Below are positions 1 to 64,000 of a stretch of 64,000 nucleotides of DNA, piece by piece. The stretch covers positions 1 to 64,000 of the forward strand of contig JANXTF010000031.1 in assembly GCA_025352565.1 (NCBI GenBank). Reading direction: 5' to 3'. The stretch comes from Rhodospirillales bacterium. Its GTDB lineage: Bacteria; Pseudomonadota; Alphaproteobacteria; Acetobacterales; Acetobacteraceae. The position numbers were made by a program, and so were the translations under genes. Numbering within the stretch: position 1 is the first letter of the stretch; each line of letters opens with the position of its first letter. The notes under the pieces were generated by a model, which saw only the letters and a list, made by a program, of their open reading frames with translations, was not told where the DNA came from and made no database searches.

Positions 1-138
1 GACATCGACGACACGTTCGACACCGTCCATGGCGGCCAGCTGCTCAAGCGTCAGGTCCGGCTGCATCTGCCCAGGGCGACACCGGATCAGGCGATCCTCG
101 CGCACGCCCTCTCGCGCATGAACCGGCTCGTCATCTGA
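1..138 (+). pseudogene. IS1380-type transposase remnant, internally deleted, 5' end outside window
   Basis: The frame is open from base 1 to a TGA at 136-138. It begins with DIDDTFDTVHGGQ, which resembles the first catalytic-Asp block of IS1380-family transposases (usually D-I-D-D-T...HG.Q). After about 15 residues it runs directly into RQVRLHLPRATPDQAIL, which resembles the last 30 residues of the same family. Roughly 250 intervening residues would be expected, so an internal deletion is inferred. The product cannot be an active transposase. The family match is from motif memory, not from a search. Confidence 0.55.
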
Positions 139-289
139 CCGCCGGGGCGGAAGCCCCGAACACGCCAACTCCGGTCAACTCCTAACGCCTACCCGCAGCA
201 GAGCCTATCGAAACCGCCATCAAACGGCGGTCGGACGATCATGCCAGCAGCCCCACAACAAGCCGCTGATCGCGGTCGCCGCATCCTTC

Positions 290-307
290 GTGAATAATCC
301 GGGCTAG
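290..307. mobile_element. candidate terminal end of the degraded IS1380-type element
   Basis: GTGAATAATCCGGGCTAG lies about 150 bp after the transposase remnant's stop and resembles the terminal inverted repeats of IS1380-type elements. Its CTAG overlaps the stop codon of the minus-strand oxidoreductase gene (304-306), so the element would abut that gene. The other end is outside the window. Between 139 and 289 there is only a small hairpin, ACCGCC/GGCGGT at 213-231, and no gene. Confidence 0.35.
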
Positions 308-2040
308 ATCGGCATCCGGTAGCCATAGAATTCATGGTCCTCGTTGTAGCCGCCGTGCCCGGCGCCGAGATCTTTGAAATCTCGCACGAATTCGATAGCG
401 GCGACCCACTTGACCATCTTGAACCCCAGCTCGTTCTCGCAGCGCAGCCGCACCGGCGCGCCATGCAGCACGCTGACCGGAGCGCCGTTCATGTCGATGG
501 CCAGCATTGTGAGCGCGTGCCGCATGTTCACCATCCGATGCACGTCGTAATATCGCCCGCCGTCACCGCCATCCGCCAGAGAGTAGAACACGGCATAGCG
601 CGCATCCGCCGTGGGCTGCACCAAATCCAGGAGGTGCCGCATCGGCACGCCGCCCCACTTGGCGACGCCGGACCAGCCCTGGATGCAGAAATGCGTCGTG
701 ATCTGCTCCTGCTGCGGCATCGCCCGCAGGTCCGCCAATGAGAAATCCTGTGGCCGCGCGACCAGCCCGCCGACGCGCAGCCGGTACCCCGCGAACTCGC
801 CCGCCACCAGCGCGTCGAATTCGGCCGACTTCGGCATGGTGCCGTTGAGCCAGAAATACGGGGAGATGTCCTTTTCGGTTAGTTGGCTTTTAGGGTCCCA
901 CCATTCGGCGAGGCCCTTGAGCCATCCCACCATGAATTCCCCGGTCTTCTGCACCAAGCGGGCATGACGGATCGTGAACGGCGAGGCGCGCCACCACGCC
1001 AACGCCACCAGCGCCATCGCTGGCACGAACACGGCGAAGCCGCTCCAGGACGCGTCGTTCGCGCCGGCCCACATCATGTTCAGGTTCGCCCGCGCCCCGG
1101 TGATGAACACCAGCGTCACATGCGCCAAGATGAACAGCAGGAACCACCACATCGCCAGGAAGTGGATCGAGCGCGCCCGCTGCCGGTTCAGCACGCGCCC
1201 GACCCAGCCGAGGTGGTTGGACAGCGACGGGCTTTGCAGAAAGCCGGTGACGATGGACGTGGGCGCCGCGACGAAGACGGTCAAGAAATAGGTGAGCTGC
1301 TGCAGGCTGTTGTAGCGCGTCCAGCTATGGTCGTCCGGGAAGGTGAGCGACAGATATTGCAGCGCGGTCGAGGCGGCATTCGGGATAACCTCCCATGTCG
1401 TCGGCACCAGCCGGTGCCACTGGTCGGTCGAGAATAACAGGACGTAAATGGCGATGCCGTTCAGCGTCCAGAGCATGTTGACCGAAAAATGCCACCAGCG
1501 GGCCAAGCCGATGGAGTGGCGGATGCCGGGGATGCCGAGCCAATCTGGAATCGTCACGGAGTCGTCTTTGGCGGTCCAGACCCGGCCGGGGGGCACGGGC
1601 TTTTGGAAACGGAACCAGTCGGTGCCGGGCGTGCAGTCACGGTGCCAATACAGGCGCGGGTGGTCTGCCAGGATCTGGATGCCGGCGCGGATAATGAACG
1701 CCATGAAGAACAGGTTGAGAAAGTGCGTGAGGCGCAGCCATGCTGGGAAACCCGACATGACGGTGGGGGCGGATGCAGGCACGCCAGGATAACGCACCAG
1801 GAAAGCCTGCACGCCCGGCAGCGTGCGCAGCGCCTGGGCGACCGCCACGCCGATGACGAGCAGCACGAAGGCGATCGGCAGTGCCCACAAAACGTTGACC
1901 CAGCGCTGGCCGAAGCGGATGCGCGGCACGACCCCGGACTGCGGCGGCAGCCAATGGCTGAGCAGCACACGGTCGTCCGCCGGAGTGAGGCTGGCCTGGA
2001 TAGGATCATGCGTTGGCCGCGCGCCACTCTCGCTGTGCAT
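304..2040 (-). CDS. cytochrome b561-type membrane domain fused to a molybdopterin (sulfite oxidase-family) domain
   Basis: This is an inner-membrane redox fusion of about 578 residues. The N-terminal 360 residues hold about six hydrophobic segments with histidines placed as in di-heme cytochrome b561/DUF4405 proteins, such as RWWHFSVN and RSIHFLAMWW. Residues from about 395 to 575 form a sulfite oxidase/MsrP-like molybdopterin domain with the Mo-ligand cysteine in HFCIQGWSG and a typical EDHEFYGYR end. Electrons probably move between quinone, heme and the molybdenum site; the substrate is unknown. ATG 2040 is chosen; an in-frame TTG at 2070 adds 10 residues, and neither has a strong ribosome site. 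The gene stands alone and its stop codon touches the IS remnant. Confidence 0.85.
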   Translation of the reverse strand: MHSESGARPTHDPIQASLTPADDRVLLSHWLPPQSGVVPRIRFGQRWVNVLWALPIAFVLLVIGVAVAQALRTLPGVQAFLVRYPGVPASAPTVMSGFPAWLRLTHFLNLFFMAFIIRAGIQILADHPRLYWHRDCTPGTDWFRFQKPVPPGRVWTAKDDSVTIPDWLGIPGIRHSIGLARWWHFSVNMLWTLNGIAIYVLLFSTDQWHRLVPTTWEVIPNAASTALQYLSLTFPDDHSWTRYNSLQQLTYFLTVFVAAPTSIVTGFLQSPSLSNHLGWVGRVLNRQRARSIHFLAMWWFLLFILAHVTLVFITGARANLNMMWAGANDASWSGFAVFVPAMALVALAWWRASPFTIRHARLVQKTGEFMVGWLKGLAEWWDPKSQLTEKDISPYFWLNGTMPKSAEFDALVAGEFAGYRLRVGGLVARPQDFSLADLRAMPQQEQITTHFCIQGWSGVAKWGGVPMRHLLDLVQPTADARYAVFYSLADGGDGGRYYDVHRMVNMRHALTMLAIDMNGAPVSVLHGAPVRLRCENELGFKMVKWVAAIEFVRDFKDLGAGHGGYNEDHEFYGYRMPI

Positions 2041-2404
2041 TGTTGATCCAATCTTGACGCTTGCGGGCAAACCAGCGGTAGCCTACGCGCCATCCTGCCA
2101 GGCGACGATTGCGGTGGGCGGCCGTATTGCCTCACCCAGAAATGCTCCCGAGCCGCGGTCGGAGTGCCTCACCGAATGCTCCCATAGCATCATAGCGGCG
2201 GCGCGCCATCAGCGTGCTGTGGCCTTGCCTGAGAATGCGTTCAGTTCGTGTGTTTCAGTCACGCTTATGCCCACGGGGTGGTGGCAGCCAGCGCATCCGG
2301 GTCGAGATCGGCGATCGCCTGCGGCGCCGCGGCTGTCGCGCTGCCGTGCAAGCCCACCCCCGCTGGGCGTTTGGCATTCCGGGGGGGGGGGGCGCCAGAA
2401 ACGC
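2041..2404. other. intergenic region upstream of the oxidoreductase, with a 12-G tract
   Basis: No gene was recognised. The region should hold the promoter of the minus-strand oxidoreductase gene and the 3' flank of the formylglycine-generating enzyme gene. A homopolymer of 12 G lies at 2381-2392, only 13 bp past the end of the latter gene. No clear intrinsic terminator was seen. Confidence 0.6.
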
Positions 2405-3421
2405 TCACGGATAGACGATGCGGAATCCGAGATGACCCGTTGTACTGCCTGGCGTGTTACCCGCGCGCCCGGAGATCCGGTAACGATAGCAATATGAGCG
2501 ATGACAGAGGTAGGACCCGCCCTTCATCACTCTCTGAGCGGCGCCGCGTACCTGCCGCTCGGCTGCATGAGCGTGACGACTCAACGACCGCGCGCGAAAC
2601 GGATCGGCGCACCACTCCCAGGTGTTTCCAACCATGTTGTACAGCCCGGCGCCATTGGGTTCGAACGCATCCACGGGCGCGGTGCCCGCGAAACCATCCG
2701 CCGTCGTATTGAGGCGAGGAAACACGCCCTGCCAGATATTACAACGAAACGGGCCATCATCCGTGGGCTCCTCCTCGCCCCACGGGAAGCGCTTGCGTGC
2801 AAATCCCCCAGCGGCAGCATATTCCCACTCGGCTTCCGTCGGCAGCCGGCCGCCGGCCCAGGCGGCGTAGGCCCGCGCATCGTGCCATGAGACGTGGACC
2901 ACCGGATGCCGCAGGCGTGCATCTATTTCGGAACGCAGCCCCTCAGGATGCTTCCAGCAGGCTCCTTCGACCTTGCGCCACCACTCCGCGCCGACGACGG
3001 CCTGGGTCGGCGGATGGTCTTTGGGAAGCAATGCCGCAAACACATAGGACCAGCCAAATCGCTCCGCCTCGGTAAGGTAGTCGGTCTCCGCAACGAACGC
3101 AGCGAACGCCTCATTGGTGACCGCGAAGGGCTCGATCGAGAAAGCACGCACTTTGACCGAGCGGGGAGGATACTCGCCATCGACCGGCAGCATGGGAACG
3201 TCCGAGCCGACCGTGACCAACCCGCCAGGCAGCTCGATGGCGCGAGACCGTAGGCCGTTCAGCCCAGAGGCCCCGCGCCACTCGGCAAGACGATGTTCGG
3301 CTTGCCCCGCGGCATCGGTCTTCCCCGGGCTGCAGCAACCCGAGGACCGCCCGACCGTTGCGCCGGCAATGACCGCGCCGAGGCCGGGCGAGGAACAACG
3401 CCGACCGAAACCATCCGACAT
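2405..3421 (-). CDS. formylglycine-generating enzyme (sulfatase-activating, SUMF1/FGE type)
   Basis: FGE oxidises the cysteine in the C-x-P-x-R motif of type I sulfatases to formylglycine. The 338-residue protein has the FGE-sulfatase fold markers: HPVVHVSWHDARAYAAW, GRLPTEAEWEYAA, GNTWEWCADPF and a C-terminal GGSYLCHRSYCYRYR. The last motif carries both catalytic cysteines (about C306 and C311) at the same spacing as human SUMF1 C336/C341, which sets it apart from non-catalytic FGE-fold proteins. ATG 3421 has a good AGGAG 7 nt upstream. The N-terminal 35 residues contain a short hydrophobic stretch and GRSSGCC, which could be a weak lipobox. It is the last gene of the sulfatase operon, so its targets are probably the two sulfatases encoded upstream. 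Confidence 0.92.
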   Translation of the reverse strand: MSDGFGRRCSSPGLGAVIAGATVGRSSGCCSPGKTDAAGQAEHRLAEWRGASGLNGLRSRAIELPGGLVTVGSDVPMLPVDGEYPPRSVKVRAFSIEPFAVTNEAFAAFVAETDYLTEAERFGWSYVFAALLPKDHPPTQAVVGAEWWRKVEGACWKHPEGLRSEIDARLRHPVVHVSWHDARAYAAWAGGRLPTEAEWEYAAAGGFARKRFPWGEEEPTDDGPFRCNIWQGVFPRLNTTADGFAGTAPVDAFEPNGAGLYNMVGNTWEWCADPFRARSLSRHAHAAERQVRGAAQRVMKGGSYLCHRSYCYRYRISGRAGNTPGSTTGHLGFRIVYP

Positions 3422-3509
3422 GAGCGATCTCCTCCCTTACTCAAGAACATCGACAACGGCGGGTGCGGGCGCCGCGCCTTCCGCCGAAGACGATCGCCGT
3501 CATCCAGCT

Positions 3510-5039
3510 TCAGGCCATTCCGCTGCGCACCAACGGAGTCTCGCGCATGTCATCCGGCCGAGTGCCGATCATCGCCAGGAGTTCGGTCCGGATACCCGCA
3601 TAATCCGGGTCGTCAAACCGGTTTTCCATTTCATCCCGATCCTTGGAGAGATCATAAAGCTCGCCCGCACCCGAATCGAGTTCGATTGTGAGCTTGTGCC
3701 ATTTCGTCCGAACCGTCCGGAGCCGCAGGGGCACGCCGATGCGAGCCAGACCGAGATCCCATTCGCACAACGCGAAGTCCCGGTGTGCGCTGTCTGTCTC
3801 GATCAGAGGGCGGAGGCTCTCGCCGTGGAAGGTCCCTTCGGGTGCGGCACCCGCCCAATCCAGGAAGGTCGGCGCGAGGTCGAGGGTGGAGACCGGTTCA
3901 GCCACAATCTTGCCCTCCGGCACATTCGGCCCGCGCACGATCATGCCAACGCGCAGCAGGCCCTCATAGAGCATCGGACCTTTGAACAGAAGACCATGGT
4001 CGCCGAGCCACTCGCCATGATCGGCCGTGAAGATCACGTAGGTATCGTCTGCCATACCATTGACCTGGAGCGCTGTCAGAATTCGGCCGACATTGTGGTC
4101 GATCAGGGAGATCATCCCGTAGTAATTGGCCATGATGGCCCTGAGCTGTTCGTCCGTCTGCGGCGGATACTGCAGGAAATTGCCCAGGATTTTCTCGGCG
4201 CCGGGACCGGGCGGGCGGTTGTGCGAAGCCTTGTGCCACCACGGCCTCCGGTCGAGATCGAGCGTACGATGGCGAGGTAGCCGGATCGCGTCCGGGTCAT
4301 GCAGCCGGCACCAAGGTTCGGGCGCGTCAAACGGATGGTGCGGGTCCGGGAACGAGGCCCAGACACAGAACGGCTCGTCGGACCCGACATGCCCGTCCAG
4401 GAACCGAACCGTCTGGTTACCCACCCAGGTTGAATTGTGCCATGCGACCGGAAGTGCGGAGTTCCACGTCTGCACGGCATCGGTCAGGGGCGGCCGTGCC
4501 TCCCGATAGAGGGCGTTCTTCTCCTCGCCGAGCCCGTCGCCATGATACCAGCGCTCATAGTTCTGCCCCTGCGGCGGCTTGGAGGGCAGCCAGTTGTTAT
4601 GACCCTCCACCACCAGTTCGGCATGATCGAACCCCATGTAGGGACCCTGCCAGCCCGGCGGGTACTCCGCGCTGCTCGTCTTGCATTCGGGCGTTCCCGT
4701 CGGTGCGAAGGTGTGCATCGTCGAGAAGTGCGCCTTGCCGATCATCGCCGTGTCGTAGCCGGCCCGGCTCAATTGGCCCGCGAAGCCCCGCTCGGCCGTC
4801 TCCGGCGGCAGGTCGATACCATTGTCGCAGACCCCATGCGTCAGCGGCAGGAGCCCGGTCAGAATCGAGGCCCGTGCCGGCTGGCAGATGGGGTTGGGGG
4901 TGATGCAGTTTGAAAAACGAGTTCCGTCCCGGGCGAGCCGATCGAGGTGCGGCGTGTAGATGCCCGGATTTTCGAAACCGAAGCTGTCGCCGCGGTGTTG
5001 GTCCGAGGTGATAAGGAGAATGTTCGGTCTTTTGGCCAT
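3510..5039 (-). CDS. type I sulfatase, about 509 residues
   Basis: Alkaline-phosphatase-superfamily sulfatase that hydrolyses a sulfate ester. PNILLITSDQHRGD supplies metal ligands near the N-terminus, and CQPARASILTG (C52) matches the C-x-P-x-R-x(4)-T-G formylglycine signature. Later motifs include DPHHPFDAP and FTADHGEWLGDHGLL, with further metal and sulfate ligands. The DQHR start and overall layout recall choline-sulfatase-like and carbohydrate sulfatases; the substrate is unknown. There is no signal peptide, suggesting a cytoplasmic enzyme and therefore import of the sulfate ester. ATG 5039 is used; the longer frame to 5093 lies inside the upstream receptor gene. It is followed 88 bp later by the FGE gene. 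Confidence 0.9.
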   Translation of the reverse strand: MAKRPNILLITSDQHRGDSFGFENPGIYTPHLDRLARDGTRFSNCITPNPICQPARASILTGLLPLTHGVCDNGIDLPPETAERGFAGQLSRAGYDTAMIGKAHFSTMHTFAPTGTPECKTSSAEYPPGWQGPYMGFDHAELVVEGHNNWLPSKPPQGQNYERWYHGDGLGEEKNALYREARPPLTDAVQTWNSALPVAWHNSTWVGNQTVRFLDGHVGSDEPFCVWASFPDPHHPFDAPEPWCRLHDPDAIRLPRHRTLDLDRRPWWHKASHNRPPGPGAEKILGNFLQYPPQTDEQLRAIMANYYGMISLIDHNVGRILTALQVNGMADDTYVIFTADHGEWLGDHGLLFKGPMLYEGLLRVGMIVRGPNVPEGKIVAEPVSTLDLAPTFLDWAGAAPEGTFHGESLRPLIETDSAHRDFALCEWDLGLARIGVPLRLRTVRTKWHKLTIELDSGAGELYDLSKDRDEMENRFDDPDYAGIRTELLAMIGTRPDDMRETPLVRSGMA

Positions 5040-5050
5040 GGTGTCTCTCG

Positions 5051-6013
5051 TCACTTTACTTGTGCGCCGGCGGCGGAAACGACCGCCGCCCATTTTGTGG
5101 TTTCAGCGTCGATCAGCGCCGCGTATTCGGCGGGGCTGCCGAAGACGATGTCGGCGCCTTGACCCGAGAGGGCGCGCGCCACTTCAGGATCCTTCAGCGC
5201 CTTCGCGACCTCGGCGTTCAGCCGCGCGATGATGGGTTCGGGCGTGCCCAACGGGGCCGCCAGGCCGTTCCACGACGAAACGTCGAAGCCAGGCAGGCCC
5301 GACTCAGACATGGTCGGGATCTCGGGCAGCAATGGCGACCGCCTGCTGTTGGTCACGGCGATGGCCTTGAGCTGGCCGCTTTGAATCTGCGCGATGGTCG
5401 GCGGGATATTGGGAATGACGAAGTCCACGCGGGCGGCCATCACGTCGGTCAGGGCCTGGCCGAAGTTGCGATAGGGGACATGCTCCATGTCGACCTTTGC
5501 CATCGTCTTGATGAGCTCGCCGGCCAGGTGCGACGTCGTGCCGTTGCCACCGCTGGCGAATTTCAACTTACGCGTCCGCGCCTGGTCGATGAGATTCCCG
5601 AGCGAGGATATGTTCGACGACGGGGGAACGACGAGCACGTTGCTGACCGACGTCAGTTGCGAGATCAGGGCCACGCCCTTCGCGGGATCGAAGGACAGGT
5701 TCGGATACAGCGACTTGCCGATGGCGTTGGCGACGCTGTTGAGCAGAAGGGTGTAGCCATCCGGCGCCGCGCGCATGACAGCTTCGGTTCCGATGTTGCC
5801 GCCTGCGCCGGGCCGATTGTCGATGACGATGGGCTGTCCCATATCCGCCGACATCTTCTGCCCGACCACCCGCGCGACGATGTCGGGAAAAGCGCCGGCC
5901 GCGAAAGGGACGACGATTCGGATCGGCCGGGCGGGATAGCTCTGGGCGGCGGCCCCCTGCGCAAAGACCGCCCCCAAAAGCAGCACAAGCACACGGATCG
6001 CAAGGTTTTTCAT
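5051..6013 (-). CDS. Bug/TctC-family periplasmic solute receptor (second copy)
   Basis: Tripartite tricarboxylate transporter receptor, about 320 residues. A signal peptide (MKNLAIRVLVLLLGAVFAQG, cut near AAAQ) is followed by the family hallmark SYPARPIRIVVPFAAG, NRPGAGGNIGTEAV, the DGYTLL block and HVPYRNFGQALTDVMAARVDF. These receptors bind carboxylated solutes in the periplasm and hand them to TctAB. ATG 6013 has AAGGA upstream. It lies 164 bp after tctA and just before the sulfatase. The first receptor of the operon, at 8141-9109, is clearly different in sequence, so the two probably bind different ligands. Confidence 0.9.
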   Translation of the reverse strand: MKNLAIRVLVLLLGAVFAQGAAAQSYPARPIRIVVPFAAGAFPDIVARVVGQKMSADMGQPIVIDNRPGAGGNIGTEAVMRAAPDGYTLLLNSVANAIGKSLYPNLSFDPAKGVALISQLTSVSNVLVVPPSSNISSLGNLIDQARTRKLKFASGGNGTTSHLAGELIKTMAKVDMEHVPYRNFGQALTDVMAARVDFVIPNIPPTIAQIQSGQLKAIAVTNSRRSPLLPEIPTMSESGLPGFDVSSWNGLAAPLGTPEPIIARLNAEVAKALKDPEVARALSGQGADIVFGSPAEYAALIDAETTKWAAVVSAAGAQVK

Positions 6014-6177
6014 TTGGCATCCTTAGGCGGAAAGAGTGAATCCGCAGGCTCCGGAGCAGACATGCGAGCAAATCGGCGCCTGCGAGCGCGCGTTGCGCCT
6101 GTGACGACAGCGACCCGGCAGGGGCATTCGGCGCATCATCTCCGGATCGGGACCGCCATGCCTCCAGCAGCGCATGG

Positions 6178-7677
6178 CTAGGCCATTCCGCGGCGAAGAC
6201 CATCCGGCCGCTTTCTGAGAGACAGGACGATCTGCGCGACGACGATGAGCGCCGTCAGGCCAAGCAGCGAGGCGCTGATGGGTTCAAGGATGAACGTTTT
6301 GAGACTGCCGCCGCTGATCAGCATCGCCCGCCGAAAATATTCCTCCAGCATCGGGCCAAGGATGAATCCAAGCATCAGCGGCGCCGGGTCCAACTCCAAC
6401 CGCATCATGACATAGCCGATCAGACCGAAGGAGGCGGTGATCATGATGTCGTTCAGGTTGTTGTTCACGCTGAACGTTCCGACGCAGCAGAAGAACAGGA
6501 TGGACGGGAACAGGACGTTGTAGGGAACCTTGAACACCGACAGCCAGAACCTGACCAGCGGCACATTCAGGATCAACAGGAAGCAGTTGCCGATCCACAT
6601 GCTGGCGACCAGGCCCCAAAACAGGTCTGGATGGTTTGCGATCATATTCGGGCCAGGCTGCACACCCTTCAGGATGAAGGCCGCCATCATCAGCGCCATC
6701 ACAGGGTTTTCGGGAATGCCGATGCTCATCAGCGGGATGAAGCTGGTGCGGGCCGCCGCCTCGTCCGCCGCAGCCTGCCCGGCGACTCCTTCGATCGCTC
6801 CCGCCCCAATCTCGTCACGGAATTTGCTGAACTTCTTCTCGATTCCGTAGGCGGCAAACTGCGCGATCACCGGGCCGCCGCCCGGAATGATGCCCAGCAG
6901 GGAACCGACGACGCTGCCTCGAAGCGCGCTGGGGATGATGCGTTTAAACTCCGGCCAGGTCGGGATGAGGTTGATACGGCCATTGAACGGTGTGCGCTCA
7001 TCCTTGGCATCGAGATTCTTGGTGATTTCAGCGATGCCGAAACAGCCGAGCGCCACGCTTACCAGGCTTACCCCGTCCGCCAGGGCCGGCAGGCCGAAGG
7101 TGAAGCGCTCCAGGCCTGTCTCCACGTCTGTGCCTATCTGGCCGAGCAAGACGCCCACCAGGCACATGGAAAAGCCGTTCAGCAGGCTGCCCGTGGTGAC
7201 GAAGCTGACGCAGAGAAAGCCGAACAGCATCAGCGCACAGTAATCCGCTGGCCCGAACAGCAAGGCGACGTGGCCAAGGAGCGGCGCGAGCCAGGCGAGC
7301 ACCACGATCGCGACCGTTCCGCCGATGAAGCTGGATACGCCGGCCGTGAACAGGGCAAGCCCGGTCTTGCCCTTCAGCGTCATCTGGTAGCCGTCGATAC
7401 AGGCCACGATGCTGCTTGCATGCGGAATTCTCATGGTGATCGCACTGACGCTGTCGCCGTACTGCGCCCCGTAATAGATGCCCGCCAGCATGATCAGCGC
7501 GCCCGTCGCCGGAATGGAGTAGGTGAGCGGCAGGAGCAGGCTGATCGTCGCCAGCGGCCCAAGGCCGGGGAGCAGGCCCACGAGCGTGCCGACCACGCAC
7601 CCGACGGCGCAGTAGAGTAGGTTCTCCACGGTGAGCGCGTGACCGAAGCCGAAGGCGAGATTGTGGAGCACGTCCAT
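6178..7677 (-). CDS. tctA: TctA-type large membrane subunit of a tripartite tricarboxylate transporter
   Basis: Integral membrane permease of about 499 residues with many hydrophobic segments. Family hallmarks are GTLVGLLPGLGPLATISLLLP near the N-terminus, YYGAQYGDSVSAI, and the matching second half with GIIPGGGPVIAQFAAYGIEK and SIGIPENPVMALMMAAFILKG. ATG 7677 overlaps the tctB stop as TGATG, so translation is probably coupled. The longer open frame reaching 8409 covers tctB and is not used. It works with TctB and the two Bug receptors around it to import a carboxylate, here perhaps a sugar acid, using the ion gradient. Confidence 0.93.
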   Translation of the reverse strand: MDVLHNLAFGFGHALTVENLLYCAVGCVVGTLVGLLPGLGPLATISLLLPLTYSIPATGALIMLAGIYYGAQYGDSVSAITMRIPHASSIVACIDGYQMTLKGKTGLALFTAGVSSFIGGTVAIVVLAWLAPLLGHVALLFGPADYCALMLFGFLCVSFVTTGSLLNGFSMCLVGVLLGQIGTDVETGLERFTFGLPALADGVSLVSVALGCFGIAEITKNLDAKDERTPFNGRINLIPTWPEFKRIIPSALRGSVVGSLLGIIPGGGPVIAQFAAYGIEKKFSKFRDEIGAGAIEGVAGQAAADEAAARTSFIPLMSIGIPENPVMALMMAAFILKGVQPGPNMIANHPDLFWGLVASMWIGNCFLLILNVPLVRFWLSVFKVPYNVLFPSILFFCCVGTFSVNNNLNDIMITASFGLIGYVMMRLELDPAPLMLGFILGPMLEEYFRRAMLISGGSLKTFILEPISASLLGLTALIVVAQIVLSLRKRPDGLRRGMA

Positions 7678-8111
7678 CAGAACAGCCCCAGATTCAGCCC
7701 GAGGAATCGCTCGAGAGCCAAGGCCACGACGATGAGTCCGGCCGTGATCTGCAGACTGCGTTTCCAGTTGAAGCTGGGCGCGGCGAAGCCGGCCACGAAG
7801 ACCAGGACCAGGATCGCCAGCGCTGCGTCGACGAGTTGCGCCGCCAGGACGAAGCCGGCCAGACTCAGCATGATCAGGGTAATGTTCTTGAGATTGACGT
7901 AGAGCTGCTCCGACGTCTCGTAGCGCGAGCGGACGAGCATGGCGACGGCGACCAGCAGGAGCAGGCCGCTGATCAGCAACGGGAACAGCCCGGGCCCGGC
8001 ATGCGAGAGATTCCCGATCGGATAGCGCGCCGCCTTCGCTCCGAAAAACAGCGCGACCGCCGCGAGGAACAGGCCGCGTGCAATATTTCTCTTGGGCATC
8101 GTCCGAATCAT
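7677..8111 (-). CDS. tctB: TctB-type small membrane subunit of a tripartite tricarboxylate transporter
   Basis: A small four-helix membrane protein of about 144 residues with hydrophobic segments near residues 10-30, 45-65, 80-100 and 105-140, as in the TctB family. The helix-loop AARYPIGNLSHAGPGLFPLLIS is typical (the x-G-P-G-x-F-P motif). Start ATG 8111 is chosen because AAGGA lies about 11 nt upstream; ATG 8099 is also possible. It sits between a Bug receptor gene and tctA, with a 1-nt overlap to tctA. Confidence 0.88.
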   Translation of the reverse strand: MIRTMPKRNIARGLFLAAVALFFGAKAARYPIGNLSHAGPGLFPLLISGLLLLVAVAMLVRSRYETSEQLYVNLKNITLIMLSLAGFVLAAQLVDAALAILVLVFVAGFAAPSFNWKRSLQITAGLIVVALALERFLGLNLGLF

Positions 8112-8140
8112 CGGGGCAGCTGTCCTTGTCGAATGAGAAC

Positions 8141-9109
8141 TCAGAGCTTGAGCCCCAGGAGGGCGATGATCGGGCCCCATCGTTCACGCTCGGCGGCAAT
8201 GAACGCCGCAAACGCGTCGGCATCCCGGTATACGGGAACGATCGAGGCGACGTCGAAGCGGTGTCGCAGGTCCGGATTGTCCAGCGCCTGCTTGAGGCCG
8301 GCTCCCAGTTTCGCAAGAACGTCCGGCGGGGTGCGGGCGGGTGCGAACATGCCCTGCCAGCCTTCGACCACGATGTCGCCGTAGCCGGCCTCGCCGATCG
8401 TGGGAACATCGGGCAGGTTTGGCGCCCGTGTCGTCGCCATGGTCGCGAGCGCGCGCAGCGTGCCTGCCTTCACATAGGGCGCCACGGCCGATTCGGCATC
8501 GATGGCAAAATCGAGCCGGGCGGCCAGCACATCGGTAATCATCGGCGCGGACCCGCGGTAGGGAACATGCGTCATCACCGCCCCGGACGCGGCTTTGAAC
8601 AGCTCGGTCCCCAAATGCTGCACGGAACCGTTGCCGGACGAACCATAGGTCCCCGGCCTCTGGCGGGTCATGGCGGCGAAGGCAGGCAAGTCCTTCGCGG
8701 CGCTCTGAGTTGAAACCACGGCGATGAACCGGACCGTCGCCGCCTGGCCGATGGGGACGAAGTCACGCGCCGGGTCGAACGCCAGGTTGGGGAAAAGGAA
8801 AGAATTCATGACGAGTTGCGGGCTGTTGCCCAGCATCAGCGTGTAGCCGTCCGGCACTGCTCTCACGACCTCGCTCGATGCGATGTTGCCGCTGGCGCCG
8901 GTGCGGTTATCGACGATCATGGTTTGCCCCAGCCCGCGCCCCATCTCCTCAGCGACGGCACGCGCGACCAGATCGACGGCACCTCCGGGCGCGAACCCCA
9001 CCACGAGCCGCATCGGCCGGCTTGGGTAGGAATCGGCTGTGGCTGCCCTCAGCGTCGCCGGAAGCAACAGACCTGCCGCGAGCACGGTGCGGCGGCTGAC
9101 GCGCGTCAT
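8141..9109 (-). CDS. Bug/TctC-family periplasmic solute receptor with a Tat-like signal
   Basis: Receptor of about 322 residues. The N-terminus MTRVSRRTVLAAGLLLPATL carries a twin-arginine-like SRRTVL motif before a hydrophobic stretch, suggesting Tat export. It is followed by SYPSRPMRLVVGFAPGGAVD, NRTGASGNIASSEVVRAVP, DGYTLMLG and THVPYRGSAPMITDVLAARLDF, all typical of Bug proteins. Start 9109 is taken from this signal; the longer frame to 9256 lacks one. It is the first transporter gene after the dehydrogenase gene and is followed directly by tctB-tctA, making it the most likely cognate receptor. Confidence 0.9.
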   Translation of the reverse strand: MTRVSRRTVLAAGLLLPATLRAATADSYPSRPMRLVVGFAPGGAVDLVARAVAEEMGRGLGQTMIVDNRTGASGNIASSEVVRAVPDGYTLMLGNSPQLVMNSFLFPNLAFDPARDFVPIGQAATVRFIAVVSTQSAAKDLPAFAAMTRQRPGTYGSSGNGSVQHLGTELFKAASGAVMTHVPYRGSAPMITDVLAARLDFAIDAESAVAPYVKAGTLRALATMATTRAPNLPDVPTIGEAGYGDIVVEGWQGMFAPARTPPDVLAKLGAGLKQALDNPDLRHRFDVASIVPVYRDADAFAAFIAAERERWGPIIALLGLKL

Positions 9110-9224
9110 GTCCGGCGACCACGAAAAAAGGTCGTCATCACGGCAGCTCCCCTGCCGATGACGCTGCGCCGCGCAAACCCGCTCTTCGACATGTCGTTCC
9201 GTTCTCCGCACGACTATTGACGCG

Positions 9225-10112
9225 TCACTCTGGCGGCGACGTCCCGTTGATCGCATGGTAGCTGCGGATAACTTGGCTGTCGTCGACCGCCCCGTCGCCC
9301 CGCCCGGATGTGGCGAGGAACAACTGATGCGCGACGGCCGCGAGCGGCAGCGCCACCCTCATCTCGCGCCCCGCCTCCAGCACGATGCCGAGATCCTTCA
9401 CGAAAATGTCCACCGCGCTGGTGATCTCCGGCTCCGTCTCCAGCATCCGCGGACCGCGGTCGTTCAGCATCCAGCTTGCGGCCGACGATCCGCGCAGCAC
9501 GTCGAGCATCACATTCGCATCGACCCCGACCTTGGCGGCCAACGACAAGGCCTCCGCGGCGACCGCGAGATGAACGCCGCACAGCAGTTGATTCACGGTC
9601 TTGACGGTCGCGCCCTGTCCGGGCTGTTCGCCGACGTGGAATATCTTGGTGCCGAGCGCCTCCAGCACCGGCTTCACGGCCGCGAAGGTCGCGCGGTCGC
9701 CGGCCGCCATGATCGTGAGGCTGGCAGTCGTGGCACCGGCAACGCCGCCGGAGACCGGCGAGTCGAGAAACCGCCGGCCGGAGGCCATTACGCGCTGCGC
9801 CAGAGCCTTCACCGCGCCGGGCGGGCAGGTGGCCGAAAGGATGACGACCGCGCCGGGCGGCAGCGCGTCCAGCCCGCCTTCGGCGAACAATACCTGCTCG
9901 GCCTGATCGATGTTCACCACCATCAGGATCAACGCGTCGGCACCCTGCGCCGCCTCGGCGACCGTGGCGGCGGCCACGCCCCCTGCGGCGGCCACGGCAG
10001 CGGCCGCGGCCGGGCGAATGTCGTAGCCGCGCACCGCAAAGCCGCGCCCGGCCAGGTTGCGTGCCATCGGCGCCCCCATGGCGCCGAGGCCGGCGAAGCC
10101 GATCGTCCTCAT
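9225..10112 (-). CDS. L-threonate dehydrogenase-like enzyme (beta-hydroxyacid dehydrogenase family)
   Basis: NAD-dependent oxidation of a 2/3-hydroxy sugar acid is expected. The 295-residue protein has the N-terminal Rossmann motif GFAGLGAMGAPMARNL, the substrate-binding block LDSPVSGGVAGATTASLTIM, the catalytic-lysine region GATVKTVNQLLCGVHLA and the C-terminal HSAVDIFVKDLG-like block (here TSAVDIFVKDLGI). This pattern, and the ending LPLAAVAHQLF...DDSQVI, is closer to LtnD/L-threonate dehydrogenase than to 3-hydroxyisobutyrate or tartronate dehydrogenases. ATG 10112 overlaps the upstream transketolase stop by ATGA. A substrate related to a C4 or branched C5 sugar acid fits the neighbouring lactonase. 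Confidence 0.82.
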   Translation of the reverse strand: MRTIGFAGLGAMGAPMARNLAGRGFAVRGYDIRPAAAAAVAAAGGVAAATVAEAAQGADALILMVVNIDQAEQVLFAEGGLDALPPGAVVILSATCPPGAVKALAQRVMASGRRFLDSPVSGGVAGATTASLTIMAAGDRATFAAVKPVLEALGTKIFHVGEQPGQGATVKTVNQLLCGVHLAVAAEALSLAAKVGVDANVMLDVLRGSSAASWMLNDRGPRMLETEPEITSAVDIFVKDLGIVLEAGREMRVALPLAAVAHQLFLATSGRGDGAVDDSQVIRSYHAINGTSPPE

Positions 10113-11140
10113 GCTGCGAGCCATCGCTGGATGCTGGCCGTCATCGCCGCGGTGGAGATGCCGTAGCGGTCGTGCAAGGTCGGCAGCGCGCCGGCATCGA
10201 GGAACTCGTCGGGCAACGCCACCTGCCGGAAGGCCGGGGTAACCCCCGCGCGCATCAGCGTCGCCGCGACGGCCTCGCCGAGCCCGCCGATGCGGCTGTG
10301 GTTTTCGGCCACGACCACCAGCCGGCCGGGCTTGGCAGCGGCACGGATGATGGTGTCCTCATCGAGCGGCTTGATGGTCGACACGTGCAGCACGCCGGCA
10401 TCCACGTGGTCCGCCCTCAGCTGGTCCGCCGTCTCCAACGCGCGCATCGTCATCAGGCCCGACGAGACGATCAGCACGTCGTTGCCGTCGCGTAGAAGCT
10501 TCGCCTTGCCGAGTTCGAACTGGTAGCCATACCCGTCCAGCACCAGCGGCACATTGCCCCGCAGCAGGCGCATATAGACCGGCCCCTGATGCGCCGCGAT
10601 GGCCGGCACCGCCTGTTCGATCTCGAGCGCGTCGCAAGGGTCGATGATGGTCAGGTTCGGCATGCCGCGGAAGATCGCGATATCTTCCGTCGCCTGATGG
10701 CTCGGGCCGTAGCCGGTGGTCAGGCCCGGCAGCGCGCAAACCACCTTGACGTTCAGGTTCGCCTCCGCAATGGCGAGGCAGATGAAGTCATACGCGCGGC
10801 GCGCCGCGAACACGGCATAGGTGGTGGCGAACGGCATGAAGCCCTCCTGCGCCATGCCCGCCGCCGCGCACATCAGCAACTGCTCCGACATGCCCATCTG
10901 GTAGAAGCGGTCCGGATGCGCCTTCGCAAAAATGTGCAGGTCGGTATATTTGCCGAGGTCCGCCGTCAGCCCGACGATTTCGGGCCGCGTCTCCGCGAGC
11001 GCCGCCAGGGCGTGGCCAAACGGCGCCGGGCGCGTGCGCTGGTCGGGCCCGGCGAGTGAGGCGATCATCGCCGAGGTGGTGAGCCGCTGGCCGCTCGGCC
11101 GACTCAGGAGACTGACGGGACGTTCGTATTTCGAGCGCAT
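10109..11140 (-). CDS. transketolase, C-terminal (pyrimidine-binding) subunit
   Basis: The 343-residue subunit holds the ThDP pyrimidine-binding and C-terminal transketolase domains. Visible features are RTRPAPFGHALAALAE, the activating-glutamate region YQMGMSEQLLMCAAAGMA, PSHQATEDIAIFRGMPNL, and the C-terminal RLVVVAENHSRIGGLGEAV. ATG 11140 overlaps the N-terminal subunit's stop (TGATG) and has GGGAGG 8 nt upstream; a GTG one codon earlier is also open. Split transketolases of this size include AptB of D-apiose catabolism (apulose-4-phosphate transketolase), which suits the apionate-lactonase-like gene in this operon. That link is an inference. Confidence 0.9.
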   Translation of the reverse strand: MRSKYERPVSLLSRPSGQRLTTSAMIASLAGPDQRTRPAPFGHALAALAETRPEIVGLTADLGKYTDLHIFAKAHPDRFYQMGMSEQLLMCAAAGMAQEGFMPFATTYAVFAARRAYDFICLAIAEANLNVKVVCALPGLTTGYGPSHQATEDIAIFRGMPNLTIIDPCDALEIEQAVPAIAAHQGPVYMRLLRGNVPLVLDGYGYQFELGKAKLLRDGNDVLIVSSGLMTMRALETADQLRADHVDAGVLHVSTIKPLDEDTIIRAAAKPGRLVVVAENHSRIGGLGEAVAATLMRAGVTPAFRQVALPDEFLDAGALPTLHDRYGISTAAMTASIQRWLAA

Positions 11141-11991
11141 CACGCGGCCCTCCCTGCTTCAAGCGCCGCGAGCGCCTTCTGCCACTCATCTGGCTCCACG
11201 CGCAGGAAGTGGTTCTGCTCACGCTGCTCCAGGAACGGCACGCCCTTCGCCATCCTGGTGTCGCAGACGATCACGCGCGGTTGTGCCACGGCGGCGATGC
11301 GCGCCGCATCGAACGCGGCGGTCAGCGCGGCGATGTCGTTGCCGTCCACCCGCTGCGCGTACCAGCCGAAGGCGGTGAATCGGTCGGCCAGCGCCTCCAG
11401 CCCGCCGGTCACTTCCGAGGCGGGTCCGTCAGCCTGCTGGTTGTTGACGTCCACGATCCCGATGAGGTTGTCGAGCTTCCAATGGCCGGCGCCCGACGCG
11501 GCTTCCCAGACCGCGCCCTCGCCACATTCGCCATCGGAGAACAGGCAGTAGACGAACGCGTCCGATTTCTTGCGCTTGAGGCCCAGGGCGTAGCCGACCG
11601 CCAGCGCCAGCCCATGGCCCAGCGACCCGCCACTGATCTCCATGCCCGGCGTGTAGCTTGCCATGCCCGACATCGGCAGGCGGCTGTCGTCGCAGCCGTA
11701 TGTCTCCAACTCGTTCTCGGGAATGATCCCGGCCTCAATCAGCGCGGCGTAGAGCGCAATCGCGTAGTGGCCGATCGAGAGCAGGAAACGATCGCGCCCT
11801 TCCCACTCGGGGTCCTCGGGTCGGTATCGCATGGCATGAAAATAGGCCACGGCCAACACGTCGGCCACGCCAAGTGCCTGGGCGATGTAGCCCTGGCCTT
11901 GTACTTCGCCCATCAGCAGCGCGTTGCGCCGTATGCGATACGCATGTTCCGCGAGGTTCGGTGCATTCGGTCGCACCACTTGGCTTTGCAT
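11140..11991 (-). CDS. transketolase, N-terminal (diphosphate-binding) subunit
   Basis: The 283-residue ThDP diphosphate-binding half of a two-subunit transketolase. It has RDRFLLSIGHYAIALYAAL, EISGGSLGHGLALAVGYAL, and the ThDP motif SDGECGEGAVWEAA ending near IVDVNNQQADG (the G-D-G...N-N pattern with S for the first G). It pairs with the next gene to move a two-carbon unit between sugar phosphates. Its size matches AptA and other split catabolic transketolases rather than the single-chain housekeeping Tkt of about 660 residues. It follows the short-chain dehydrogenase gene after 35 bp. Confidence 0.9.
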   Translation of the reverse strand: MQSQVVRPNAPNLAEHAYRIRRNALLMGEVQGQGYIAQALGVADVLAVAYFHAMRYRPEDPEWEGRDRFLLSIGHYAIALYAALIEAGIIPENELETYGCDDSRLPMSGMASYTPGMEISGGSLGHGLALAVGYALGLKRKKSDAFVYCLFSDGECGEGAVWEAASGAGHWKLDNLIGIVDVNNQQADGPASEVTGGLEALADRFTAFGWYAQRVDGNDIAALTAAFDAARIAAVAQPRVIVCDTRMAKGVPFLEQREQNHFLRVEPDEWQKALAALEAGRAA

Positions 11992-12026
11992 GCCGCGAAC
12001 TCCTGTTTGTCGATCCGTCGAGCGGA

Positions 12027-12776
12027 TCAGTGGATCAGCATGCCGCCATTCACGTCGATGACCGCGCCGGTGATGTAGGAGGACAGGTCGGACGCCAGGA
12101 ACAGGTAAGCCCCCGCCACATCCTCCGCATTGCCGAGCCGGCCGAGCGGGATGCCCTTGAGAATTTCGGTACGCATGTCATCGGTCAGCTTGCCGCTGGT
12201 GATGTCGGTCTGAATAAGGCCAGGTGTCACGCAGTTCACCCGGATGCCGTCAGGGCCGAACTCGCGCGCCATCGCCTTGGCAAGCCCGAGCACGCCGGCC
12301 TTCGCCGCGGAGTAGTGGGGACCGCCGAAGATGCCGCCGCCGCGTTGCGCGGACACCGACGACATGCAGACGATCGAGCCCTGCTTACGCTCGCGCATGT
12401 GCGGCACGAAAGCCTGGCTGAAGCAGAACACCCCGCGCAGGTTTACGTCCAGCACCCGCTCCCAGTTGTCCTGCGTGATTTCCATGAACTTCAGCGGCTG
12501 CGTGATGCCGGCGTTGGCGATGAGCACGTCGGCCTTGCCGAAGGCAGCCAGAACATCCCGTGCGGCGCGCTGGCAGCTGGCCAGGTCGGCGACATCACAG
12601 ACGAAACCACGATGTTGGACGCCGAGTTCGGTTGCCGCGCGATGCGCGCCCGCTTCATCGAGATCGAGGATGGCGACGGTGGCGCCGTGCCGAGCAAACA
12701 GCTTCGCGGTCGCAAGACCGATGCCGCGTGCGCTTGCGGCGCCGGAAATGACGGCAACCTTGCCTTCCAGAAGCAT
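12027..12776 (-). CDS. short-chain dehydrogenase/reductase, sugar or polyol dehydrogenase type
   Basis: Classical SDR of 249 residues. The cofactor motif is GAASARGIG, followed by ILDLDEAG (the Asp suggests NAD rather than NADP), NAG (IANAGITQP), the catalytic Ser in SSVSAQRGG, YSAAK with the catalytic Tyr and Lys, and the C-terminal YITGAVIDVNGGMLI. ATG 12776 has GAGGAA about 8 nt upstream; the longer open frame to 13223 overlaps the sulfatase and is rejected. It sits between the large sulfatase and transketolase genes. A role in oxidising the desulfated sugar to a lactone for the apionate-lactonase-like protein is plausible but inferred. Confidence 0.88.
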   Translation of the reverse strand: MLLEGKVAVISGAASARGIGLATAKLFARHGATVAILDLDEAGAHRAATELGVQHRGFVCDVADLASCQRAARDVLAAFGKADVLIANAGITQPLKFMEITQDNWERVLDVNLRGVFCFSQAFVPHMRERKQGSIVCMSSVSAQRGGGIFGGPHYSAAKAGVLGLAKAMAREFGPDGIRVNCVTPGLIQTDITSGKLTDDMRTEILKGIPLGRLGNAEDVAGAYLFLASDLSSYITGAVIDVNGGMLIH

Positions 12777-12913
12777 GGCATTTCCTCGTATGGTGTCGTT
12801 GCTCCGACGATTACCGGATCGTCGCTGAAGCGAAAAACGAGAAGATTGCACCGGTGGGTGAACCCGGCTCATGTATCGCACGACCTCGCTCCGGCCGCGG
12901 TTTCTGTCGGAAT

Positions 12914-15247
12914 CTATTGTCGTTTCAGATATACCTCGGTCGCGAGCCCTTCCTGGAGCGGCAACGTGCCATGCGTCCAGACATCCACGCGCCGGACTGT
13001 ACCGGTAAACCGAAACGGTGGCTCGTATCCGCCAAACGGTTCCCCAGGATGATATCCGCAGGTCAACATGCCGGAGAAATTGAGCATGACGGGAGCGGTG
13101 CGCGTGAGAACGGCCGTAGCGACCTCGTTCCGATCGATGTACAGGCGAACGACGCCCGGCGCGCCATGGCGGTTCGCGATATCGGGCTTTCCGGTCATCT
13201 CGAACGAGACGGTCAGCATGCACGATCCGCCGGGCAGCGGCTGATCGGACTCCAGGACGGTTTCGGCGAGGCCGAGATAGTTGTAGATGAAGCGCGGCCG
13301 GCCATTGCGAACGAGCAGCCCATAGCCCCCGAATCTGCCGCCATGCGCAAGGACCATCCCGTCGGCTTCGCCATCGGCAACGTGAAGCTCCGCGCGGATG
13401 ACGTAATTCGTGTTGACGACATTGGCGGCCGCCTCGATGAACACCGGGGCGGTATCGGGATAGTAGGTGGCGTGCCGCACCGGCTCGGTCTCGGGGCGAG
13501 CCTGCCGCCGCGGTGCCCGGCCGAGCAGAGGCAGGACATTGTAGCGTCCGGCCTCATGCCACCACATCGAGATCATGGTTCGCAGCCGCTCCGGTTGCTG
13601 ACCGGCGAGGTTGACCGCCTCTCCCGGATCTCGATCGACGTGGTAGAGTTCCCAGCCCGACTGTTCCAACCGGTCGAGATCCCGGGCCAGCAACTCTGCC
13701 GACCAGCCTCGGCCGCCTTCCGCCCAGGACGGGCTGCCGGGCCATGGGCACACGGCGCGCCAGCCATCCATATGCAGCGCCCGATGCCCGAGAATCTCGT
13801 AATACTGGATTCTGTGCGAGGAGGACGCGTGCGGATCGGCGAGCTGAGCGGCGAAACTGGTGCCCTCCAGCGGCGCCTGTGCGATGCCGGCGATGCTCTG
13901 GGCAGGCGCGATCCCGAGCAGGTCGAGAATCGTCGGCATCACGTCGATGACGTGGACGAAGCCGTGCCGATTGCCGTGCTGAGAGGCGAAGTGCCTGGGC
14001 CAGGAGACGACGAACGGAACAGCGCACCCGCCGCGATAGGTCTCCCGCTTCCAGCGCCGGAACGGCGTGTTGCCCGACCAGGCCCAGCCCCAGGCAAAAT
14101 GGTTGTAGGCCTCGCGACTGCCGATCCGATCGAGCTCGTCGAGGCTGGCGGACCGCTGATCCAACTGCCCATGGCCCTGGAATTGCTGATTGTTGTAGGC
14201 GCCGTACGCCCCGCCCTCCGAACTGGCGCCGTTGTCGCTGAGCGCGACGACGATCGTGTCGTCGAGCTCGCCCATTGCCCGCAACGCGTCCAGCAACCGA
14301 CCGACCTGGTGGTCCATGTGGGCCGACATGCCCGCAAAGGCCTCCATCAGCCTCGCCGCCACTTTCTGCTGCCCGGCATCCAGCGAATCCCAGGCAGGAA
14401 CATCCGCGTCGCGCTCCGACAACGGCGAACCCCGGGGAACGAGCCCAAGTTCCTGCTGCCTTGCATGAACCACGTTGCGATACTCATCCCACCCCGTGTC
14501 GAAGCGGCCGCGATAACGGTCAATCCACTCCTTCGGGGCATGGTGCGGCGCATGGCTGGCACCGAAGGCGAGATAGAGGAAGAATGGCTTGTCGAGATCG
14601 CCCGCTCGCAGCTCTCGGACCTGGCGTATGGCGGCGTCCGCCAGATCCTCGGAGAGGTGATAGTTCGGCCCGCTGGTGTTTGGCGGGTAGACCGGGCTGT
14701 TGTCGATGACGAGGTGGGGGTCGTACTGGCTCGTCTGCCCGCCCAGAAAGCCATAGAAGCGTTCGAAGCCACGGCCGAGCGGCCAGGCATCGCGCGGAGA
14801 TGCCGGGTTCAACGCGTCGATCGGCGTCAAGTGCCACTTTCCGATACACATGGTGGCGTACCCCTCTTGAAGCAGCACTTCCGAGAGCAGGCCGTTCGAC
14901 CGCGGGATCTTGGCGTCGTGGCGTGCGATCCCGCTTGTCCATCGCGGGATCGATGGCATGTGGTTGGTATGATGGTTGCGGCCCGTGAGTAGGCATGCGC
15001 GGGTCGGCGAGCAAAGCGGGGTTGCGTGTGCATTGGTGAAGCGCATGCCGTTGTCGGCGAGGCTCTGCAGGACGGGCATGTCGATCAACCCGCCATAGGG
15101 GCTGAGATGGCCGTAGCCGATGTCGTCCATCACCCAGAAAACGATGTTCGGTCGACGCGGCCGTGGTTCCCGCGAAGTCGCCGGTGGCAATTGGAGTTCG
15201 TCGACGGTTCGCCCCAGGAATGCCGCTTCGTTCGCGTGATCCGTCAT
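12914..15247 (-). CDS. large type I sulfatase, 777 residues, with C-terminal beta-rich domain
   Basis: Sulfate-ester hydrolase. PNIVFWVMDDIGYGHLSPYGG gives the metal-binding Asp pair, and LCSPTRACLLTGRNHH (C79) is the C-S-x-T/P-R formylglycine site. IGKWHLTP, LYLAFGASHAPHHAP and ALSDNGASSEGG supply further active-site residues. Residues from about 590 to the end look like the beta-sandwich tail found in long arylsulfatases. No signal peptide is seen. The open frame extends upstream to 16078, but ATG 15247 overlaps the preceding gene's stop as ATGA, and the first recognisable sulfatase residues begin about 32 codons later, so this start is chosen. The substrate is unknown. Confidence 0.88.
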   Translation of the reverse strand: MTDHANEAAFLGRTVDELQLPPATSREPRPRRPNIVFWVMDDIGYGHLSPYGGLIDMPVLQSLADNGMRFTNAHATPLCSPTRACLLTGRNHHTNHMPSIPRWTSGIARHDAKIPRSNGLLSEVLLQEGYATMCIGKWHLTPIDALNPASPRDAWPLGRGFERFYGFLGGQTSQYDPHLVIDNSPVYPPNTSGPNYHLSEDLADAAIRQVRELRAGDLDKPFFLYLAFGASHAPHHAPKEWIDRYRGRFDTGWDEYRNVVHARQQELGLVPRGSPLSERDADVPAWDSLDAGQQKVAARLMEAFAGMSAHMDHQVGRLLDALRAMGELDDTIVVALSDNGASSEGGAYGAYNNQQFQGHGQLDQRSASLDELDRIGSREAYNHFAWGWAWSGNTPFRRWKRETYRGGCAVPFVVSWPRHFASQHGNRHGFVHVIDVMPTILDLLGIAPAQSIAGIAQAPLEGTSFAAQLADPHASSSHRIQYYEILGHRALHMDGWRAVCPWPGSPSWAEGGRGWSAELLARDLDRLEQSGWELYHVDRDPGEAVNLAGQQPERLRTMISMWWHEAGRYNVLPLLGRAPRRQARPETEPVRHATYYPDTAPVFIEAAANVVNTNYVIRAELHVADGEADGMVLAHGGRFGGYGLLVRNGRPRFIYNYLGLAETVLESDQPLPGGSCMLTVSFEMTGKPDIANRHGAPGVVRLYIDRNEVATAVLTRTAPVMLNFSGMLTCGYHPGEPFGGYEPPFRFTGTVRRVDVWTHGTLPLQEGLATEVYLKRQ

Positions 15248-17136
15248 GGTGCCATGTCTTTGCGCTTGGGTTCGTCGGCCAGCAGCGTCGTTTTGTCGGC
15301 CGGGATGTAGGACAGCACCGCATAGGCGCCCAAGCGATGGACCGAAGCATCGGTCGCGCGTCGCAGCGTGTCCCAGGGGTTCTCCGCGGACCGAAAGCTC
15401 TCCCACGTATCGGCATCCAGAACCGCGATCGTGCCGGTCTTGGTGAAATCGTGAAGTTCGACATCGACGGGGTCGGGGCCGAGATTGCACAGCAAGACCT
15501 CTCGACACCCGTCGCGGCTGAGCAGGAGGCCCGCGATGCGCCTGGGCTCGGAGATCGACAGATCCTGCAGATGTGAGAACGCGCAGACGCGTGCGAGCAC
15601 GAACCACGTCGGATAACGCAACGGAACCGGGCCGGCGCTCACCACTCCGGACTCGCCGGTGAAGCTCATCAGGGTCAGTGCCTCGACCCCGGCCTTGGCG
15701 GATTGCGCGATGTAGCCGAGGACCCAGGCCGCGCCGAACAGACCCCGGCAGCGTGGGTCCTGGCGCGCGAGCGTCACGCGGCGCGTGCCGTCGGTCTTCG
15801 GCTGGCGGCCCAGCGGGCTGTTGCGCGCCCCGATCGTGCTCGGGCCTATCCGGATCGGCTGCGGGTATTGCACCCGCAACGTCTCGACCAGCGAGGGTAG
15901 GGTTTGCAGCGTGAGCATGATTTCGCTTTCGGTCGACCCATGGACGATCGGCGATGTCGTGAACGTCAGAAAATCGCCGGTGCCGAGCCTCTCGGCGCGG
16001 TGCAACTGGACAAAGAAATGCTCGGTCCCACCGCCCACGCACGCTGTGGGGAAGCTTGCGCGGGCGGCGGCGATACAACGCGGCTCGCTGGGAAACACCG
16101 CGATGCTGTCAAGTGCGGCGTCAACCGGGTGCATTCTGGTCCGCAGCCCCTCGAGGCTGGCTTCGGCCCTGTCGACTTCAACGGCTTTCACGTCGAGCCG
16201 AAGTTTCGCGCCGGCGGAGCGGAGGAGTCCGGCAATGCCGGCCCAATCCACCGCAGCGTCGCTCTCGATGGCAAGATGCAGGTGCGAGAGGCGCATCGTC
16301 TGCAATGCGCGAAGGGCGGGGGCACCAGCGGCGGCATCTCCCACGCCGATCTCGATGCCGATGCGGGGAAGGCGACGCTGCCCGTCTGCCGCTTCCACAT
16401 AAACGGGGCCTGGCCGTCTGAGCTGGGTCAGGCCCGTCGGCCGGTCGATCCGAAGCTCCGCGCTCTGCCGGATGAGTGCGCCCGATCGGAGCCAATAGGG
16501 CCGCGGCATAAGGTTCGAGCGGTTATAGGTCTTGAAGGACGCATCGGAATTGTTGCGCTGATCCTCGAACTCGAACGTATCTCCGCCGAACGCGCAATGT
16601 GCCCACCGATCCGGGGCATATTCGTGCCGGATCGCCTGGATCAGCATGAAGGGCGGCCAAGGCGGCACCAGAGTCGGTATCGTGGAATGGCTCTCGCGCC
16701 CATCGGTGTGCCGTACCGCAACCCGCGCTCCGCCGAGCGAGGCGGGGTGCAACAGGCAGATGCCGAACCGGTTCGTCTGCACGTCCGCAACAGGGGTCGC
16801 CTGGGCCGTGAAGCAAAGACTGCCATCCGCCCTGCCTTCGATCCGTACCTCGAACGGCAAACCTTCCGGCAACGTCGGAAAGCGGCCGGCTATCCGCAGC
16901 TCGAACGTTTCGGGGCCTACCGTCGAAGCGATGTCGTCGATGATCGGCTCGGGGGTTCGCCAATCGATATCACGGTAGACGAAGGCCAGCCCGTGCCAAA
17001 CCTCCACATCGCCGACACATAGCTCCCACAGCTTGCCGTGTTGGAACCGCATCCGCAGCGGGCCGGCGCGCAGCGCGAGCGGCTCGAAGACAGGCTCCTC
17101 GGTCCCGTAAAGGATCGTCGCGAGAGAGTCTGGCAA
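15244..17136 (-). CDS. D-apionate lactonase-like protein (ApnL family)
   Basis: First gene of the operon, 630 residues. It resembles ApnL, which opens D-apionolactone to D-apionate in D-apiose catabolism. The most telling segment is FEFEDQRNNSDASFKTYNR at about 188-206, close to the EDQRNW-S/T-DASFKTY signature of that family, preceded by a Q-A-I-R-HEY block and an RIEGRADGSL segment near residue 98. The middle third looks like a TIM barrel and the last 90 residues a small beta domain. The start is TTG 17136, supported by GGAGG 6 nt upstream. It overlaps the sulfatase start by 4 nt. The exact lactone may differ from apionolactone because sulfatases follow directly. Confidence 0.75.
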   Translation of the reverse strand: MPDSLATILYGTEEPVFEPLALRAGPLRMRFQHGKLWELCVGDVEVWHGLAFVYRDIDWRTPEPIIDDIASTVGPETFELRIAGRFPTLPEGLPFEVRIEGRADGSLCFTAQATPVADVQTNRFGICLLHPASLGGARVAVRHTDGRESHSTIPTLVPPWPPFMLIQAIRHEYAPDRWAHCAFGGDTFEFEDQRNNSDASFKTYNRSNLMPRPYWLRSGALIRQSAELRIDRPTGLTQLRRPGPVYVEAADGQRRLPRIGIEIGVGDAAAGAPALRALQTMRLSHLHLAIESDAAVDWAGIAGLLRSAGAKLRLDVKAVEVDRAEASLEGLRTRMHPVDAALDSIAVFPSEPRCIAAARASFPTACVGGGTEHFFVQLHRAERLGTGDFLTFTTSPIVHGSTESEIMLTLQTLPSLVETLRVQYPQPIRIGPSTIGARNSPLGRQPKTDGTRRVTLARQDPRCRGLFGAAWVLGYIAQSAKAGVEALTLMSFTGESGVVSAGPVPLRYPTWFVLARVCAFSHLQDLSISEPRRIAGLLLSRDGCREVLLCNLGPDPVDVELHDFTKTGTIAVLDADTWESFRSAENPWDTLRRATDASVHRLGAYAVLSYIPADKTTLLADEPKRKDMAP

Positions 17137-17166
17137 TCGTGCCTCCGTCTACTCGCCCACGCCATC

Positions 17167-17202
17167 GGGATGCGGTCCGTCGAAGCAAGCGCACCGCATC
17201 CC
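17167..17202 (-). promoter_or_regulatory. 10-bp palindrome in the leader of the sulfatase/lactonase operon
   Basis: GGGATGCGGT (17167-17176) and ACCGCATCCC (17193-17202) form a perfect inverted repeat with a 16-nt loop. In the transcript it would be a stable stem-loop ending about 30 nt before the TTG start at 17136. It could be an RNA regulatory hairpin or a widely spaced operator. No U-tract follows, so it is not a normal terminator. Confidence 0.5.
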
Positions 17203-17230
17203 GCGGATATCGAAAGCCCGATGCGCCTCG

Positions 17231-17258
17231 TTTCTGAAATACGCCTGTATTTCAGAAA
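17231..17258 (-). promoter_or_regulatory. 12-bp palindromic operator candidate upstream of the sulfatase/lactonase operon
   Basis: TTTCTGAAATAC (17231-17242) and GTATTTCAGAAA (17247-17258) are perfect inverted arms around GCCT. They are AT-rich in a GC-rich genome and lie 95-122 bp upstream of the first start codon. The TGAAATAC...GTATTTCA core resembles operators of IclR- or GntR-type regulators of catabolic operons. No regulator of those families is encoded in the window. No T-tract follows, arguing against a terminator. Confidence 0.6.
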
Positions 17259-17268
17259 CTGGCACGCC

Positions 17269-17307
17269 ACCGAAAATAAACCAACGCGTGTCCCTGAAGC
17301 GGGACAC
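17269..17307 (-). terminator. intrinsic terminator at the end of the ABC/GMC operon
   Basis: Reading the minus strand, the hairpin GTGTCCC-GCTTCA-GGGACAC (17307-17288) begins inside the stop codon of the substrate-binding gene and is followed by a T-rich run, TTGGTTTATTTT. This is the clearest intrinsic terminator in the window. It separates the ABC operon from the sulfatase operon downstream. Confidence 0.7.
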
Positions 17308-18506
17308 TACGACGCGATCTCCCAGCTCGGCTTTCCGCGCGGATCATCCGGCTGCTTCTCGTCGAAGGCTTGGCGCGGTGGCTTGGACCCGTTCGCCTGC
17401 CAGGCGGCCTTGCAGACAGCGTCGCCCAGAGAGACGATCTTGCGGACATTCGCCGGGTCGAGCGCGGCCGGGAAAAGCGCCTTGGTCTGCGACAGCCCGG
17501 GCAGCGTGTTGACGTCGCTTTCGGTCATCCATCCCCAGCCGCGCCGCCGCCACAGAACATGGGCCATGTGGTCGGCCCTGTCATCGATCCCGCCCGGGAA
17601 TTCCTTGCCGTAGGTTTCGACCACCTGCTTGGCTGGCATCGTGGACAGCGCCTCGGTGGCGCGCGCATTCGCCATCAGGAATGCCTGCACGGCCTTCGGG
17701 TCGCTCTTCAGGAATTCCTGGCGCACGACCCACCAGACACGGTGCGGGTAATAAGCCTCCGGGGCGAACGGCGTCTTTGCGAACGAAGCCACCTTGTGAC
17801 CGGCGCCCTTGCCCTCTGGCCCGTCATAGGCCGCGCCCGTCGTGCCGTCGTTGCGCACCAGCGTGATCAGGTCGCCCGCCCGTTCGGCCGCCTCGGAGAT
17901 CGGCTCGATGCTGATCACCGCGTCGATCCCGCTCTGCGGGCGCGCCAGTTCCGTCAACGCGTTGATGCCGCGCAAGGTGATGTTGACGTCCTTCGGGTTG
18001 TCGGTGCCGAAATGGGCCTGGAGCATGCGCGAGAACATCAGATGAATGTCGGAGGCGACGATCGTCAGCACCGTCTTGCCGCGCAGGTCATCGAGATTCT
18101 TGATCGGCGACCCCTTGGGCACCTGCACGGGAAACAGGTTTCCGCCGCCGGCCAATGCGATGGGAACGACGGGATCGGCGCCCAACAGGGTTCGGATCAG
18201 GGGCGTGCTGCCGATCATTCCGAGCTGCAGCTGGTTTGCGGCGAGCCCCTGCAGCATCCGCAGCAGCACCGTGAAGCCGAGATACTCGCCTTCCAGAGAA
18301 ACGAGCCCGACCTCCTTTGCGGCCTGTTCCAGCAGCTTCTGCTCCTGCATGCGCAGGACGAGCGCGCCGCCTTCCTGCGTGAGGGCGGTGCCGATGGTAA
18401 GCTTGAGCGCCTGCCCGAAGGCCGGGCTGAGCCGGATGAACGGTGCCAGCGCGGCAGCCGTCGCCAGGGTGATGCTCGCGCGCCGCCCGATGCCTGATGT
18501 GTTCAT
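17307..18506 (-). CDS. ABC transporter substrate-binding protein, NMT1/SsuA-like (sulfonate, taurine or sulfate-ester type)
   Basis: Periplasmic receptor of 399 residues. The signal peptide begins MNTSGIGRRASITLATAAAL and is cut near AFGQA. Then come LKLTIGTALTQEGGALVLRM, a QLQLGMIGSTPLIRTLL block and KNLDDLRGKTVLTI, as in SsuA/TauA/NMT1-like receptors. ATG 18506 has GGGAGG 5 nt upstream. It is the last gene of an operon with two permeases and an ATPase. In a region with two sulfatases, sulfate esters or sulfonates (compare AtsR of AtsRBC) are attractive ligands, but the ligand cannot be read from sequence. Confidence 0.85.
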   Translation of the reverse strand: MNTSGIGRRASITLATAAALAPFIRLSPAFGQALKLTIGTALTQEGGALVLRMQEQKLLEQAAKEVGLVSLEGEYLGFTVLLRMLQGLAANQLQLGMIGSTPLIRTLLGADPVVPIALAGGGNLFPVQVPKGSPIKNLDDLRGKTVLTIVASDIHLMFSRMLQAHFGTDNPKDVNITLRGINALTELARPQSGIDAVISIEPISEAAERAGDLITLVRNDGTTGAAYDGPEGKGAGHKVASFAKTPFAPEAYYPHRVWWVVRQEFLKSDPKAVQAFLMANARATEALSTMPAKQVVETYGKEFPGGIDDRADHMAHVLWRRRGWGWMTESDVNTLPGLSQTKALFPAALDPANVRKIVSLGDAVCKAAWQANGSKPPRQAFDEKQPDDPRGKPSWEIAS

Positions 18507-18546
18507 ATTATCCTCCCGTTGCCACCCTTGTGGCATGTCGTTGTTC

Positions 18547-19359
18547 TTATCGGTCGATCTCTTCGACGATCGCCTTGGCCGCCTCGTCCCGGATGAGATC
18601 CCAGACCTGCGCGACCAAAGCAGCAAATTGCGGTGAGCCTCGTTGCGCCGGGCGCGGTCGGGGCAGCGGAATGTCGATCACCGCCTTGATGCGCCCTGGC
18701 CGGCGGGCGAGCACGACCACCCGGTCGGCGAGCAGGACGGCCTCGTCGATCGCGTGCGTGACGAAGATGACGGTGGGCGCGCCCGGCCGACGCGCCGCAT
18801 CGCCCCAAAGACGCAGCAGCTCGTCCTGCAGGATGGTCCTGGTCTGCTGGTCCACCGCCGCCAGCGGCTCGTCCATCAGCCAGATCTCCGGGTCGTTGGC
18901 GAGCATGCGGGCGAGGGCGCAGCGCTGCCGCATGCCGCCGGAGAGTTCGTGCGGGTAGCGGTTTTCGAAGCCGTCCAGGCCGACCAGCCGGATCAGCTCG
19001 CGCGCACGGGCATGGCGCTGCGTGAGCGCCACGCCGCGCGCCAGCGGACCGAACTCGATATTTCCAAGCACGGTACGCCAGGGGAACAGGGCGTAGTCCT
19101 GAAACATCACGCCGCGCTCGGGTCCCGCTCCGGTGACACGCTGGCCCCTGTAGAGCACTTCGCCCGCCGATGGCTGGGTGAAACCGGCGACGAGGCTGAG
19201 CAGCGTGGACTTGCCGCAACCGGACGGCCCGACAACGGCGAGGAACTCGCCCGCCGGCACCTCGAGATCGATGCCGGCAAGCGCCTCGATCGTGTCACCG
19301 GTCCGAACCGAGACGTAGGTCTTGCGAACAGCCTGGATTTTCAGGATGGAGTCGGTCAT
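18547..19359 (-). CDS. ABC transporter ATPase, SsuB/TauB type
   Basis: The 270-residue ATPase energises the importer. Walker A GPSGCGKST, Q-loop MFQDYALFPW, signature LSGGMRQR, Walker B IWLMDEPLAAVD and switch His FVTHAIDEA are all present. ATG 19359 overlaps the stop of the upstream permease gene as ATGA and is preferred to ATG 19371. The sequence is closest in style to SsuB/TauB/nitrate-type ATPases. A 40-bp gap separates it from the receptor gene. Confidence 0.92.
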   Translation of the reverse strand: MTDSILKIQAVRKTYVSVRTGDTIEALAGIDLEVPAGEFLAVVGPSGCGKSTLLSLVAGFTQPSAGEVLYRGQRVTGAGPERGVMFQDYALFPWRTVLGNIEFGPLARGVALTQRHARARELIRLVGLDGFENRYPHELSGGMRQRCALARMLANDPEIWLMDEPLAAVDQQTRTILQDELLRLWGDAARRPGAPTVIFVTHAIDEAVLLADRVVVLARRPGRIKAVIDIPLPRPRPAQRGSPQFAALVAQVWDLIRDEAAKAIVEEIDR

Positions 19360-20138
19360 CGGCGGGCCCATGGCAGGAGAGTATCACGTAGGCGTCGAAG
19401 GACGGCGTCGATGAGGAAGCTCACCAAGCCGATCACCAACATCCCGAACACAAGCGCATTCACATCGCGCTTAACGTAGAGCGTCGCCACCATTAGTTGG
19501 CCGAGCCCGGCAACGCTGCGGCCGCCGCTCTCGATCTTGACGCCGAGGGCAAGCTCGGCCGCGATGATCGAGCTCCAGGCGATTGCCAGCGCGATCCGCG
19601 CCGCGGTGAAGATCGTCGGAAGCGTGCTGGGCACCACCACTGCCCGCAGGATCAGCCCCGGGCCGGCGCCAAGCGCCCGCGCGGCGCGGAGGTGATTCCG
19701 ATCGACCGCCCTGGCTGCCTGGGCCGCGTTGAGGATGAACGGGAACACGGCGGCGTAGGCGACCACGAACAGCGCCGCGTTGCCCTGGACGCCAAGCCAC
19801 AGGATGGCGAGAGGAATCCAGGCGATCGGGGCGATGGACCGCAGCGATTCCGTGACGGGACGCATGGCGAGGTTGACCCACGGGAGAAGCCCCATGGCGA
19901 TCCCGGTCGGGATGCCCACCAGGGCGCCGACCAGAAAGCCGGTGATCACCCGTTGGAGGCTGCCGGCCAGCGCCACGAGCAGCGTGCCGTCGGCCGTGAT
20001 CGCGAACCCCGACCGGATGATCCCCGATGGGAACGGCCACGATGCCTGCGCGCCCGTCAGGACGACCGCACCTTCCCAGGCCAGCAGAAGCACGGCCAGC
20101 GCGCTGACCACGAGGATCTTGCTCCGCCGCCGGCTCAT
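19356..20138 (-). CDS. ABC transporter permease, SsuC/TauC type (second)
   Basis: Inner-membrane permease of 260 residues with a short N-terminal helix (KILVVSALAVLLLAWEGAVV) and a binding-protein-dependent transport domain with about six helices. The EAA-type loop is RAARALGAGPGLILRAVVVPSTLP. ATG 20138 overlaps the first permease's stop as ATGA; the longer frame to 20651 is a shadow. It pairs with the preceding permease, probably as a heterodimer. Confidence 0.88.
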   Translation of the reverse strand: MSRRRSKILVVSALAVLLLAWEGAVVLTGAQASWPFPSGIIRSGFAITADGTLLVALAGSLQRVITGFLVGALVGIPTGIAMGLLPWVNLAMRPVTESLRSIAPIAWIPLAILWLGVQGNAALFVVAYAAVFPFILNAAQAARAVDRNHLRAARALGAGPGLILRAVVVPSTLPTIFTAARIALAIAWSSIIAAELALGVKIESGGRSVAGLGQLMVATLYVKRDVNALVFGMLVIGLVSFLIDAVLRRLRDTLLPWARR

Positions 20139-20953
20139 GATTCGACCGGGTTCCAGCCCAACAGCCGGCGCTGGAGGCCGCGCAGCGCCGCGTCGGCAAC
20201 GAAGCCGAGCACCCCGATCACGAGGATGATGGCCATCACCTTGTCCATCGCGAAGAATTCCTGGTACCACATGATCCGCCAGCCCAGCCCGGCATCGCCG
20301 CCGACCAGCTCGCCCGCCACCATGGCCATCCAGGCGACCCCCAGCGAAAGTCTCGCGCCTGTCAGCACATAGGGCAGGGCGCCCGGTATCACGACATGGG
20401 TGACGATGAAGTTGCCGGACGCACCGAGGGACCGGGCGGCGTTCAGCAGCAAACGGTCGAGACGCCTGACCCCATCGAGCGTGTTGACAAAGATCGGGAA
20501 CGTCGCCGCATAGGCGATGAGGAAGATTGGCACGCTCTCGCTCACGCCGAACATCAGAAGCGCGATGGGAATCCACGCGATGGCGCTGATCGGACGCAGC
20601 ACCTCGATCACCGGTTCGATGAACACGTCGAGATTCTCGAAGCGTGCGCACAGCACGGCGAGCAGAAGCCCGATCACGACGCCGATCGAATAGCCGGCGG
20701 CGAGATGCACGATGCTGGCCAGGATGTCGGCACCGATTTCCCCGGCCAGCAGAACCCGCAACGCGCCGAGGACGGCCACCGGCGACGGCAGCAGCGACGG
20801 GTGGGCGAGCAGGCGGCCGACAAGGGACCAGATCAGCACGACAGCGACGATCCCGGCGACCGACACCAGGACCGAGCGCAATGCAAGGAGCAGGTGCCGC
20901 GCCCGGCCCGCGCGTGTTGCGCCGTGGGTCACCTTGACATTCGCCGGGCTCAT
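20135..20953 (-). CDS. ABC transporter permease, SsuC/TauC type (first)
   Basis: Permease of about 272 residues with helices near 28-50, 88-110, 125-145 and 200-260. The EAA-type loop is NAARSLGASGNFIVTHVVIPGALP. ATG 20953 lies 1 nt after the GMC stop (TGATATG); GTG 20965 gives four more residues. Two different permeases in one operon imply a heterodimeric channel, a variation on the usual SsuC homodimer. Confidence 0.88.
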   Translation of the reverse strand: MSPANVKVTHGATRAGRARHLLLALRSVLVSVAGIVAVVLIWSLVGRLLAHPSLLPSPVAVLGALRVLLAGEIGADILASIVHLAAGYSIGVVIGLLLAVLCARFENLDVFIEPVIEVLRPISAIAWIPIALLMFGVSESVPIFLIAYAATFPIFVNTLDGVRRLDRLLLNAARSLGASGNFIVTHVVIPGALPYVLTGARLSLGVAWMAMVAGELVGGDAGLGWRIMWYQEFFAMDKVMAIILVIGVLGFVADAALRGLQRRLLGWNPVES

Positions 20954-20954
20954 A

Positions 20955-22586
20955 TCAGTCGACACCGGCGACGTGGGGGAGAGCCGGCCGGCCGCGAATT
21001 ATGTCGGCCGCCTTCTCGGCGATCATCAGCGTCGCCGCGTGCGTGTTCGCCGACGGGATGTTCGGCATCACGGATGCATCCACGACCCTGAGCCCGTCCA
21101 CGCCATGCACGCGCAGTTCGTCGTCGACGACCGCGGTTCGGTCGTTCGCCCGGCCCATGCGGCAGGTGCCGACCAGATGGTACGACGTCGTCCCGTATTT
21201 GCGGGCGAATGCGAGAAGATCGTCATCGGATGTCGCAGCGGCGCCCGGCAGGCTTTCCTCGACGAAATAGGGTGCGAGTTCCTTGCTGCGCAGCAGGCTT
21301 CGCGCCAGCCGGATGCCCTTGACGAGAACGTCCCGATCATGCGCCTCCGCCAGGTAATTGGGCTGAATGGCCGGATCGACCGCAGGGTCCGGGGAGCGCG
21401 CCCGGACCCACCCGGCGCTTTCGGGACGATGCTGATTGACACCGACGGTCATGCCCGGGAAATCGTCCAGGAGCCCAATGAGCCCCTCCTTGTAGCTCGC
21501 CGGGGTGAAGATGCCCTGCAGGTCGGGGGCGTTCAACCGCGGGTCCGATTTCCAAAACCAGTGAACCAGGGCTGGGCTCAACGCGAGTATGCTTGGCATG
21601 CCCAGCGCCCAACGCGCGACCTGCCCCACCAGGCGATGGCCGCGGGCCAGATCGTTGATGGTGCGGCAGCCGCGGACGCGGGCGACCACGCGGACCGAAA
21701 AATGATCGCGCAGGTTTTCCCCGACCGGCAGATCGCGACGCTGCGCGATGCCGAGCGGTCGCAGCACATGAGCCGGCCCGATGCCGGACAGTTGCAGCAG
21801 CTTGGGTGAATTCAGCGCGCCAGCAGCCACCAGCACTTCTCGACGGGCCTGGATGGCGCCGGGCTGCGACTGGCCGCGGCGCATGTAGCTGACGCCGGTG
21901 GCACGCTTGCCTTCGAAGGTGATGCCGACCACCGTCGTTTCTGTCCGGAGGTCGACGCGCCCCGTGCGTATCGCGCGGCGGAGGTAGGTTTTTGCCGTGC
22001 TCTGGCGCCAACCACGGTAGATCGACCGCTGCATGTAGCCCGCACCCGCCTGGGTCTCGCCGTTGAAGTCCGGGTTGGCCGGGATGCCGGCACCGGCAGC
22101 GCCCGCGATGAAGGCTTCACAAAGCGGATGCTTCAGGTCGGTCCGCGTGACCGACAGCTGGCCGTCCCGGCCGCGATAGCGCTCGTCCGCATCGCCCACC
22201 ACGCGTTCGATCCGCCGGAAATAGGGCAGGATATCAAGATATCCCCAGCCGCGATTGCCAGCCTCGGCCCAGGCATCGAAGTCGGCGCGCTGACCGCGGT
22301 TGAAGATCATGCCGTTGATCGAACTGGAACCGCCCACCACGCGCCCTTGCGGCAGCGCGATGCGGCGGCCGCCGATGGCCTCTCCCGGCTCGGTCTGGAA
22401 GCGCCAGCTAAACCGGGGGTCGAACACGGTTTTGATGAAGCCCGCGGGCACATGCAGGTAAGGGTGCCAGTCGGACGGCCCTGCCTCGAAAACGCAGACC
22501 GTGACACCGGGGTCTTCCGTCAGACGTTGGGCAAGCACCGAGCCGGCACTGCCCGCCCCCACGATGATGTAGTCAAACGTTTCCAC
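20955..22586 (-). CDS. GMC-family FAD-dependent alcohol/choline dehydrogenase
   Basis: 543-residue flavoprotein that would oxidise an alcohol. The N-terminal FAD motif is YIIVGAGSAGSVLAQRL with EAGPSD; then come GRVVGGSSSINGMIFNRG (GMC signature 1), GALNSPKLLQLSGIGP (signature 2) and the C-terminal SYHLVGTCRMG with the catalytic His. ...VDASVMPNIPSANTHAATLMIAEKAADII closes the FAD domain. The start is GTG 22586. It lies between a small exported protein gene and an ABC importer, so it probably acts on the imported solute. The substrate is unknown; BetA-like choline dehydrogenase is the nearest named relative. Confidence 0.88.
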   Translation of the reverse strand: METFDYIIVGAGSAGSVLAQRLTEDPGVTVCVFEAGPSDWHPYLHVPAGFIKTVFDPRFSWRFQTEPGEAIGGRRIALPQGRVVGGSSSINGMIFNRGQRADFDAWAEAGNRGWGYLDILPYFRRIERVVGDADERYRGRDGQLSVTRTDLKHPLCEAFIAGAAGAGIPANPDFNGETQAGAGYMQRSIYRGWRQSTAKTYLRRAIRTGRVDLRTETTVVGITFEGKRATGVSYMRRGQSQPGAIQARREVLVAAGALNSPKLLQLSGIGPAHVLRPLGIAQRRDLPVGENLRDHFSVRVVARVRGCRTINDLARGHRLVGQVARWALGMPSILALSPALVHWFWKSDPRLNAPDLQGIFTPASYKEGLIGLLDDFPGMTVGVNQHRPESAGWVRARSPDPAVDPAIQPNYLAEAHDRDVLVKGIRLARSLLRSKELAPYFVEESLPGAAATSDDDLLAFARKYGTTSYHLVGTCRMGRANDRTAVVDDELRVHGVDGLRVVDASVMPNIPSANTHAATLMIAEKAADIIRGRPALPHVAGVD

Positions 22587-22604
22587 GGCCGGGTTTCGCT
22601 CCGA

Positions 22605-22769
22605 TTACTTGAACGGTGCCGCTGCCCGGGCCGCCATGCCGGTGGCGACCGCCGCAACCTCGCTCTCGACCGCGCACTTGCTTGCTTGCGGACCCGCGGG
22701 CGATCGCACGGCGTATCCACGCGTGACGGCCATGACGATGATGGCTGCCGACCCGGCTTTGAGCAGCAT
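22605..22769 (-). CDS. small exported protein, 54 residues, unknown function
   Basis: This short frame begins at ATG 22769 with a strong GGGAGG 5 nt upstream and ends TAA at 22605, 18 nt before the GMC start. The N-terminus MLLKAGSAAIIVMAVTRGYA has a lysine then a hydrophobic run like a signal peptide or short membrane anchor. A single Cys lies in the mature part (SKCAVESEVAAVATG). It is the first gene of the operon. Function unrecognised. The strong ribosome site and position argue that it is real. Confidence 0.5.
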   Translation of the reverse strand: MLLKAGSAAIIVMAVTRGYAVRSPAGPQASKCAVESEVAAVATGMAARAAAPFK

Positions 22770-22804
22770 CTCGCCTCCCACTCGTTTATTGAGGAACGAT
22801 TGCG

Positions 22805-22817
22805 GGGTCCGGGACCC
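22805..22817. promoter_or_regulatory. GGGTCC-G-GGACCC palindrome between the divergent operon and lysR
   Basis: A perfect 6-bp inverted repeat with a 1-nt centre lies midway in the 100-bp space between the minus-strand operon start (22769) and the LysR gene (22870). It is a possible operator site for both promoters. Confidence 0.35.
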
Positions 22818-22848
22818 GGACGACAAACGCGCAGTTGTCACTACTGGG

Positions 22849-22861
22849 TGAATCTGGTTCA
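22849..22861. promoter_or_regulatory. LysR-type binding box candidate (T-N11-A with dyad)
   Basis: TGAATCTGGTTCA has the T-N11-A form with TGAA/TTCA dyad arms typical of LysR-family sites. It ends 8 nt before the lysR start, where binding could repress lysR itself. Confidence 0.35.
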
Positions 22862-22869
22862 ATCATACG

Positions 22870-23814
22870 ATGCTCTCGTCGATTCCAATACTGGCTATTC
22901 GAGCTTTCGAGGCCGCTGCCCGCACGGGGTCCTTTCGCGGGGCAGCAAACGAGCTTTGTGTGTCCCCCTCGGCCATCAGCCACGCAATCCGAAAGCTGGA
23001 GGTTGCTCTCGGAACGGTTCTCTTCGAACGGGGCGTTCGGCAGGTTTATCTGACCCCGCCCGGCGAGAGCCTCAGGCGGTCCGCCGTTGCCGCGTTCCAC
23101 GAGCTTCGCCAGGGCCTCGAGCAGGTCGCCCATCGCGGCCCCCAGCTGTTGCGCGTCCATTCGGCACCAAGCTTTGCCGCCCAGTGGCTGAACCCGCGGC
23201 TGTCCCATTTCCTGGCCGAACATCCGCAGATCGACCTGCGGCTGGCAGCCGGGACTGATTACGCACGCTTTACCAATGACGACTTCGATGTCGACATCAT
23301 CTATGGGCTGCCACGCCCCGAAAATACCGAAATCGTGCCGCTTGGCGAGGAAGTCGTCACGCCGCTTTGCGGCCCGGCGCTCGCCAGCAAAATTCACAAG
23401 CCCGAGGACCTGTTTGGGCAAGTATTGATAACGTCCGAAAACAAGTTGGTCCGATGGCATGAGTGGTTCGCAGCAAATGGTCTCGCGACCCCCGTTGTGC
23501 GCGGCATGCGCTTCGACCGGTCCTTCCTTGCCATCGCAACCGCCACGGCGGGGCTTGGAGTTGCCCTTGAGTCGACCCGCCTTGCCGAACAGGAGATCGA
23601 GTCGGGTCGGCTCGTCGCGCCGCTCGCGGGCCGCTCGAAGGAAATTCGTTACGTCGGGCACCGTATCCTGATTCCAAAGGCCAGTGCACAGCAGAGCCTG
23701 GTCCGCGCTTTCGTGAGCTGGGTTCTGGCCGAGCTGCACCTGCCCGACGTCAAGATCGGCTCTCAAACGCGCGCACTCCACGTTCGCATTCAGGCCAGCG
23801 ATGTAAAAGCATAA
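22870..23814 (+). CDS. LysR-family transcriptional regulator, GcvA-like
   Basis: 314 residues. Residues 1-60 form the winged helix-turn-helix: FEAAARTGSFRGAANELCVSPSAISHAIRKLE. The rest is the LysR substrate-binding domain with RVHSAPSFAAQWLNPRLSHF and the GcvA-like ITSENKLVRWHEWF and GLGVALESTRLAE blocks. It is divergent from the GMC/ABC operon with 100 bp between starts, so control of that operon by an imported or derived metabolite is likely. It might also affect the next sulfatase operon, but nothing shows this directly. Confidence 0.9.
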   Translation: MLSSIPILAIRAFEAAARTGSFRGAANELCVSPSAISHAIRKLEVALGTVLFERGVRQVYLTPPGESLRRSAVAAFHELRQGLEQVAHRGPQLLRVHSAPSFAAQWLNPRLSHFLAEHPQIDLRLAAGTDYARFTNDDFDVDIIYGLPRPENTEIVPLGEEVVTPLCGPALASKIHKPEDLFGQVLITSENKLVRWHEWFAANGLATPVVRGMRFDRSFLAIATATAGLGVALESTRLAEQEIESGRLVAPLAGRSKEIRYVGHRILIPKASAQQSLVRAFVSWVLAELHLPDVKIGSQTRALHVRIQASDVKA

Positions 23815-24074
23815 CGGACAAGCAGCCGGTGTTCGTATGATTGCACGGCGTCCGCCTTCTCGGCGGTGCCCGCCAGCTGCGTGCGCGGTCTTGCCGAGAT
23901 GGTCTGCATCGTTGCCGCTTCCTTTCCAGGAGGCCGTGCGAATTTCACGTCGTCATCACGAGGAAGCCGCCGTCGACGCAGCTGGAGTCGGTTGAGGCGA
24001 TCGACCGCGATCTCCGGTCGCCGCCTCCTTATCGACGGAATGCGCCACGCTGAAAGGTAGGCATCCTGTTCGGG

Positions 24075-24938
24075 CTATGGCGCGTCGGGAATCCAGGCGT
24101 TGCGCGGCGCCACGGGCCAGTTCCTGGGGCGTTGCGGCCGTTCCTCATGCCAAGGCCTCGGGTCCCAGTGTCCCAGTTCCTCGTCCGGCATCTGGTCCAT
24201 CTCGCAGTACAACTCGATCCGCACGCCGGCCGGGTTGCTGTGGTAGCAGGCGATGTTGTGCCCGATGTGGTGGCGGGCCGGTCCCCAGTCCAGCGGCAGC
24301 CGCCAGCCGCGCAGCAGGTCGGCGGCACGGGCCAGCTCGCTGTAGTCCTTCACCTCGAAGGCGATGTGGTTCAGCCGCGTTGCGCCCTGGAAGAAGTTGA
24401 CCGTGTGATGGTCCGGGCCGCAGCGCATGAACATCATGGCCTCGCCGCTCCAATCCGAACGGCGGAAGCCGAGCAAGTTCTCGTAGAAGGCGGTGAACTC
24501 GGCGGTATGCGGGACCATGCGCGCGACATGACCGAGCTTCAGCGGGCCGATGCCCGCTTGTCCCGCGCAGGCAGTAACGCTGCGGAGTTCGGTGAACAGC
24601 TCGATCTCGACCCCACCGGGATCCTTGAACGCCAGAACGCGCTCGATGGCGGGCGTCCTTCCCGGCCGAACGACCGCACGCACGTCGGCGGCCCCGAGCA
24701 AGCGGCACGCCTCCACCAGATCGGTCGCCGGCGCGACCTGGAAGGCAAGGGCGGTGAGTGCTGGGTCCGCACCGCTCTCCAGCACCAGGCACTCGATTCC
24801 CTGCGGCGTGGCCAGAACGGCCCGCGACGGGCTGCGGTCGATAAGGCGCAGCCCAAGGATATCGATGTAGTATGCCAAATCAAGGCCGAGATCGGCCGCG
24901 GAGAGCACGGCATAGCCGAGGCGCCTCGCCTGGAGCAT
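24075..24938 (-). CDS. VOC-superfamily extradiol dioxygenase-like protein
   Basis: 287 residues made of two glyoxalase/VOC modules, about 5-120 and 133-262, like one-domain-pair extradiol dioxygenases. Possible iron ligands are His in KLGHVARMVPH (about residue 137), His in the RHHIGHNIACYHSNPAG region and Glu in VRIELYCEMDQ, matching the H-H-E pattern of catechol 2,3-dioxygenase-like enzymes. The catalytic His/Tyr set was not verified. ATG 24938 has GGGGAGG 5 nt upstream. It is the last gene of a three-gene operon with an ABC receptor and a MetE-like protein. A ring-cleaving or isomerase role is possible; substrate unknown. Confidence 0.8.
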   Translation of the reverse strand: MLQARRLGYAVLSAADLGLDLAYYIDILGLRLIDRSPSRAVLATPQGIECLVLESGADPALTALAFQVAPATDLVEACRLLGAADVRAVVRPGRTPAIERVLAFKDPGGVEIELFTELRSVTACAGQAGIGPLKLGHVARMVPHTAEFTAFYENLLGFRRSDWSGEAMMFMRCGPDHHTVNFFQGATRLNHIAFEVKDYSELARAADLLRGWRLPLDWGPARHHIGHNIACYHSNPAGVRIELYCEMDQMPDEELGHWDPRPWHEERPQRPRNWPVAPRNAWIPDAP

Positions 24939-25062
24939 GGTGTCCTCCCCGAATGTGCATGGAGTTTACGCCGTGGCCGTGGCTGTGCGCAATGAAGCGA
25001 GACCCGCGCCATGAGCGAGACCGCATGGCGGCGGGTGGCTGCGCCGACCCGCCGCGCAAACC

Positions 25063-26262
25063 TCAGCGGCGGTTGGCGATCGGGATCGCCATCTCGGAGA
25101 TCGGGATCTCGCGGACCAGTTCCGGGACGCCCCATTCGAGTTTCGGATCGACCTTGACCCGGAAGTGATACATCACCTGCAAAGCCTGGTGGTCCTCGGG
25201 GCGGAAAGTCATCGGACCCTTGGGCGTGTCGAAGGTGAGGCCCTCCATGGCGGGGATCAGCTTATCGGCGTCGGTCGAACCGGCTTTGCGGATGGCGGCG
25301 ACGATCGCCATCCCGGCCGCCATTCCGCCGGGGACGAAGAAGTCCGGCGGGCCGCCGAACCGCTCCTGGTGGGTCTTCACCAGCCAGTCGTTCACCGGGT
25401 TTTTCGGGATGCCATAGTAGTAGAAGGTCGAGCCCTCCATCCCTGGCAGGCCCTTGAAGCCGGTCATGCCCGCGAAGCTGTTGCCGATGGCCGCAAGATC
25501 GATGCCGAAGCGGTCTGGGCCTTGGTCTTTCAGGCGGCTCAGCGCGTCGACGCTGCCCGCCCAGAGCACGAAGATGACCTTCTTGCCCGGCTTGTCCTTC
25601 AGCGCGTTGAACAGGCGCAGCGCCGGTGCGGTGAAGTCGATGGTGGCGAACGGCGCGTATTCCTCCGCGGCGAGGCTGGCCCCGGTGTTCTTGAGCGCGT
25701 CGCGGAACGCGGCGATGCCATCGCGGCCATAGGCGTAGTCCTGTGCCAGGGTGGCGATGGTGACGCCAGGCTTTCCGAGCGCCACCGCACTCGAGATAGC
25801 ATCCATCGACGAGTTCCGGCCGGTGCGGAAGACGTAGCGGTTCCAGTCCTTGCCGGTGATCGAGTCCGCTACCGCCGGCTCCACGATGAAGATGCGCTTG
25901 TACTCCTGGGCCAACGGCAGCATGGCGATGGTAACGTTGGAGGCGACGTCTCCGACGGCGATCTGCGCGCCCTCATCCCCATAGGCCTCGCCGAGCAGAG
26001 TCCGCGCGAGGTCTGGCTTCAACTGGTCGTCTTTCTCGGTCACCACGATCGGGCGGCCGTCGATCATCATGCTGCCGCCCGTTGCGTACTCCAGCCCGAG
26101 CATCAGCCCGGTATGGGTCTGGCCGGAGAATATCTGGAACGGGCCGGTTTTGCCGTAGACATGGGCAATTCGGATCGGCGCCGGGTCCGCCGCGAGCGCG
26201 GGCGGCGCCCACATGAGCGCAGCGCACGCCACCAAGGCTGCCGCGCAAACTACTTTTTTCAT
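25063..26262 (-). CDS. ABC transporter substrate-binding protein, branched-chain amino acid (LivK) type, orphan
   Basis: Periplasmic receptor of 399 residues. The signal peptide MKKVVCAAALVACAALMWAP is cut after PALAA. The type I periplasmic-binding fold is shown by PIRIAHVYGKTGPFQIFSGQ, VTEKDDQLKPDLARTLLGEA, AQDYAYGRDGIAAFRDALK and FVPGGMAAGMAIVAAIRKAG. GGGAGA precedes the ATG. No LivHMGF membrane or ATPase genes are nearby, so it must share another transporter or act as a sensor. It sits 27 bp after the MetE-like gene and 124 bp before the VOC gene. Confidence 0.87.
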   Translation of the reverse strand: MKKVVCAAALVACAALMWAPPALAADPAPIRIAHVYGKTGPFQIFSGQTHTGLMLGLEYATGGSMMIDGRPIVVTEKDDQLKPDLARTLLGEAYGDEGAQIAVGDVASNVTIAMLPLAQEYKRIFIVEPAVADSITGKDWNRYVFRTGRNSSMDAISSAVALGKPGVTIATLAQDYAYGRDGIAAFRDALKNTGASLAAEEYAPFATIDFTAPALRLFNALKDKPGKKVIFVLWAGSVDALSRLKDQGPDRFGIDLAAIGNSFAGMTGFKGLPGMEGSTFYYYGIPKNPVNDWLVKTHQERFGGPPDFFVPGGMAAGMAIVAAIRKAGSTDADKLIPAMEGLTFDTPKGPMTFRPEDHQALQVMYHFRVKVDPKLEWGVPELVREIPISEMAIPIANRR

Positions 26263-26289
26263 TTTCGTTTCTCCCTTCGGCGTCGTGGA

Positions 26290-27429
26290 TTATTCGTTCC
26301 AGATACGGCGCCCGGCAGCCACCAGGAGTTCGAGCTTGCGCCGCTGTATCTCGCTCGTCATCGGGTTGGGCAGGACGTTGAATTTCGACATCGCGGAGCT
26401 GCCGAACCCACATTGGGGGCAGAGGCCGAGCCGTTCCAGTTGCGTGTGGCGTGCGGCATCGTCGATGCGCCGCATCAGCCCGTCGAGCGGTTCCAACTCG
26501 GGATGCTTGGTGCTGATCAGGCCGAGGAAGGCACGCTTGCCGGACGGCAGGAAACGCAATGGGGCGAAGTCGCCGGCGCGCGGGCTGTCATACTCCATCA
26601 GGAAGCCGTCCACGTCGAGCGTGTTGAACAGTTTCTCCGCGATGCGGTCGTAGCCGCCGTCGCCCATCCACAGCGCGTTCATGTTGCCCCGGCACAAATG
26701 CATCACCACCACCATATCGGCCGGCCGGCCGCGCAACGCGGCATTGGTCATCGCGATGTAGGTATCGACCAGCGCGTCGGGGTCCTCGCCCGCGTCGCAC
26801 GCGATGCCGCGATTGGTCTCGTCGCAGCACAGCGTCAGCGGCACCTCGTCGAGTTGCAGGAAGCGGCATCCGGAAGCGGCGAGGTCGGCGATCTCCGCGC
26901 GATAGATCGAGACCAGATCGGCCCAGTATTCCGCGATATCGGGATACGCGTCGATGGTCGCCGCGGCACGGAAATGGCCGAAATGCAGGTGCGACGGCGT
27001 CGGCATGGTCACCTTGGGCGTGGCGGTGGCGACGCTGGCGAGAAAGCGGAAATCATCGGCGACGATCGGGTGCAGGCGGCGCAGCTTGCCGGTCGCGACC
27101 GGGGCAGGAGCCGCGGTGCTGACGCCGTCGTCGTTGCGGAACATCAGCCGCGATGGCTGGAAGTCCAGGCCCGAGACGGCCGACAGGAACCCACGCGACC
27201 AACCGCCGCGGCGAAACTCGCCGTCGGTCACCACCGCGAGGCCGATGTCCTGCTGCAGCGTGACGACGTCGCGGATGGCGGCGTCCTGGACGGACTCCAG
27301 TTCCTTCGCGGAGATCTTGCCGGCCTCCTGGTCGTGCCATGCAGTCATCAGCGACGGCGGGCGGACGAAGCTGCCGACGTGATCGACGTGGTGCGAAAGC
27401 CTGCACGCGAGCGACGTTTCGACGTTCAT
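26290..27429 (-). CDS. MetE C-terminal-like zinc methyl/alkyl transferase
   Basis: 379 residues, covering only the catalytic barrel of cobalamin-independent methionine synthase. Likely zinc ligands are His and Cys in VVMHLCRGN, a Glu in DGFLMEYDSP and Cys in LGLCPQCGFGSS. N-terminal features include HVDHVGSFVRPP and VVTDGEFRRGGW. The length and layout also fit epoxyalkane:coenzyme M transferase and the catabolic MetE-like proteins often found in gene clusters, so housekeeping methionine synthesis is not the best guess. ATG 27429 has AGAGGAA about 8 nt upstream; the longer frame to 27765 adds non-homologous sequence. First gene of the small operon. Confidence 0.82.
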   Translation of the reverse strand: MNVETSLACRLSHHVDHVGSFVRPPSLMTAWHDQEAGKISAKELESVQDAAIRDVVTLQQDIGLAVVTDGEFRRGGWSRGFLSAVSGLDFQPSRLMFRNDDGVSTAAPAPVATGKLRRLHPIVADDFRFLASVATATPKVTMPTPSHLHFGHFRAAATIDAYPDIAEYWADLVSIYRAEIADLAASGCRFLQLDEVPLTLCCDETNRGIACDAGEDPDALVDTYIAMTNAALRGRPADMVVVMHLCRGNMNALWMGDGGYDRIAEKLFNTLDVDGFLMEYDSPRAGDFAPLRFLPSGKRAFLGLISTKHPELEPLDGLMRRIDDAARHTQLERLGLCPQCGFGSSAMSKFNVLPNPMTSEIQRRKLELLVAAGRRIWNE

Positions 27430-28129
27430 CGGCTTTTCCTCTCGAACAGGCCCCGAGCGTACACGGAATCCGTAAAGACTGCACGACACACTTAAGGAAA
27501 TTGCGCGGTTCCGGCACGCCCAACTTACACCGCCGACGCCTGCAAGCCGGCGCTCCGGCCTTGCGTTATGTTCCGCGAGGTCGCCGGCTGCGTCCGTGCA
27601 GAGTGCTGACACGCCGCGGCTTGGACGCGCTCGGACTGCCAAGCGTGCAACCCGGTGACGTCCAGCGATTGGACGGGGTGCAGCACCTCGAAAGCCTTGC
27701 GTTACTCGGCCGCGCGGCGGCTGCGGCACAGGTGCGCGTTCCAGCGTCACCTTTCGGCGGCTCACGGCTTATCCGCGCCTTGGCCTCCTGCACCATAGAA
27801 TTATGAGAATTATTTGTAATGAAGGGGATTGCGCACCACGTCTTTGTCGCTTAAGGTTTGTGTGCATATTTCTGAAGTTCGCCCGATCACCACCCAGGGT
27901 ATGGCTCTGCATGAATATCGTTCGAAGTATACGACGCGGGCGGGGCCCGGCCGATCGACGTTGACCAGTCACCCCGGCAATCTCGCGCGCATCGCTCAAT
28001 ATCCAAAAGAATCTGGGCAATTAGATTTGTCGGCCTTCACAACGGGGTTGGTGAGGGTCCGCCCGGTGGCGTTCGGTGCTCTGTCGTGGAGCCACACCCA
28101 ATGATATCGGGCCATCGCGATAGATCGCC
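27430..28129. other. 700-bp intergenic region between divergent operons
   Basis: No convincing gene. It separates the MetE-like operon (minus) from the dipeptide-type ABC operon (plus) and must hold both promoters. Bases around 27800-27860 are AT-rich, with a direct repeat GAATTAT-GA-GAATTAT near 27804, and are the likeliest promoter zone. The frames at 27339-27806 and 27566-27796 have no recognisable motif and are treated as chance. Confidence 0.55.
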
Positions 28130-29053
28130 GTGAGCGGCTACATTGCCCGCCGCATCTTCTCCATCCTGGCTCTGACGCTCGGGATCACCGTCGTTGTTTT
28201 TCTGATCATTCGGCTCATTCCGGGCGATCCGGCAATCGTGATGCTGGGCACGAATGCCGGCGACCCCGACCTTGTTGCCCGGCTGCACCAGCAGCTTGGC
28301 CTCGATCGCCCGATCTACGTGCAGTATTTTCTCTGGATCGGCGACGTGCTGCGGGGCGACTTCGGCTATTCCTATGGGCAGCAACAATCCGTCGCTTCGC
28401 TTCTTGCCTCGAATTTTCCGGCCACGATCCAGTTGACCGTGGCCGGCCTCGCATTGTCGCTGACCCTTGGTGCCGCGATCGGCATCACGGCGGCGCTGTG
28501 GCGCAATCGCGGCGTGGACACCGTGGCGATGGGGATCGCGCTGACGTTCATGTCCATCCCGGGCTTCTGGCTGGGCCTGTTGCTGATCCTGCTGTTCGCC
28601 GTTCAACTGCCATGGTTCGACGTCGTCGGCGGCACGTCGCTCAAAGGGCTTGTGCTGCCGGCCGTTACCCTGGGGCTGGGCAGCGCAGGATTCAACGCGC
28701 GCTTCATGCGATCGAGCATCATCCAGGCACAGGTGCAAAAGCATGTGATCACGGCACGCGCCAAGGGTATCACACGGATGCGGGTATTCCGCAGGCATGT
28801 GTTGCGCAACGCACTGCTGCCGGTGCTCACCATCGCAGGCATCCAGGTCGGCCAGCTGCTGTCGGGTGCCGTCATCGTCGAGACGGTGTTTTCCCGGCCC
28901 GGCATCGGCCGATTGCTGGTGCAGGGCATCCTGGCGAAAGACTACCTCACCGTCCAGGCCGTCGTGCTCATCATCGCCGTGATCTACGCTTTGGCCAATC
29001 TCGGGGTCGATCTGCTGTACCCCGTGCTCGATCCACGTGTCGGGCAGCAATAG
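28130..29053 (+). CDS. ABC peptide/solute importer permease, DppB type
   Basis: 307-residue permease. It has the N-terminal RRIFSILALTLGITVVVFLIIRLIPGDPA typical of DppB, a GLDRPIYVQYFLWIGDVLRGDFG periplasmic segment, six helices and the EAA loop RAKGITRMRVFRRHVLRNALLP. The start is GTG 28130; no strong ribosome site is visible. First gene of a six-gene operon with DppC, receptor, amidohydrolase and two ATPases. Confidence 0.92.
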   Translation: MSGYIARRIFSILALTLGITVVVFLIIRLIPGDPAIVMLGTNAGDPDLVARLHQQLGLDRPIYVQYFLWIGDVLRGDFGYSYGQQQSVASLLASNFPATIQLTVAGLALSLTLGAAIGITAALWRNRGVDTVAMGIALTFMSIPGFWLGLLLILLFAVQLPWFDVVGGTSLKGLVLPAVTLGLGSAGFNARFMRSSIIQAQVQKHVITARAKGITRMRVFRRHVLRNALLPVLTIAGIQVGQLLSGAVIVETVFSRPGIGRLLVQGILAKDYLTVQAVVLIIAVIYALANLGVDLLYPVLDPRVGQQ

Positions 29054-29058
29054 GCGCG

Positions 29059-29946
29059 ATGGCGATGCACGCGGAACCGGTGGCCAACGACAGCGCCGAC
29101 GCGGTGCGCGCCCGGGGGAGCCTGTTGCGCGCGCTGCAGCACCGCAGCCTGTTGGTGGGAGTGGTGATCTGCGTGTTGCTGGGGCTGCTGGTGTTCGTCT
29201 TGCCGATGGTTATGCGGGGGGTCGATTTGAACGCGCAGAACCCGATGGCAACCTTCTCGCCCCCTTCCCGCCAACATCTGATGGGCACCGATGCGTTCGG
29301 CCGCGACCTGCTGGCCCGTGTCGTCTATGGCGGCCGCACCACCATTGCGGCCAGTATCTGTGTGGTTCTACTCGGCTGTGTGTTTGGCACGACACTTGGG
29401 CTGATCGCCGGGTTTTTCGGCGGTGCCATCGGTTTCGTCATCATGCGGATGGTCGATCTGTTGCTGGCCTTTCCGGGCATTCTGCTGGCCCTCGCGGTCT
29501 CGGCCGTGCTGGGGCCGGGTCTGGTCAACGGCGTGATCGCGATCGCCATCATCCTCGTGCCGATCTATGCGCGCCTCGTGGCGGGAGCAACGGCAGAGGT
29601 GCGGCATCTACCCTATGTCGATGCGGCCGTCACACTCGGTTCGGGTTCCTGGCGGATCATCCTGCGCCATGTGTTGCCGAACGTCTCACCCGCGATCATC
29701 GTGCTGACGACCACCTGGCTCGGCGTGGCGTCGCTGTGGATCGCGGCACTCGGCTTCATCGGGCTGGGCGTGCAGCCGCCGACCCCGGAATGGGGCGCCA
29801 TCCTCAACGATGGCCAGAACTACATCACGCTTGCCTGGTGGATCACCGTATTCCCCGGAATGTTCCTCTCACTGTTCGTGGTCGGGGTGAACCTGATCGG
29901 CGACGGATTGCGTGACGAACTCGACCCGACGCTTGCCCGCCTCTAG
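29059..29946 (+). CDS. ABC peptide/solute importer permease, DppC type
   Basis: 295-residue permease with an N-terminal helix (SLLVGVVICVLLGLLVFVLP), the DppC hallmark PPSRQHLMGTDAFGRDLLARVVYG, and the EAA loop region AAVTLGSGSWRIILRHVLPNVSP. ATG 29059 is 5 nt after the DppB stop. The frame is open upstream to 28498, but that part is a shadow of dppB. Confidence 0.92.
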   Translation: MAMHAEPVANDSADAVRARGSLLRALQHRSLLVGVVICVLLGLLVFVLPMVMRGVDLNAQNPMATFSPPSRQHLMGTDAFGRDLLARVVYGGRTTIAASICVVLLGCVFGTTLGLIAGFFGGAIGFVIMRMVDLLLAFPGILLALAVSAVLGPGLVNGVIAIAIILVPIYARLVAGATAEVRHLPYVDAAVTLGSGSWRIILRHVLPNVSPAIIVLTTTWLGVASLWIAALGFIGLGVQPPTPEWGAILNDGQNYITLAWWITVFPGMFLSLFVVGVNLIGDGLRDELDPTLARL

Positions 29947-29976
29947 CGGATCACATCTGACAACGGAGACTTTTCC

Positions 29977-31551
29977 ATGCAGAATTTCCTACCAAAGCTC
30001 CTTGCCGCCTGCGCCTTCGCCCTGGTGGGGCAGCAGGCCGCCGCCGCCCCGCCCGACCTGGACGCAAAGATCACCGTGGGATGGGGCCAGCCCTTCGACA
30101 CGTTGAATCCGGCGACCACCGGCAATCGCAATGTCGGCCCGATCGACGCGAATATTTTCGACACGCTCGTGTGGCTCACACCGGATTTCAAGGTAACCCC
30201 GGATCTGGCGTCCTCGTGGGCGGTCTCCCCGGATGGCCTGATCTACACGTTCAAGCTTCGCGAGGACGTCACCTTCCATGACGGCACGCCGTTCGACGCT
30301 GCGGCCGTGGTCGCGAACGTCGACTACATCACCAACAAGGACACACAGTCCAAGATATCGCTGAATCTGATGGGCCCCTGTGCCTCTGCGGTGGCGACGT
30401 CGAAATACACGGTCCAGCTTACCTGCACCGCCCCCTACGCGCCCTTGCTGGCACAGCTCGGCGAACCCTATATGGCGATCCAGTCGCCCAAGGCGATCCG
30501 GGAATACGGCAAGGACCTGGGCCTGCACCCGACCGGCACCGGCCCGTTCAGCTTCGTCAGCTACCAGCCCGGCCAGAGCCTCGTCCTCAAACGCAACGAG
30601 GCTTACAAATGGGGGCCGGCCGCGACCGGTCACACCGGGCCGCCGGACATCGCGCAGATCACATTTCAAATCGTTTCCAGCGCGCAGGCCCGCGTCAGCC
30701 AGTTTCAGACCGGCCAGTCCGATGTCATGCAGGAAACACCGGGCGTATTCTGGAACGCGTTGCGCAAGATGGACCGCTACACGGCGATCGAGGTGCCGAT
30801 CACCGGCATGGGCATCTTCGCCCCCATCAACGCCGGAAGCTTCCCCACCAACGACATCGCTGTGCGTAAGGCGATCCAGTACGCGGTCGACAAGGCTGGC
30901 GTCATCCAGCTGGCGGACGCCGGCGCCCACCCGGTGAGCAACACGCCGCTCGCCAAGGGCATGGTCGACTATGATGCCTCGCTCGAAAACAGCTACCCCT
31001 ACGATCCAGCCAAGGCGGAGGCGACGCTGAAGGCCGCCGGCTGGACCAAGCCCGGCGAGTTCTGGGAGAAGGATGGCCAGCGGCTGACCATCAAGATCTC
31101 GGCCATCGCCACGTCCGCTGAATCGCCGTTGATGGCACAGGCAATCCAGGGCTATTTGCGCAAGGTCGGCATGGACGCAAACGTGTTCCAGATGGCAACA
31201 CCCGCCTGGCTCGCCGCCAACATCAAAGGCGACATGTCCCTCGCAGCCCTGCAATACATCGCCGTGGACTCGGACGCGCTGCATCTGTGGTTCCTGCCTG
31301 ACCAGTATTTCAACTGGAGCCACTATACCAACCCGACGCTTACCGACCTGATCCTTCAGGGCCAGAAGGAAAGCGATCCGGCCAAGCGGTTCGCGATCTA
31401 TGCGAAGGCGCAGAAAATCCTGATGGATGAGGCCGTCATCATGCCGATCCGCCAGAACATCGATCTGATCATGACCACGCGGAAGCTGACCGGGCTCACT
31501 TGGTCCGGCGGCGGCTTCGAATATTTCGGTGCCGCGTCGATGTCGAAATAG
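29977..31551 (+). CDS. ABC importer substrate-binding protein, DppA/OppA type
   Basis: 524-residue family 5 solute-binding protein. The signal peptide MQNFLPKLLAACAFALVGQQ is cut after AAAA. It has the family motif LASSWAVSPDGLIYTFKLRE, VTFHDGTPFDAAAVVANV, THPTGTGPFSF-like GLHPTGTGPFSFVSYQPG, and VRKAIQYAVDK. GGAG lies 8 nt before the ATG. It delivers peptides, opines, glycosides or similar solutes to the membrane complex encoded by its neighbours. The presence of an amidohydrolase gene next to it points to an amide or dipeptide substrate. Confidence 0.92.
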   Translation: MQNFLPKLLAACAFALVGQQAAAAPPDLDAKITVGWGQPFDTLNPATTGNRNVGPIDANIFDTLVWLTPDFKVTPDLASSWAVSPDGLIYTFKLREDVTFHDGTPFDAAAVVANVDYITNKDTQSKISLNLMGPCASAVATSKYTVQLTCTAPYAPLLAQLGEPYMAIQSPKAIREYGKDLGLHPTGTGPFSFVSYQPGQSLVLKRNEAYKWGPAATGHTGPPDIAQITFQIVSSAQARVSQFQTGQSDVMQETPGVFWNALRKMDRYTAIEVPITGMGIFAPINAGSFPTNDIAVRKAIQYAVDKAGVIQLADAGAHPVSNTPLAKGMVDYDASLENSYPYDPAKAEATLKAAGWTKPGEFWEKDGQRLTIKISAIATSAESPLMAQAIQGYLRKVGMDANVFQMATPAWLAANIKGDMSLAALQYIAVDSDALHLWFLPDQYFNWSHYTNPTLTDLILQGQKESDPAKRFAIYAKAQKILMDEAVIMPIRQNIDLIMTTRKLTGLTWSGGGFEYFGAASMSK

Positions 31552-31601
31552 CCGAGCCTTACCGCGCCGGTTGGGCGCCTGGATGATGAGGAGACAGAGA
31601 A

Positions 31602-32837
31602 ATGACGACAGTCATTCATGCGGATCGGCTGATTGACGGAACCGGAGCGGCGGCGATCAAGGACGCCGTTCTGGTGATCGAAGCTGGCCTGATCGGGGAC
31701 GTATTCGAAGGCCGGCTGCCGGAGGGGCGGGTTCCCGAAGGCACCGAAACGATCGATCTGCGGGGCTGCACCGTGCTGCCCGGGCTGATCGACACGCATG
31801 TGCATCTCAACATGCCGGGCGATGGCAGCATGCTCGAAGTCGTGGTGCGCGAGACCGACGGCGTGCTTGTCGCCACCTCCACATTGTCGGCCAGGCGCGC
31901 CCTGGACGCCGGGATCACCACGGTGCGCGATGTGGGCGGCGCGCGCCGCACGGTGTTCGATGCGCGTCGCGCGCTGGAGCTTGGGCACGGGCCTGGCGCC
32001 CGCATCCTCGCCTGTGGCCAGCCCATCACCATCACCGGCGGACACACCTGGTATTTCGGCGGTGAGGCCGACGGCGAGGAAGGGCTGCGCATCAAGGTGC
32101 GCGAAATGTGCAAGCTCGGTGCCGATTTCATCAAGGTGATGGCCAGCGGCGGCGGCACCGTCAACACCATGTCCTGGCTGCCCTCCTACAGCCCACGCGA
32201 ACTCGCCGCCCTGGTGGACGAGGCGCACCGGCAGGGCCGCAAGATCACCGCACATTGCCTGTGCGCGGAGTCCACCAACTGGGTCGTGGATGCAGGCTTC
32301 GACGGCATCGAGCATGGCGGCTTCATCGTGAACAAGGCCGGACATCAGAAATATGAGCCTGCCACCGCCGACAAGGTGGCGCGGGCGGGGATACCCGTCA
32401 CCAGCACGCTGGCGGTCGGCGGCTTCACCTTGAAGGCCATGCGGGCGATCGAACATCGCACACCGGCGGAGCAGCATGTGCTCGATCGCTGGCTGCGGAT
32501 GTCCGATGAGAATTTTACCCAGTTCCGCCGCATGCGCGAAGCGGGCGTGACCTGGGTGGCCGGCACCGATGCCGGCTGGCGCTTCACCACGATCGAGGGT
32601 TTGCCGTTGGAGTTCGAGCTGATGCAGCAGGGCGGCTTCTCGGCCCTTGAGGCGATCACCGCGGGCACCGGCCTCGCGGCCCGCGTGCTGGGCATCGAGG
32701 ACAAGGTGGGCACGCTCAAGCCCGGCCTGGCCGCCGATGTCATCGCGGTGGCAGGCGATCCGCTCGACGATCTGTCCAGGCTGGGCGACATCCGGATGGT
32801 GATGCAGGGAGGCCATATCCGGAAGCGGGTATCTTGA
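31602..32837 (+). CDS. metal-dependent amidohydrolase (imidazolonepropionase/prolidase-like)
   Basis: 411-residue amidohydrolase-superfamily enzyme. Metal ligands are visible as DTHVHLN (H-x-H near residue 66), FIKVMASGG (bridging carboxylated Lys), ITAHCLC and IEHGG (two His) and AGTDAG (Asp). Flanking N- and C-terminal strands form the usual composite beta domain. AGGAG lies 9 nt upstream of ATG 31602. Such enzymes cleave dipeptides, N-acyl amino acids or cyclic amides. It lies inside the ABC operon, so it probably acts on the imported solute in the cytoplasm. The stop overlaps the next start as TGATG. Confidence 0.88.
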   Translation: MTTVIHADRLIDGTGAAAIKDAVLVIEAGLIGDVFEGRLPEGRVPEGTETIDLRGCTVLPGLIDTHVHLNMPGDGSMLEVVVRETDGVLVATSTLSARRALDAGITTVRDVGGARRTVFDARRALELGHGPGARILACGQPITITGGHTWYFGGEADGEEGLRIKVREMCKLGADFIKVMASGGGTVNTMSWLPSYSPRELAALVDEAHRQGRKITAHCLCAESTNWVVDAGFDGIEHGGFIVNKAGHQKYEPATADKVARAGIPVTSTLAVGGFTLKAMRAIEHRTPAEQHVLDRWLRMSDENFTQFRRMREAGVTWVAGTDAGWRFTTIEGLPLEFELMQQGGFSALEAITAGTGLAARVLGIEDKVGTLKPGLAADVIAVAGDPLDDLSRLGDIRMVMQGGHIRKRVS

Positions 32838-33805
32838 TGGCGGACAGCGTCGCCCCGCTGCTCGACGTACAAAATCTGCACACGCATTTCCGTACTCGCG
32901 CCGGGGTGGTGAAGGCGGTCGACGGGATCAGCTTCGACGTCGCGCCGGGGGCGAGCCTTGGCATCGTCGGCGAATCGGGCTCGGGCAAGACCGTGACGTC
33001 GCTGTCGATCATGCGGCTGGTCGAGCCGCCCGGCTTCGTCGCCGCCGGGCGGATTCTGTTCCGGGGCCAGGACATGGTCGGCCTGTCCGAGCGCGAGATC
33101 CGCCGCATCCGCGGCAGCCAAATCTGCCTCGTGTTCCAGGACCCGATGACAGCGCTCAATCCGGTCTACACCGTCGGCGCCCAGGTGGCCGAGGCGCTAC
33201 TCGCGCATCAGGATATGGACCGCGCGACGGCGCGGGAGCGCGTGATCGAGCTGTTCCAACTCGTGGGAATTGCCGCACCCGAACGCCGGGTGGACGAGTA
33301 CCCGCATAAACTGAGCGGTGGCATGCGCCAGCGCGTGACCATCGCCATGGCGCTTGCGAACGAGCCCCAGTTGCTGATCCTCGATGAACCGACCACGGCG
33401 TTGGATGTCACGATCCAGGCACAGATCCTCGACCTCGTGCGCGGATTGCGCCAGCGGGTGAACACGGCGGTGCTGCTCATCACCCATGACATCGGCGTCG
33501 TGACCGAACTGTGCGAGCAGGTGGTGGTGATGTATGGCGGCCGGATCATGGAGCGCGGCACCGTGGCACAGGTCACGGCCGACCCGAAGCATCCCTATAC
33601 GATGGGCCTGCTCGCCTCCATGCCCACACGGGCGATCCGTGGGCAACGTTTGGCCGCCATCGGTGGGGCCGTGCCAAACCCGCTGCGTATGCCCCCGGGC
33701 TGCCCGTTTCAGCCACGCTGCCTCCAGGCGATGGATGTATGTGGCGCCGATCCGGGGCTGCGCGATCCCGGCGATGGCCGCCGCGTCGCTTGTTGGCTGT
33801 ATTGA
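32837..33805 (+). CDS. ABC importer ATPase, DppD type
   Basis: 322-residue ATPase. Walker [10 protein letters not shown]-loop [16 protein letters not shown], signature LSGGMRQR, Walker [13 protein letters not shown] and [10 protein letters not shown] are intact. The C-terminal oligopeptide-transporter tail includes [18 protein letters not shown] 32837 overlaps the amidohydrolase stop by 1 nt. Confidence 0.93.
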
Positions 33806-33821
33806 CGAGGGGAGCCAAGCG

Positions 33822-34814
33822 GTGAGCGATGCCAATCCGGCCGGCGACGTGCTGCTGGAGCTGTGCAACCTGCGCACCTGGTACCCGGCCGGCCGCGGCG
33901 TGCTCGGCCGCAACACCGAATGGGTGAAGGCGGTGGACGACGTCTCGTTCACCATCCGGCGCGGCGAAACCTTCGGGCTGGTCGGCGAGTCGGGCTGCGG
34001 CAAGACCACGCTTGGTCGCTCGATCTTGCGGCTGGAGCGTCCGCAATCGGGTCAGGTGATCTTCGACGGCGAGGATGTGCTGTCGTTGCCACCAAGCCGT
34101 CTGAAGCAGGTGCGCCGCAACATGCAGGCGATCTTTCAGGACCCGTACGGCTCGCTCGACCCGCGCATGAAGGTGCGCGACCTGATTGCCGAGGGTCTGG
34201 TCGTGCAAGGCGAAATGCGCCGCGACGAGCGGGACGCCCGCGTGGCGGAGCTGGTCGACGTCGTCGGGCTGCGGCGGGAGCATCTGGACCGGTACCCGCA
34301 CGAGTTCAGCGGCGGCCAGCGCCAACGCATCGGCATTGCGCGGGCGCTGGCGTTGCGCCCCAAATTCGTGCTGGCCGACGAGCCGGTTTCAGCGCTTGAT
34401 CTGTCCGTGCAGTCGCAGGTGCTGAACCTGCTGTCGGACCTGCAGGTCGAGTTCGGACTGACCTATCTTTTTATCGCGCATGATCTGTCGGTCGTCGAAT
34501 ATATCAGCGACCGGGTCGGCGTTATGTATCTCGGCCGGATCGTGGAACTCGCGAGCGCCGAGGCTCTTTATGACGACCCCCGCATGCCCTACACCCAGGC
34601 ATTGCTGTCGGCGATTCCCGGTAGCGAGCAGGCGACTGGACGCAAGCGGATCATCCTTGGCGGCGATGTGCCCAGCCCGCTCAACCCGCCATCGGGCTGC
34701 CCGTTCCGCACCCGTTGTTGGCTTGCCCGGGATGTATGCCGCGATGTCGTACCGCCGCTGCGGGAGGTGAAGACGGACCACTTCGCCGCTTGCCACTTCG
34801 CCGATGAATTCTAA
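33822..34814 (+). CDS. ABC importer ATPase, DppF type
   Basis: 330-residue ATPase paired with DppD. Walker [11 protein letters not shown]-loop [13 protein letters not shown], signature FSGGQRQR, Walker [13 protein letters not shown] and [13 protein letters not shown] are present, with the tail [15 protein letters not shown]. The start is GTG 33822 with AGGGGAG upstream. The frame is open back to 33534, but only as a shadow of the DppD gene. Last gene of the operon. Confidence 0.93.
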
Positions 34815-34932
34815 TTCGGACCCTTATGCCAACCCTCGAAAAGTTTGACTCGTTTCGCCTGCCAATCCCGGCCGACTTCATGCCCTGTCCTTTATGCTGG
34901 TCGGCTGTTCGACCTGCTTAGCAAAACCGCAT

Positions 34933-35092
34933 GAGAACACGTCGTTGCTGATTACCACCAACCTGGCCTTCGCCGACTGGCCGCAGGTGTTCCGCGGCGC
35001 CAGGATGACCACCGCCATGCTCGACCGGCTGACCCGTCATTGCGACATCATCGGGAATTGCGACATCATCGGGACCGGCAACACAACGGGGC
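34933..35092 (+). pseudogene. C-terminal remnant of an IS21-family helper ATPase (IstB)
   Basis: In the frame starting at 34894, residues 14-66 read NTSLLITTNLAFADWPQVF, then GARMTTAMLDRLTRHCDII...GTGN. This matches the end of IstB, which usually reads S-L/V-L-V/I-TTNLAF-x-x-W...MTTALLDRLTHHCDI-x-ETGN. The Walker A and B parts are absent, so only the tail survives. An 18-bp unit is duplicated inside it, inserting six residues. No istA or IS ends were found. Confidence 0.7.
35039..35074 (+). repeat. perfect 18-bp tandem duplication inside the istB remnant
   Basis: ATTGCGACATCATCGGGA occurs twice head to tail (35039-35056 and 35057-35074). It keeps the frame and changes HCDIIG to HCDIIGNCDIIG. 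It looks like replication slippage in a decaying sequence. Confidence 0.9.
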
Positions 35093-35143
35093 CTCGATGC
35101 AGTCCGTGGCGGAGCAGGCGCGGCGCGCCGAGGATGCCGATAT

Positions 35144-36199
35144 CTATGTCAGCGCGGCGGGCGCGAAGCCGATCAGGCGCTCGAACCGCTGCGAATAGGC
35201 CGGCCACGCCTCCGGATTGACCAGTCGCGGCGGAACCTCGCCGGCGAACAGTCCGATCCACTGACGGGCCGCTTCGGTCGCCATCTCGTGCAACGCTTCC
35301 TCGGTCACGCCGGCCGTGTGCGGGGTGGCTATCACGGTGTCGAATTGCAGCAACTTGTGGTCGGACGGGGGCGGTTCGTTCAGGAAGACGTCGATGCCCG
35401 CCCCGGCGATCCGACGCTGGCGCAACGTGTCGGCCAACGCGCTTTCGTCATGGATGCCGCCGCGCGCGGTGTTGATGAAGAACGCCGTGGGCCGCATCAG
35501 CGCGAATTCGGCGGCGCCCAGCATGTTCAGCGTCTCCTCGGTGCGGGGGCAGTGGACGGACACGAAATCCGCCTGGCGCAGCAGGTCCGCCAACGCGGTC
35601 TTCACGCCGTGCCGGGCGGCGATCCGCGCCTCGCTCAGATAGGGGTCGCACGCGAGGATGCGCATGCCGAACAGGCCGTGGCACAGTTCGGCCAGCCGCG
35701 TGCCGATGGCTCCCAGGCCGATGATGCCCAGGGTCTTGCCCTTGATGTCGTTGCCCCGCAGGGCGAAGCGGTCCACCTTGCCGCCTCGGCGCAACGCCTT
35801 GTCGGCCACGCCGATGCGTTTGGACAGCGCCAGCATCAGCCCCAGCGCGTGCTCGGCCACCGCCTCCAGGTTAGTGCCGCCCTGGCTGCAAACGAGCACC
35901 CCGGCCGCGGTGCAGGCCGCCACGTCGATGTAGTCGTAGCCCGCGCCGGTCGAACTCAACGCGAGCAGGTTGGGGCACCGGGCCAACAACGCCGGATCGC
36001 CGAACCAGGGCTCGCGCAGCTCGGTCCTGGATTGCACCTGATAGCCATTGGCACGCGATATTTCTGCCAGGTTCTCATGCAGAGCGGCGGCATACTCCAG
36101 CCGTACTAACTCCAGGTCTTCCCGCGCGCCCAGGATGCGCTCGGCCACCGGATCGGCCCAATGCTCGAAATACACCAGCCGGGGCTTGTTCGCTGCCAA
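35144..36199 (-). CDS. D-2-hydroxyacid dehydrogenase (phosphoglycerate dehydrogenase-like)
   Basis: NAD(P)-dependent 2-hydroxyacid dehydrogenase. It has the N-terminal block CPNLLALSSTGAGYDYIDV, Rossmann motif GIIGLGAIGTRLAEL, catalytic Arg in INTARGGIHDES, Glu in DVFLNEPPPSD and His in ATPHTAGVTEEA. The frame is open to ATG 36283, which overlaps the divergent gene's start. TTG 36199 (about 351 residues, reading A-A-N-K-P-R-L-V-Y-F) is preferred because family similarity begins there and a possible promoter lies just upstream; the start is uncertain. It is divergent from the ThDP enzyme gene, so the two probably act on related 2-oxo/2-hydroxy acids. Confidence 0.85.
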   Translation of the reverse strand: MAANKPRLVYFEHWADPVAERILGAREDLELVRLEYAAALHENLAEISRANGYQVQSRTELREPWFGDPALLARCPNLLALSSTGAGYDYIDVAACTAAGVLVCSQGGTNLEAVAEHALGLMLALSKRIGVADKALRRGGKVDRFALRGNDIKGKTLGIIGLGAIGTRLAELCHGLFGMRILACDPYLSEARIAARHGVKTALADLLRQADFVSVHCPRTEETLNMLGAAEFALMRPTAFFINTARGGIHDESALADTLRQRRIAGAGIDVFLNEPPPSDHKLLQFDTVIATPHTAGVTEEALHEMATEAARQWIGLFAGEVPPRLVNPEAWPAYSQRFERLIGFAPAALT

Positions 36200-36226
36200 T
36201 GCACGCTCGCTATCCGGTTGTCCGAC

Positions 36227-36255
36227 AGCTACGTTTTCCAGGCTTATTTTGTCAA
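36227..36255 (-). promoter_or_regulatory. sigma-70-like promoter candidate for the hydroxyacid dehydrogenase gene
   Basis: On the minus strand, TTGACA (36255-36250) is followed after 17 nt by GTAGCT (36232-36227). The -35 box is perfect but the -10 is weak. Transcription would start near 36220, which supports a dehydrogenase start downstream of ATG 36283. Confidence 0.35.
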
Positions 36256-36272
36256 TGTTGGAGCGACGCAGG

Positions 36273-38045
36273 ATGGACGGCATGGCGGGACAGGAAAGCC
36301 AGGAGCAGCCGCGGCCGGACAGCGGCGGCAGCCTTTGGGGCAGCGATGCGGTGGCGGAAATGCTCCGTGTGCTGGGCTATCCCTTCGTTGCACTGAATCC
36401 GGGGGCAAGCTTTCGCGGCCTCCACGACAGTCTGGTCAACCACCTCGGGAACGCGGATCCGCGCATGCTGCTGTGCCTGCACGAGGGCAATGCGGTGGCC
36501 ATCGCGCATGGCTGGGCAAAGGTGATGGAGGCGCCGATGGCGGTGATCCTGCACAGCAACGTCGGGCTGATGCACGGTTCGATGGGCCTGTTCAACGCCT
36601 GGTGCGACCGGGTGCCCATGATGGTGCTGGGCGCCACCGGGCCGGTGGACGCAGCCCGCCGCCGGCCTTGGATCGACTGGGTCCATACCTGCCAGGACCA
36701 GGGCGCCCTGGTCCGCAATTTCACCAAGTGGGACAATCAGCCGGCATCCGTCCCGGCGGCGATCGAGGCCATGATCCGCGCCGACGGCATGACGCGCACC
36801 TCCCCCTGCGGCCCGGTCTATATCAACCTGGACGCGGCGCTGCAGGAGTTGCGGCTCAGTGCTCTGCCCGAGCCGCCAGATCTGGCGCGCTTTCGACGCC
36901 CCGAGCCGGCGGCGGCGCCTCCCGAAGCGGTCCGCCGCGCGGCCGAGCTGCTCCGCGCGGCGAGGTCGCCGGTGATCCTGGCCGGCCGCACGTCGCGTGA
37001 CCCCGACGACTGGGCGCGCCGGGTGGCGCTGGCCGAGGCGCTGGGTGCCAGCGTGCTGACCGACATCAAGGTCGGCGCCGCCTTCCCGACCGACCACGCG
37101 CTGCATGCCGGCGCGCCGGGCTTTTTCCTCGACCCGGATCGCGCCGCGGTGCTGGGCGCGGCCGACGTGGTGCTCAGCCTCGATTGGCTCGACCTCGCCG
37201 GAACCATGCGGCAAGCCGGGAACACCGGGGCGCGGGTGATCCAGGTCTCGCTCGACCATCTGCTGCACAACGGCTTCGGCATGGAGCACCAAGCCCTGCC
37301 GATGACCGACATTCACCTCGCCTGCGCCCCCGATGTGGGGATGCACGCCATCGCGGACGCGCTCGGCGTGGCGGCCGGGACGCCCCCCGTGGACGCGCCG
37401 GTGCGTCCTGCGTTCGCCATGCCGGCGGATGACGCCGCGCTGGATGTCGGCACCCTGGCCGGAGCCCTGGGCGAGGGCCTGAAAGGCAATGTCGCCTGCC
37501 TGGTCCGCCTCCCTTTGGGGTGGCGCGGAGAGGCATGGCATTTTGGGCATCCGCTGGACTTCCTGGGCAATGACGGGGGCGCCGGCATCGGCTCCGGCCC
37601 CGGCATGCTGGTGGGCGCCGCGCTGGCCCTGCGCGGCACCGGCCGCCTGCCGGTCGCGGTGCTGGGCGACGGGGACACCATGATGTCGGTGTCCGCGTTC
37701 TGGACCGCCGCGCATTACCGCATCCCGATGCTCGCCGTGGTGGCCAACAACCGCTCGTTCTTCAACGACGAGGTGCATCAGGAGCGCGTGGCGAAGGAGC
37801 GTCAGCGTCCCACGGAGAACAAGTGGATCGGCCAGCACATCGGTGACCCCGACATCGATCTGGCCGCGATGGCGCGGGCGCAAGGGCTGGATGGATTCGG
37901 CCCGCTGCACACGGCCGGCGAACTGGCGGCAGCGGTACGTCGCGGCGTGGAGCTGGTGAAGCAAGGCAGGTCGGTGCTGATCGACGCCCGGGTGCGGCCG
38001 GGCTACAGCCTCGCCATGTCGGCCGGACTGACCCGGATGTCATAG
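36273..38045 (+). CDS. thiamine-diphosphate enzyme, acetolactate synthase/benzoylformate decarboxylase family
   Basis: 590-residue three-domain ThDP enzyme. The PYR domain has the activating Glu in CLHEGNAVAIAHGWAKVM, the middle domain includes RSPVILAGRTSRD, and the PP domain has the ThDP/Mg motif VLGDGDTMM ending near VANNRSFFNDEVHQ. The domain order fits decarboxylases or ligases of 2-oxo acids. No tight match to acetolactate synthase or benzoylformate decarboxylase active-site residues can be claimed. ATG 36273 follows GGAG and CAGG; ATG 36282 is also possible. It is transcribed away from a 2-hydroxyacid dehydrogenase gene. Confidence 0.85.
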   Translation: MDGMAGQESQEQPRPDSGGSLWGSDAVAEMLRVLGYPFVALNPGASFRGLHDSLVNHLGNADPRMLLCLHEGNAVAIAHGWAKVMEAPMAVILHSNVGLMHGSMGLFNAWCDRVPMMVLGATGPVDAARRRPWIDWVHTCQDQGALVRNFTKWDNQPASVPAAIEAMIRADGMTRTSPCGPVYINLDAALQELRLSALPEPPDLARFRRPEPAAAPPEAVRRAAELLRAARSPVILAGRTSRDPDDWARRVALAEALGASVLTDIKVGAAFPTDHALHAGAPGFFLDPDRAAVLGAADVVLSLDWLDLAGTMRQAGNTGARVIQVSLDHLLHNGFGMEHQALPMTDIHLACAPDVGMHAIADALGVAAGTPPVDAPVRPAFAMPADDAALDVGTLAGALGEGLKGNVACLVRLPLGWRGEAWHFGHPLDFLGNDGGAGIGSGPGMLVGAALALRGTGRLPVAVLGDGDTMMSVSAFWTAAHYRIPMLAVVANNRSFFNDEVHQERVAKERQRPTENKWIGQHIGDPDIDLAAMARAQGLDGFGPLHTAGELAAAVRRGVELVKQGRSVLIDARVRPGYSLAMSAGLTRMS

Positions 38046-38084
38046 CCCGCTCCCGGCGGAACACTGCCGCAGGATCGCCTCAGG

Positions 38085-38846
38085 TCATCGCTTCCGCGCC
38101 GCCGCCACCGCGGCCTGAAGCTCCGCCGCATCCACCGCCCCGGCGATCATCCGGTTGCCGATGACGTAGGCGGGCGTGCCGTCGATATGCAGTTGCCGCC
38201 CCAGCTCCAGATTCGCCGCGATGCGCGACTGGATGGCGGGGTTCGCCATGTCGCGTTGCAACCGGTCCCAGTCCAGCCCGGCGGCGGTCGCCGCCACCCG
38301 CAGCTTCACCATGTCGATATCGGGCGGGCCCGCCATCAGCAGGTCGTGCAGGCGGAAATAGCCGTCCTGAAGCTGCGCCGCCAGCAGCGCGCGGGCGCCG
38401 AGCACGCTGGGAGGACCCAGGATCGGCAGATCCTTGTACACCACGCGCAAGCCGGGATCGCGCTTCAGCAACTCCGCCACCACCGGCAGCATCCGGCGGC
38501 AAAACGGGCAGCGCACGTCGTAGAACTCGACCAGCGTCACATCGCCGCGCGGGTTCCCCGCCACGGGATCGCCGGCATCCTCGGTCAGCGCGGCACCCAG
38601 CCCGGCGATGGCGGCACGCGCTGCCGCCGCCTCGTTCTGGGCTTCCTGCGCCTGCATGCCCGAGACGGCGTCGCGCAGCAGCGAGGGATCGGTCCGCAGC
38701 GCATTGCGCAGGATGGCAATGATCTCGGCCCGCTGCGCCGGGCTGAAACCCGGCGCGGGCGCCTGCGCCACGGCCGGCAACGACAGCGCCGACAACGACA
38801 GCCATGCCGTCACGAAGGCCACCACAAGGCCGCCTCGCGCGAACAT
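38085..38846 (-). CDS. DsbA/DsbG-like periplasmic thiol:disulfide oxidoreductase
   Basis: 253 residues with a signal peptide (LVVAFVTAWLSLSALSLPAV, cut after VAQ). After a helical N-terminal region comes the thioredoxin fold with C-P-F-C at 113-116 in FYDVRCPFCRRM and the cis-proline loop DGTPAYVIG. The arrangement resembles the Com1/ScsC-like DsbA group of alphaproteobacteria, whose N-terminal helices can form oligomers. ATG 38846 has GGGAG about 10 nt upstream. It is convergent with the ThDP enzyme and divergent from the GGT-like lipoprotein gene. Confidence 0.88.
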   Translation of the reverse strand: MFARGGLVVAFVTAWLSLSALSLPAVAQAPAPGFSPAQRAEIIAILRNALRTDPSLLRDAVSGMQAQEAQNEAAAARAAIAGLGAALTEDAGDPVAGNPRGDVTLVEFYDVRCPFCRRMLPVVAELLKRDPGLRVVYKDLPILGPPSVLGARALLAAQLQDGYFRLHDLLMAGPPDIDMVKLRVAATAAGLDWDRLQRDMANPAIQSRIAANLELGRQLHIDGTPAYVIGNRMIAGAVDAAELQAAVAAARKR

Positions 38847-38937
38847 CGGTTGCCGCTCCCGGCGAACGAGGTTATGGCACCCGGCTTGCCGTCCATGGTC
38901 TCGTGGCGGCCGCGGATTCGCAGGGGAATGATATCTC

Positions 38938-40398
38938 ATGGGCCGAAGCCTAGCCGAACGCGGCGCCGCCGTCCTCCTCGTCCTTGGCCTCGCGCAGTCG
39001 CTCGCGGGCTGCGGCGCGATCGATGCGGTGGGCAAGGACCTGTTTGGCGCGCCGCCGGGAGAGGGCATCCCCGGGCATGTGGAGGGTTTCCTCGGCGCCG
39101 TGGTCGCCGATGAGCCGCGTGCCGTTCTGGCCGGGCGCGAGGTGCTCTCGGGCGGCGGCACCGCCGCCGATGCCGCCGTCGCCACTGCCTTCGCGCTCAC
39201 CGTCACCTACCCGTCGCGCGCCGGCCTCGGCGGCGGCGGCGCCTGCCTTGCCTTCGCCGCCGGCAAGGACGGCATCAACGCGGGCGTGCCCGAGGCCGTG
39301 CTGTTCCCGCCCGTGGCGGCCGGCGGCGGCGGCGATCGGCCCTCGGCCGTGCCGATGCTGGCGCGTGGGCTGTTCGCCCTGCATGCGCGCTACGGCAAGC
39401 GCCCGTTCGAGACGCTGATCTCGCCCGGCGAGCAGCTGGCGCGCTTCGGCGTGCCCGTCTCGCGGGCCTTCGCCCGCGATCTGGCCCTGGTCGCGGGACC
39501 GCTCGGGGGCGACCCTGGCGCCCGCGCGGTGTTCCTGCGCAACGGCCGGCCGCTGGCCGAGGGCGACAACCTCGTGCAGGGCGACCTCGGCGGAACCCTC
39601 GCCCAGATCCGCACCGCCGGCGTGGGCGACATGTATCAGGGGGCGCTGGCGCGCAAGCTGGTGGACGGCACGCCGCGCGCCGGGGGCGCCATGTCGGCCG
39701 CTTCCCTGCGCGGCGCGCTGCCCCAGATCGTGCCCCCGCTCACCATTCGCGGGCCTGGCAGCGTCAGCATCGCGTTCTTCCCGCCCCCCGTCGATGGCGG
39801 GCTCGCGGCGGCGGGCGCCTATCTGGCGCTGCAATCCGACGCAGCCTCCATCGACGCGGCCAGCGCCCAGGCGATCGGGCTGGCCGCGCGATATCGGCAA
39901 GGCGCGCTTACGCTCGGCGCCGATCCGGCGGCGATCCTCGGCCAGTCGCCGCCGTTGGCCAACCTGCCGCCGTTGCCCGCCTCCACCGCGTTCGCGACGC
40001 TGGACCGGGACGGCAACGCCGTGGTCTGCGCGCTGACCATGGACAACCTGTTCGGCACCGGGCGCATGGCGCCGACCACCGGGATGCTGATGGCGGCCTC
40101 GCCCGCCGCCGTGCCGCCGCCTTTGCTCACGGCCGCCCTGGCCTGGAACCCCAACGTGCTCGCCTTCCGCGCCGCCGTCGGCGGATCGGGCCAATCCTCG
40201 GCCCCGGTGGCTACCGCCTTCGCCCTGGCCCAGGCACTGGCCGACCGCGGCCGGACGCCCCAGCCGATGGCGAGCCCGGTGCCCGATCCCGGCCGCGCCA
40301 ACGTGATCGAGTGCAACCGCCTGCTGCCCAGCGAGGAAGGCTCCTGCGCGTGGGCCACCGATCCCCGCGGCGCGGGCCTCGCCATCGGCAGCAATTGA
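38938..40398 (+). CDS. gamma-glutamyltransferase-like lipoprotein
   Basis: 486 residues, shorter than usual GGT (about 570). The N-terminus ends in the lipobox LAGC (Cys 25), predicting a lipid-anchored protein. GGT-fold features are EVLSGGGTAADAAVATAFAL, GLGGGGACLAF, and AVVCALTMDNLFGTGRMAPTTGMLM. At the self-cleavage site, where active GGTs have T-T-H, this protein has S-T-A (ASTAFATLDRDGN), so the nucleophile and the following His appear changed. It may be inactive or use another residue. ATG 38938 is used. It is followed 10 bp later by an aminotransferase gene. Confidence 0.8.
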   Translation: MGRSLAERGAAVLLVLGLAQSLAGCGAIDAVGKDLFGAPPGEGIPGHVEGFLGAVVADEPRAVLAGREVLSGGGTAADAAVATAFALTVTYPSRAGLGGGGACLAFAAGKDGINAGVPEAVLFPPVAAGGGGDRPSAVPMLARGLFALHARYGKRPFETLISPGEQLARFGVPVSRAFARDLALVAGPLGGDPGARAVFLRNGRPLAEGDNLVQGDLGGTLAQIRTAGVGDMYQGALARKLVDGTPRAGGAMSAASLRGALPQIVPPLTIRGPGSVSIAFFPPPVDGGLAAAGAYLALQSDAASIDAASAQAIGLAARYRQGALTLGADPAAILGQSPPLANLPPLPASTAFATLDRDGNAVVCALTMDNLFGTGRMAPTTGMLMAASPAAVPPPLLTAALAWNPNVLAFRAAVGGSGQSSAPVATAFALAQALADRGRTPQPMASPVPDPGRANVIECNRLLPSEEGSCAWATDPRGAGLAIGSN

Positions 40399-40408
40399 TC
40401 CGGCCGCC

Positions 40409-41569
40409 ATGCCCCTGAAGATCGGCCGCGGCGCCGCGTCCCCACCCTTTATGGTGATGGACGTGATCGCCTCGGCCAATGCCCGCCAGGCCCGCCTGCC
40501 GGTGGGCGCGCCACGGATCATCCGGATGGAGGTGGGCCAGCCCGGCACCGGCGCCCCCGCCGGCGCCTTGCGCGCGGCCGAGGCGGCGCTGCGGTCCGGC
40601 GACCCGCTTGGCTATACCGAGGCGCTCGGCCGCCGCACCCTGCGGGCGCGCATCGCGCGGCATTATTCGCACTGGTATGGGCTCGACCTGTCGCCGGGCC
40701 GCGTCGCCGTCACCGTGGGCGCGTCCGGTGCGTTTCCGCTGGCCTTCCTCGCCGCCTTCGACCCTGGCGACCGCGTCGCCATGGCGGCACCGTTCTACCC
40801 ACCCTACGTCAACATCCTCACCGCGCTCGGGATGGTGCCCGAGATCATCGAAGCCGGCCCCGAGACACGTTTCCAGCCCAGCATCGCAGCGCTCGAACGG
40901 CTCGACCCGCTCCCCGCCGGACTGATCGTGGCCAGCCCGTGCAATCCCGCCGGGACCATGCTGCACCCGGACGAACTCGCCGCCATCGCCGCATGGTGCC
41001 ACGCGCGCGGCGTGCGGCTGGTGAGCGACGAGATCTATCATGGCCTGCAATACGACGCGCCGCTCGCCACGGCGGCCGCGCTCAGCCCGAGCGCTATCGT
41101 GGTCAACAGCTTCTCGAAATACTTCGGCATGACCGGCTGGCGCGTCGGCTGGATGGTGCTGCCGGACGATCTGTTGCGTCCGGTGGAGTGCCTTGCCCAG
41201 AACATGTTCATCAGCGCGCCGCACATCGCCCAGGTCGCCGCCGAGGCCGCGTTCGAATGCGGAGCGGAACTGGACGCCAACGTCGCGGCCTATCGCCGAT
41301 CCCGCGACATGCTGGTGGCGGCCCTCCCGGGGGCCGGCTTCCCCCGCCTGTCCCCGGCCGAGGGGGCGTTCTACCTCTACGCCGACGTGGCGGACCGGAC
41401 CAACGATAGCCGTGAGTTCTGCCGCCGGATGCTGGAGCAAGCCGGCATCGCCGCTTCCCCAGGGGTCGATTTCGACCGCGCGCGCGGTCATTTGTTCGTC
41501 CGCTTCAGCTATTGCGGGCCTGAAGCGGACATGGCCGAGGCGGCTGCGCGGCTGCGCGAGTGGCGATAG
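40409..41569 (+). CDS. PLP-dependent class I/II aminotransferase
   Basis: 386-residue fold type I aminotransferase of the aspartate/alanine group. Features are VGQPGTGAP, the cofactor Asn and Asp in SPCNPAGTM and VSDEIYHGL, the PLP lysine in NSFSKYFGMTGWRVGWMV, and the substrate-binding Arg in HLFVRFSYCG. The amino donor cannot be fixed from sequence. It follows the GGT-like gene by 10 bp and is probably co-transcribed; it converges on the RNase E gene. Confidence 0.9.
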   Translation: MPLKIGRGAASPPFMVMDVIASANARQARLPVGAPRIIRMEVGQPGTGAPAGALRAAEAALRSGDPLGYTEALGRRTLRARIARHYSHWYGLDLSPGRVAVTVGASGAFPLAFLAAFDPGDRVAMAAPFYPPYVNILTALGMVPEIIEAGPETRFQPSIAALERLDPLPAGLIVASPCNPAGTMLHPDELAAIAAWCHARGVRLVSDEIYHGLQYDAPLATAAALSPSAIVVNSFSKYFGMTGWRVGWMVLPDDLLRPVECLAQNMFISAPHIAQVAAEAAFECGAELDANVAAYRRSRDMLVAALPGAGFPRLSPAEGAFYLYADVADRTNDSREFCRRMLEQAGIAASPGVDFDRARGHLFVRFSYCGPEADMAEAAARLREWR

Positions 41570-41591
41570 CGCCGCCGCGCGCGGCTTTCCC

Positions 41592-44500
41592 CTAACGCCG
41601 CCACCATCCCCGCTTGGGCTCGGCCGGCGCCTCTTCGGACGGACCGACCAGCACCGGGGCATAGACCGGCGGCGGCGCGGGTTCGGGCTCGATCGCGGTT
41701 TCCGGCTCCGGCTCGGGATGGGGGTGAACCGCGACCACCTTCGGCTCAGGCACCGCGAGTTGCTCGGGTACCGCGAGTGACACTGGCGCCGCGAGTGACT
41801 CTGGCGCCGCCTCTGGTTTCGTCACCGCCTCTGGCTCAGGGATCGGCGCAGCGTGCTCGGGAGCGGGCTCCTTCGCCACGAGTGTCTCGGCCGCGGGGGC
41901 CGCAACCTTGGCCGGCACCGGCGGGATGTCGAGCGGCGGCAGCGGCTCATCCATCAGGTCGTAGATGTCGAACGACCGCGCGCCAAACGGATCGGCCGGC
42001 GTCGGCCCGGCGTAAGGCGCAGGCACATAGGGCTGGGGTACATACGCCTGGGGCACATAGGGCTGGCTGGCAGACGGCACCGGAGCCGCCGGCTCCGCAG
42101 CCGGATCGGCTTCCTGCCCGGCGGGCGCGCCTTCCTCGAACGAGCCATCCCGACGCCGGCGTCGACCGCCACGGCGGCCGCGTCGGCGTGCCTTGGGAAG
42201 CCCATTCTCGTCGAGTACGGTCGCGTCGATGCTCGGCTGCTCGTTCCCGTCCCCCTCGGGCGCTTCGTCGAGCGTCGCGGCCACGGCCGGCATCTCCCCG
42301 TCGGAGGCCTCGAACGGCGCGTCCTCGCCGGCCGGCTCCGCGCCAGGGGTTGCGCCAGAAGCCGCTTCGTCACCCTCGTCGCGTCGCGCGCCGCGTCCTC
42401 CGCGGCGGCGCCGCCGCTTGGTCCGTCCGGCCTCTTCGCCGGCCTGCGCGGGCTCACCGGCGCCGTTCGCCTGCACCGAGGCGGGACCCGCTTCTTCCTC
42501 ATCCGCCGTGTCATCGAACGCCTCGTCGGCGATCTCCGCCACGTCCTCGTCCTCGGCCTCCAGCGCCATGGGAGCGGCCGGCACCATCGGGCGCGCCACT
42601 GGACGCTCGGCGTCGGTGAGCGCCGTCTTCACCCGATCCACCCGGACCTGCGGCGGCAGCAGGCTGTCGTCGCCCGCGAGATGGACGCGCATCACGAAAC
42701 GCTCCTCCAACTCGGAAAGCCGGTCGCGCTTGTGGTTGAGCAGATACATGGCGACGGCACCTGCCATGTGGACCACGATCTGGCCACCGCGCATCTTGCC
42801 GCATTCCTCCTCGATCGCGCGCAGCACATGGATCGCCGAGCTTTCCGTGCTGCGCATGTGGCCCGAGCCGCCGCAATGCGGGCAGGGCACGAAGCTTGTT
42901 TCGGCCAGGCTCGGCCGCAGCCGCTGGCGGCTCATCTCCAGCAGGCCGAAATGGCTGATATGGCCCACCTGGATGCGCGCGCGGTCGCTTTTGAGCGCAT
43001 CCTGGATGCGCTTCTCGACCATGGTGTTGTTGCGGCGGATTTCCATGTCGATGAAGTCGATCACGATCAGGCCCGCGAGATCACGCAATCGCAATTGCCG
43101 CGCCACCTCGTCGGCCGCCTCGAGATTGGTCTTGAGCGCCGTCTCCTCGATGCCGCGCTCGCGGGTGGAGCGGCCCGAGTTGACGTCGATCGCGACCAGC
43201 GCCTCGGTCTGGTTGATGACCAGGTAGCCGCCGGATTTCAGCTGCACGGTCGGGCTGTTCATCGCGTCGAGCTGGGCTTCGACCTGCTGCGCCGCAAACA
43301 AGGCCTGCCCGCCGGCGCCCTGCGTGGACGGCCGCCAGAGCTGCACCTTCTTGGCATGGTCGGGCATCAGCATGCGCATGAAGTCCCGCGCGCCGCGCCA
43401 GCCTTCCTCGCCATCGACCAGGATTTCGGACACCTCGCGCGAATACACGTCGCGGATGGCGCGCTTGATGAGGCTCGCCTCCTCGTAGATCAGCGCCGGC
43501 GCCACCGACTGCATGGTGTGCTCGCGGATGTCGTCCCACAGGCGCATCAGGTATTCGCAATCGCGCCGGATTTCCGGCTTCGGCCGCGCGGCGCCCGCCG
43601 TGCGCACGATCAGGCCCATGCCCTTGGGCACCTCCAGTTCGGCCGTGATCTCTTTCAGGCGCCTCCGGTCGGCGGCCGAGGTGATCTTGCGCGAGATGCC
43701 GCCGCCGCGCGGCGAGTTGGGCATCAGCACGCAGAACCGGCCCGCCAGCGAGATGTAGGTGGTGAGGGCGGCGCCCTTGCCGCCGCGCTCCTCCTTCACG
43801 ACCTGGATCAGCAATATCTGGCGGCGGCGGATCACTTCCTGGATGCGGTAGTTGCGCAGGATGCGCGAGGCGCCGCGCACCCGCGCCTGGTCCGCGCCGA
43901 AGCCGTCCGTGGTGTCGTTCTCGCCGCCGATCACGGCCGGCGGCGGCATGCGCCCGGCGTCGTCGCCGTGCTCGGCATCATCGCCGTGCCCGGCTTCGGG
44001 CCCGGACTCAGCCTCGTCGTGCGGCGCGATCGCGCCGTAGGTCACTTCACCGAAATCCACCGCCAACGGCTGTGCCGCGCCATTCTCAACGGCGCCACTC
44101 TCGATCTGGCCAGGCTCGACGGATTCAGGCTCGACGTCGGCAGGCTCGACGTCGGTAGGCTGGGCCAAAGGGGGGGCAACCGATTCCGGCTCCGCCGCCA
44201 TCGGCGCGGCCGGCTCGTTCGCGCCGCCCGCGATACTCGGCTGCCCTGCTTCGGGTTCCATCGCGGCCGCGACCGTGGCCGCCGTCGCGGCGTCGATCGC
44301 GGGCGCCTCGTCGTCGGCCGCGTCCGCCCCGTCCGGGTCGGACACGATCTCCACGGTCGCGTGGGCGGACGGCACGTGGCTGGCGCGGCTCTCGACGCCG
44401 CCATACTCGGCCGCCTCGGCCTCCTCCTCGGCGCGCGCCTCCTCGGCCTGCATCGCCAGCAGGCGCTGCCGGTCGGCGACCGGGATCTGGTAGTAGTCGG

Positions 44501-44726
44501 GGTGGATCTCGCCGAATGCCAGGAAGCCGTGGCGCCCGCCGCCATACTCGACGAAGGCGGCCTGCAGGCTTGGCTCGACCCGCACCACTTTGGCGAGGTA
44601 GATGTTGCCCTTCAGCTGTTTTTTCGTCGATGACTCGACGTCGAAATCCTCGAGTCGGTTACCGTCCAGCACCACCACGCGGGTTTCTTCCGCGTGCGTG
44701 GCGTCGATCAGCATACGCTTGGTCAT
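41592..44726 (-). CDS. rne: ribonuclease E
   Basis: Endoribonuclease for mRNA decay and rRNA/tRNA processing, 1044 residues. It starts MTKRMLIDATHAEETRV and has the S1 domain KGNIYLAKVVRVEPSLQAAF. The S1 region is interrupted by about 200 acidic, low-complexity residues (roughly 95-295), as in other alphaproteobacterial RNase E. Catalytic Asp residues lie in VAIDVNSGRSTR and IVIDFIDME, and the zinc-link in CPHCGGSGHM. The C-terminal half is a disordered Arg- and Pro/Glu-rich scaffold with KRRRRRGGRGARR, a YVPQ/YVPA repeat and a terminal GWWRR. ATG 44726 has GGAG upstream. The long leader may mediate autoregulation, as known for E. coli rne. Confidence 0.95.
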   Translation of the reverse strand: MTKRMLIDATHAEETRVVVLDGNRLEDFDVESSTKKQLKGNIYLAKVVRVEPSLQAAFVEYGGGRHGFLAFGEIHPDYYQIPVADRQRLLAMQAEEARAEEEAEAAEYGGVESRASHVPSAHATVEIVSDPDGADAADDEAPAIDAATAATVAAAMEPEAGQPSIAGGANEPAAPMAAEPESVAPPLAQPTDVEPADVEPESVEPGQIESGAVENGAAQPLAVDFGEVTYGAIAPHDEAESGPEAGHGDDAEHGDDAGRMPPPAVIGGENDTTDGFGADQARVRGASRILRNYRIQEVIRRRQILLIQVVKEERGGKGAALTTYISLAGRFCVLMPNSPRGGGISRKITSAADRRRLKEITAELEVPKGMGLIVRTAGAARPKPEIRRDCEYLMRLWDDIREHTMQSVAPALIYEEASLIKRAIRDVYSREVSEILVDGEEGWRGARDFMRMLMPDHAKKVQLWRPSTQGAGGQALFAAQQVEAQLDAMNSPTVQLKSGGYLVINQTEALVAIDVNSGRSTRERGIEETALKTNLEAADEVARQLRLRDLAGLIVIDFIDMEIRRNNTMVEKRIQDALKSDRARIQVGHISHFGLLEMSRQRLRPSLAETSFVPCPHCGGSGHMRSTESSAIHVLRAIEEECGKMRGGQIVVHMAGAVAMYLLNHKRDRLSELEERFVMRVHLAGDDSLLPPQVRVDRVKTALTDAERPVARPMVPAAPMALEAEDEDVAEIADEAFDDTADEEEAGPASVQANGAGEPAQAGEEAGRTKRRRRRGGRGARRDEGDEAASGATPGAEPAGEDAPFEASDGEMPAVAATLDEAPEGDGNEQPSIDATVLDENGLPKARRRGRRGGRRRRRDGSFEEGAPAGQEADPAAEPAAPVPSASQPYVPQAYVPQPYVPAPYAGPTPADPFGARSFDIYDLMDEPLPPLDIPPVPAKVAAPAAETLVAKEPAPEHAAPIPEPEAVTKPEAAPESLAAPVSLAVPEQLAVPEPKVVAVHPHPEPEPETAIEPEPAPPPVYAPVLVGPSEEAPAEPKRGWWRR

Positions 44727-45195
44727 GTTGGCCAAATCTCCGGTGCGCCGCCGGCGGGCGCGCAATGGCGCGGACGCGGCGGCTCGATAGGTGCGACGGG
44801 AGGGGCGGGCCGGACCGAGACGGGGGAAAGCAAGCTTGCGAGACCACGCGATACGCCGCCGCCACCGTCCGAGGACGGAATCCGAGACAGTCGATCCGGA
44901 TGTGCGGGAGGCGATAGGCGATGGTCATCGAACCCTGTAACTGCGGTCGGGGCGCTTCTGTCGGGAAGCGCCGCCCCGGTGAAAACTACGGCGCGCTCGC
45001 GACGAGCGGCGCCAATCCGCGTGGGCGGGCTTCGCCCTGGGGCCGCGCGCGAACATCTCGCGCCATCGGCCATCCCGGACGTCCTTCGGCCCACGCCAAA
45101 GCGAGCCGAACATGCGGCAAACCCAGCCGTCCCGCAAGATGGCCCAACATCATGGACAAGATGCTAACGTGGTTTGGCATATCGGGAGGTGCGGA
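44727..45195. other. 470-bp divergent intergenic region with the rne leader
   Basis: No gene was recognised. The region lies between the starts of rne (minus) and the DUF1491 gene (plus). Short open frames here have no family motifs. The rne leader could be over 300 nt long, but no conserved structure could be identified by eye. Confidence 0.55.
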
Positions 45196-45531
45196 TTGGC
45201 TGAGGATCGCGTGAAGGCCGGCTTCTGGGTGCAGATGGCGCTGCGCATGGGCCAATCCGATGGCCGCTACGGCATGGTGCTGAAGAAGGGCGACCCCGAC
45301 GCGGGCGGTATCCTGGTGATGCTGCGAGGACGGGATGGCGTGTCGGTGCTGTCCCAAATGCGGGCCGCCGACGGCACCCAGGCCTGGATGCGCGGCACCG
45401 GGCCGGCCAATGTCGATCAGGAAACGGCCGATGCCTACGTGGCGCGCCAGGAGAAATTCGACCCCGATCTGTGGGTGCTGGAATTCGAAAGCCCCGACAT
45501 GCTGCCGCCGTTCGAGGCGAAGATCGTTTGA
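45196..45531 (+). CDS. DUF1491 family protein
   Basis: 111-residue protein of unknown function conserved in alphaproteobacteria. The family pattern is clear: VKAGFWVQMALRMGQSDGR, KKGDPDAGGILVMLRGRDG, WMRGTGP, VDQETADAYVARQ, DPDLWVLEFESPDMLPPFE. The start is TTG 45196, backed by a strong GGGAGGT 6 nt upstream; the frame is open back to 45112 but that part matches nothing. Probably cytoplasmic. Confidence 0.88.
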   Translation: MAEDRVKAGFWVQMALRMGQSDGRYGMVLKKGDPDAGGILVMLRGRDGVSVLSQMRAADGTQAWMRGTGPANVDQETADAYVARQEKFDPDLWVLEFESPDMLPPFEAKIV

Positions 45532-45678
45532 GGTCTTAGGCGCCGGTCAGGTCGAGGCGGCGCCTCACATGCGATCGCTGCATCTCCAGCCGCATGACAA
45601 GGAGCATTTCGAGGACCAGATCCGATGGTCCATCGCCCTTGAGATTATTTAACCATGGCGCCGCGCCACCGGCATCTG

Positions 45679-45706
45679 TTGCAGGATCAACACAGCGTGG
45701 TACAAT
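45679..45706 (+). promoter_or_regulatory. sigma-70-like promoter candidate for the OmpA-like gene
   Basis: TTGCAG (45679-45684) and TACAAT (45701-45706) are 16 nt apart. The -10 box has one mismatch to consensus. The start site would be near 45713, giving a leader of about 60 nt. Confidence 0.45.
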
Positions 45707-45772
45707 TCTCCCCAGCGGTGTTCCGCCTCGGCGATCCGTGCGTAACTGTTGTCCGGCCCACTAGGATTTCCC

Positions 45773-46828
45773 ATGAAGCGCATCGTGCTTGCCCTGCCGT
45801 TCCTTGCCGTCCCCATGCTGGCCCAGGCGCAGCCGGTCAGCGGACTGTACGTGGGTGCCGGGGCGGGTGCCGATTTCATGGCCAACGAATTCCTGAAGTT
45901 GCGAACCGTCGGCTCGATCGGGCCGAGCCAGAAGGCGCGCGTGAAGTTCGACACGGGCGTGATGGGCGAGGCCAGCGTGGGCTACGGCTTCGGCAACGGC
46001 TTCCGCCTGGAACTCGAAGGGCTGTACGCCACAAACTCCGTCCGCAATACAGTGCCGGCCCGCCAGCAGGACAAGTATGGCGGGATGGTCAACGGGCTGT
46101 TCGATTTCGATATCGGCTCGCCCTACGTGTTCCCCTATGCCGGCATTGGCGGCGGCTACGTGTCCACCAGCCACAACCTCGCGGTCGCCGGCCTCAACGG
46201 CCCAGTGAACTACGGCTACCGGAAGGGCACCGCCGCCTATCAGGGCATCGTCGGCGCGGCGTTCCCGATCCCCTTCGTTGTCGGTCTGTCCGCCACGCTC
46301 GACTATCGCTTCGTGGGCCTCGCCGACAGCAAGAGGACGGTCAATCTCGGGCCCGCCTTCAACGGTGCGCGCGTCCAGGAGAAGGTGCTGAACAACCTCA
46401 GCAACATCGTCACCGTCGGCCTGCGCTACCAGTTCGACGTCGCCCCGCCCCCGCCACCGCCGATGGCCGCCGCACCCGCCGCCGTCCAGGCGGCCCCCTC
46501 GCGCACCTACCTCGTGTTCTTCGACTGGGACCGTGCCGACCTCACCGCCCGCGCCCGCCAGATCATCGCCGATGCCGCCGCCAACGCCACCAAGGTGCAG
46601 TACACCCGCATCGAGGTGGACGGGAACGCCGACCGTTCCGGCACCCCCGCCTACAACATCGGCCTCAGCCGCCGCCGCGCGGAAACCGTGGCCGCCGAAC
46701 TGGTGCGCGACGGCATCCCGCGCGCCGCCATCGACATCCAGGCGTTCGGCGACACTCGCCCCCTGGTGCCCACGGCGGCCGGCGTGCGGGAGCCGCAGAA
46801 CCGGCGGGTGGAGATCGTGATCCGCTGA
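45773..46828 (+). CDS. OmpA-family outer membrane protein
   Basis: 351 residues. The signal peptide MKRIVLALPFLAVPMLAQAQ is followed by an eight-strand-type beta-barrel (GLYVGAGAGADFM, GYGFGNGFRLELEG, YAGIGGGYVSTSHN, LRYQFDV), a Pro-rich linker (PPPPPPMAAAPAAV) and a C-terminal peptidoglycan-binding OmpA domain. In that domain, YLVFFDWDRADLT and VDGNADRSGTPAYNIGLSRRRA are visible; the usual HTD is GNAD here, and NRRVEIVIR ends it. It anchors the outer membrane to the wall. ATG 45773 follows TAGGAT. Confidence 0.92.
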   Translation: MKRIVLALPFLAVPMLAQAQPVSGLYVGAGAGADFMANEFLKLRTVGSIGPSQKARVKFDTGVMGEASVGYGFGNGFRLELEGLYATNSVRNTVPARQQDKYGGMVNGLFDFDIGSPYVFPYAGIGGGYVSTSHNLAVAGLNGPVNYGYRKGTAAYQGIVGAAFPIPFVVGLSATLDYRFVGLADSKRTVNLGPAFNGARVQEKVLNNLSNIVTVGLRYQFDVAPPPPPPMAAAPAAVQAAPSRTYLVFFDWDRADLTARARQIIADAAANATKVQYTRIEVDGNADRSGTPAYNIGLSRRRAETVAAELVRDGIPRAAIDIQAFGDTRPLVPTAAGVREPQNRRVEIVIR

Positions 46829-46839
46829 TTTTTCCGCCC

Positions 46840-46869
46840 CCCTCCCCACCAGGGCTTTAGCCACGAGGG
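46840..46869. terminator. C/G-rich hairpin between convergent ompA-like and old yellow enzyme genes
   Basis: A CCCCCTC...GAGGGGG pairing spans about 30 bp between the two convergent stops. The 15-mer CCCTCCCCACCAGGG (46840-46854) also occurs at 49326-49340 in another convergent gap. No T-tract is present, so function as a terminator is only likely. Confidence 0.35.
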
Positions 46870-46902
46870 GGAGCGGGGCTTCTCAGCGCACGAGGCTTTT
46901 GG

Positions 46903-48012
46903 TCAAGCAACCATGGTCGGCCAGTCGGTGTAGCCCTTGGCGTCGCCGCCATACCAGGTTTCCTTGGCCGGGGTGGCGAGGGGGGCGTTGCGGCGCAGGC
47001 GTTCCACCAGGTCCGGGTTGCCGATGAACGGGCGGCCGAAGCAGACGAGGTCGGCGAGGTTCTCGCGGCGGGCGCGCAGAGCCATTTCGCGGTCGAAGCC
47101 GTTATTGGCAATGTAGAGGCCCCGGAACAGGCTGCGGAGCTGCTGGAAGCTGAAGCCGGGCAGCTCGGCGCGCGAGCCCTGCGTCTTGCCCTCGATGACG
47201 TGGGCATAGACCAGGCCGAAGCGATTCAATTGCTCGACCAGAGCGGAATAGACCGGCCACGGGTTGCTGTCGTTCGGGCCAAGGCCCGGCGAGGTGGGCG
47301 AGAGGCGGATGCCGACGCGCTCGCCGCCGCCCCAGACGGCGGTGACGGCCTCGGCCACTTCCAGCACGATGCGGAGGCGGTTCTCGATGCTGCCGCCGTA
47401 GCGGTCGGTGCGGATGTTGCTGCTGTCGCGGATGAACTGCTCCAGCAGGTACTGGTTCGCGGAATGGATCTCCACCCCATCGAAGCCGGCGCGCCTGGCG
47501 CACGCGGCGGCGTGGGCGTAGTCGGCGACGATGCCGGCAATTTCATCGGTTTCGAGCGCGCGCGGTGTCGGGTGCGGCTTGAAGCCCTCCTCGGTGAAGG
47601 CCTGACCCTCGGGGCGGATGGCCGACGGCGCGACGGGCAGGCCGCCGCCGGGCTGCAGATCGTTGTGGCTGATACGGCCGACATGCCAGAGCTGGGCGAA
47701 CATATGGCCGCCCTTGGCGTGAACGGCGTCGGTGACCAGCTTCCAGCCGGCCACCTGCTCGTCGGTGTAGATGCCGGGCGTGTAGGCGTACCCCTTGCCC
47801 TGCTGGGAAATCTGGGTGGCCTCGCTGATAATGAGACCGGCGGTTGCGCGCTGGGCGTAGTATTCGGCGTTGAGCGCGCGCGGCGTGTCACCGAGGCCGG
47901 CGCGGCTGCGCGTCAGCGGCGCCATGACGATGCGGTTGGCCAGCGTGATCGGGCCGAGATTCACGGGCGAGAACAGGTCGGTTTCCGCCTTGCCGGTCGC
48001 TTGCATGTCCAT
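46903..48012 (-). CDS. old yellow enzyme family FMN oxidoreductase (NemA/OYE type)
   Basis: 369-residue TIM-barrel ene-reductase using NAD(P)H and FMN. Signatures: NRIVMAPLTRSRAG, ATQISQQGKGYAYTPGI, QLWHVGRISH, the catalytic FDGVEIHSANQYLLEQFI (H-x-x-N substrate pair), NRYGGS-like DRYGGSIENRLR and CFGRPFIGNPDL. It reduces activated alkenes, nitro compounds or N-ethylmaleimide-like electrophiles. ATG 48012 has CGGAG about 10 nt upstream. It is divergent from the SnoaL-like gene. No TetR/NemR regulator lies nearby. Confidence 0.92.
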   Translation of the reverse strand: MDMQATGKAETDLFSPVNLGPITLANRIVMAPLTRSRAGLGDTPRALNAEYYAQRATAGLIISEATQISQQGKGYAYTPGIYTDEQVAGWKLVTDAVHAKGGHMFAQLWHVGRISHNDLQPGGGLPVAPSAIRPEGQAFTEEGFKPHPTPRALETDEIAGIVADYAHAAACARRAGFDGVEIHSANQYLLEQFIRDSSNIRTDRYGGSIENRLRIVLEVAEAVTAVWGGGERVGIRLSPTSPGLGPNDSNPWPVYSALVEQLNRFGLVYAHVIEGKTQGSRAELPGFSFQQLRSLFRGLYIANNGFDREMALRARRENLADLVCFGRPFIGNPDLVERLRRNAPLATPAKETWYGGDAKGYTDWPTMVA

Positions 48013-48040
48013 GAGGAGTGTCTCCGTTCGTTGAGACCGC

Positions 48041-48069
48041 CACATAATTGCCGCACCTGCGAAGTGCAA
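48041..48069 (-). promoter_or_regulatory. sigma-70-like promoter candidate for the old yellow enzyme gene
   Basis: On the minus strand, TTGCAC (48069-48064) and TATGTG (48046-48041) are 17 nt apart. The start site would be near 48034, giving a short leader of about 20 nt. Confidence 0.4.
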
Positions 48070-48143
48070 TGTGAGGCAGCCATGCGCGGCTTTGCAAAGT
48101 CTCCGGTTTGACGGAACATGCGCCGATCCAAGGAGCCCGTCAC

Positions 48144-49307
48144 ATGGCCGACGCCGAAGCCGCTCGCCCGCCTCCCCGCCCACCCACGGGCATTCCGCCC
48201 ACGCGCATCCCGCATGACGCCAAGCCGGACGCCACACACGGAACGGTGCTGCAGGTCGAGCGGCATGACTACACCGACCTCGCCCCCGCCGACCGGGCGC
48301 GCGCGCAGAGCCTGCGCGGGTTCGACGAATGCTATACCGACATCGTCGACTACATCGTGCGCTGCACCCACAGGATATGGGACGAGCGCGATGTCGGGCT
48401 GATCTACACGCACTACACGCATAACTCGGTGGTGTACGGCCCGCTGGGTGCCGTGTACGACCGTGAGACGATCGTGCGCGACACCATCGCCAAGCTCGCC
48501 GAAATGCCCGAGCGGCGCGGCATGGCGACGCAGGTGATCTGGCGCGGCAACGACGTGGACGGGTTCTATACGTCCCATTTGGTGACCGGCAGCGGGCGGC
48601 ACACCGAGTACGGCAGCTTCGGCAAGCCGACCGGGCGGACCTTCGTGGCGCGCACCATCGCGGACTGCATGATCTTCGAGAACCGCATCTTCCGCGAGTG
48701 GGTGGTGCGCGACAACATGGCGCTGTTCGTGCAACTGGGCCTCGATTGCGACGCCCATGCGACGCAGGCCGCGCAGGCGATGTTCGACAAGGGCATGACG
48801 GTGGTGGAGATCAGCGAGAACCGCCGCATCCTGGGCCAGATGCCGCCCGATACGGCGGCCGACCTGTCGATCGCGCACGGCGATACCGAGGCAACGGTGC
48901 TGGGCTGGCTGCACGAGATCTACAACAAGCGCATGTTCGGCAAGATGCGCGAGATCTATGCGCCGAACGTGATGTGGCACGGCACGCGGATGCGCGAGCT
49001 GTACGGCCAGGCGGCGGCTCTGGCGCAGACCATCAAGCTGGTGGCGATGATGCCGGACGCGGTTCTGCTGCCGCAGCACATCTGCTCGGTGGACTGCGAG
49101 GAAGGCGGCGAGAAGGTGGCGGTGCGCTGGATTTTGGACGGGCACCATCTGGGCTACGGCGTGCTGGGCGCGCCGAGCGGGCGGCGGATATGCGTGCTGG
49201 GGTTCACGCATTTCCACATCGTGGACGGCAAGATCGTGGACGAGTGGGTGGTTTATGACGAGATGTCGATGCTGACGCAGATCAAGCTGGGAGATCTCGC
49301 GGCTTAA
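48144..49307 (+). CDS. tandem SnoaL-like (NTF2-fold) protein
   Basis: 387 residues with two NTF2-like modules, about 55-190 and 235-375. Each has the fold's typical aromatic/His pattern: YTHYTHNSVVYGPLGAV in the first; LHEIYNKRMFGKMREIYAPN, HGTRMRELYG and HFHIVDGKIVDEWVVYDE in the second. Related single-domain proteins are ester cyclases, dehydratases or isomerases of small molecules. The first 35 residues are Pro-rich and probably disordered. ATG 48144 has AAGGAG 8 nt upstream; TTG 48108 is a weaker option. Catalytic residues cannot be assigned. Confidence 0.75.
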   Translation: MADAEAARPPPRPPTGIPPTRIPHDAKPDATHGTVLQVERHDYTDLAPADRARAQSLRGFDECYTDIVDYIVRCTHRIWDERDVGLIYTHYTHNSVVYGPLGAVYDRETIVRDTIAKLAEMPERRGMATQVIWRGNDVDGFYTSHLVTGSGRHTEYGSFGKPTGRTFVARTIADCMIFENRIFREWVVRDNMALFVQLGLDCDAHATQAAQAMFDKGMTVVEISENRRILGQMPPDTAADLSIAHGDTEATVLGWLHEIYNKRMFGKMREIYAPNVMWHGTRMRELYGQAAALAQTIKLVAMMPDAVLLPQHICSVDCEEGGEKVAVRWILDGHHLGYGVLGAPSGRRICVLGFTHFHIVDGKIVDEWVVYDEMSMLTQIKLGDLAA

Positions 49308-49325
49308 CGCTCCCCCCCACCCCGG

Positions 49326-49348
49326 CCCTCCCCACCAGGGGGAGGGGG
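49326..49348. terminator. CCCTCCCC/GGGGAGGG hairpin between convergent genes
   Basis: CCCTCCCC (49326-49333) pairs with GGGGAGGG after a short ACCA-containing loop, in the 55-bp gap between convergent stops. No T-tract follows on either strand. It shares a 15-mer with the hairpin at 46840. Confidence 0.45.
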
Positions 49349-49362
49349 GAAGGAGTGATGCC

Positions 49363-50124
49363 TCAGCGCGCGGCGGTCAGGGCGCGGGATGGCGTCGGGA
49401 CGATGAGGCGAGCGATGTACTGGGCCAGCAGGGCGTAGCCGCCGTCGCCCATGTGCAGGCCGTCGCCGGATTGCAGCTGCGTCTCGCTGACCAGGCCCTG
49501 GATGAGCCATTCCTGCATCAGGTCGTAGCGGCGAACGATGGTAAGGCCGCGTTCGGCCGCGATGCGGCGCAGCGCGTCGCGGTAGGCGAGCGACGCGGGG
49601 TGATCGAGCATTGCCTTGCAGAACTGCGGCTCGATCAGCATGACGCGGACATGGGCGGCCTTGAAGGTGTCGAGGCCCGCCTCGGTGAGAGCCACGAAGC
49701 GCGCCACCGAGAGGCCGCGCAGCGGGTCGTTGGTGCCGGTCTGCCAGATGACGAGATCCGGCCGCTCGGCCAATACAGCGGGAAGCTTCGCCGCCATCTC
49801 CTCGGCATCATCGCCGCCGTGCCCGAGATTGACCACGGTGGGCGCGATGCCATGCGGGAGCGCGGCATCGAGATCGGTCTGGAGCATGCTGGGGTAGCTG
49901 TGGGCGGGCGTGCTGGCGCCGACGCCCTGGGTGGAGGAGGACCCGAACGCCACGACGCGCAACCGCGCGGGATCGGCGGTGGCGACGGTGATGCCCGCGG
50001 CGTTCGCGGGAGGGGTCATGCTGAAGCGGGTCGTGCCGAAGTAGGTCGTGCCGAAGCCTGCCAGAAACATCGCTGCCGCCAGAACCAGGACCGGGCGGCG
50101 AAGGATGTTTGGAAGGATTTGCAT
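49363..50124 (-). CDS. SGNH/GDSL-type hydrolase, exported
   Basis: 253 residues. An N-terminal hydrophobic segment (PVLVLAAAMFLAGFGTTYFG) predicts a signal anchor. SGNH blocks: AFGSSSTQGVGAS (block I Ser), NLGHGGDDAEE (block II Gly), QTGTNDP (block III Asn), GDGLHMGDGGY (block V Asp/His). It would hydrolyse an ester or transfer an acyl group in the periplasm. ATG 50124 is chosen; ATG 50181 would overlap the OpgC gene. It is the last gene of the lipid A operon, next to an OpgC-type acyltransferase, suggesting acyl decoration of a surface or periplasmic glycan. Confidence 0.85.
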   Translation of the reverse strand: MQILPNILRRPVLVLAAAMFLAGFGTTYFGTTRFSMTPPANAAGITVATADPARLRVVAFGSSSTQGVGASTPAHSYPSMLQTDLDAALPHGIAPTVVNLGHGGDDAEEMAAKLPAVLAERPDLVIWQTGTNDPLRGLSVARFVALTEAGLDTFKAAHVRVMLIEPQFCKAMLDHPASLAYRDALRRIAAERGLTIVRRYDLMQEWLIQGLVSETQLQSGDGLHMGDGGYALLAQYIARLIVPTPSRALTAAR

Positions 50125-50155
50125 GGATTTTGATATCGCATTCGTGAGCGCCAAC

Positions 50156-51301
50156 TCAATGAGATTCGTGCGTCCGACCATGCGGAATTACCGCGATTGT
50201 CATATCGGCCACGGCGGGGGGACGGTGGCGCTCCAGATAGCGCGCGTAGCCGAGCATGGCGCCTATTCCCACCGCGTTGACGGCGAGTTCCAGCTGCCAT
50301 GACACGCCATAGGTGCGGAACACGAGCCGGCCAACCAAAGCCAGGACGGTGCCGAGAGCAAACACCTCCAGCGAATGCTTGCCGCAGGCCTCGACGGCGC
50401 GCACCCAGGGATGGCGGAGCAGCCGGACGAGCAGCCTCGAGGTCAGCGCGACGTAGATCAGGGCAAGGATGTGAGCCACGCGGAGCAGGGCCAGATTGCT
50501 CTTGTCGGGCACGTCCATGTGTAACAGCGACAGGTCCGCCAGCCCCCAGTCCTTCCAGGCGAAGGTCTGCAGGAACGCGAACAGCAGGAAGGCCCAGGCG
50601 ATGGCGCGCACCCATGCGATGTTGGGCAGGGTTCCGCCGCAGCGACGGATCAGCACGGCCATGGCGGCGCCGATGACGAACACGAACTGCCAGGCGAACG
50701 GGTTGAAGAACCAGCCCATGCCGTTGAGGCCGTTGGTGAGGTTGAAGCTGTCGTCGAGGTTGGGCGCCGCCCACAGCAGCGCCGACAGGAACAGCGCGCC
50801 CCAGGGCGTCACGCGCATCACCGCGTAGATGAGCGGGAACATCAGCAGGAGCACGATGTAGAGCGGCAGGATGTCGAGATAGATCGGCAGGTAGCTGAGC
50901 GCCACGCCGCGCCTGATTCCGGTGAAGCCCTGCCCCAGCAGCGGCGCCATCGCGTTGGGCTCCATCCGGAAATGGCGCCACCAGACGAACACCAGCCCGA
51001 GGGTGACCAGCAGCAGGACCACCTGGACCACGTAGATGCGGAAGCACCGCCCGAGCACGCGCCAGATCCCGGCGCGAACGCCGTCACGCGCGAAGGTCCC
51101 GCCATAGGCGAGCATGGAGGCGAAGCCGGCGAGCAGCACGAACAGTTCGGCGGCGTCGGAGAAACCGAAATTGCGCAGCGTGAAGCGGCCCAGCACGTTG
51201 GCCGGGACATGGTCGATCAGGATGGTGAGCAGGGCGAAACCGCGCAGCAGATCGACCCGGCGCTCCCGTGCCATCCTGGAATGCGCCCCCTGATTGGCCA
51301 T
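50156..51301 (-). CDS. OpgC-type membrane acyltransferase
   Basis: 381 residues with about ten hydrophobic helices. The N-terminus RRVDLLRGFALLTILIDHVP, then TLRNFGFSDAAELFVLLAGF, is the OpgC protein pattern. In the known family OpgC adds succinyl groups to osmoregulated periplasmic glucans. No OpgGH genes are in the window, so the acceptor could instead be LPS or another glycan. ATG 51301 is used, with GGGGAT upstream; MARERR at 51274 is an alternative start. It lies 25 bp after the HAD phosphatase gene. Confidence 0.87.
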   Translation of the reverse strand: MANQGAHSRMARERRVDLLRGFALLTILIDHVPANVLGRFTLRNFGFSDAAELFVLLAGFASMLAYGGTFARDGVRAGIWRVLGRCFRIYVVQVVLLLVTLGLVFVWWRHFRMEPNAMAPLLGQGFTGIRRGVALSYLPIYLDILPLYIVLLLMFPLIYAVMRVTPWGALFLSALLWAAPNLDDSFNLTNGLNGMGWFFNPFAWQFVFVIGAAMAVLIRRCGGTLPNIAWVRAIAWAFLLFAFLQTFAWKDWGLADLSLLHMDVPDKSNLALLRVAHILALIYVALTSRLLVRLLRHPWVRAVEACGKHSLEVFALGTVLALVGRLVFRTYGVSWQLELAVNAVGIGAMLGYARYLERHRPPAVADMTIAVIPHGRTHESH

Positions 51302-51326
51302 GTGATCCCCGCGACGGCTTGTTCGC

Positions 51327-52010
51327 TTATCTGGGTACGGCGCCGCGCAGCACCAGCCCTGGCAGCTGGTCCGGCCGCTCGGCGATGGCGTCCGCCCCGG
51401 CCGCATTCAGCTCGGCGATGCCGCCATAGCCCCAGGCGACGCCGATGCCGCGCAGCCGGTTGGCGTGGGCGCCGACGATGTCGTGCCGGCGGTCGCCGAC
51501 CATGATAGCCGAGGGTGGGGCCTCGCGCGCCAGGATATGGGCGATGAGTTCGGGCTTGTGGTCGAGCACGCCATCGTCCTCGGAGCCGTAGAGGGCGCGG
51601 AACAGGGGCGTCAGGCCAAAATGCGCGACGATGCGGATGGCGAAGCGGGTGCGCTTGGCGGTGGCCAGTACGAGGTCGTGTCCCTCGTCGCGCATCTGGT
51701 GCAGGGCATCCGCGATGCCGGGGTAGAGGGCATTCTGGTACAGGCCGGTCTCGCCGTAGTGGCGGCGGTATTCGGCGACCGCGAGGGCGCCGCGCGTGTC
51801 GTCGTAATGGGCGAGAACGCGGTCCACCACGTCCTCGAGCGGCGGGCCGATGACCCAGGTGAGGTCCTGCGCCGGGTCGGGCTCATGGCCGAGCGCGCGG
51901 ATGGCGTGGTGGATGCTGCCGACGATGCCGGGGCGGCTGTCGGTGAGCGTGCCGTCGAGGTCGAGCAGGACACACGGGCGACTGAGGGGGCGGTTGCGGG
52001 GGGGGCTCAT
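51327..52010 (-). CDS. gph: HAD-superfamily phosphatase, phosphoglycolate phosphatase-like
   Basis: 227 residues with motif I VLLDLDGTLTDS, motif II ATAKR (Thr in place of Ser/Thr), motif III Lys in HKPELIAHIL, and motif IV GDRRHDIVGA. The cap domain lies near residues 20-90. It is similar to Gph, which clears 2-phosphoglycolate. ATG 52010 overlaps the acyltransferase stop as ATGA, so it is translated with the lipid A genes, though a link to lipid A is not implied. Confidence 0.85.
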   Translation of the reverse strand: MSPPRNRPLSRPCVLLDLDGTLTDSRPGIVGSIHHAIRALGHEPDPAQDLTWVIGPPLEDVVDRVLAHYDDTRGALAVAEYRRHYGETGLYQNALYPGIADALHQMRDEGHDLVLATAKRTRFAIRIVAHFGLTPLFRALYGSEDDGVLDHKPELIAHILAREAPPSAIMVGDRRHDIVGAHANRLRGIGVAWGYGGIAELNAAGADAIAERPDQLPGLVLRGAVPR

Positions 52011-52870
52011 GGAGATTCCTGGGGCCAGCGGCGATGGAGCCAGAGCCAGCCTTCGGGCCAATCGGCGATCCAGCGTTCGAGGGTCTGGTTGAGGGCGAGC
52101 GTGACGGCGGCGATGTCGGCGTGGCGGTCGCCGGTATCGGGCAGGTCGAGCGGCGGCTCGATCATTACGCGGAAGCGGGCCGGGCCTTCGCGGCGGACAA
52201 CGGCGGGGATGAGCGGGCAGCGGAAGCGCAACGCGTAGGCCGCGGCGGAAGCGGCGGTCATGGCCGGGCGGCCGAAGAACGGCACGGCGATGCCGTCGTT
52301 CAGCTTCTGGTCCATCAGCAGGCCCAGCCTGCCGCCGCGCGACAGGTGGCCGAAGGCGGCGCGGGCACCCTTGGCGCCTTTGGGAAAATGGGTCGTGTTG
52401 CCGCCGCGGATTTCGGCGATCAGCGCATCCACGTACGGATTCTTGGCGGCGCGATAGACGATGGAAAGCGGCACGCCCTGCGCGGCGGCGGCGAAGGGGA
52501 GGAGTTCCCAGTTGCCGATATGGCCGGTGAAGAAGATCGCCGGGCCGCCTTGGGCGCGGAGTCGTTCGATGCGGCCCTGGTCGTCGAGATGCCAGTCCAG
52601 GCGCGCGAGGTGCGGCATCTCGGCGACGGTGCGGCCGAGATTGTCCCACACGCCGCGAACGATGCGGCGGCGCGCCGCATGATCGAGATGCGGCATGGCG
52701 CGGCGAAGATTGTCGTGGGCGACGCGCGAGACGGGCAGCAGGGGGCCGATGGCGCGGGCGATGCCGCCGCCGAGGTTCGAGGCCGCGACCGGCCCCAGGC
52801 GGCGCAGCAGGCCCAGCACCGCGCGGATGATGGCCGCCTCGACGCGATCCAGCAGGTTCCGCGCCGTCAC
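52007..52870 (-). CDS. lpxL: lipid A biosynthesis lauroyl/myristoyl acyltransferase
   Basis: 287-residue LpxL/HtrB-family acyltransferase that adds a secondary acyl chain to Kdo-lipid A at the inner membrane. The active-site H-x4-E/D motif is HIGNWE in AIFFTGHIGNWELLP. SIVYRAAKNPYVD, GRLGLLMDQKLNDGIAVPFFG and a weak N-terminal amphipathic segment fit the family. The start is GTG 52870, overlapping the lpxK stop as GTGA. lpxL versus a paralogue such as lpxM cannot be decided from this copy. Confidence 0.9.
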   Translation of the reverse strand: MTARNLLDRVEAAIIRAVLGLLRRLGPVAASNLGGGIARAIGPLLPVSRVAHDNLRRAMPHLDHAARRRIVRGVWDNLGRTVAEMPHLARLDWHLDDQGRIERLRAQGGPAIFFTGHIGNWELLPFAAAAQGVPLSIVYRAAKNPYVDALIAEIRGGNTTHFPKGAKGARAAFGHLSRGGRLGLLMDQKLNDGIAVPFFGRPAMTAASAAAYALRFRCPLIPAVVRREGPARFRVMIEPPLDLPDTGDRHADIAAVTLALNQTLERWIADWPEGWLWLHRRWPQESP

Positions 52871-53823
52871 GGCACCCACACGCGCAACAGGGCCTCGATC
52901 TCGTCGGGTGCCTCCCACTGAAGGCGCACGCCGACCGGCCGCACACGGGCGGCGAAAGCGGCGGGGAGGCGGACATGGTCCTTGGGGGTGGTGACGAAAG
53001 CGCCGCCATCCGCCGTCAGGCGGGCGATGTCGGACGCGGTGTAGGGATGGTGGTCCGGGAAGGGCGTGGCGGCGGTAAGGGTGGCGCCGGCCTCGCGCAG
53101 GGAGGCGAAGAACTTCTCCGGACGGCCGATGCCGGCGAAGGCGTGGACGGGGCCGCTGGCCGGGTCGAAATCGGAGCGCAAGGTGGCGCGCAGGATCGGC
53201 AGACCTGGCAACGCGCGGGCGGCGTCCCGCGCGTCCGGGCCGATCATTACGCCAGCGCGGCAGCGGGCGGCGGCGGCGGCGGCGGGCTCGCGCAGCGGGC
53301 CGGCGGGGAGCACCCGGGCATTGCCGAAGCCGGCCTGACCGTCGATCACCAGCAGGCCGCAATCCTGCTGGAGCGTGGGGTTCTGCAGGCCGTCATCCAT
53401 GACGAGGGCCTGGGCGCCGTCCGCGATGGCGGCCCGCGCGGACCGGGCGCGGTCGGCGCCGACATAGGTGGGGGCGAGGCGGGCGAGCAGGACGGCCTCG
53501 TCGCCGATCTCGGCGGCGGAATGCCTCGGCGTCACGCGCAGGGCGCGGTGGCGCCGGCCGCCATGGCCGCGCGTGAGGAACGCCACCGCCACGCCGCGCG
53601 CCTGCAACCGGGCGCCGAGGTCGAGCGCCAGCGTGGTCTTGCCCGAGCCGCCGACCGAGGCGTTGCCGCAGCAGATCACCGGCACCGGCGCGCGCCAGCC
53701 CGGCCGCGCCACGCGCCGCGCGGTGCTGGCCGCGACCAGCCCCGAGAACGGCGCCAGCAGGCGCGGCCAGGGTCCGTGCCCATGTTGCCAAAAGGCGGGC
53801 TGCCAAAAGGTGGGCGGGCGCAT
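52867..53823 (-). CDS. lpxK: tetraacyldisaccharide 4'-kinase
   Basis: 318-residue membrane-associated kinase that phosphorylates the 4' position of the lipid A disaccharide. P-loop: CCGNASVGGSGKTTLALDL; further motifs: FLTRGHGGR, GDEAVLLARLAP, VMDDGLQNPTL, and FPDHHPYTASDI. ATG 53823 overlaps the waaA stop by 1 nt (TGATG). The open frame to 55527 is a shadow of waaA and the DUF374 gene. Confidence 0.94.
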   Translation of the reverse strand: MRPPTFWQPAFWQHGHGPWPRLLAPFSGLVAASTARRVARPGWRAPVPVICCGNASVGGSGKTTLALDLGARLQARGVAVAFLTRGHGGRRHRALRVTPRHSAAEIGDEAVLLARLAPTYVGADRARSARAAIADGAQALVMDDGLQNPTLQQDCGLLVIDGQAGFGNARVLPAGPLREPAAAAAARCRAGVMIGPDARDAARALPGLPILRATLRSDFDPASGPVHAFAGIGRPEKFFASLREAGATLTAATPFPDHHPYTASDIARLTADGGAFVTTPKDHVRLPAAFAARVRPVGVRLQWEAPDEIEALLRVWVP

Positions 53824-55079
53824 CAGGCCATGCCGAGCAGCAGGCGGGCGACCTGTTCGGGCAGTTCCGCCGCGCGGTCGGCGACCGCGATGCCTGACCG
53901 GGAGGCGCGTTGGCGGCGGGCCGGGTCGCGCAGCATCCGGGCGCACCAGTCGGCGAGGTCGGCGGCGGTGGCCACCACGTCCAGCGCGCCGGCCGCACGG
54001 AGCAGGGCGACGGCCTGGCGCTGGTTTTCGGTGTGCGGGCCGATGGCGGTGGCGCAACCGAGACGGGCGGCCTCCAGCGGGTTCTGGCCGCCCATCGGCA
54101 CCAGGCTGCCGCCGATGAAGGCGTGGCCGACGAGGCGGTAATACAGGCCGAGTTCGCCGAGCGTGTCGCCAATCCAGATGGCGGTTGCGGCCGAGGGGTC
54201 CTGCCCGGCCGCCCGGCGGCTCGCGGGCGCGAGGCGCTGGATTTCCGCGCCGCGCTGCGGGTGGCGGGGCACGATGATGGTGAGCAGGGTGGAGAATTCG
54301 GCGAGCAGCGCGGCGTGCGCGGCCAGCACGGCGGGTTCCTCGCCGGGATGGGTGCAGGCGGCGAGCCAGACCGGGCGGTCGCCGATCAGCGCGCGGAGGC
54401 GGGCCAGTTCGGCCGCATCCACCGGCAACGGAGGTGCGGCGAATTTCAGGTTTCCCACCGGCGACACCCGGGCGACGCCAAGCACGCGCAAACGCGCGGC
54501 GTCGGCGTCGGACTGCGCCTGGGCGTGGCGGAAGCCGGCGAACAGGGTGCGCCCGGTGGCGCCCAGCCGGCGCCACCGGGCGAAGCTGGTGGCCGACAGG
54601 CGGGCATTGACCAGCATCGTGGGAATGCCCCGCACTGCGCAGGCGGCCAGCAGGTTGGGCCAGATCTCGCTCTCCACGAAGGCCGCCGCGTCGGGCCGCC
54701 AATGGTCGAGGAACCGAGCGACCCAGGCGGGCACGTCCCACGGCGCGAAACGGTGCAGCACGCGGGCATCGAGGCCCATGGGTGCCAGCCGCGCCGCCAG
54801 CAACGCCGCCGCGTTCACCGTGCCGGTTGTCAGCAGCACATGGGTCTCGCCGGACAGGCGGCCGATGGCGGCGAGCACCGGCAGGATCGAGGTGGTCTCC
54901 CCCACGCTCGCCGCATGCAGCCAGAGCAGTTTCCCGGGCGGGCGCTCGGCGGTCTCGATGCCGCGCCGTTCGGGCAGCCGCGCGGCGCATTCGTGGCCGC
55001 TGCCGACGCGGCGGCGGAGCCACAGGCGCAGCACCGGCGCGGCCAGCGTGGCGGCTGCGGCATAGGCGCGGAACAGCAT
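53823..55079 (-). CDS. waaA: 3-deoxy-D-manno-octulosonic acid transferase
   Basis: 418-residue Kdo transferase (WaaA/KdtA) that adds Kdo to lipid IVA. Motifs: LWLHAASVGETTSILP (general-base Glu), FVESEIWPNLLA, VNARLSATSFARWRR, HPGEEPAVLAAH and GGSLVPMGGQNPLEAARLG (GT30 C-terminal motif). The N-terminal hydrophobic residues suit a membrane anchor. ATG 55079 overlaps the DUF374 stop as TGATG. Confidence 0.94.
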   Translation of the reverse strand: MLFRAYAAAATLAAPVLRLWLRRRVGSGHECAARLPERRGIETAERPPGKLLWLHAASVGETTSILPVLAAIGRLSGETHVLLTTGTVNAAALLAARLAPMGLDARVLHRFAPWDVPAWVARFLDHWRPDAAAFVESEIWPNLLAACAVRGIPTMLVNARLSATSFARWRRLGATGRTLFAGFRHAQAQSDADAARLRVLGVARVSPVGNLKFAAPPLPVDAAELARLRALIGDRPVWLAACTHPGEEPAVLAAHAALLAEFSTLLTIIVPRHPQRGAEIQRLAPASRRAAGQDPSAATAIWIGDTLGELGLYYRLVGHAFIGGSLVPMGGQNPLEAARLGCATAIGPHTENQRQAVALLRAAGALDVVATAADLADWCARMLRDPARRQRASRSGIAVADRAAELPEQVARLLLGMA

Positions 55080-55756
55080 CAGGCGCAGATCCGGTCGGCC
55101 AGGTCGGCGGCTTCGTCGAGCGCCGCCGCGATGGCGGGCAGCGCCGCCTCGGCGTCCGGCCCCACCGCGATGGCGGGCAGGCACACCAGCGCGCCGCGTC
55201 CCCAGGGCAGCGGCAGCACCATGCGGTCCCAGCTTCGCAGCACATGGCGCCGCGTCGTCTGGGCGGCGCAAGGCAGCACCGCCACGCCGGAGACGGCGGC
55301 GAGCCGGGCCACGCCTTGCGCCGCCACGCGGCGCGGGCCGCGCGGGCCATCGGGGGTGATGACGACATGCCCGCCCGCTGCGAGCACCGACAGCATGGCG
55401 CGCATCCCGGCCGAACCGCCGCGCTCCACACCGTTGCGGCGGGAGGAGCCATGCACGGGGCATAGGCCGAACCGCCGCACGATGTCGCCGATGAAACGGC
55501 CGTCGCGGTGGCGGCTGACCAGGACATGCGCGCGCATGTCCGTGCCTCGGCGACGCGCGTCGAGCCACAAGGCGGGCATCAGCGGCAGGCGCTCATGCCA
55601 GAACGCGGCGATCAACGGGGTGTCGGCGCAGGCGGCGAGGTGTTCCTCGCCATGCAGGGTCCATCGCGTGGAGCGCAAGGCGAACGCCAGATAGCGCCCG
55701 ACCACGGCCGCGAGCAACGCCTGCGTGCCAGGTTTCGTCAGCAGGCGTTTGAGCAT
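55079..55756 (-). CDS. DUF374 lysophospholipid acyltransferase-family protein
   Basis: 225 residues. DUF374 pattern: PLIAAFWHERLPLMPAL (the W-H motif), VSRHRDGRFI, HGSSRRNGVERGG, VITPDGPRGPRR and GVARLAAVSGVAVLP. It is commonly encoded next to waaA/lpxK in alphaproteobacteria and is thought to act in lipid A or LPS acylation. ATG 55756. First gene of a seven-gene operon running to the SGNH hydrolase, divergent from the FkbM gene. Confidence 0.9.
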   Translation of the reverse strand: MLKRLLTKPGTQALLAAVVGRYLAFALRSTRWTLHGEEHLAACADTPLIAAFWHERLPLMPALWLDARRRGTDMRAHVLVSRHRDGRFIGDIVRRFGLCPVHGSSRRNGVERGGSAGMRAMLSVLAAGGHVVITPDGPRGPRRVAAQGVARLAAVSGVAVLPCAAQTTRRHVLRSWDRMVLPLPWGRGALVCLPAIAVGPDAEAALPAIAAALDEAADLADRICA

Positions 55757-56005
55757 GGCGTCGCGCAGTGCATGAGACGCGCGGGTAGCATGGGGGATGC
55801 GGTGTGTCGATGAAGCGCGAGGTCCGGCGGCGGTCAGGTCGAAGGCCGGTCAGTTCGAAGGTTTGGTCGGCTCGTGCTTCATGCCTGTTACATACCGATA
55901 AGCGGGTATTCGCATGACTTCGATGCAATCGGGATTTGCCTGAAGCCGCGAGCCGAGCCAAAAATCGAACACGGGCCAATTCAGTCCGGGCCATATCAGC
56001 CAGGG

Positions 56006-57073
56006 ATGCGTGACGTGACAGGTCGAATTCTCGCCGCGCGAAAGTGGCTCGTCGCCGCATTGGGACAATCGGCTCCCCACCCCAATGCTCGCCCTCCCTG
56101 GGAGCGGCCCCCCTGGGAGCGGCCGTACGATCCGTTGGCCGACGCGGATGACATCTTCTATTGTTTCCGCCTGTTGCTGGGGCGTTCCCCAAATCCCGAG
56201 GAGTGGCGCGGTCACGCCTCGCGCGTCGGCGAAAAACTGGACAGCGTCGTCGCCAGCTATGCCGGCAGCCTGGAATTCTCCCGGCGCGGCCTGACGGCGC
56301 AGGACCACATGGGCGGCATCACGCTCGCGGAACTGCCTGGCTTCCGCATCTACGTCGCAGCCGACGACGCGGCGGTCGGCCGTCATGTGCGCGACGACAA
56401 CTACGAGCGCGACGTCACCGCCGTGTTCCGTCGGCTGCTCGCGCCGGGCATGGGCGTGCTCGATATCGGTGCCAACATCGGATATTTCGCCATGCTTTCG
56501 GCCTCCCTGGTGGGCGGGGCAGGCCACGTGCTCGCGATCGAGCCGAATCCGCGCAACGCCCGGATGCTCGAGGCGAGCCGGCGTGCGAACGGCTTCACCC
56601 AGGTCACGCTGTCGCAGACCGCCGCGGGTCCGAACACCGGCCTCCTCGTGCTGCACCGTTCGCACTCGAACGGCACCACCTCCACGCTACCCGAGGGCGT
56701 CGCGGTCCTGCTGGACGCGGAAACGGTGCCATGCGTGCGCCCTGACGCGCTGGTGTCGCCCGACCGTCGGATCGACCTCATCAAGGTGGATGTGGAGGGC
56801 GCCGAGTATCAGGCGCTGCTCGGGTGCGCCGGCATCATCGCGCGCGACCGGCCGACCATCATCAGCGAATTCAGTCCCGATCTGATGGAGGGCATTTCCG
56901 GGATCGACGGGCGCGGGTATTTGAAATGGCTGACCGGGCTCGGCTATGAACTGAGCGTCGTGGAGCCAGATGGCTCGCTGCATGTGGCGCGCAACACGGA
57001 GGATGTCATGGCTGCCTACCAACAGCGTGGAACGGATCACATCGATATCGTGGCCCAGCCAGGCCAACCATGA
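56006..57073 (+). CDS. FkbM-family methyltransferase with N-terminal DUF4214-like segment
   Basis: 355 residues. Residues about 36-95 (DIFYCFRLLLGRSPNPEEW...SLEFSRR) resemble the DUF4214-type repeat of surface-glycan proteins. The SAM domain follows, with GMGVLDIGANIGYFAMLSA, HVLAIEPNPRNARML, IDLIKVDVEGAEYQAL and IISEFSPD, as in FkbM. It probably O-methylates a sugar or glycan. The frame is open upstream to 55874, but ATG 56006 begins the family-like part. A 15-bp near-perfect tandem repeat at 56096-56125 encodes PWERP twice. Confidence 0.85.
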   Translation: MRDVTGRILAARKWLVAALGQSAPHPNARPPWERPPWERPYDPLADADDIFYCFRLLLGRSPNPEEWRGHASRVGEKLDSVVASYAGSLEFSRRGLTAQDHMGGITLAELPGFRIYVAADDAAVGRHVRDDNYERDVTAVFRRLLAPGMGVLDIGANIGYFAMLSASLVGGAGHVLAIEPNPRNARMLEASRRANGFTQVTLSQTAAGPNTGLLVLHRSHSNGTTSTLPEGVAVLLDAETVPCVRPDALVSPDRRIDLIKVDVEGAEYQALLGCAGIIARDRPTIISEFSPDLMEGISGIDGRGYLKWLTGLGYELSVVEPDGSLHVARNTEDVMAAYQQRGTDHIDIVAQPGQP

Positions 57074-57408
57074 CGCGGCGCGAGGCAGCATCGCTTGTCC
57101 TGCTCGGCGCGCTGGCGGCGCCCCTATCGAATGCGGCCGCGGCACCCTCGATGTGCGGGAGGCCGGAGGTGGCCGAACTTGTCCAGCAACATTATAGCCG
57201 GCAGACCGCCCATCTGGCGCTGATCGCGAACACCGCCATCGAAGTGGAGACATCCGGAAATCGCGCGCTCTGCGCCGTGTCCGTGCGAGTCACGCTGTTC
57301 AATCTTCTGGCGGGCAGGCCCTATCCGGAAACCATCGTACAGACGCGTTACTTCGAAATCGAGTCCATCGGCGGCGGGCTGAGGGTCACTTTCGGAGCCG
57401 CGTCGTAA
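57070..57408 (+). CDS. small exported protein, 112 residues, unknown function
   Basis: It starts ATGACG overlapping the FkbM stop by 4 nt, so it is probably translated with it. The N-terminus TRREAASLVLLGALAAPLSN looks like a signal peptide with a Tat-like RRE, cut near AAAA. The mature part has two cysteines (SMCGRPE and ALCAVSV) that could form a disulfide. No family recognised. Confidence 0.7.
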   Translation: MTRREAASLVLLGALAAPLSNAAAAPSMCGRPEVAELVQQHYSRQTAHLALIANTAIEVETSGNRALCAVSVRVTLFNLLAGRPYPETIVQTRYFEIESIGGGLRVTFGAAS

Positions 57409-57547
57409 CGCCTGCCACGCGGCGGAGCCGACGCCGCGTTCTGCCCGAAGCCGCCATGCCGGACAGATGCGCCCATGTCTGGTAGCGCGGCGAGGCGGGC
57501 AGCGTGCCGTCCTGGATCAGCCGCCGCCAGACGCCGCAGGCTGACTA

Positions 57548-57562
57548 ACTGACTGACTGACT
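57548..57562 (+). repeat. ACTG tetranucleotide microsatellite
   Basis: (ACTG)3 plus ACT, extended upstream by an imperfect CTGACTA unit, in the intergenic region before the CaiB operon. It lies just before TTGACA at 57568-57573, a -35-like box without a convincing -10. Confidence 0.7.
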
Positions 57563-57644
57563 TCGGGTTGACAGCATCCCTCAAGCGATCAAACTGGCTT
57601 AAAGACAATAAAAAGCCAGCATGGCTGCAGTTCAGGGGCGACGG

Positions 57645-58892
57645 ATGGCTGGGAAAGAGACTATCGGACCACTTTCCGGACTCCGGGTGCTGGACCTCAG
57701 CCGCGTTCTGGCGGGACCGTTTTGCTCGATGATCCTGGGGGATCTCGGCGCCGAAATCATCAAGGTCGAGGACCCCTCGGGGGGCGATCAAACACGCACC
57801 ATCCCGCCCTTCGTCAATGGCGTCAGCCATTATTTTCTGGCCATCAACCGCAACAAGAAATCGATTGCGGTCGACACGAGATTGCCGGAGGGCCGCGAGG
57901 TGATCCTCGATCTGGTACGGCAATCCGATGTCGTGCTGGAGAATTTCCGGCCCGGCGTGATGGACCGCCTGGGGCTTTCGTTTGAGGTGTTGCGTGCCTT
58001 GAAGCCCGATCTGGTGGTCTGCTCGATCAGCGGTTTTGGGCAAACTGGCAAAATGAGCAACCTGCCGTCGTTCGACCTGATCACCCAGGCGATGAGCGGC
58101 GTCATGAGCATCAACGGCGAGCCTGACGGGCCGCCCACCAAGCTCGGCCTCCCTATGGGCGATATCGGCGGCGGATTGTGGGCCGCGATCGGCGTGCTCG
58201 CCGCGCTCCAGGCGCGCAGCCGCTCCGGCGTCGGCGCGCATATCGATCTCAGCCTGCTCGACGGGCTGGTCGGCCTGATGGGGTATCTGGCGGAGATCTA
58301 TCTCGTCACCGGTGAGAACCCCGCACGGGTCGGCAGCGCGCATCACAGCGTGGTTCCGTACGGCCGTTATCCGGTCAAGGATGGCCATATCGTTCTCGCG
58401 TTGCATGTCGGCACGTTCTGGCGAAAGTTCTGCGGTGCCATCGGCCGATCCGACCTCGCCGATAATCCGAAATACCGCACCACGTCGGACCGGCGGGATA
58501 ATCGCGATGAGCTGGAGGCCATCGTCATCGAGCTCCTGCAAACGCGCACCGCCGAGGAATGGCATGTGGTGCTGCATGACGCCGACGTGCCGCACGGAAC
58601 CGTCAATACCGTCGGCGAGGCGCTGGAGCAGGATGTCATTGCGGAACGCGGATTGGTGCAAACCTACCAACATCCGGTCGCCGGCCCCACCAAGGTGGTG
58701 GGCTCCCCGTTGCGCTTCACCGGGCAGTACGAAGCGGGTCCGATGGCGGCGGCGCCGCTGCTCGGCGAGCACACCGAAGAAATTCTGACCGGGCTGCTCG
58801 GCTACGACGCGGATCGCATCCGCGCCTTGCGCGCGGCAAAGGCCATTCGTCTGGCCGTCGATAGCGGCTTTCCCATTCCAAAGGAAAATTGA
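57645..58892 (+). CDS. CaiB/BaiF (type III) CoA transferase
   Basis: 415 residues. It transfers CoA between carboxylic acids. Family features: GPLSGLRVLDLSRVLAGPFCSM, LGDLGAEIIKVEDPSGGD, NRNKKSIAVD, FRPGVMDRLGL, and the catalytic Asp in LGLPMGDIGGGLWA. ATG 57645 has AGGGG 6 nt upstream; ATG 57621 adds eight residues. First gene of the catabolic operon: its stop is 1 nt before the hydratase gene. Together with the TRAP importer it suggests activation of an imported organic acid to its CoA thioester. Confidence 0.92.
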   Translation: MAGKETIGPLSGLRVLDLSRVLAGPFCSMILGDLGAEIIKVEDPSGGDQTRTIPPFVNGVSHYFLAINRNKKSIAVDTRLPEGREVILDLVRQSDVVLENFRPGVMDRLGLSFEVLRALKPDLVVCSISGFGQTGKMSNLPSFDLITQAMSGVMSINGEPDGPPTKLGLPMGDIGGGLWAAIGVLAALQARSRSGVGAHIDLSLLDGLVGLMGYLAEIYLVTGENPARVGSAHHSVVPYGRYPVKDGHIVLALHVGTFWRKFCGAIGRSDLADNPKYRTTSDRRDNRDELEAIVIELLQTRTAEEWHVVLHDADVPHGTVNTVGEALEQDVIAERGLVQTYQHPVAGPTKVVGSPLRFTGQYEAGPMAAAPLLGEHTEEILTGLLGYDADRIRALRAAKAIRLAVDSGFPIPKEN

Positions 58893-58893
58893 C

Positions 58894-60003
58894 ATGTCTC
58901 TCATCACCGATGAGGAACTGAACCGGTTGCGCGCCAGGATCGGGCAGGTCGTGAGCGTGGCGCAAGCCCCGTATCTGACCGAGGTGACGCGCGACGCCAT
59001 TCGCCACTGGGCGTGGGCGACCGGCGACAAGAACAAGCTTTATCTCGATGAGGCGTATGCCAAGGCGTCGCCGTACGGCGCGCTGCTGTGTCCGCCGAGC
59101 ATGCTGTACGCTTTCAGCCGCATCTCGATCGGCTATCGCGGCGGACTGCCCGGCGTTCACTCCATGTTTGGCGGCTCGTGGTGGCGCTGGCACGAGCCGT
59201 CCGTGGTCGGTGACCGGATCGACGCCGAGGTGACCTTCAAGGATCTGGTGGAATTCCCCAGCCGCTTCGCCGGCCGCATGTTCAAGCAAACGTCCGAGGT
59301 TCGTTTCACCGATCAGACCGGGCGGCGGGTCGCCACCGCCGATGCCTGGGGCATGCGGGTGGGCCGAGCCGAGGCGCGTGAGAAAAAGAAATACGAGGAA
59401 ATCGCCGAGCCGCCGAAATACACCAAGGACGACATCGCACGCATCGCCGCGCTTTATGCCCAGGAGCACTGCCGGGGTGCCACGCCGTTGTATTTCGAGG
59501 ATGTCGAAATTGGCATGGACGTGCCGGAGATCGTCCGCGGCCCCTACACCGCAACCTGTGCCGTGGCGTTCGAGCAGGCCTGGGGCGGCCTGTTCATCTG
59601 GGCGCATGGTTACTGGTTCGACCTGATCTCGCGCCACCCGGCGCTGGGCATCGCCAACGCGATGGGTGTGCCCGAGCCCCCCGAGGCGGTGCATTGGGAC
59701 ACCGAACTCGCCCGCAGCGTCGGCGTCCCGCAGGCCTATGATTACGGGCCCGAACGCATCTCGTGGATGGCCACGATGCTCACCAACTGGATCGGCGATC
59801 ATGGCTTCCTGACCGAACTCTACGGCGAGATGCGGCGCTTCAACATGATCGGCGATATCACCTATTGCCGGGGCCAGGTGACCGAGCGCATTCCGGGCGC
59901 CGATGGCACGGGCACGATCAAGCTGAACATCGAGACCCGCGACCAACGCGACCAGCAGACCGCGAAGGGCTGGGCCAAAATCAGCCTGCCAATGCGCGGT
60001 TGA
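58894..60003 (+). CDS. double hot-dog MaoC-like acyl-CoA hydratase/dehydratase
   Basis: 369 residues. An N-terminal FAS1-type dehydratase hot-dog (VTRDAIRHWAWATGDKNKLY, SMFGGSWWRWHEPSVVGD) is followed by a second, MaoC-like half (LYFEDVEIGMDVPEIVRGPY). It resembles the two-hot-dog hydratases that act on mesaconyl- and related unsaturated acyl-CoAs. The gene order CaiB transferase then this hydratase recalls the mesaconyl-CoA transferase/hydratase pair, but the substrate is unproved. ATG 58894 is 1 nt after the CaiB stop. Confidence 0.82.
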   Translation: MSLITDEELNRLRARIGQVVSVAQAPYLTEVTRDAIRHWAWATGDKNKLYLDEAYAKASPYGALLCPPSMLYAFSRISIGYRGGLPGVHSMFGGSWWRWHEPSVVGDRIDAEVTFKDLVEFPSRFAGRMFKQTSEVRFTDQTGRRVATADAWGMRVGRAEAREKKKYEEIAEPPKYTKDDIARIAALYAQEHCRGATPLYFEDVEIGMDVPEIVRGPYTATCAVAFEQAWGGLFIWAHGYWFDLISRHPALGIANAMGVPEPPEAVHWDTELARSVGVPQAYDYGPERISWMATMLTNWIGDHGFLTELYGEMRRFNMIGDITYCRGQVTERIPGADGTGTIKLNIETRDQRDQQTAKGWAKISLPMRG

Positions 60004-60041
60004 AATCTGTGCCGGAACGCCGCGCTTCACGGGGAAAAGAA

Positions 60042-61049
60042 ATGATCGAGAAAATCCTGACCGCCGTCTTTCTGGCCGGTGCATTGGCGGTTTCGTGGAT
60101 CGGCCCGCGCGCCGAGGCAGCCGATTACACGCTGCGCCTCAATCACACCCTGCCGGCGGCGCATCTTCGCCAGAAAGACGCGGAGTTGTTCCGCACCATG
60201 GTCGCCAAGGTCACGGCCGGACGGGTGGACGTGCAGATTTTCCCCGCCGGGCAGCTTTATAAAAGCGATCAGGGTGCCATCAAGGCGGTGCGCAGCGGCG
60301 CGATCGAGGGCGCCATGGTGACAACCGGCGATCTGGCCCAGTTCGTCCCGGCCTTCAACCTGTACGAAACGCCGTTTCTGATCACCAGCTACGGCCAGCT
60401 CAACGCGGTGCTGGACAGCCCGATCTCGGCGGAAATCCTGGCCAGGCTCGAGCCACTCGGCATCAAGGCGCTGGTCCACACCAACGCCGGCTCCGCCATC
60501 CTGGCCACCCACGCCCGGGCGATCCAGAAGGCCGATGACCTGAAGGGCATGCGCCTGCGCGCTGCCGCCGGGCAGATCCAGATCAAGGCGCTGGAATTGC
60601 TCGGCGCGTCCGCCATTCAGCTGCCCGTCGCCGACATCGCACCGGCGCTGGAACGCGGCACCATCGATGGCCTGCTCACCACGCCGTCGGCCCTGTCGGA
60701 CATGCAAATCGGCAGTATCGCCCGTTACGGCACCTGGACATCGCAGCAGTTCTTTCCGCCAGTGATCGTCGTCAATGCCGCGTGGTGGAACCGCTTGCCT
60801 AATGATCTTCGTGATGCGGTCATGGGAATTCTCAAGGACTTCGAAAGACAGACCCGCGAACTGAACCTCCAGGAAGAGGACAGGGCCATCGCGGCGCTGA
60901 GGGCGCAGGGCGTCAATGTCACCAAGCTGGATCAAGCCGGACTCGAAACCTTCCAGGCCAAGCTGGAGCCGATGCTGGCGCAGGCGCGGCAGCAGATCGG
61001 CCCGGATCTATTCGACCGGGCGCAGAAGGTGATCCAGTCCGCCCAATGA
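60042..61049 (+). CDS. TRAP transporter solute receptor, DctP family
   Basis: 335-residue periplasmic receptor. The signal peptide MIEKILTAVFLAGALAVSWI is cut after AEA. It has YTLRLNHTLPAAHLRQKDAELF, GRVDVQIFPAGQLYKSDQGA, the conserved LKGMRLRAAAGQIQ with the carboxylate-binding Arg, and PPVIVVNAAWWNRLP. GGGGAAAAG precedes ATG 60042; the longer frame back to 59763 is a shadow. It feeds an organic acid to DctQM. Confidence 0.92.
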   Translation: MIEKILTAVFLAGALAVSWIGPRAEAADYTLRLNHTLPAAHLRQKDAELFRTMVAKVTAGRVDVQIFPAGQLYKSDQGAIKAVRSGAIEGAMVTTGDLAQFVPAFNLYETPFLITSYGQLNAVLDSPISAEILARLEPLGIKALVHTNAGSAILATHARAIQKADDLKGMRLRAAAGQIQIKALELLGASAIQLPVADIAPALERGTIDGLLTTPSALSDMQIGSIARYGTWTSQQFFPPVIVVNAAWWNRLPNDLRDAVMGILKDFERQTRELNLQEEDRAIAALRAQGVNVTKLDQAGLETFQAKLEPMLAQARQQIGPDLFDRAQKVIQSAQ

Positions 61050-61537
61050 CGCCGAACGCGGCGGCGCAACTCCCCTCCCGCATCAGGGCTGCCTGCGACT
61101 ACCTCGCGGCGGCTGCGATGGCAGCCGCGATGATCATCGTGGCCGTCGTGGCGATCTTGAGAAACGTGGCGGGCTTCACGCCGATCTGGACCGAGCCGGT
61201 CGTCGGACTGCTTGTATTTGTCTCGGTCTGCGCCGCCATTCCGGCCGGGCTGCGCGATGGCGTGCATGTCTCTATGCATATCCTGGACCGGATGGGCGAA
61301 AAGGTTCTGCACGTGCGCGACATCATAGGGCAGGCGCTGAGCGTGCTGCTGGGGCTGGCGGTGTTCGTGTCCGCGGCCATCTACGCCGAGGACATGTTCG
61401 CCATTGACCTGACCGATTACGCCGGCATCCCGGACGGCCTGCCGGCGCTGGTCGGCGCGCTGTTCGGCCTGATCCTGGCGGTGGTTTCACTGGCTAAGTT
61501 CAGGGACATCCTCCGGCGCACGGACGCGGCGCGATGA
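61046..61537 (+). CDS. TRAP transporter small membrane subunit, DctQ family
   Basis: 163 residues with four hydrophobic helices and the family motif PIWTEPVVGLLVFVSVCAAI. ATG 61046 overlaps the receptor stop as ATGA. It pairs with DctM. Confidence 0.9.
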   Translation: MTPNAAAQLPSRIRAACDYLAAAAMAAAMIIVAVVAILRNVAGFTPIWTEPVVGLLVFVSVCAAIPAGLRDGVHVSMHILDRMGEKVLHVRDIIGQALSVLLGLAVFVSAAIYAEDMFAIDLTDYAGIPDGLPALVGALFGLILAVVSLAKFRDILRRTDAAR

Positions 61538-62796
61538 GTGCCGCAATCCTGGTGGTGTTGGTGCTCGGCGCCTTGCTGGTCACCGGAGTGCCGATCTTTA
61601 TCGCCGTCGGCGGCGCCGGCTTCATCGGGCTGACCGCGATGGGCCAACCCTTGTCGACGGTGGCTCAGGTGTTCATCTCGAGCGTCGGCAGTTTTGCACT
61701 GATCGCGATTCCGCTGTTCGTGTTCATGGCGGAATACATGACCGCGACCGGGATCATGCTGCGCCTCACCAATCTTCTGGCGGCGTTTGTCGGGCACTGG
61801 CGCGGCGGCATCGGCTATGTGACCGTGCTGGCAAGCGCCAAATTCGCCGCCTTCTCCGGCTCCAGCGCGGCCAACGCGGCCGCCCTGTCGGTGGCGCTCA
61901 TTCCGCGGATGCGCGAGGCCGGCTATCCAATGCGCTTTGCCGCCGGCGTGGTCGCGGCCGGCGGCACGCTGGGCATTCTCATCCCGCCCTCGATCAACAT
62001 GATCCTGTATTCGGCGGTCACCGGGTTGCCGGTGCTCCAGCTGTTCCGGGCAGGCATCGTGCCGGGCTTCACCCTGGCCGGGGCGTTCATGGTCGTCGTG
62101 GCGATTCTGTGCCGCAACGTGCCGACCTTGCCGCGGGTGCCCTGGGCCGCGCGTTGGGCGCTGGTGCGCCGCGACGGGCTGCTGCTGCTGCTGCCGGTCG
62201 TGGTGTTCGGCTCGATTTTCGGCGGCATCTTCACCGTCAACGAGTCGGCCGCCGCGGGCATTTTCTTCGCCATGCTGATGCAGTCGGCCTGGTTTCGGGA
62301 TTTCCGCTGGGACCATCTGCACGTGGCGCTTGTGCAAACCGCCAAGACCACATCGATGATCTACCTGATCATCGGCACCGCCTCCATCTTTGGCCATGTG
62401 CTGACCCTGTCGCAGACCGCGCATGACGTGGCACTGGCGATCGCTCCGGTCATTCACGAGTCGCGCTGGCTCTTCTTTCTGCTGGCGATGCTGCTGCTGA
62501 TCGTGCTGGGCACCGTGATCGACGTCGCCGCCGTCACCTATATCGTCATCCCCATCCTGGACCTGACGGTGATGACCAACGGGCTGGACCGCATCCAGTT
62601 CGCCATCATGTTCATCATCAACATGGAAATGGCATTGATCCACCCACCGTTCGGCCTCAACGCCTTCATCGTCAGTTCGGCGGCGAAGCTCACCGTGGGC
62701 GAGGTATTTCTCGGAACCATTCCCTTTTGCGGTGCCATGATCCTGGTCATGGTCCTGGTCGCGGCATTTCCGGAGATGACGCATTGGCTGGGATGA
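61534..62796 (+). CDS. TRAP transporter large membrane subunit, DctM family
   Basis: 420 residues with about 12 helices. Motifs: GVPIFIAVGGAGFIGL, IAIPLFVFMAEYM, AAFSGSSAANAAALSVALIPRM, GTLGILIPPSINMI and IHPPFGLNAFIVSS. ATG 61534 overlaps the DctQ stop by 4 nt, and its own stop overlaps the next start. Confidence 0.93.
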   Translation: MSAAILVVLVLGALLVTGVPIFIAVGGAGFIGLTAMGQPLSTVAQVFISSVGSFALIAIPLFVFMAEYMTATGIMLRLTNLLAAFVGHWRGGIGYVTVLASAKFAAFSGSSAANAAALSVALIPRMREAGYPMRFAAGVVAAGGTLGILIPPSINMILYSAVTGLPVLQLFRAGIVPGFTLAGAFMVVVAILCRNVPTLPRVPWAARWALVRRDGLLLLLPVVVFGSIFGGIFTVNESAAAGIFFAMLMQSAWFRDFRWDHLHVALVQTAKTTSMIYLIIGTASIFGHVLTLSQTAHDVALAIAPVIHESRWLFFLLAMLLLIVLGTVIDVAAVTYIVIPILDLTVMTNGLDRIQFAIMFIINMEMALIHPPFGLNAFIVSSAAKLTVGEVFLGTIPFCGAMILVMVLVAAFPEMTHWLG

Positions 62797-64000
62797 ACGA
62801 TCCTGCTGACGCCGCCGACCGGCTGGCGGCCCTGCTGCGGCCGCATGACACGATCCTGGTCAGCAACGGGACCGCCGAACCGGATCGTCTGATCGCGGCG
62901 CTGATCGACGTGGCTGGGGCGATGCCGGGTATCCGGGTGATTCAGATCACGACCAGCGGCCAGGAACGACTGGCCGAGGCGAGCGGCCCCGGGTTCCGCC
63001 TCGCCACGCCCTCGCCGGGGCGCAAGACCCGGGCCGCCATCAATGAAGGGCGGGCGGAGCTGCTGCCAGAATCGTTGGGCGTCATGGCGCAGCAGATCGA
63101 CCGGGGAGAACTCCGCATCGATGGCGTTCTGAGCCGCCTTGGCCCGCCGCACCACGACTCCGCGCATCCCGGAGTCGCCATGGACATCACCATCCCCGCC
63201 TTGGCGCAGGCGCGCTTCCACATGACGGAACTGGATGCGGGCCTGCCGCGGGTGCCGGCCCGGCGGCTGGTCGATCTCCAACGCTGCGATTTCCGCCTCC
63301 ATCGCGACGACGGCCCGGAGGCCTATAGCGAACGGCCGCCGCTCGGCCTCGGCGCCGTCCTGGCGGGCCACATCGCGGAGTGCATTGCACCGCGGGCAAC
63401 CCTGGAAGTCGGACTGGGCCGCCTGGCCGCCTTGATGCCGGCGGCGCTGAAGGGCCGCAGCGGCCACGCGATATCGACTGGCCTGATCGGCGACGAGATC
63501 ATCGCGCTGGTGGAAGCCGGCATCGTCGATCGCCCGGTCATCGTCGGCGAACCGGCGATGGTGGTAACCGCGGTGATACGCGGCTCGCATGAGTTGTATC
63601 GGTGGGTCGATGGCAACGGAGCGGTGCGGCTGGCCGACGCGGTGGAGACGCACAACCCGGCGCATCTGGCGCGGCTGCATCGCTTCACCGCATTGAATGG
63701 CGCCTTGCAAGTCGATCTGGCGGGCAACGCCAACAGCCTGGCGGTAGGTGGCCGGTTGCTCGGCGGGCTGGGCGGAGCGATCGATTTCGCCACGGCTGGC
63801 AGCTATGCCGGGGGTTCGATCGTCGCATTGGAATCACGCGCCGGCGGTTTCCCGAGCATCGTGCCGATGGTGGAGCGGGTAACCCTGCCATGCACGTTCG
63901 TGACGCATGTGGTCACCGAATACGGCGTGGCGCGGCTTCGCGGGTTGTCGCTCACCGAACGCGCGGCGGCGATGATCGCGATCGCCCATCCGGACGACCG
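62793..64000 (+). CDS. acetyl-CoA hydrolase/4-hydroxybutyrate CoA-transferase-like protein, 3' end outside window
   Basis: The frame is open from ATG 62793 (overlapping the DctM stop, ATGA) to the window edge, at least 402 residues. The C-terminal half matches the family: ALNGALQVDLAGNANSLAVGG and GLGGAIDFATAGSYAGGSIVAL. The block that normally carries the catalytic Glu (H-T-E-M...DG) reads AISTGLIGDEII, with Gly (codon 63480-63482) at the Glu position, so classical CoA-transferase chemistry is doubtful. It is co-transcribed with a CaiB transferase and may process the same acyl-CoA. Confidence 0.85.
   Translation, partial: MNDPADAADRLAALLRPHDTILVSNGTAEPDRLIAALIDVAGAMPGIRVIQITTSGQERLAEASGPGFRLATPSPGRKTRAAINEGRAELLPESLGVMAQQIDRGELRIDGVLSRLGPPHHDSAHPGVAMDITIPALAQARFHMTELDAGLPRVPARRLVDLQRCDFRLHRDDGPEAYSERPPLGLGAVLAGHIAECIAPRATLEVGLGRLAALMPAALKGRSGHAISTGLIGDEIIALVEAGIVDRPVIVGEPAMVVTAVIRGSHELYRWVDGNGAVRLADAVETHNPAHLARLHRFTALNGALQVDLAGNANSLAVGGRLLGGLGGAIDFATAGSYAGGSIVALESRAGGFPSIVPMVERVTLPCTFVTHVVTEYGVARLRGLSLTERAAAMIAIAHPDD

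Follow-up and report, generated by a model that had tools for sequence, protein, structure and literature searches.

A perfect inverted repeat as a candidate operator ahead of a putative lactonase-sulfatase operon in a Rhodospirillales bacterium

What might two long inverted repeats do in the short leader of a catabolic gene cluster? Within the window, the whole 64-kb stretch of DNA that was analysed, a 170-bp gap runs from an ABC substrate-binding gene to position 17136, where an ApnL-like lactonase gene starts with TTG, and this gap holds both repeats, here called IR1 and IR2. The sequence-only reading had pointed out the pair, and both were found again, with edges that had been placed one or two bases off. 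On the minus strand, the order of elements is the stop of the ABC gene (17307), a terminator-like stem (17307-17288), IR1, IR2, GGAGG (17146-17142) and the TTG codon. The stem ahead of the repeats has a weak T-rich tail, and the GGAGG supports TTG as the start of the lactonase gene. The leader and its upstream neighbor contain the following features:

17307..18626, minus strand, NMT1/SsuA-type ABC substrate-binding protein, upstream gene on the same strand as the lactonase gene (profile searches)
17288..17307, minus strand, terminator-like stem of 7 bp with a 6-nt loop and a weak T-rich tail, where the upstream ABC substrate-binding gene ends
17230..17259, strand-symmetric, IR1, proposed operator, 13-4-13 inverted repeat, unique in the genome
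17166..17203, minus strand, IR2, predicted stable leader stem-loop, 14-bp arms with one mismatch and a 10-nt loop, without a U-tract
17142..17146, minus strand, Shine-Dalgarno GGAGG, 5 nt before the TTG (direct sequence reading)

When the leader was scanned for sigma-70-like promoters, no hexamer pair scored above threshold, which makes activation and repression indistinguishable by the position of IR1. A search with the Rfam 15 covariance models returned no match at E values up to 1 in positions 14000-19500, and among plasmid DNA resembling the leader, the best hit was a 40-bp match at E 0.5.

IR1 is a perfect inverted repeat, GTTTCTGAAATAC-GCCT-GTATTTCAGAAAC, as had been proposed, although its arms are 13 bp rather than 12 bp long and it spans 17230-17259 rather than 17231-17258. 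The arms (17230-17242 and 17247-17259) are 100% complementary, are separated by a 4-nt spacer, and carry TTTCTGAAA and TTTCAGAAA at a centre-to-centre distance of 19 bp. The GC content of the repeat is 37%, compared with 67% for the window, and IR1 is not an intrinsic terminator, since no T-run follows the stem on either strand. IR1 occurs only once in the 4.5-Mb genome when 26 or 20 positions are specified and as many as 3 may mismatch, with no second copy before any regulator gene; IR2 is likewise single-copy at up to 3 mismatches, and a repeat family or REP element was rejected for both. A search of the genome with TTTCNGAAA-N10-TTTCNGAAA returned nothing but IR1 when as many as 2 mismatches were allowed; with 3, three weak places appeared. 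We also considered a regulon sharing the core GAAATAC-N4-GTATTTC, which was found at 9 genomic sites compared with 4 for the reversed control, and rejected it; 6 of the other 8 core sites (each with 2 mismatches) overlap long coding-like frames, and none of the 8 has full arms. A single genomic copy, together with weaker core matches that are mostly coding, is what one would expect if IR1 served a local, dedicated regulator. The earlier suggestion that IR1 looks like a protein operator seems the most plausible reading of this candidate site, judging from its AT-rich, symmetric, non-coding sequence near a start codon and the missing U-tract. IR1 resembles the long, symmetric, AT-rich leader sites generic to TetR, MarR, GntR and IclR-type regulators, but here no cognate regulator gene adjoins the operon.

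IR2 had been described as a perfect repeat with 10-bp arms at 17167-17202. The uninterrupted part is in fact 11 bp, with 16 nt between the two copies, and the full arms (17166-17179 and 17190-17203) are 14 bp long and 93% complementary, so that perfection does not extend over their whole length. With a folding energy of -25.4 kcal/mol, the proposal that IR2 could be an RNA hairpin is a fair one, and IR2 probably lies within the transcript. The hairpin ends 19 nt upstream of the Shine-Dalgarno sequence, which lies outside it and is left free. No predicted fold had the hairpin masking the Shine-Dalgarno sequence, and the stretch that begins below IR1 and reaches into the gene folds little better than its shuffles (z = -1.2). 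As no T-run follows the stem on either strand, IR2 is not an intrinsic terminator, and the plainest reading would be a passive leader stem-loop.

Whether such repeats exceed chance depends on the stretch considered. When the 170-bp leader was shuffled 3000 times with its dinucleotides preserved, no arm of at least 11 bp with a loop of up to 16 was seen, while among 20 shuffles of the whole 64-kb window one yielded an arm of at least 13; the window itself has nine repeats with arms of at least 10, compared with 1-10 per shuffle. Two such repeats in one short leader are beyond chance, whereas either alone in 64 kb is less striking. At window positions 54550-54582 lies a further perfect inverted repeat, whose GC-rich arms are 14 bp long (CGCCCGGTGGCGCC-N5-GGCGCCACCGGGCG).

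The genes that the candidate operator would control begin a series on the minus strand, which we take to form one operon comprising lactonase, sulfatase, SDR and transketolase genes. The members and putative members are:

15244..17136, minus strand, lactonase-like protein of 630 aa, first gene (NF049900, 329 bits, cut-off 750)
12914..15274, minus strand, sulfatase in a 786-aa reading, overlapping the end of the lactonase gene (PF00884, 219 bits)
12027..12800, minus strand, SDR oxidoreductase, putative operon member (profile searches)
10109..11991, minus strand, split transketolase, N- and C-terminal subunits (profile searches)
9225..10124, minus strand, 3-hydroxyisobutyrate/L-threonate dehydrogenase-like protein, putative operon member (profile searches)

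The lactonase-like first gene is clearly related to the D-apionate lactonase ApnL (E 4e-98), but its score against the NF049900 model is far below the curated cut-off, and it is not assigned to ApnL. Unlike in the apiose/apionate pathway, sulfatases and TctC/TctA-type transport proteins are among the neighbors here, and a literature search for apionate together with transketolase and lactonase found nothing. The predicted role of the operon is in the degradation of sulfate esters and sugar acids. The larger catabolic cluster to which these genes belong (304-17136, minus strand) has the lactonase, two sulfatases, a protein with an FGE-sulfatase domain, the SDR oxidoreductase and the split transketolase, as well as the threonate-dehydrogenase-like enzyme and the TctC/TctA-type proteins.

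Relatives were searched for both the repeat and the operon. None of 299 family genomes contains IR1, even with 3 mismatches allowed, and no orthologous operon was found in family genomes, where lactonase relatives are present in 15 others at 31-38% identity. This lack of conservation, which the sequence-only reading had named as refuting its view, says little, because no orthologous operon or leader was found. In samples of the phylum and class, the best lactonase was 38% identical, and no examined locus, those of the family included, had a sulfatase or transketolase adjoining; a second genome collection gave two distant lactonase relatives (24-26%). The best sulfatase relative was 41% identical, with no lactonase in the flanks examined, and the pairing of lactonase with sulfatase was seen at none of the homologous loci checked in a sample of about 1000 genomes. 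The upstream 500 bp of 31 lactonase homologues held no comparable palindrome (one had an unrelated 9-bp repeat) and no TTTCNGAAA. One sulfatase relative (L080, G104:C124:24344-26548) carries a single in-frame TGA and has a second sulfatase copy adjoining.

In the search for a regulator, Pfam scans of selected ORFs, both from the window and from contig positions 64-84 kb, detected no IclR or GntR gene. No regulator gene adjoins the operon among the scanned ORFs, and the only regulator among those of the window is located 5.7 kb away:

22870..23814, plus strand, LysR family regulator, GcvA-like (profile searches)

The usual LysR site is T-N11-A and of odd length. The axis of IR1 falls between two bases, giving it an even length that does not match such a site. 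The contig starts at window position 1, not far below the cluster, and a regulator gene could lie just outside the sequence.

A different lead came from a literature text search for the arm sequence. The one bacterial operator that it brought up belongs to CydE, a repressor of GbsR type (MarR-fold) that acts on cytochrome bd in Alishewanella sp. WH16-1; CydE is released by sulfate, and its footprint is TATTTCAGAAATTTCTGAAAGTTCA (PMC6096048). The CydE operator is palindromic, is situated just upstream of the controlled genes, and has the same two 9-mers as IR1, TTTCAGAAA and TTTCTGAAA. In CydE's operator, however, these abut to form TTTCAGAAATTTCTGAAA, whereas IR1 has them in swapped order with 10 bp between (TTTCTGAAA-N10-TTTCAGAAA), and no gbsR or cyd gene is present at the IR1 locus. 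Exact pairs of the 9-mers at spacings of 0-22 bp were found nowhere in the genome besides IR1, and tblastn with GbsR-like proteins of the family gave no match in the window or other sampled loci of this genome. A second CydE footprint, GGGATGCGCATATGCAAAT, has GGGATGCG in common with IR2, which we judged a coincidence since the remainder is mismatched.

Among 147 relatives searched, the exact 18-mer TTTCAGAAATTTCTGAAA was found in two family genomes, directly upstream of a GbsR-like gene in each (L082, G092:C12:22074-22091; L084, G111:C103:4451-4468). At both loci, which represent two genera, this MarR_2 gene is followed by cydA (PF01654), and the site is identical to the Alishewanella footprint, which suggests that the cyd operator has been retained over long distances. 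Spaced TTTCNGAAA pairs were overall no commoner in the 147 relatives than the reversed control, and only the abutting 18-mer stands out. The motif TTTCWGAAA is also contained in the CodY box (AATTTTCWGAAAATT; Firmicutes, Synergistetes), as it is in the IR1 arms, but that box is a single 15-mer, whereas IR1 has two cores 19 bp apart. CodY is known from phyla other than that of this organism. Since the 9-mer arises in unrelated systems, the link to CydE is weak.

Taken together, we favor, with modest confidence, an explanation in which IR1 is the operator of one dedicated regulator of the operon, probably a repressor, and IR2 is a leader stem-loop that is at most passive. A single dedicated transcription factor, homodimeric or a dimer of dimers, would bind IR1 and control the lactonase-sulfatase-SDR-transketolase operon; most likely it would act as a repressor that a pathway intermediate releases from IR1. 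We assume repression here since operons of this kind are commonly arranged that way. IR2 would form the 5' leader stem-loop of the same transcript, with at most a passive part, such as protecting the mRNA 5' end.

Other explanations give the same repeats a different role. Both could be intercistronic RNA stem-loops in a GMC/ABC transcript that runs into the lactonase operon, serving mRNA processing or end stability rather than regulation. The genes on either side are on the same strand, three stem-loops follow one another in a row, the whole leader folds well (z = -6.5), IR1 as RNA reaches -15.3 kcal/mol, and the leader yielded no promoter; still, we consider this unlikely, since a perfectly symmetric AT-rich 13-bp repeat would more typically be a DNA site, and the first stem (17307-17288), being terminator-like, would part the transcripts. 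In a special case of our preferred explanation, IR1 would be a GbsR/CydE-like (MarR-type) site, with TTTCWGAAA half-sites one helical turn wider than in the cyd operator. The shared 9-mers, the identical 18-mer that two family genomes carry ahead of the gbsR-like gene and cydA, and the derepression of CydE by sulfate, a product expected of a sulfatase, are in keeping with such a site, yet the swapped order and different spacing, the occurrence of the 9-mer as CodY core, the origin of the match in a literature-wide string search and the lack of a GbsR match in the loci sampled make it quite unlikely. More doubtful than any other proposal made here is the fuller version, in which a sulfate-responsive regulator of GbsR/CydE type was recruited to the sulfatase-lactonase operon through a widened operator with half-sites about two helical turns apart.

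The two-layer control put forward by the sequence-only reading would combine the IR1 operator with an RNA switch or attenuator formed by IR2 on the same operon. Both elements exist, and IR2 is a strong hairpin close upstream of the Shine-Dalgarno sequence, but positive evidence for the second layer was not obtained: IR2 has no U-tract, no fold hiding the Shine-Dalgarno sequence and no Rfam match, and no homologues were found that could show covariation. We regard this form of control as very unlikely. That both palindromes are neutral products of chance, without function, is highly improbable in our view; the repeats were picked post hoc from 64 kb, in which arms as long as those of IR1 do arise in shuffles, and no conservation is demonstrable, but chance would have to place two repeats in one 170-bp leader when not one leader shuffle reaches even one.

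If the recruitment of a CydE-type regulator were true, it would link carbon catabolism with the release of sulfate. Should IR1 be an operator, as we favor, it would mark where control is exerted on an uncharacterised catabolic operon bringing together sulfatases, a relative of the apionate lactonase and a split transketolase, and it would offer a handle with which to fish out the regulator and hence the inducer.
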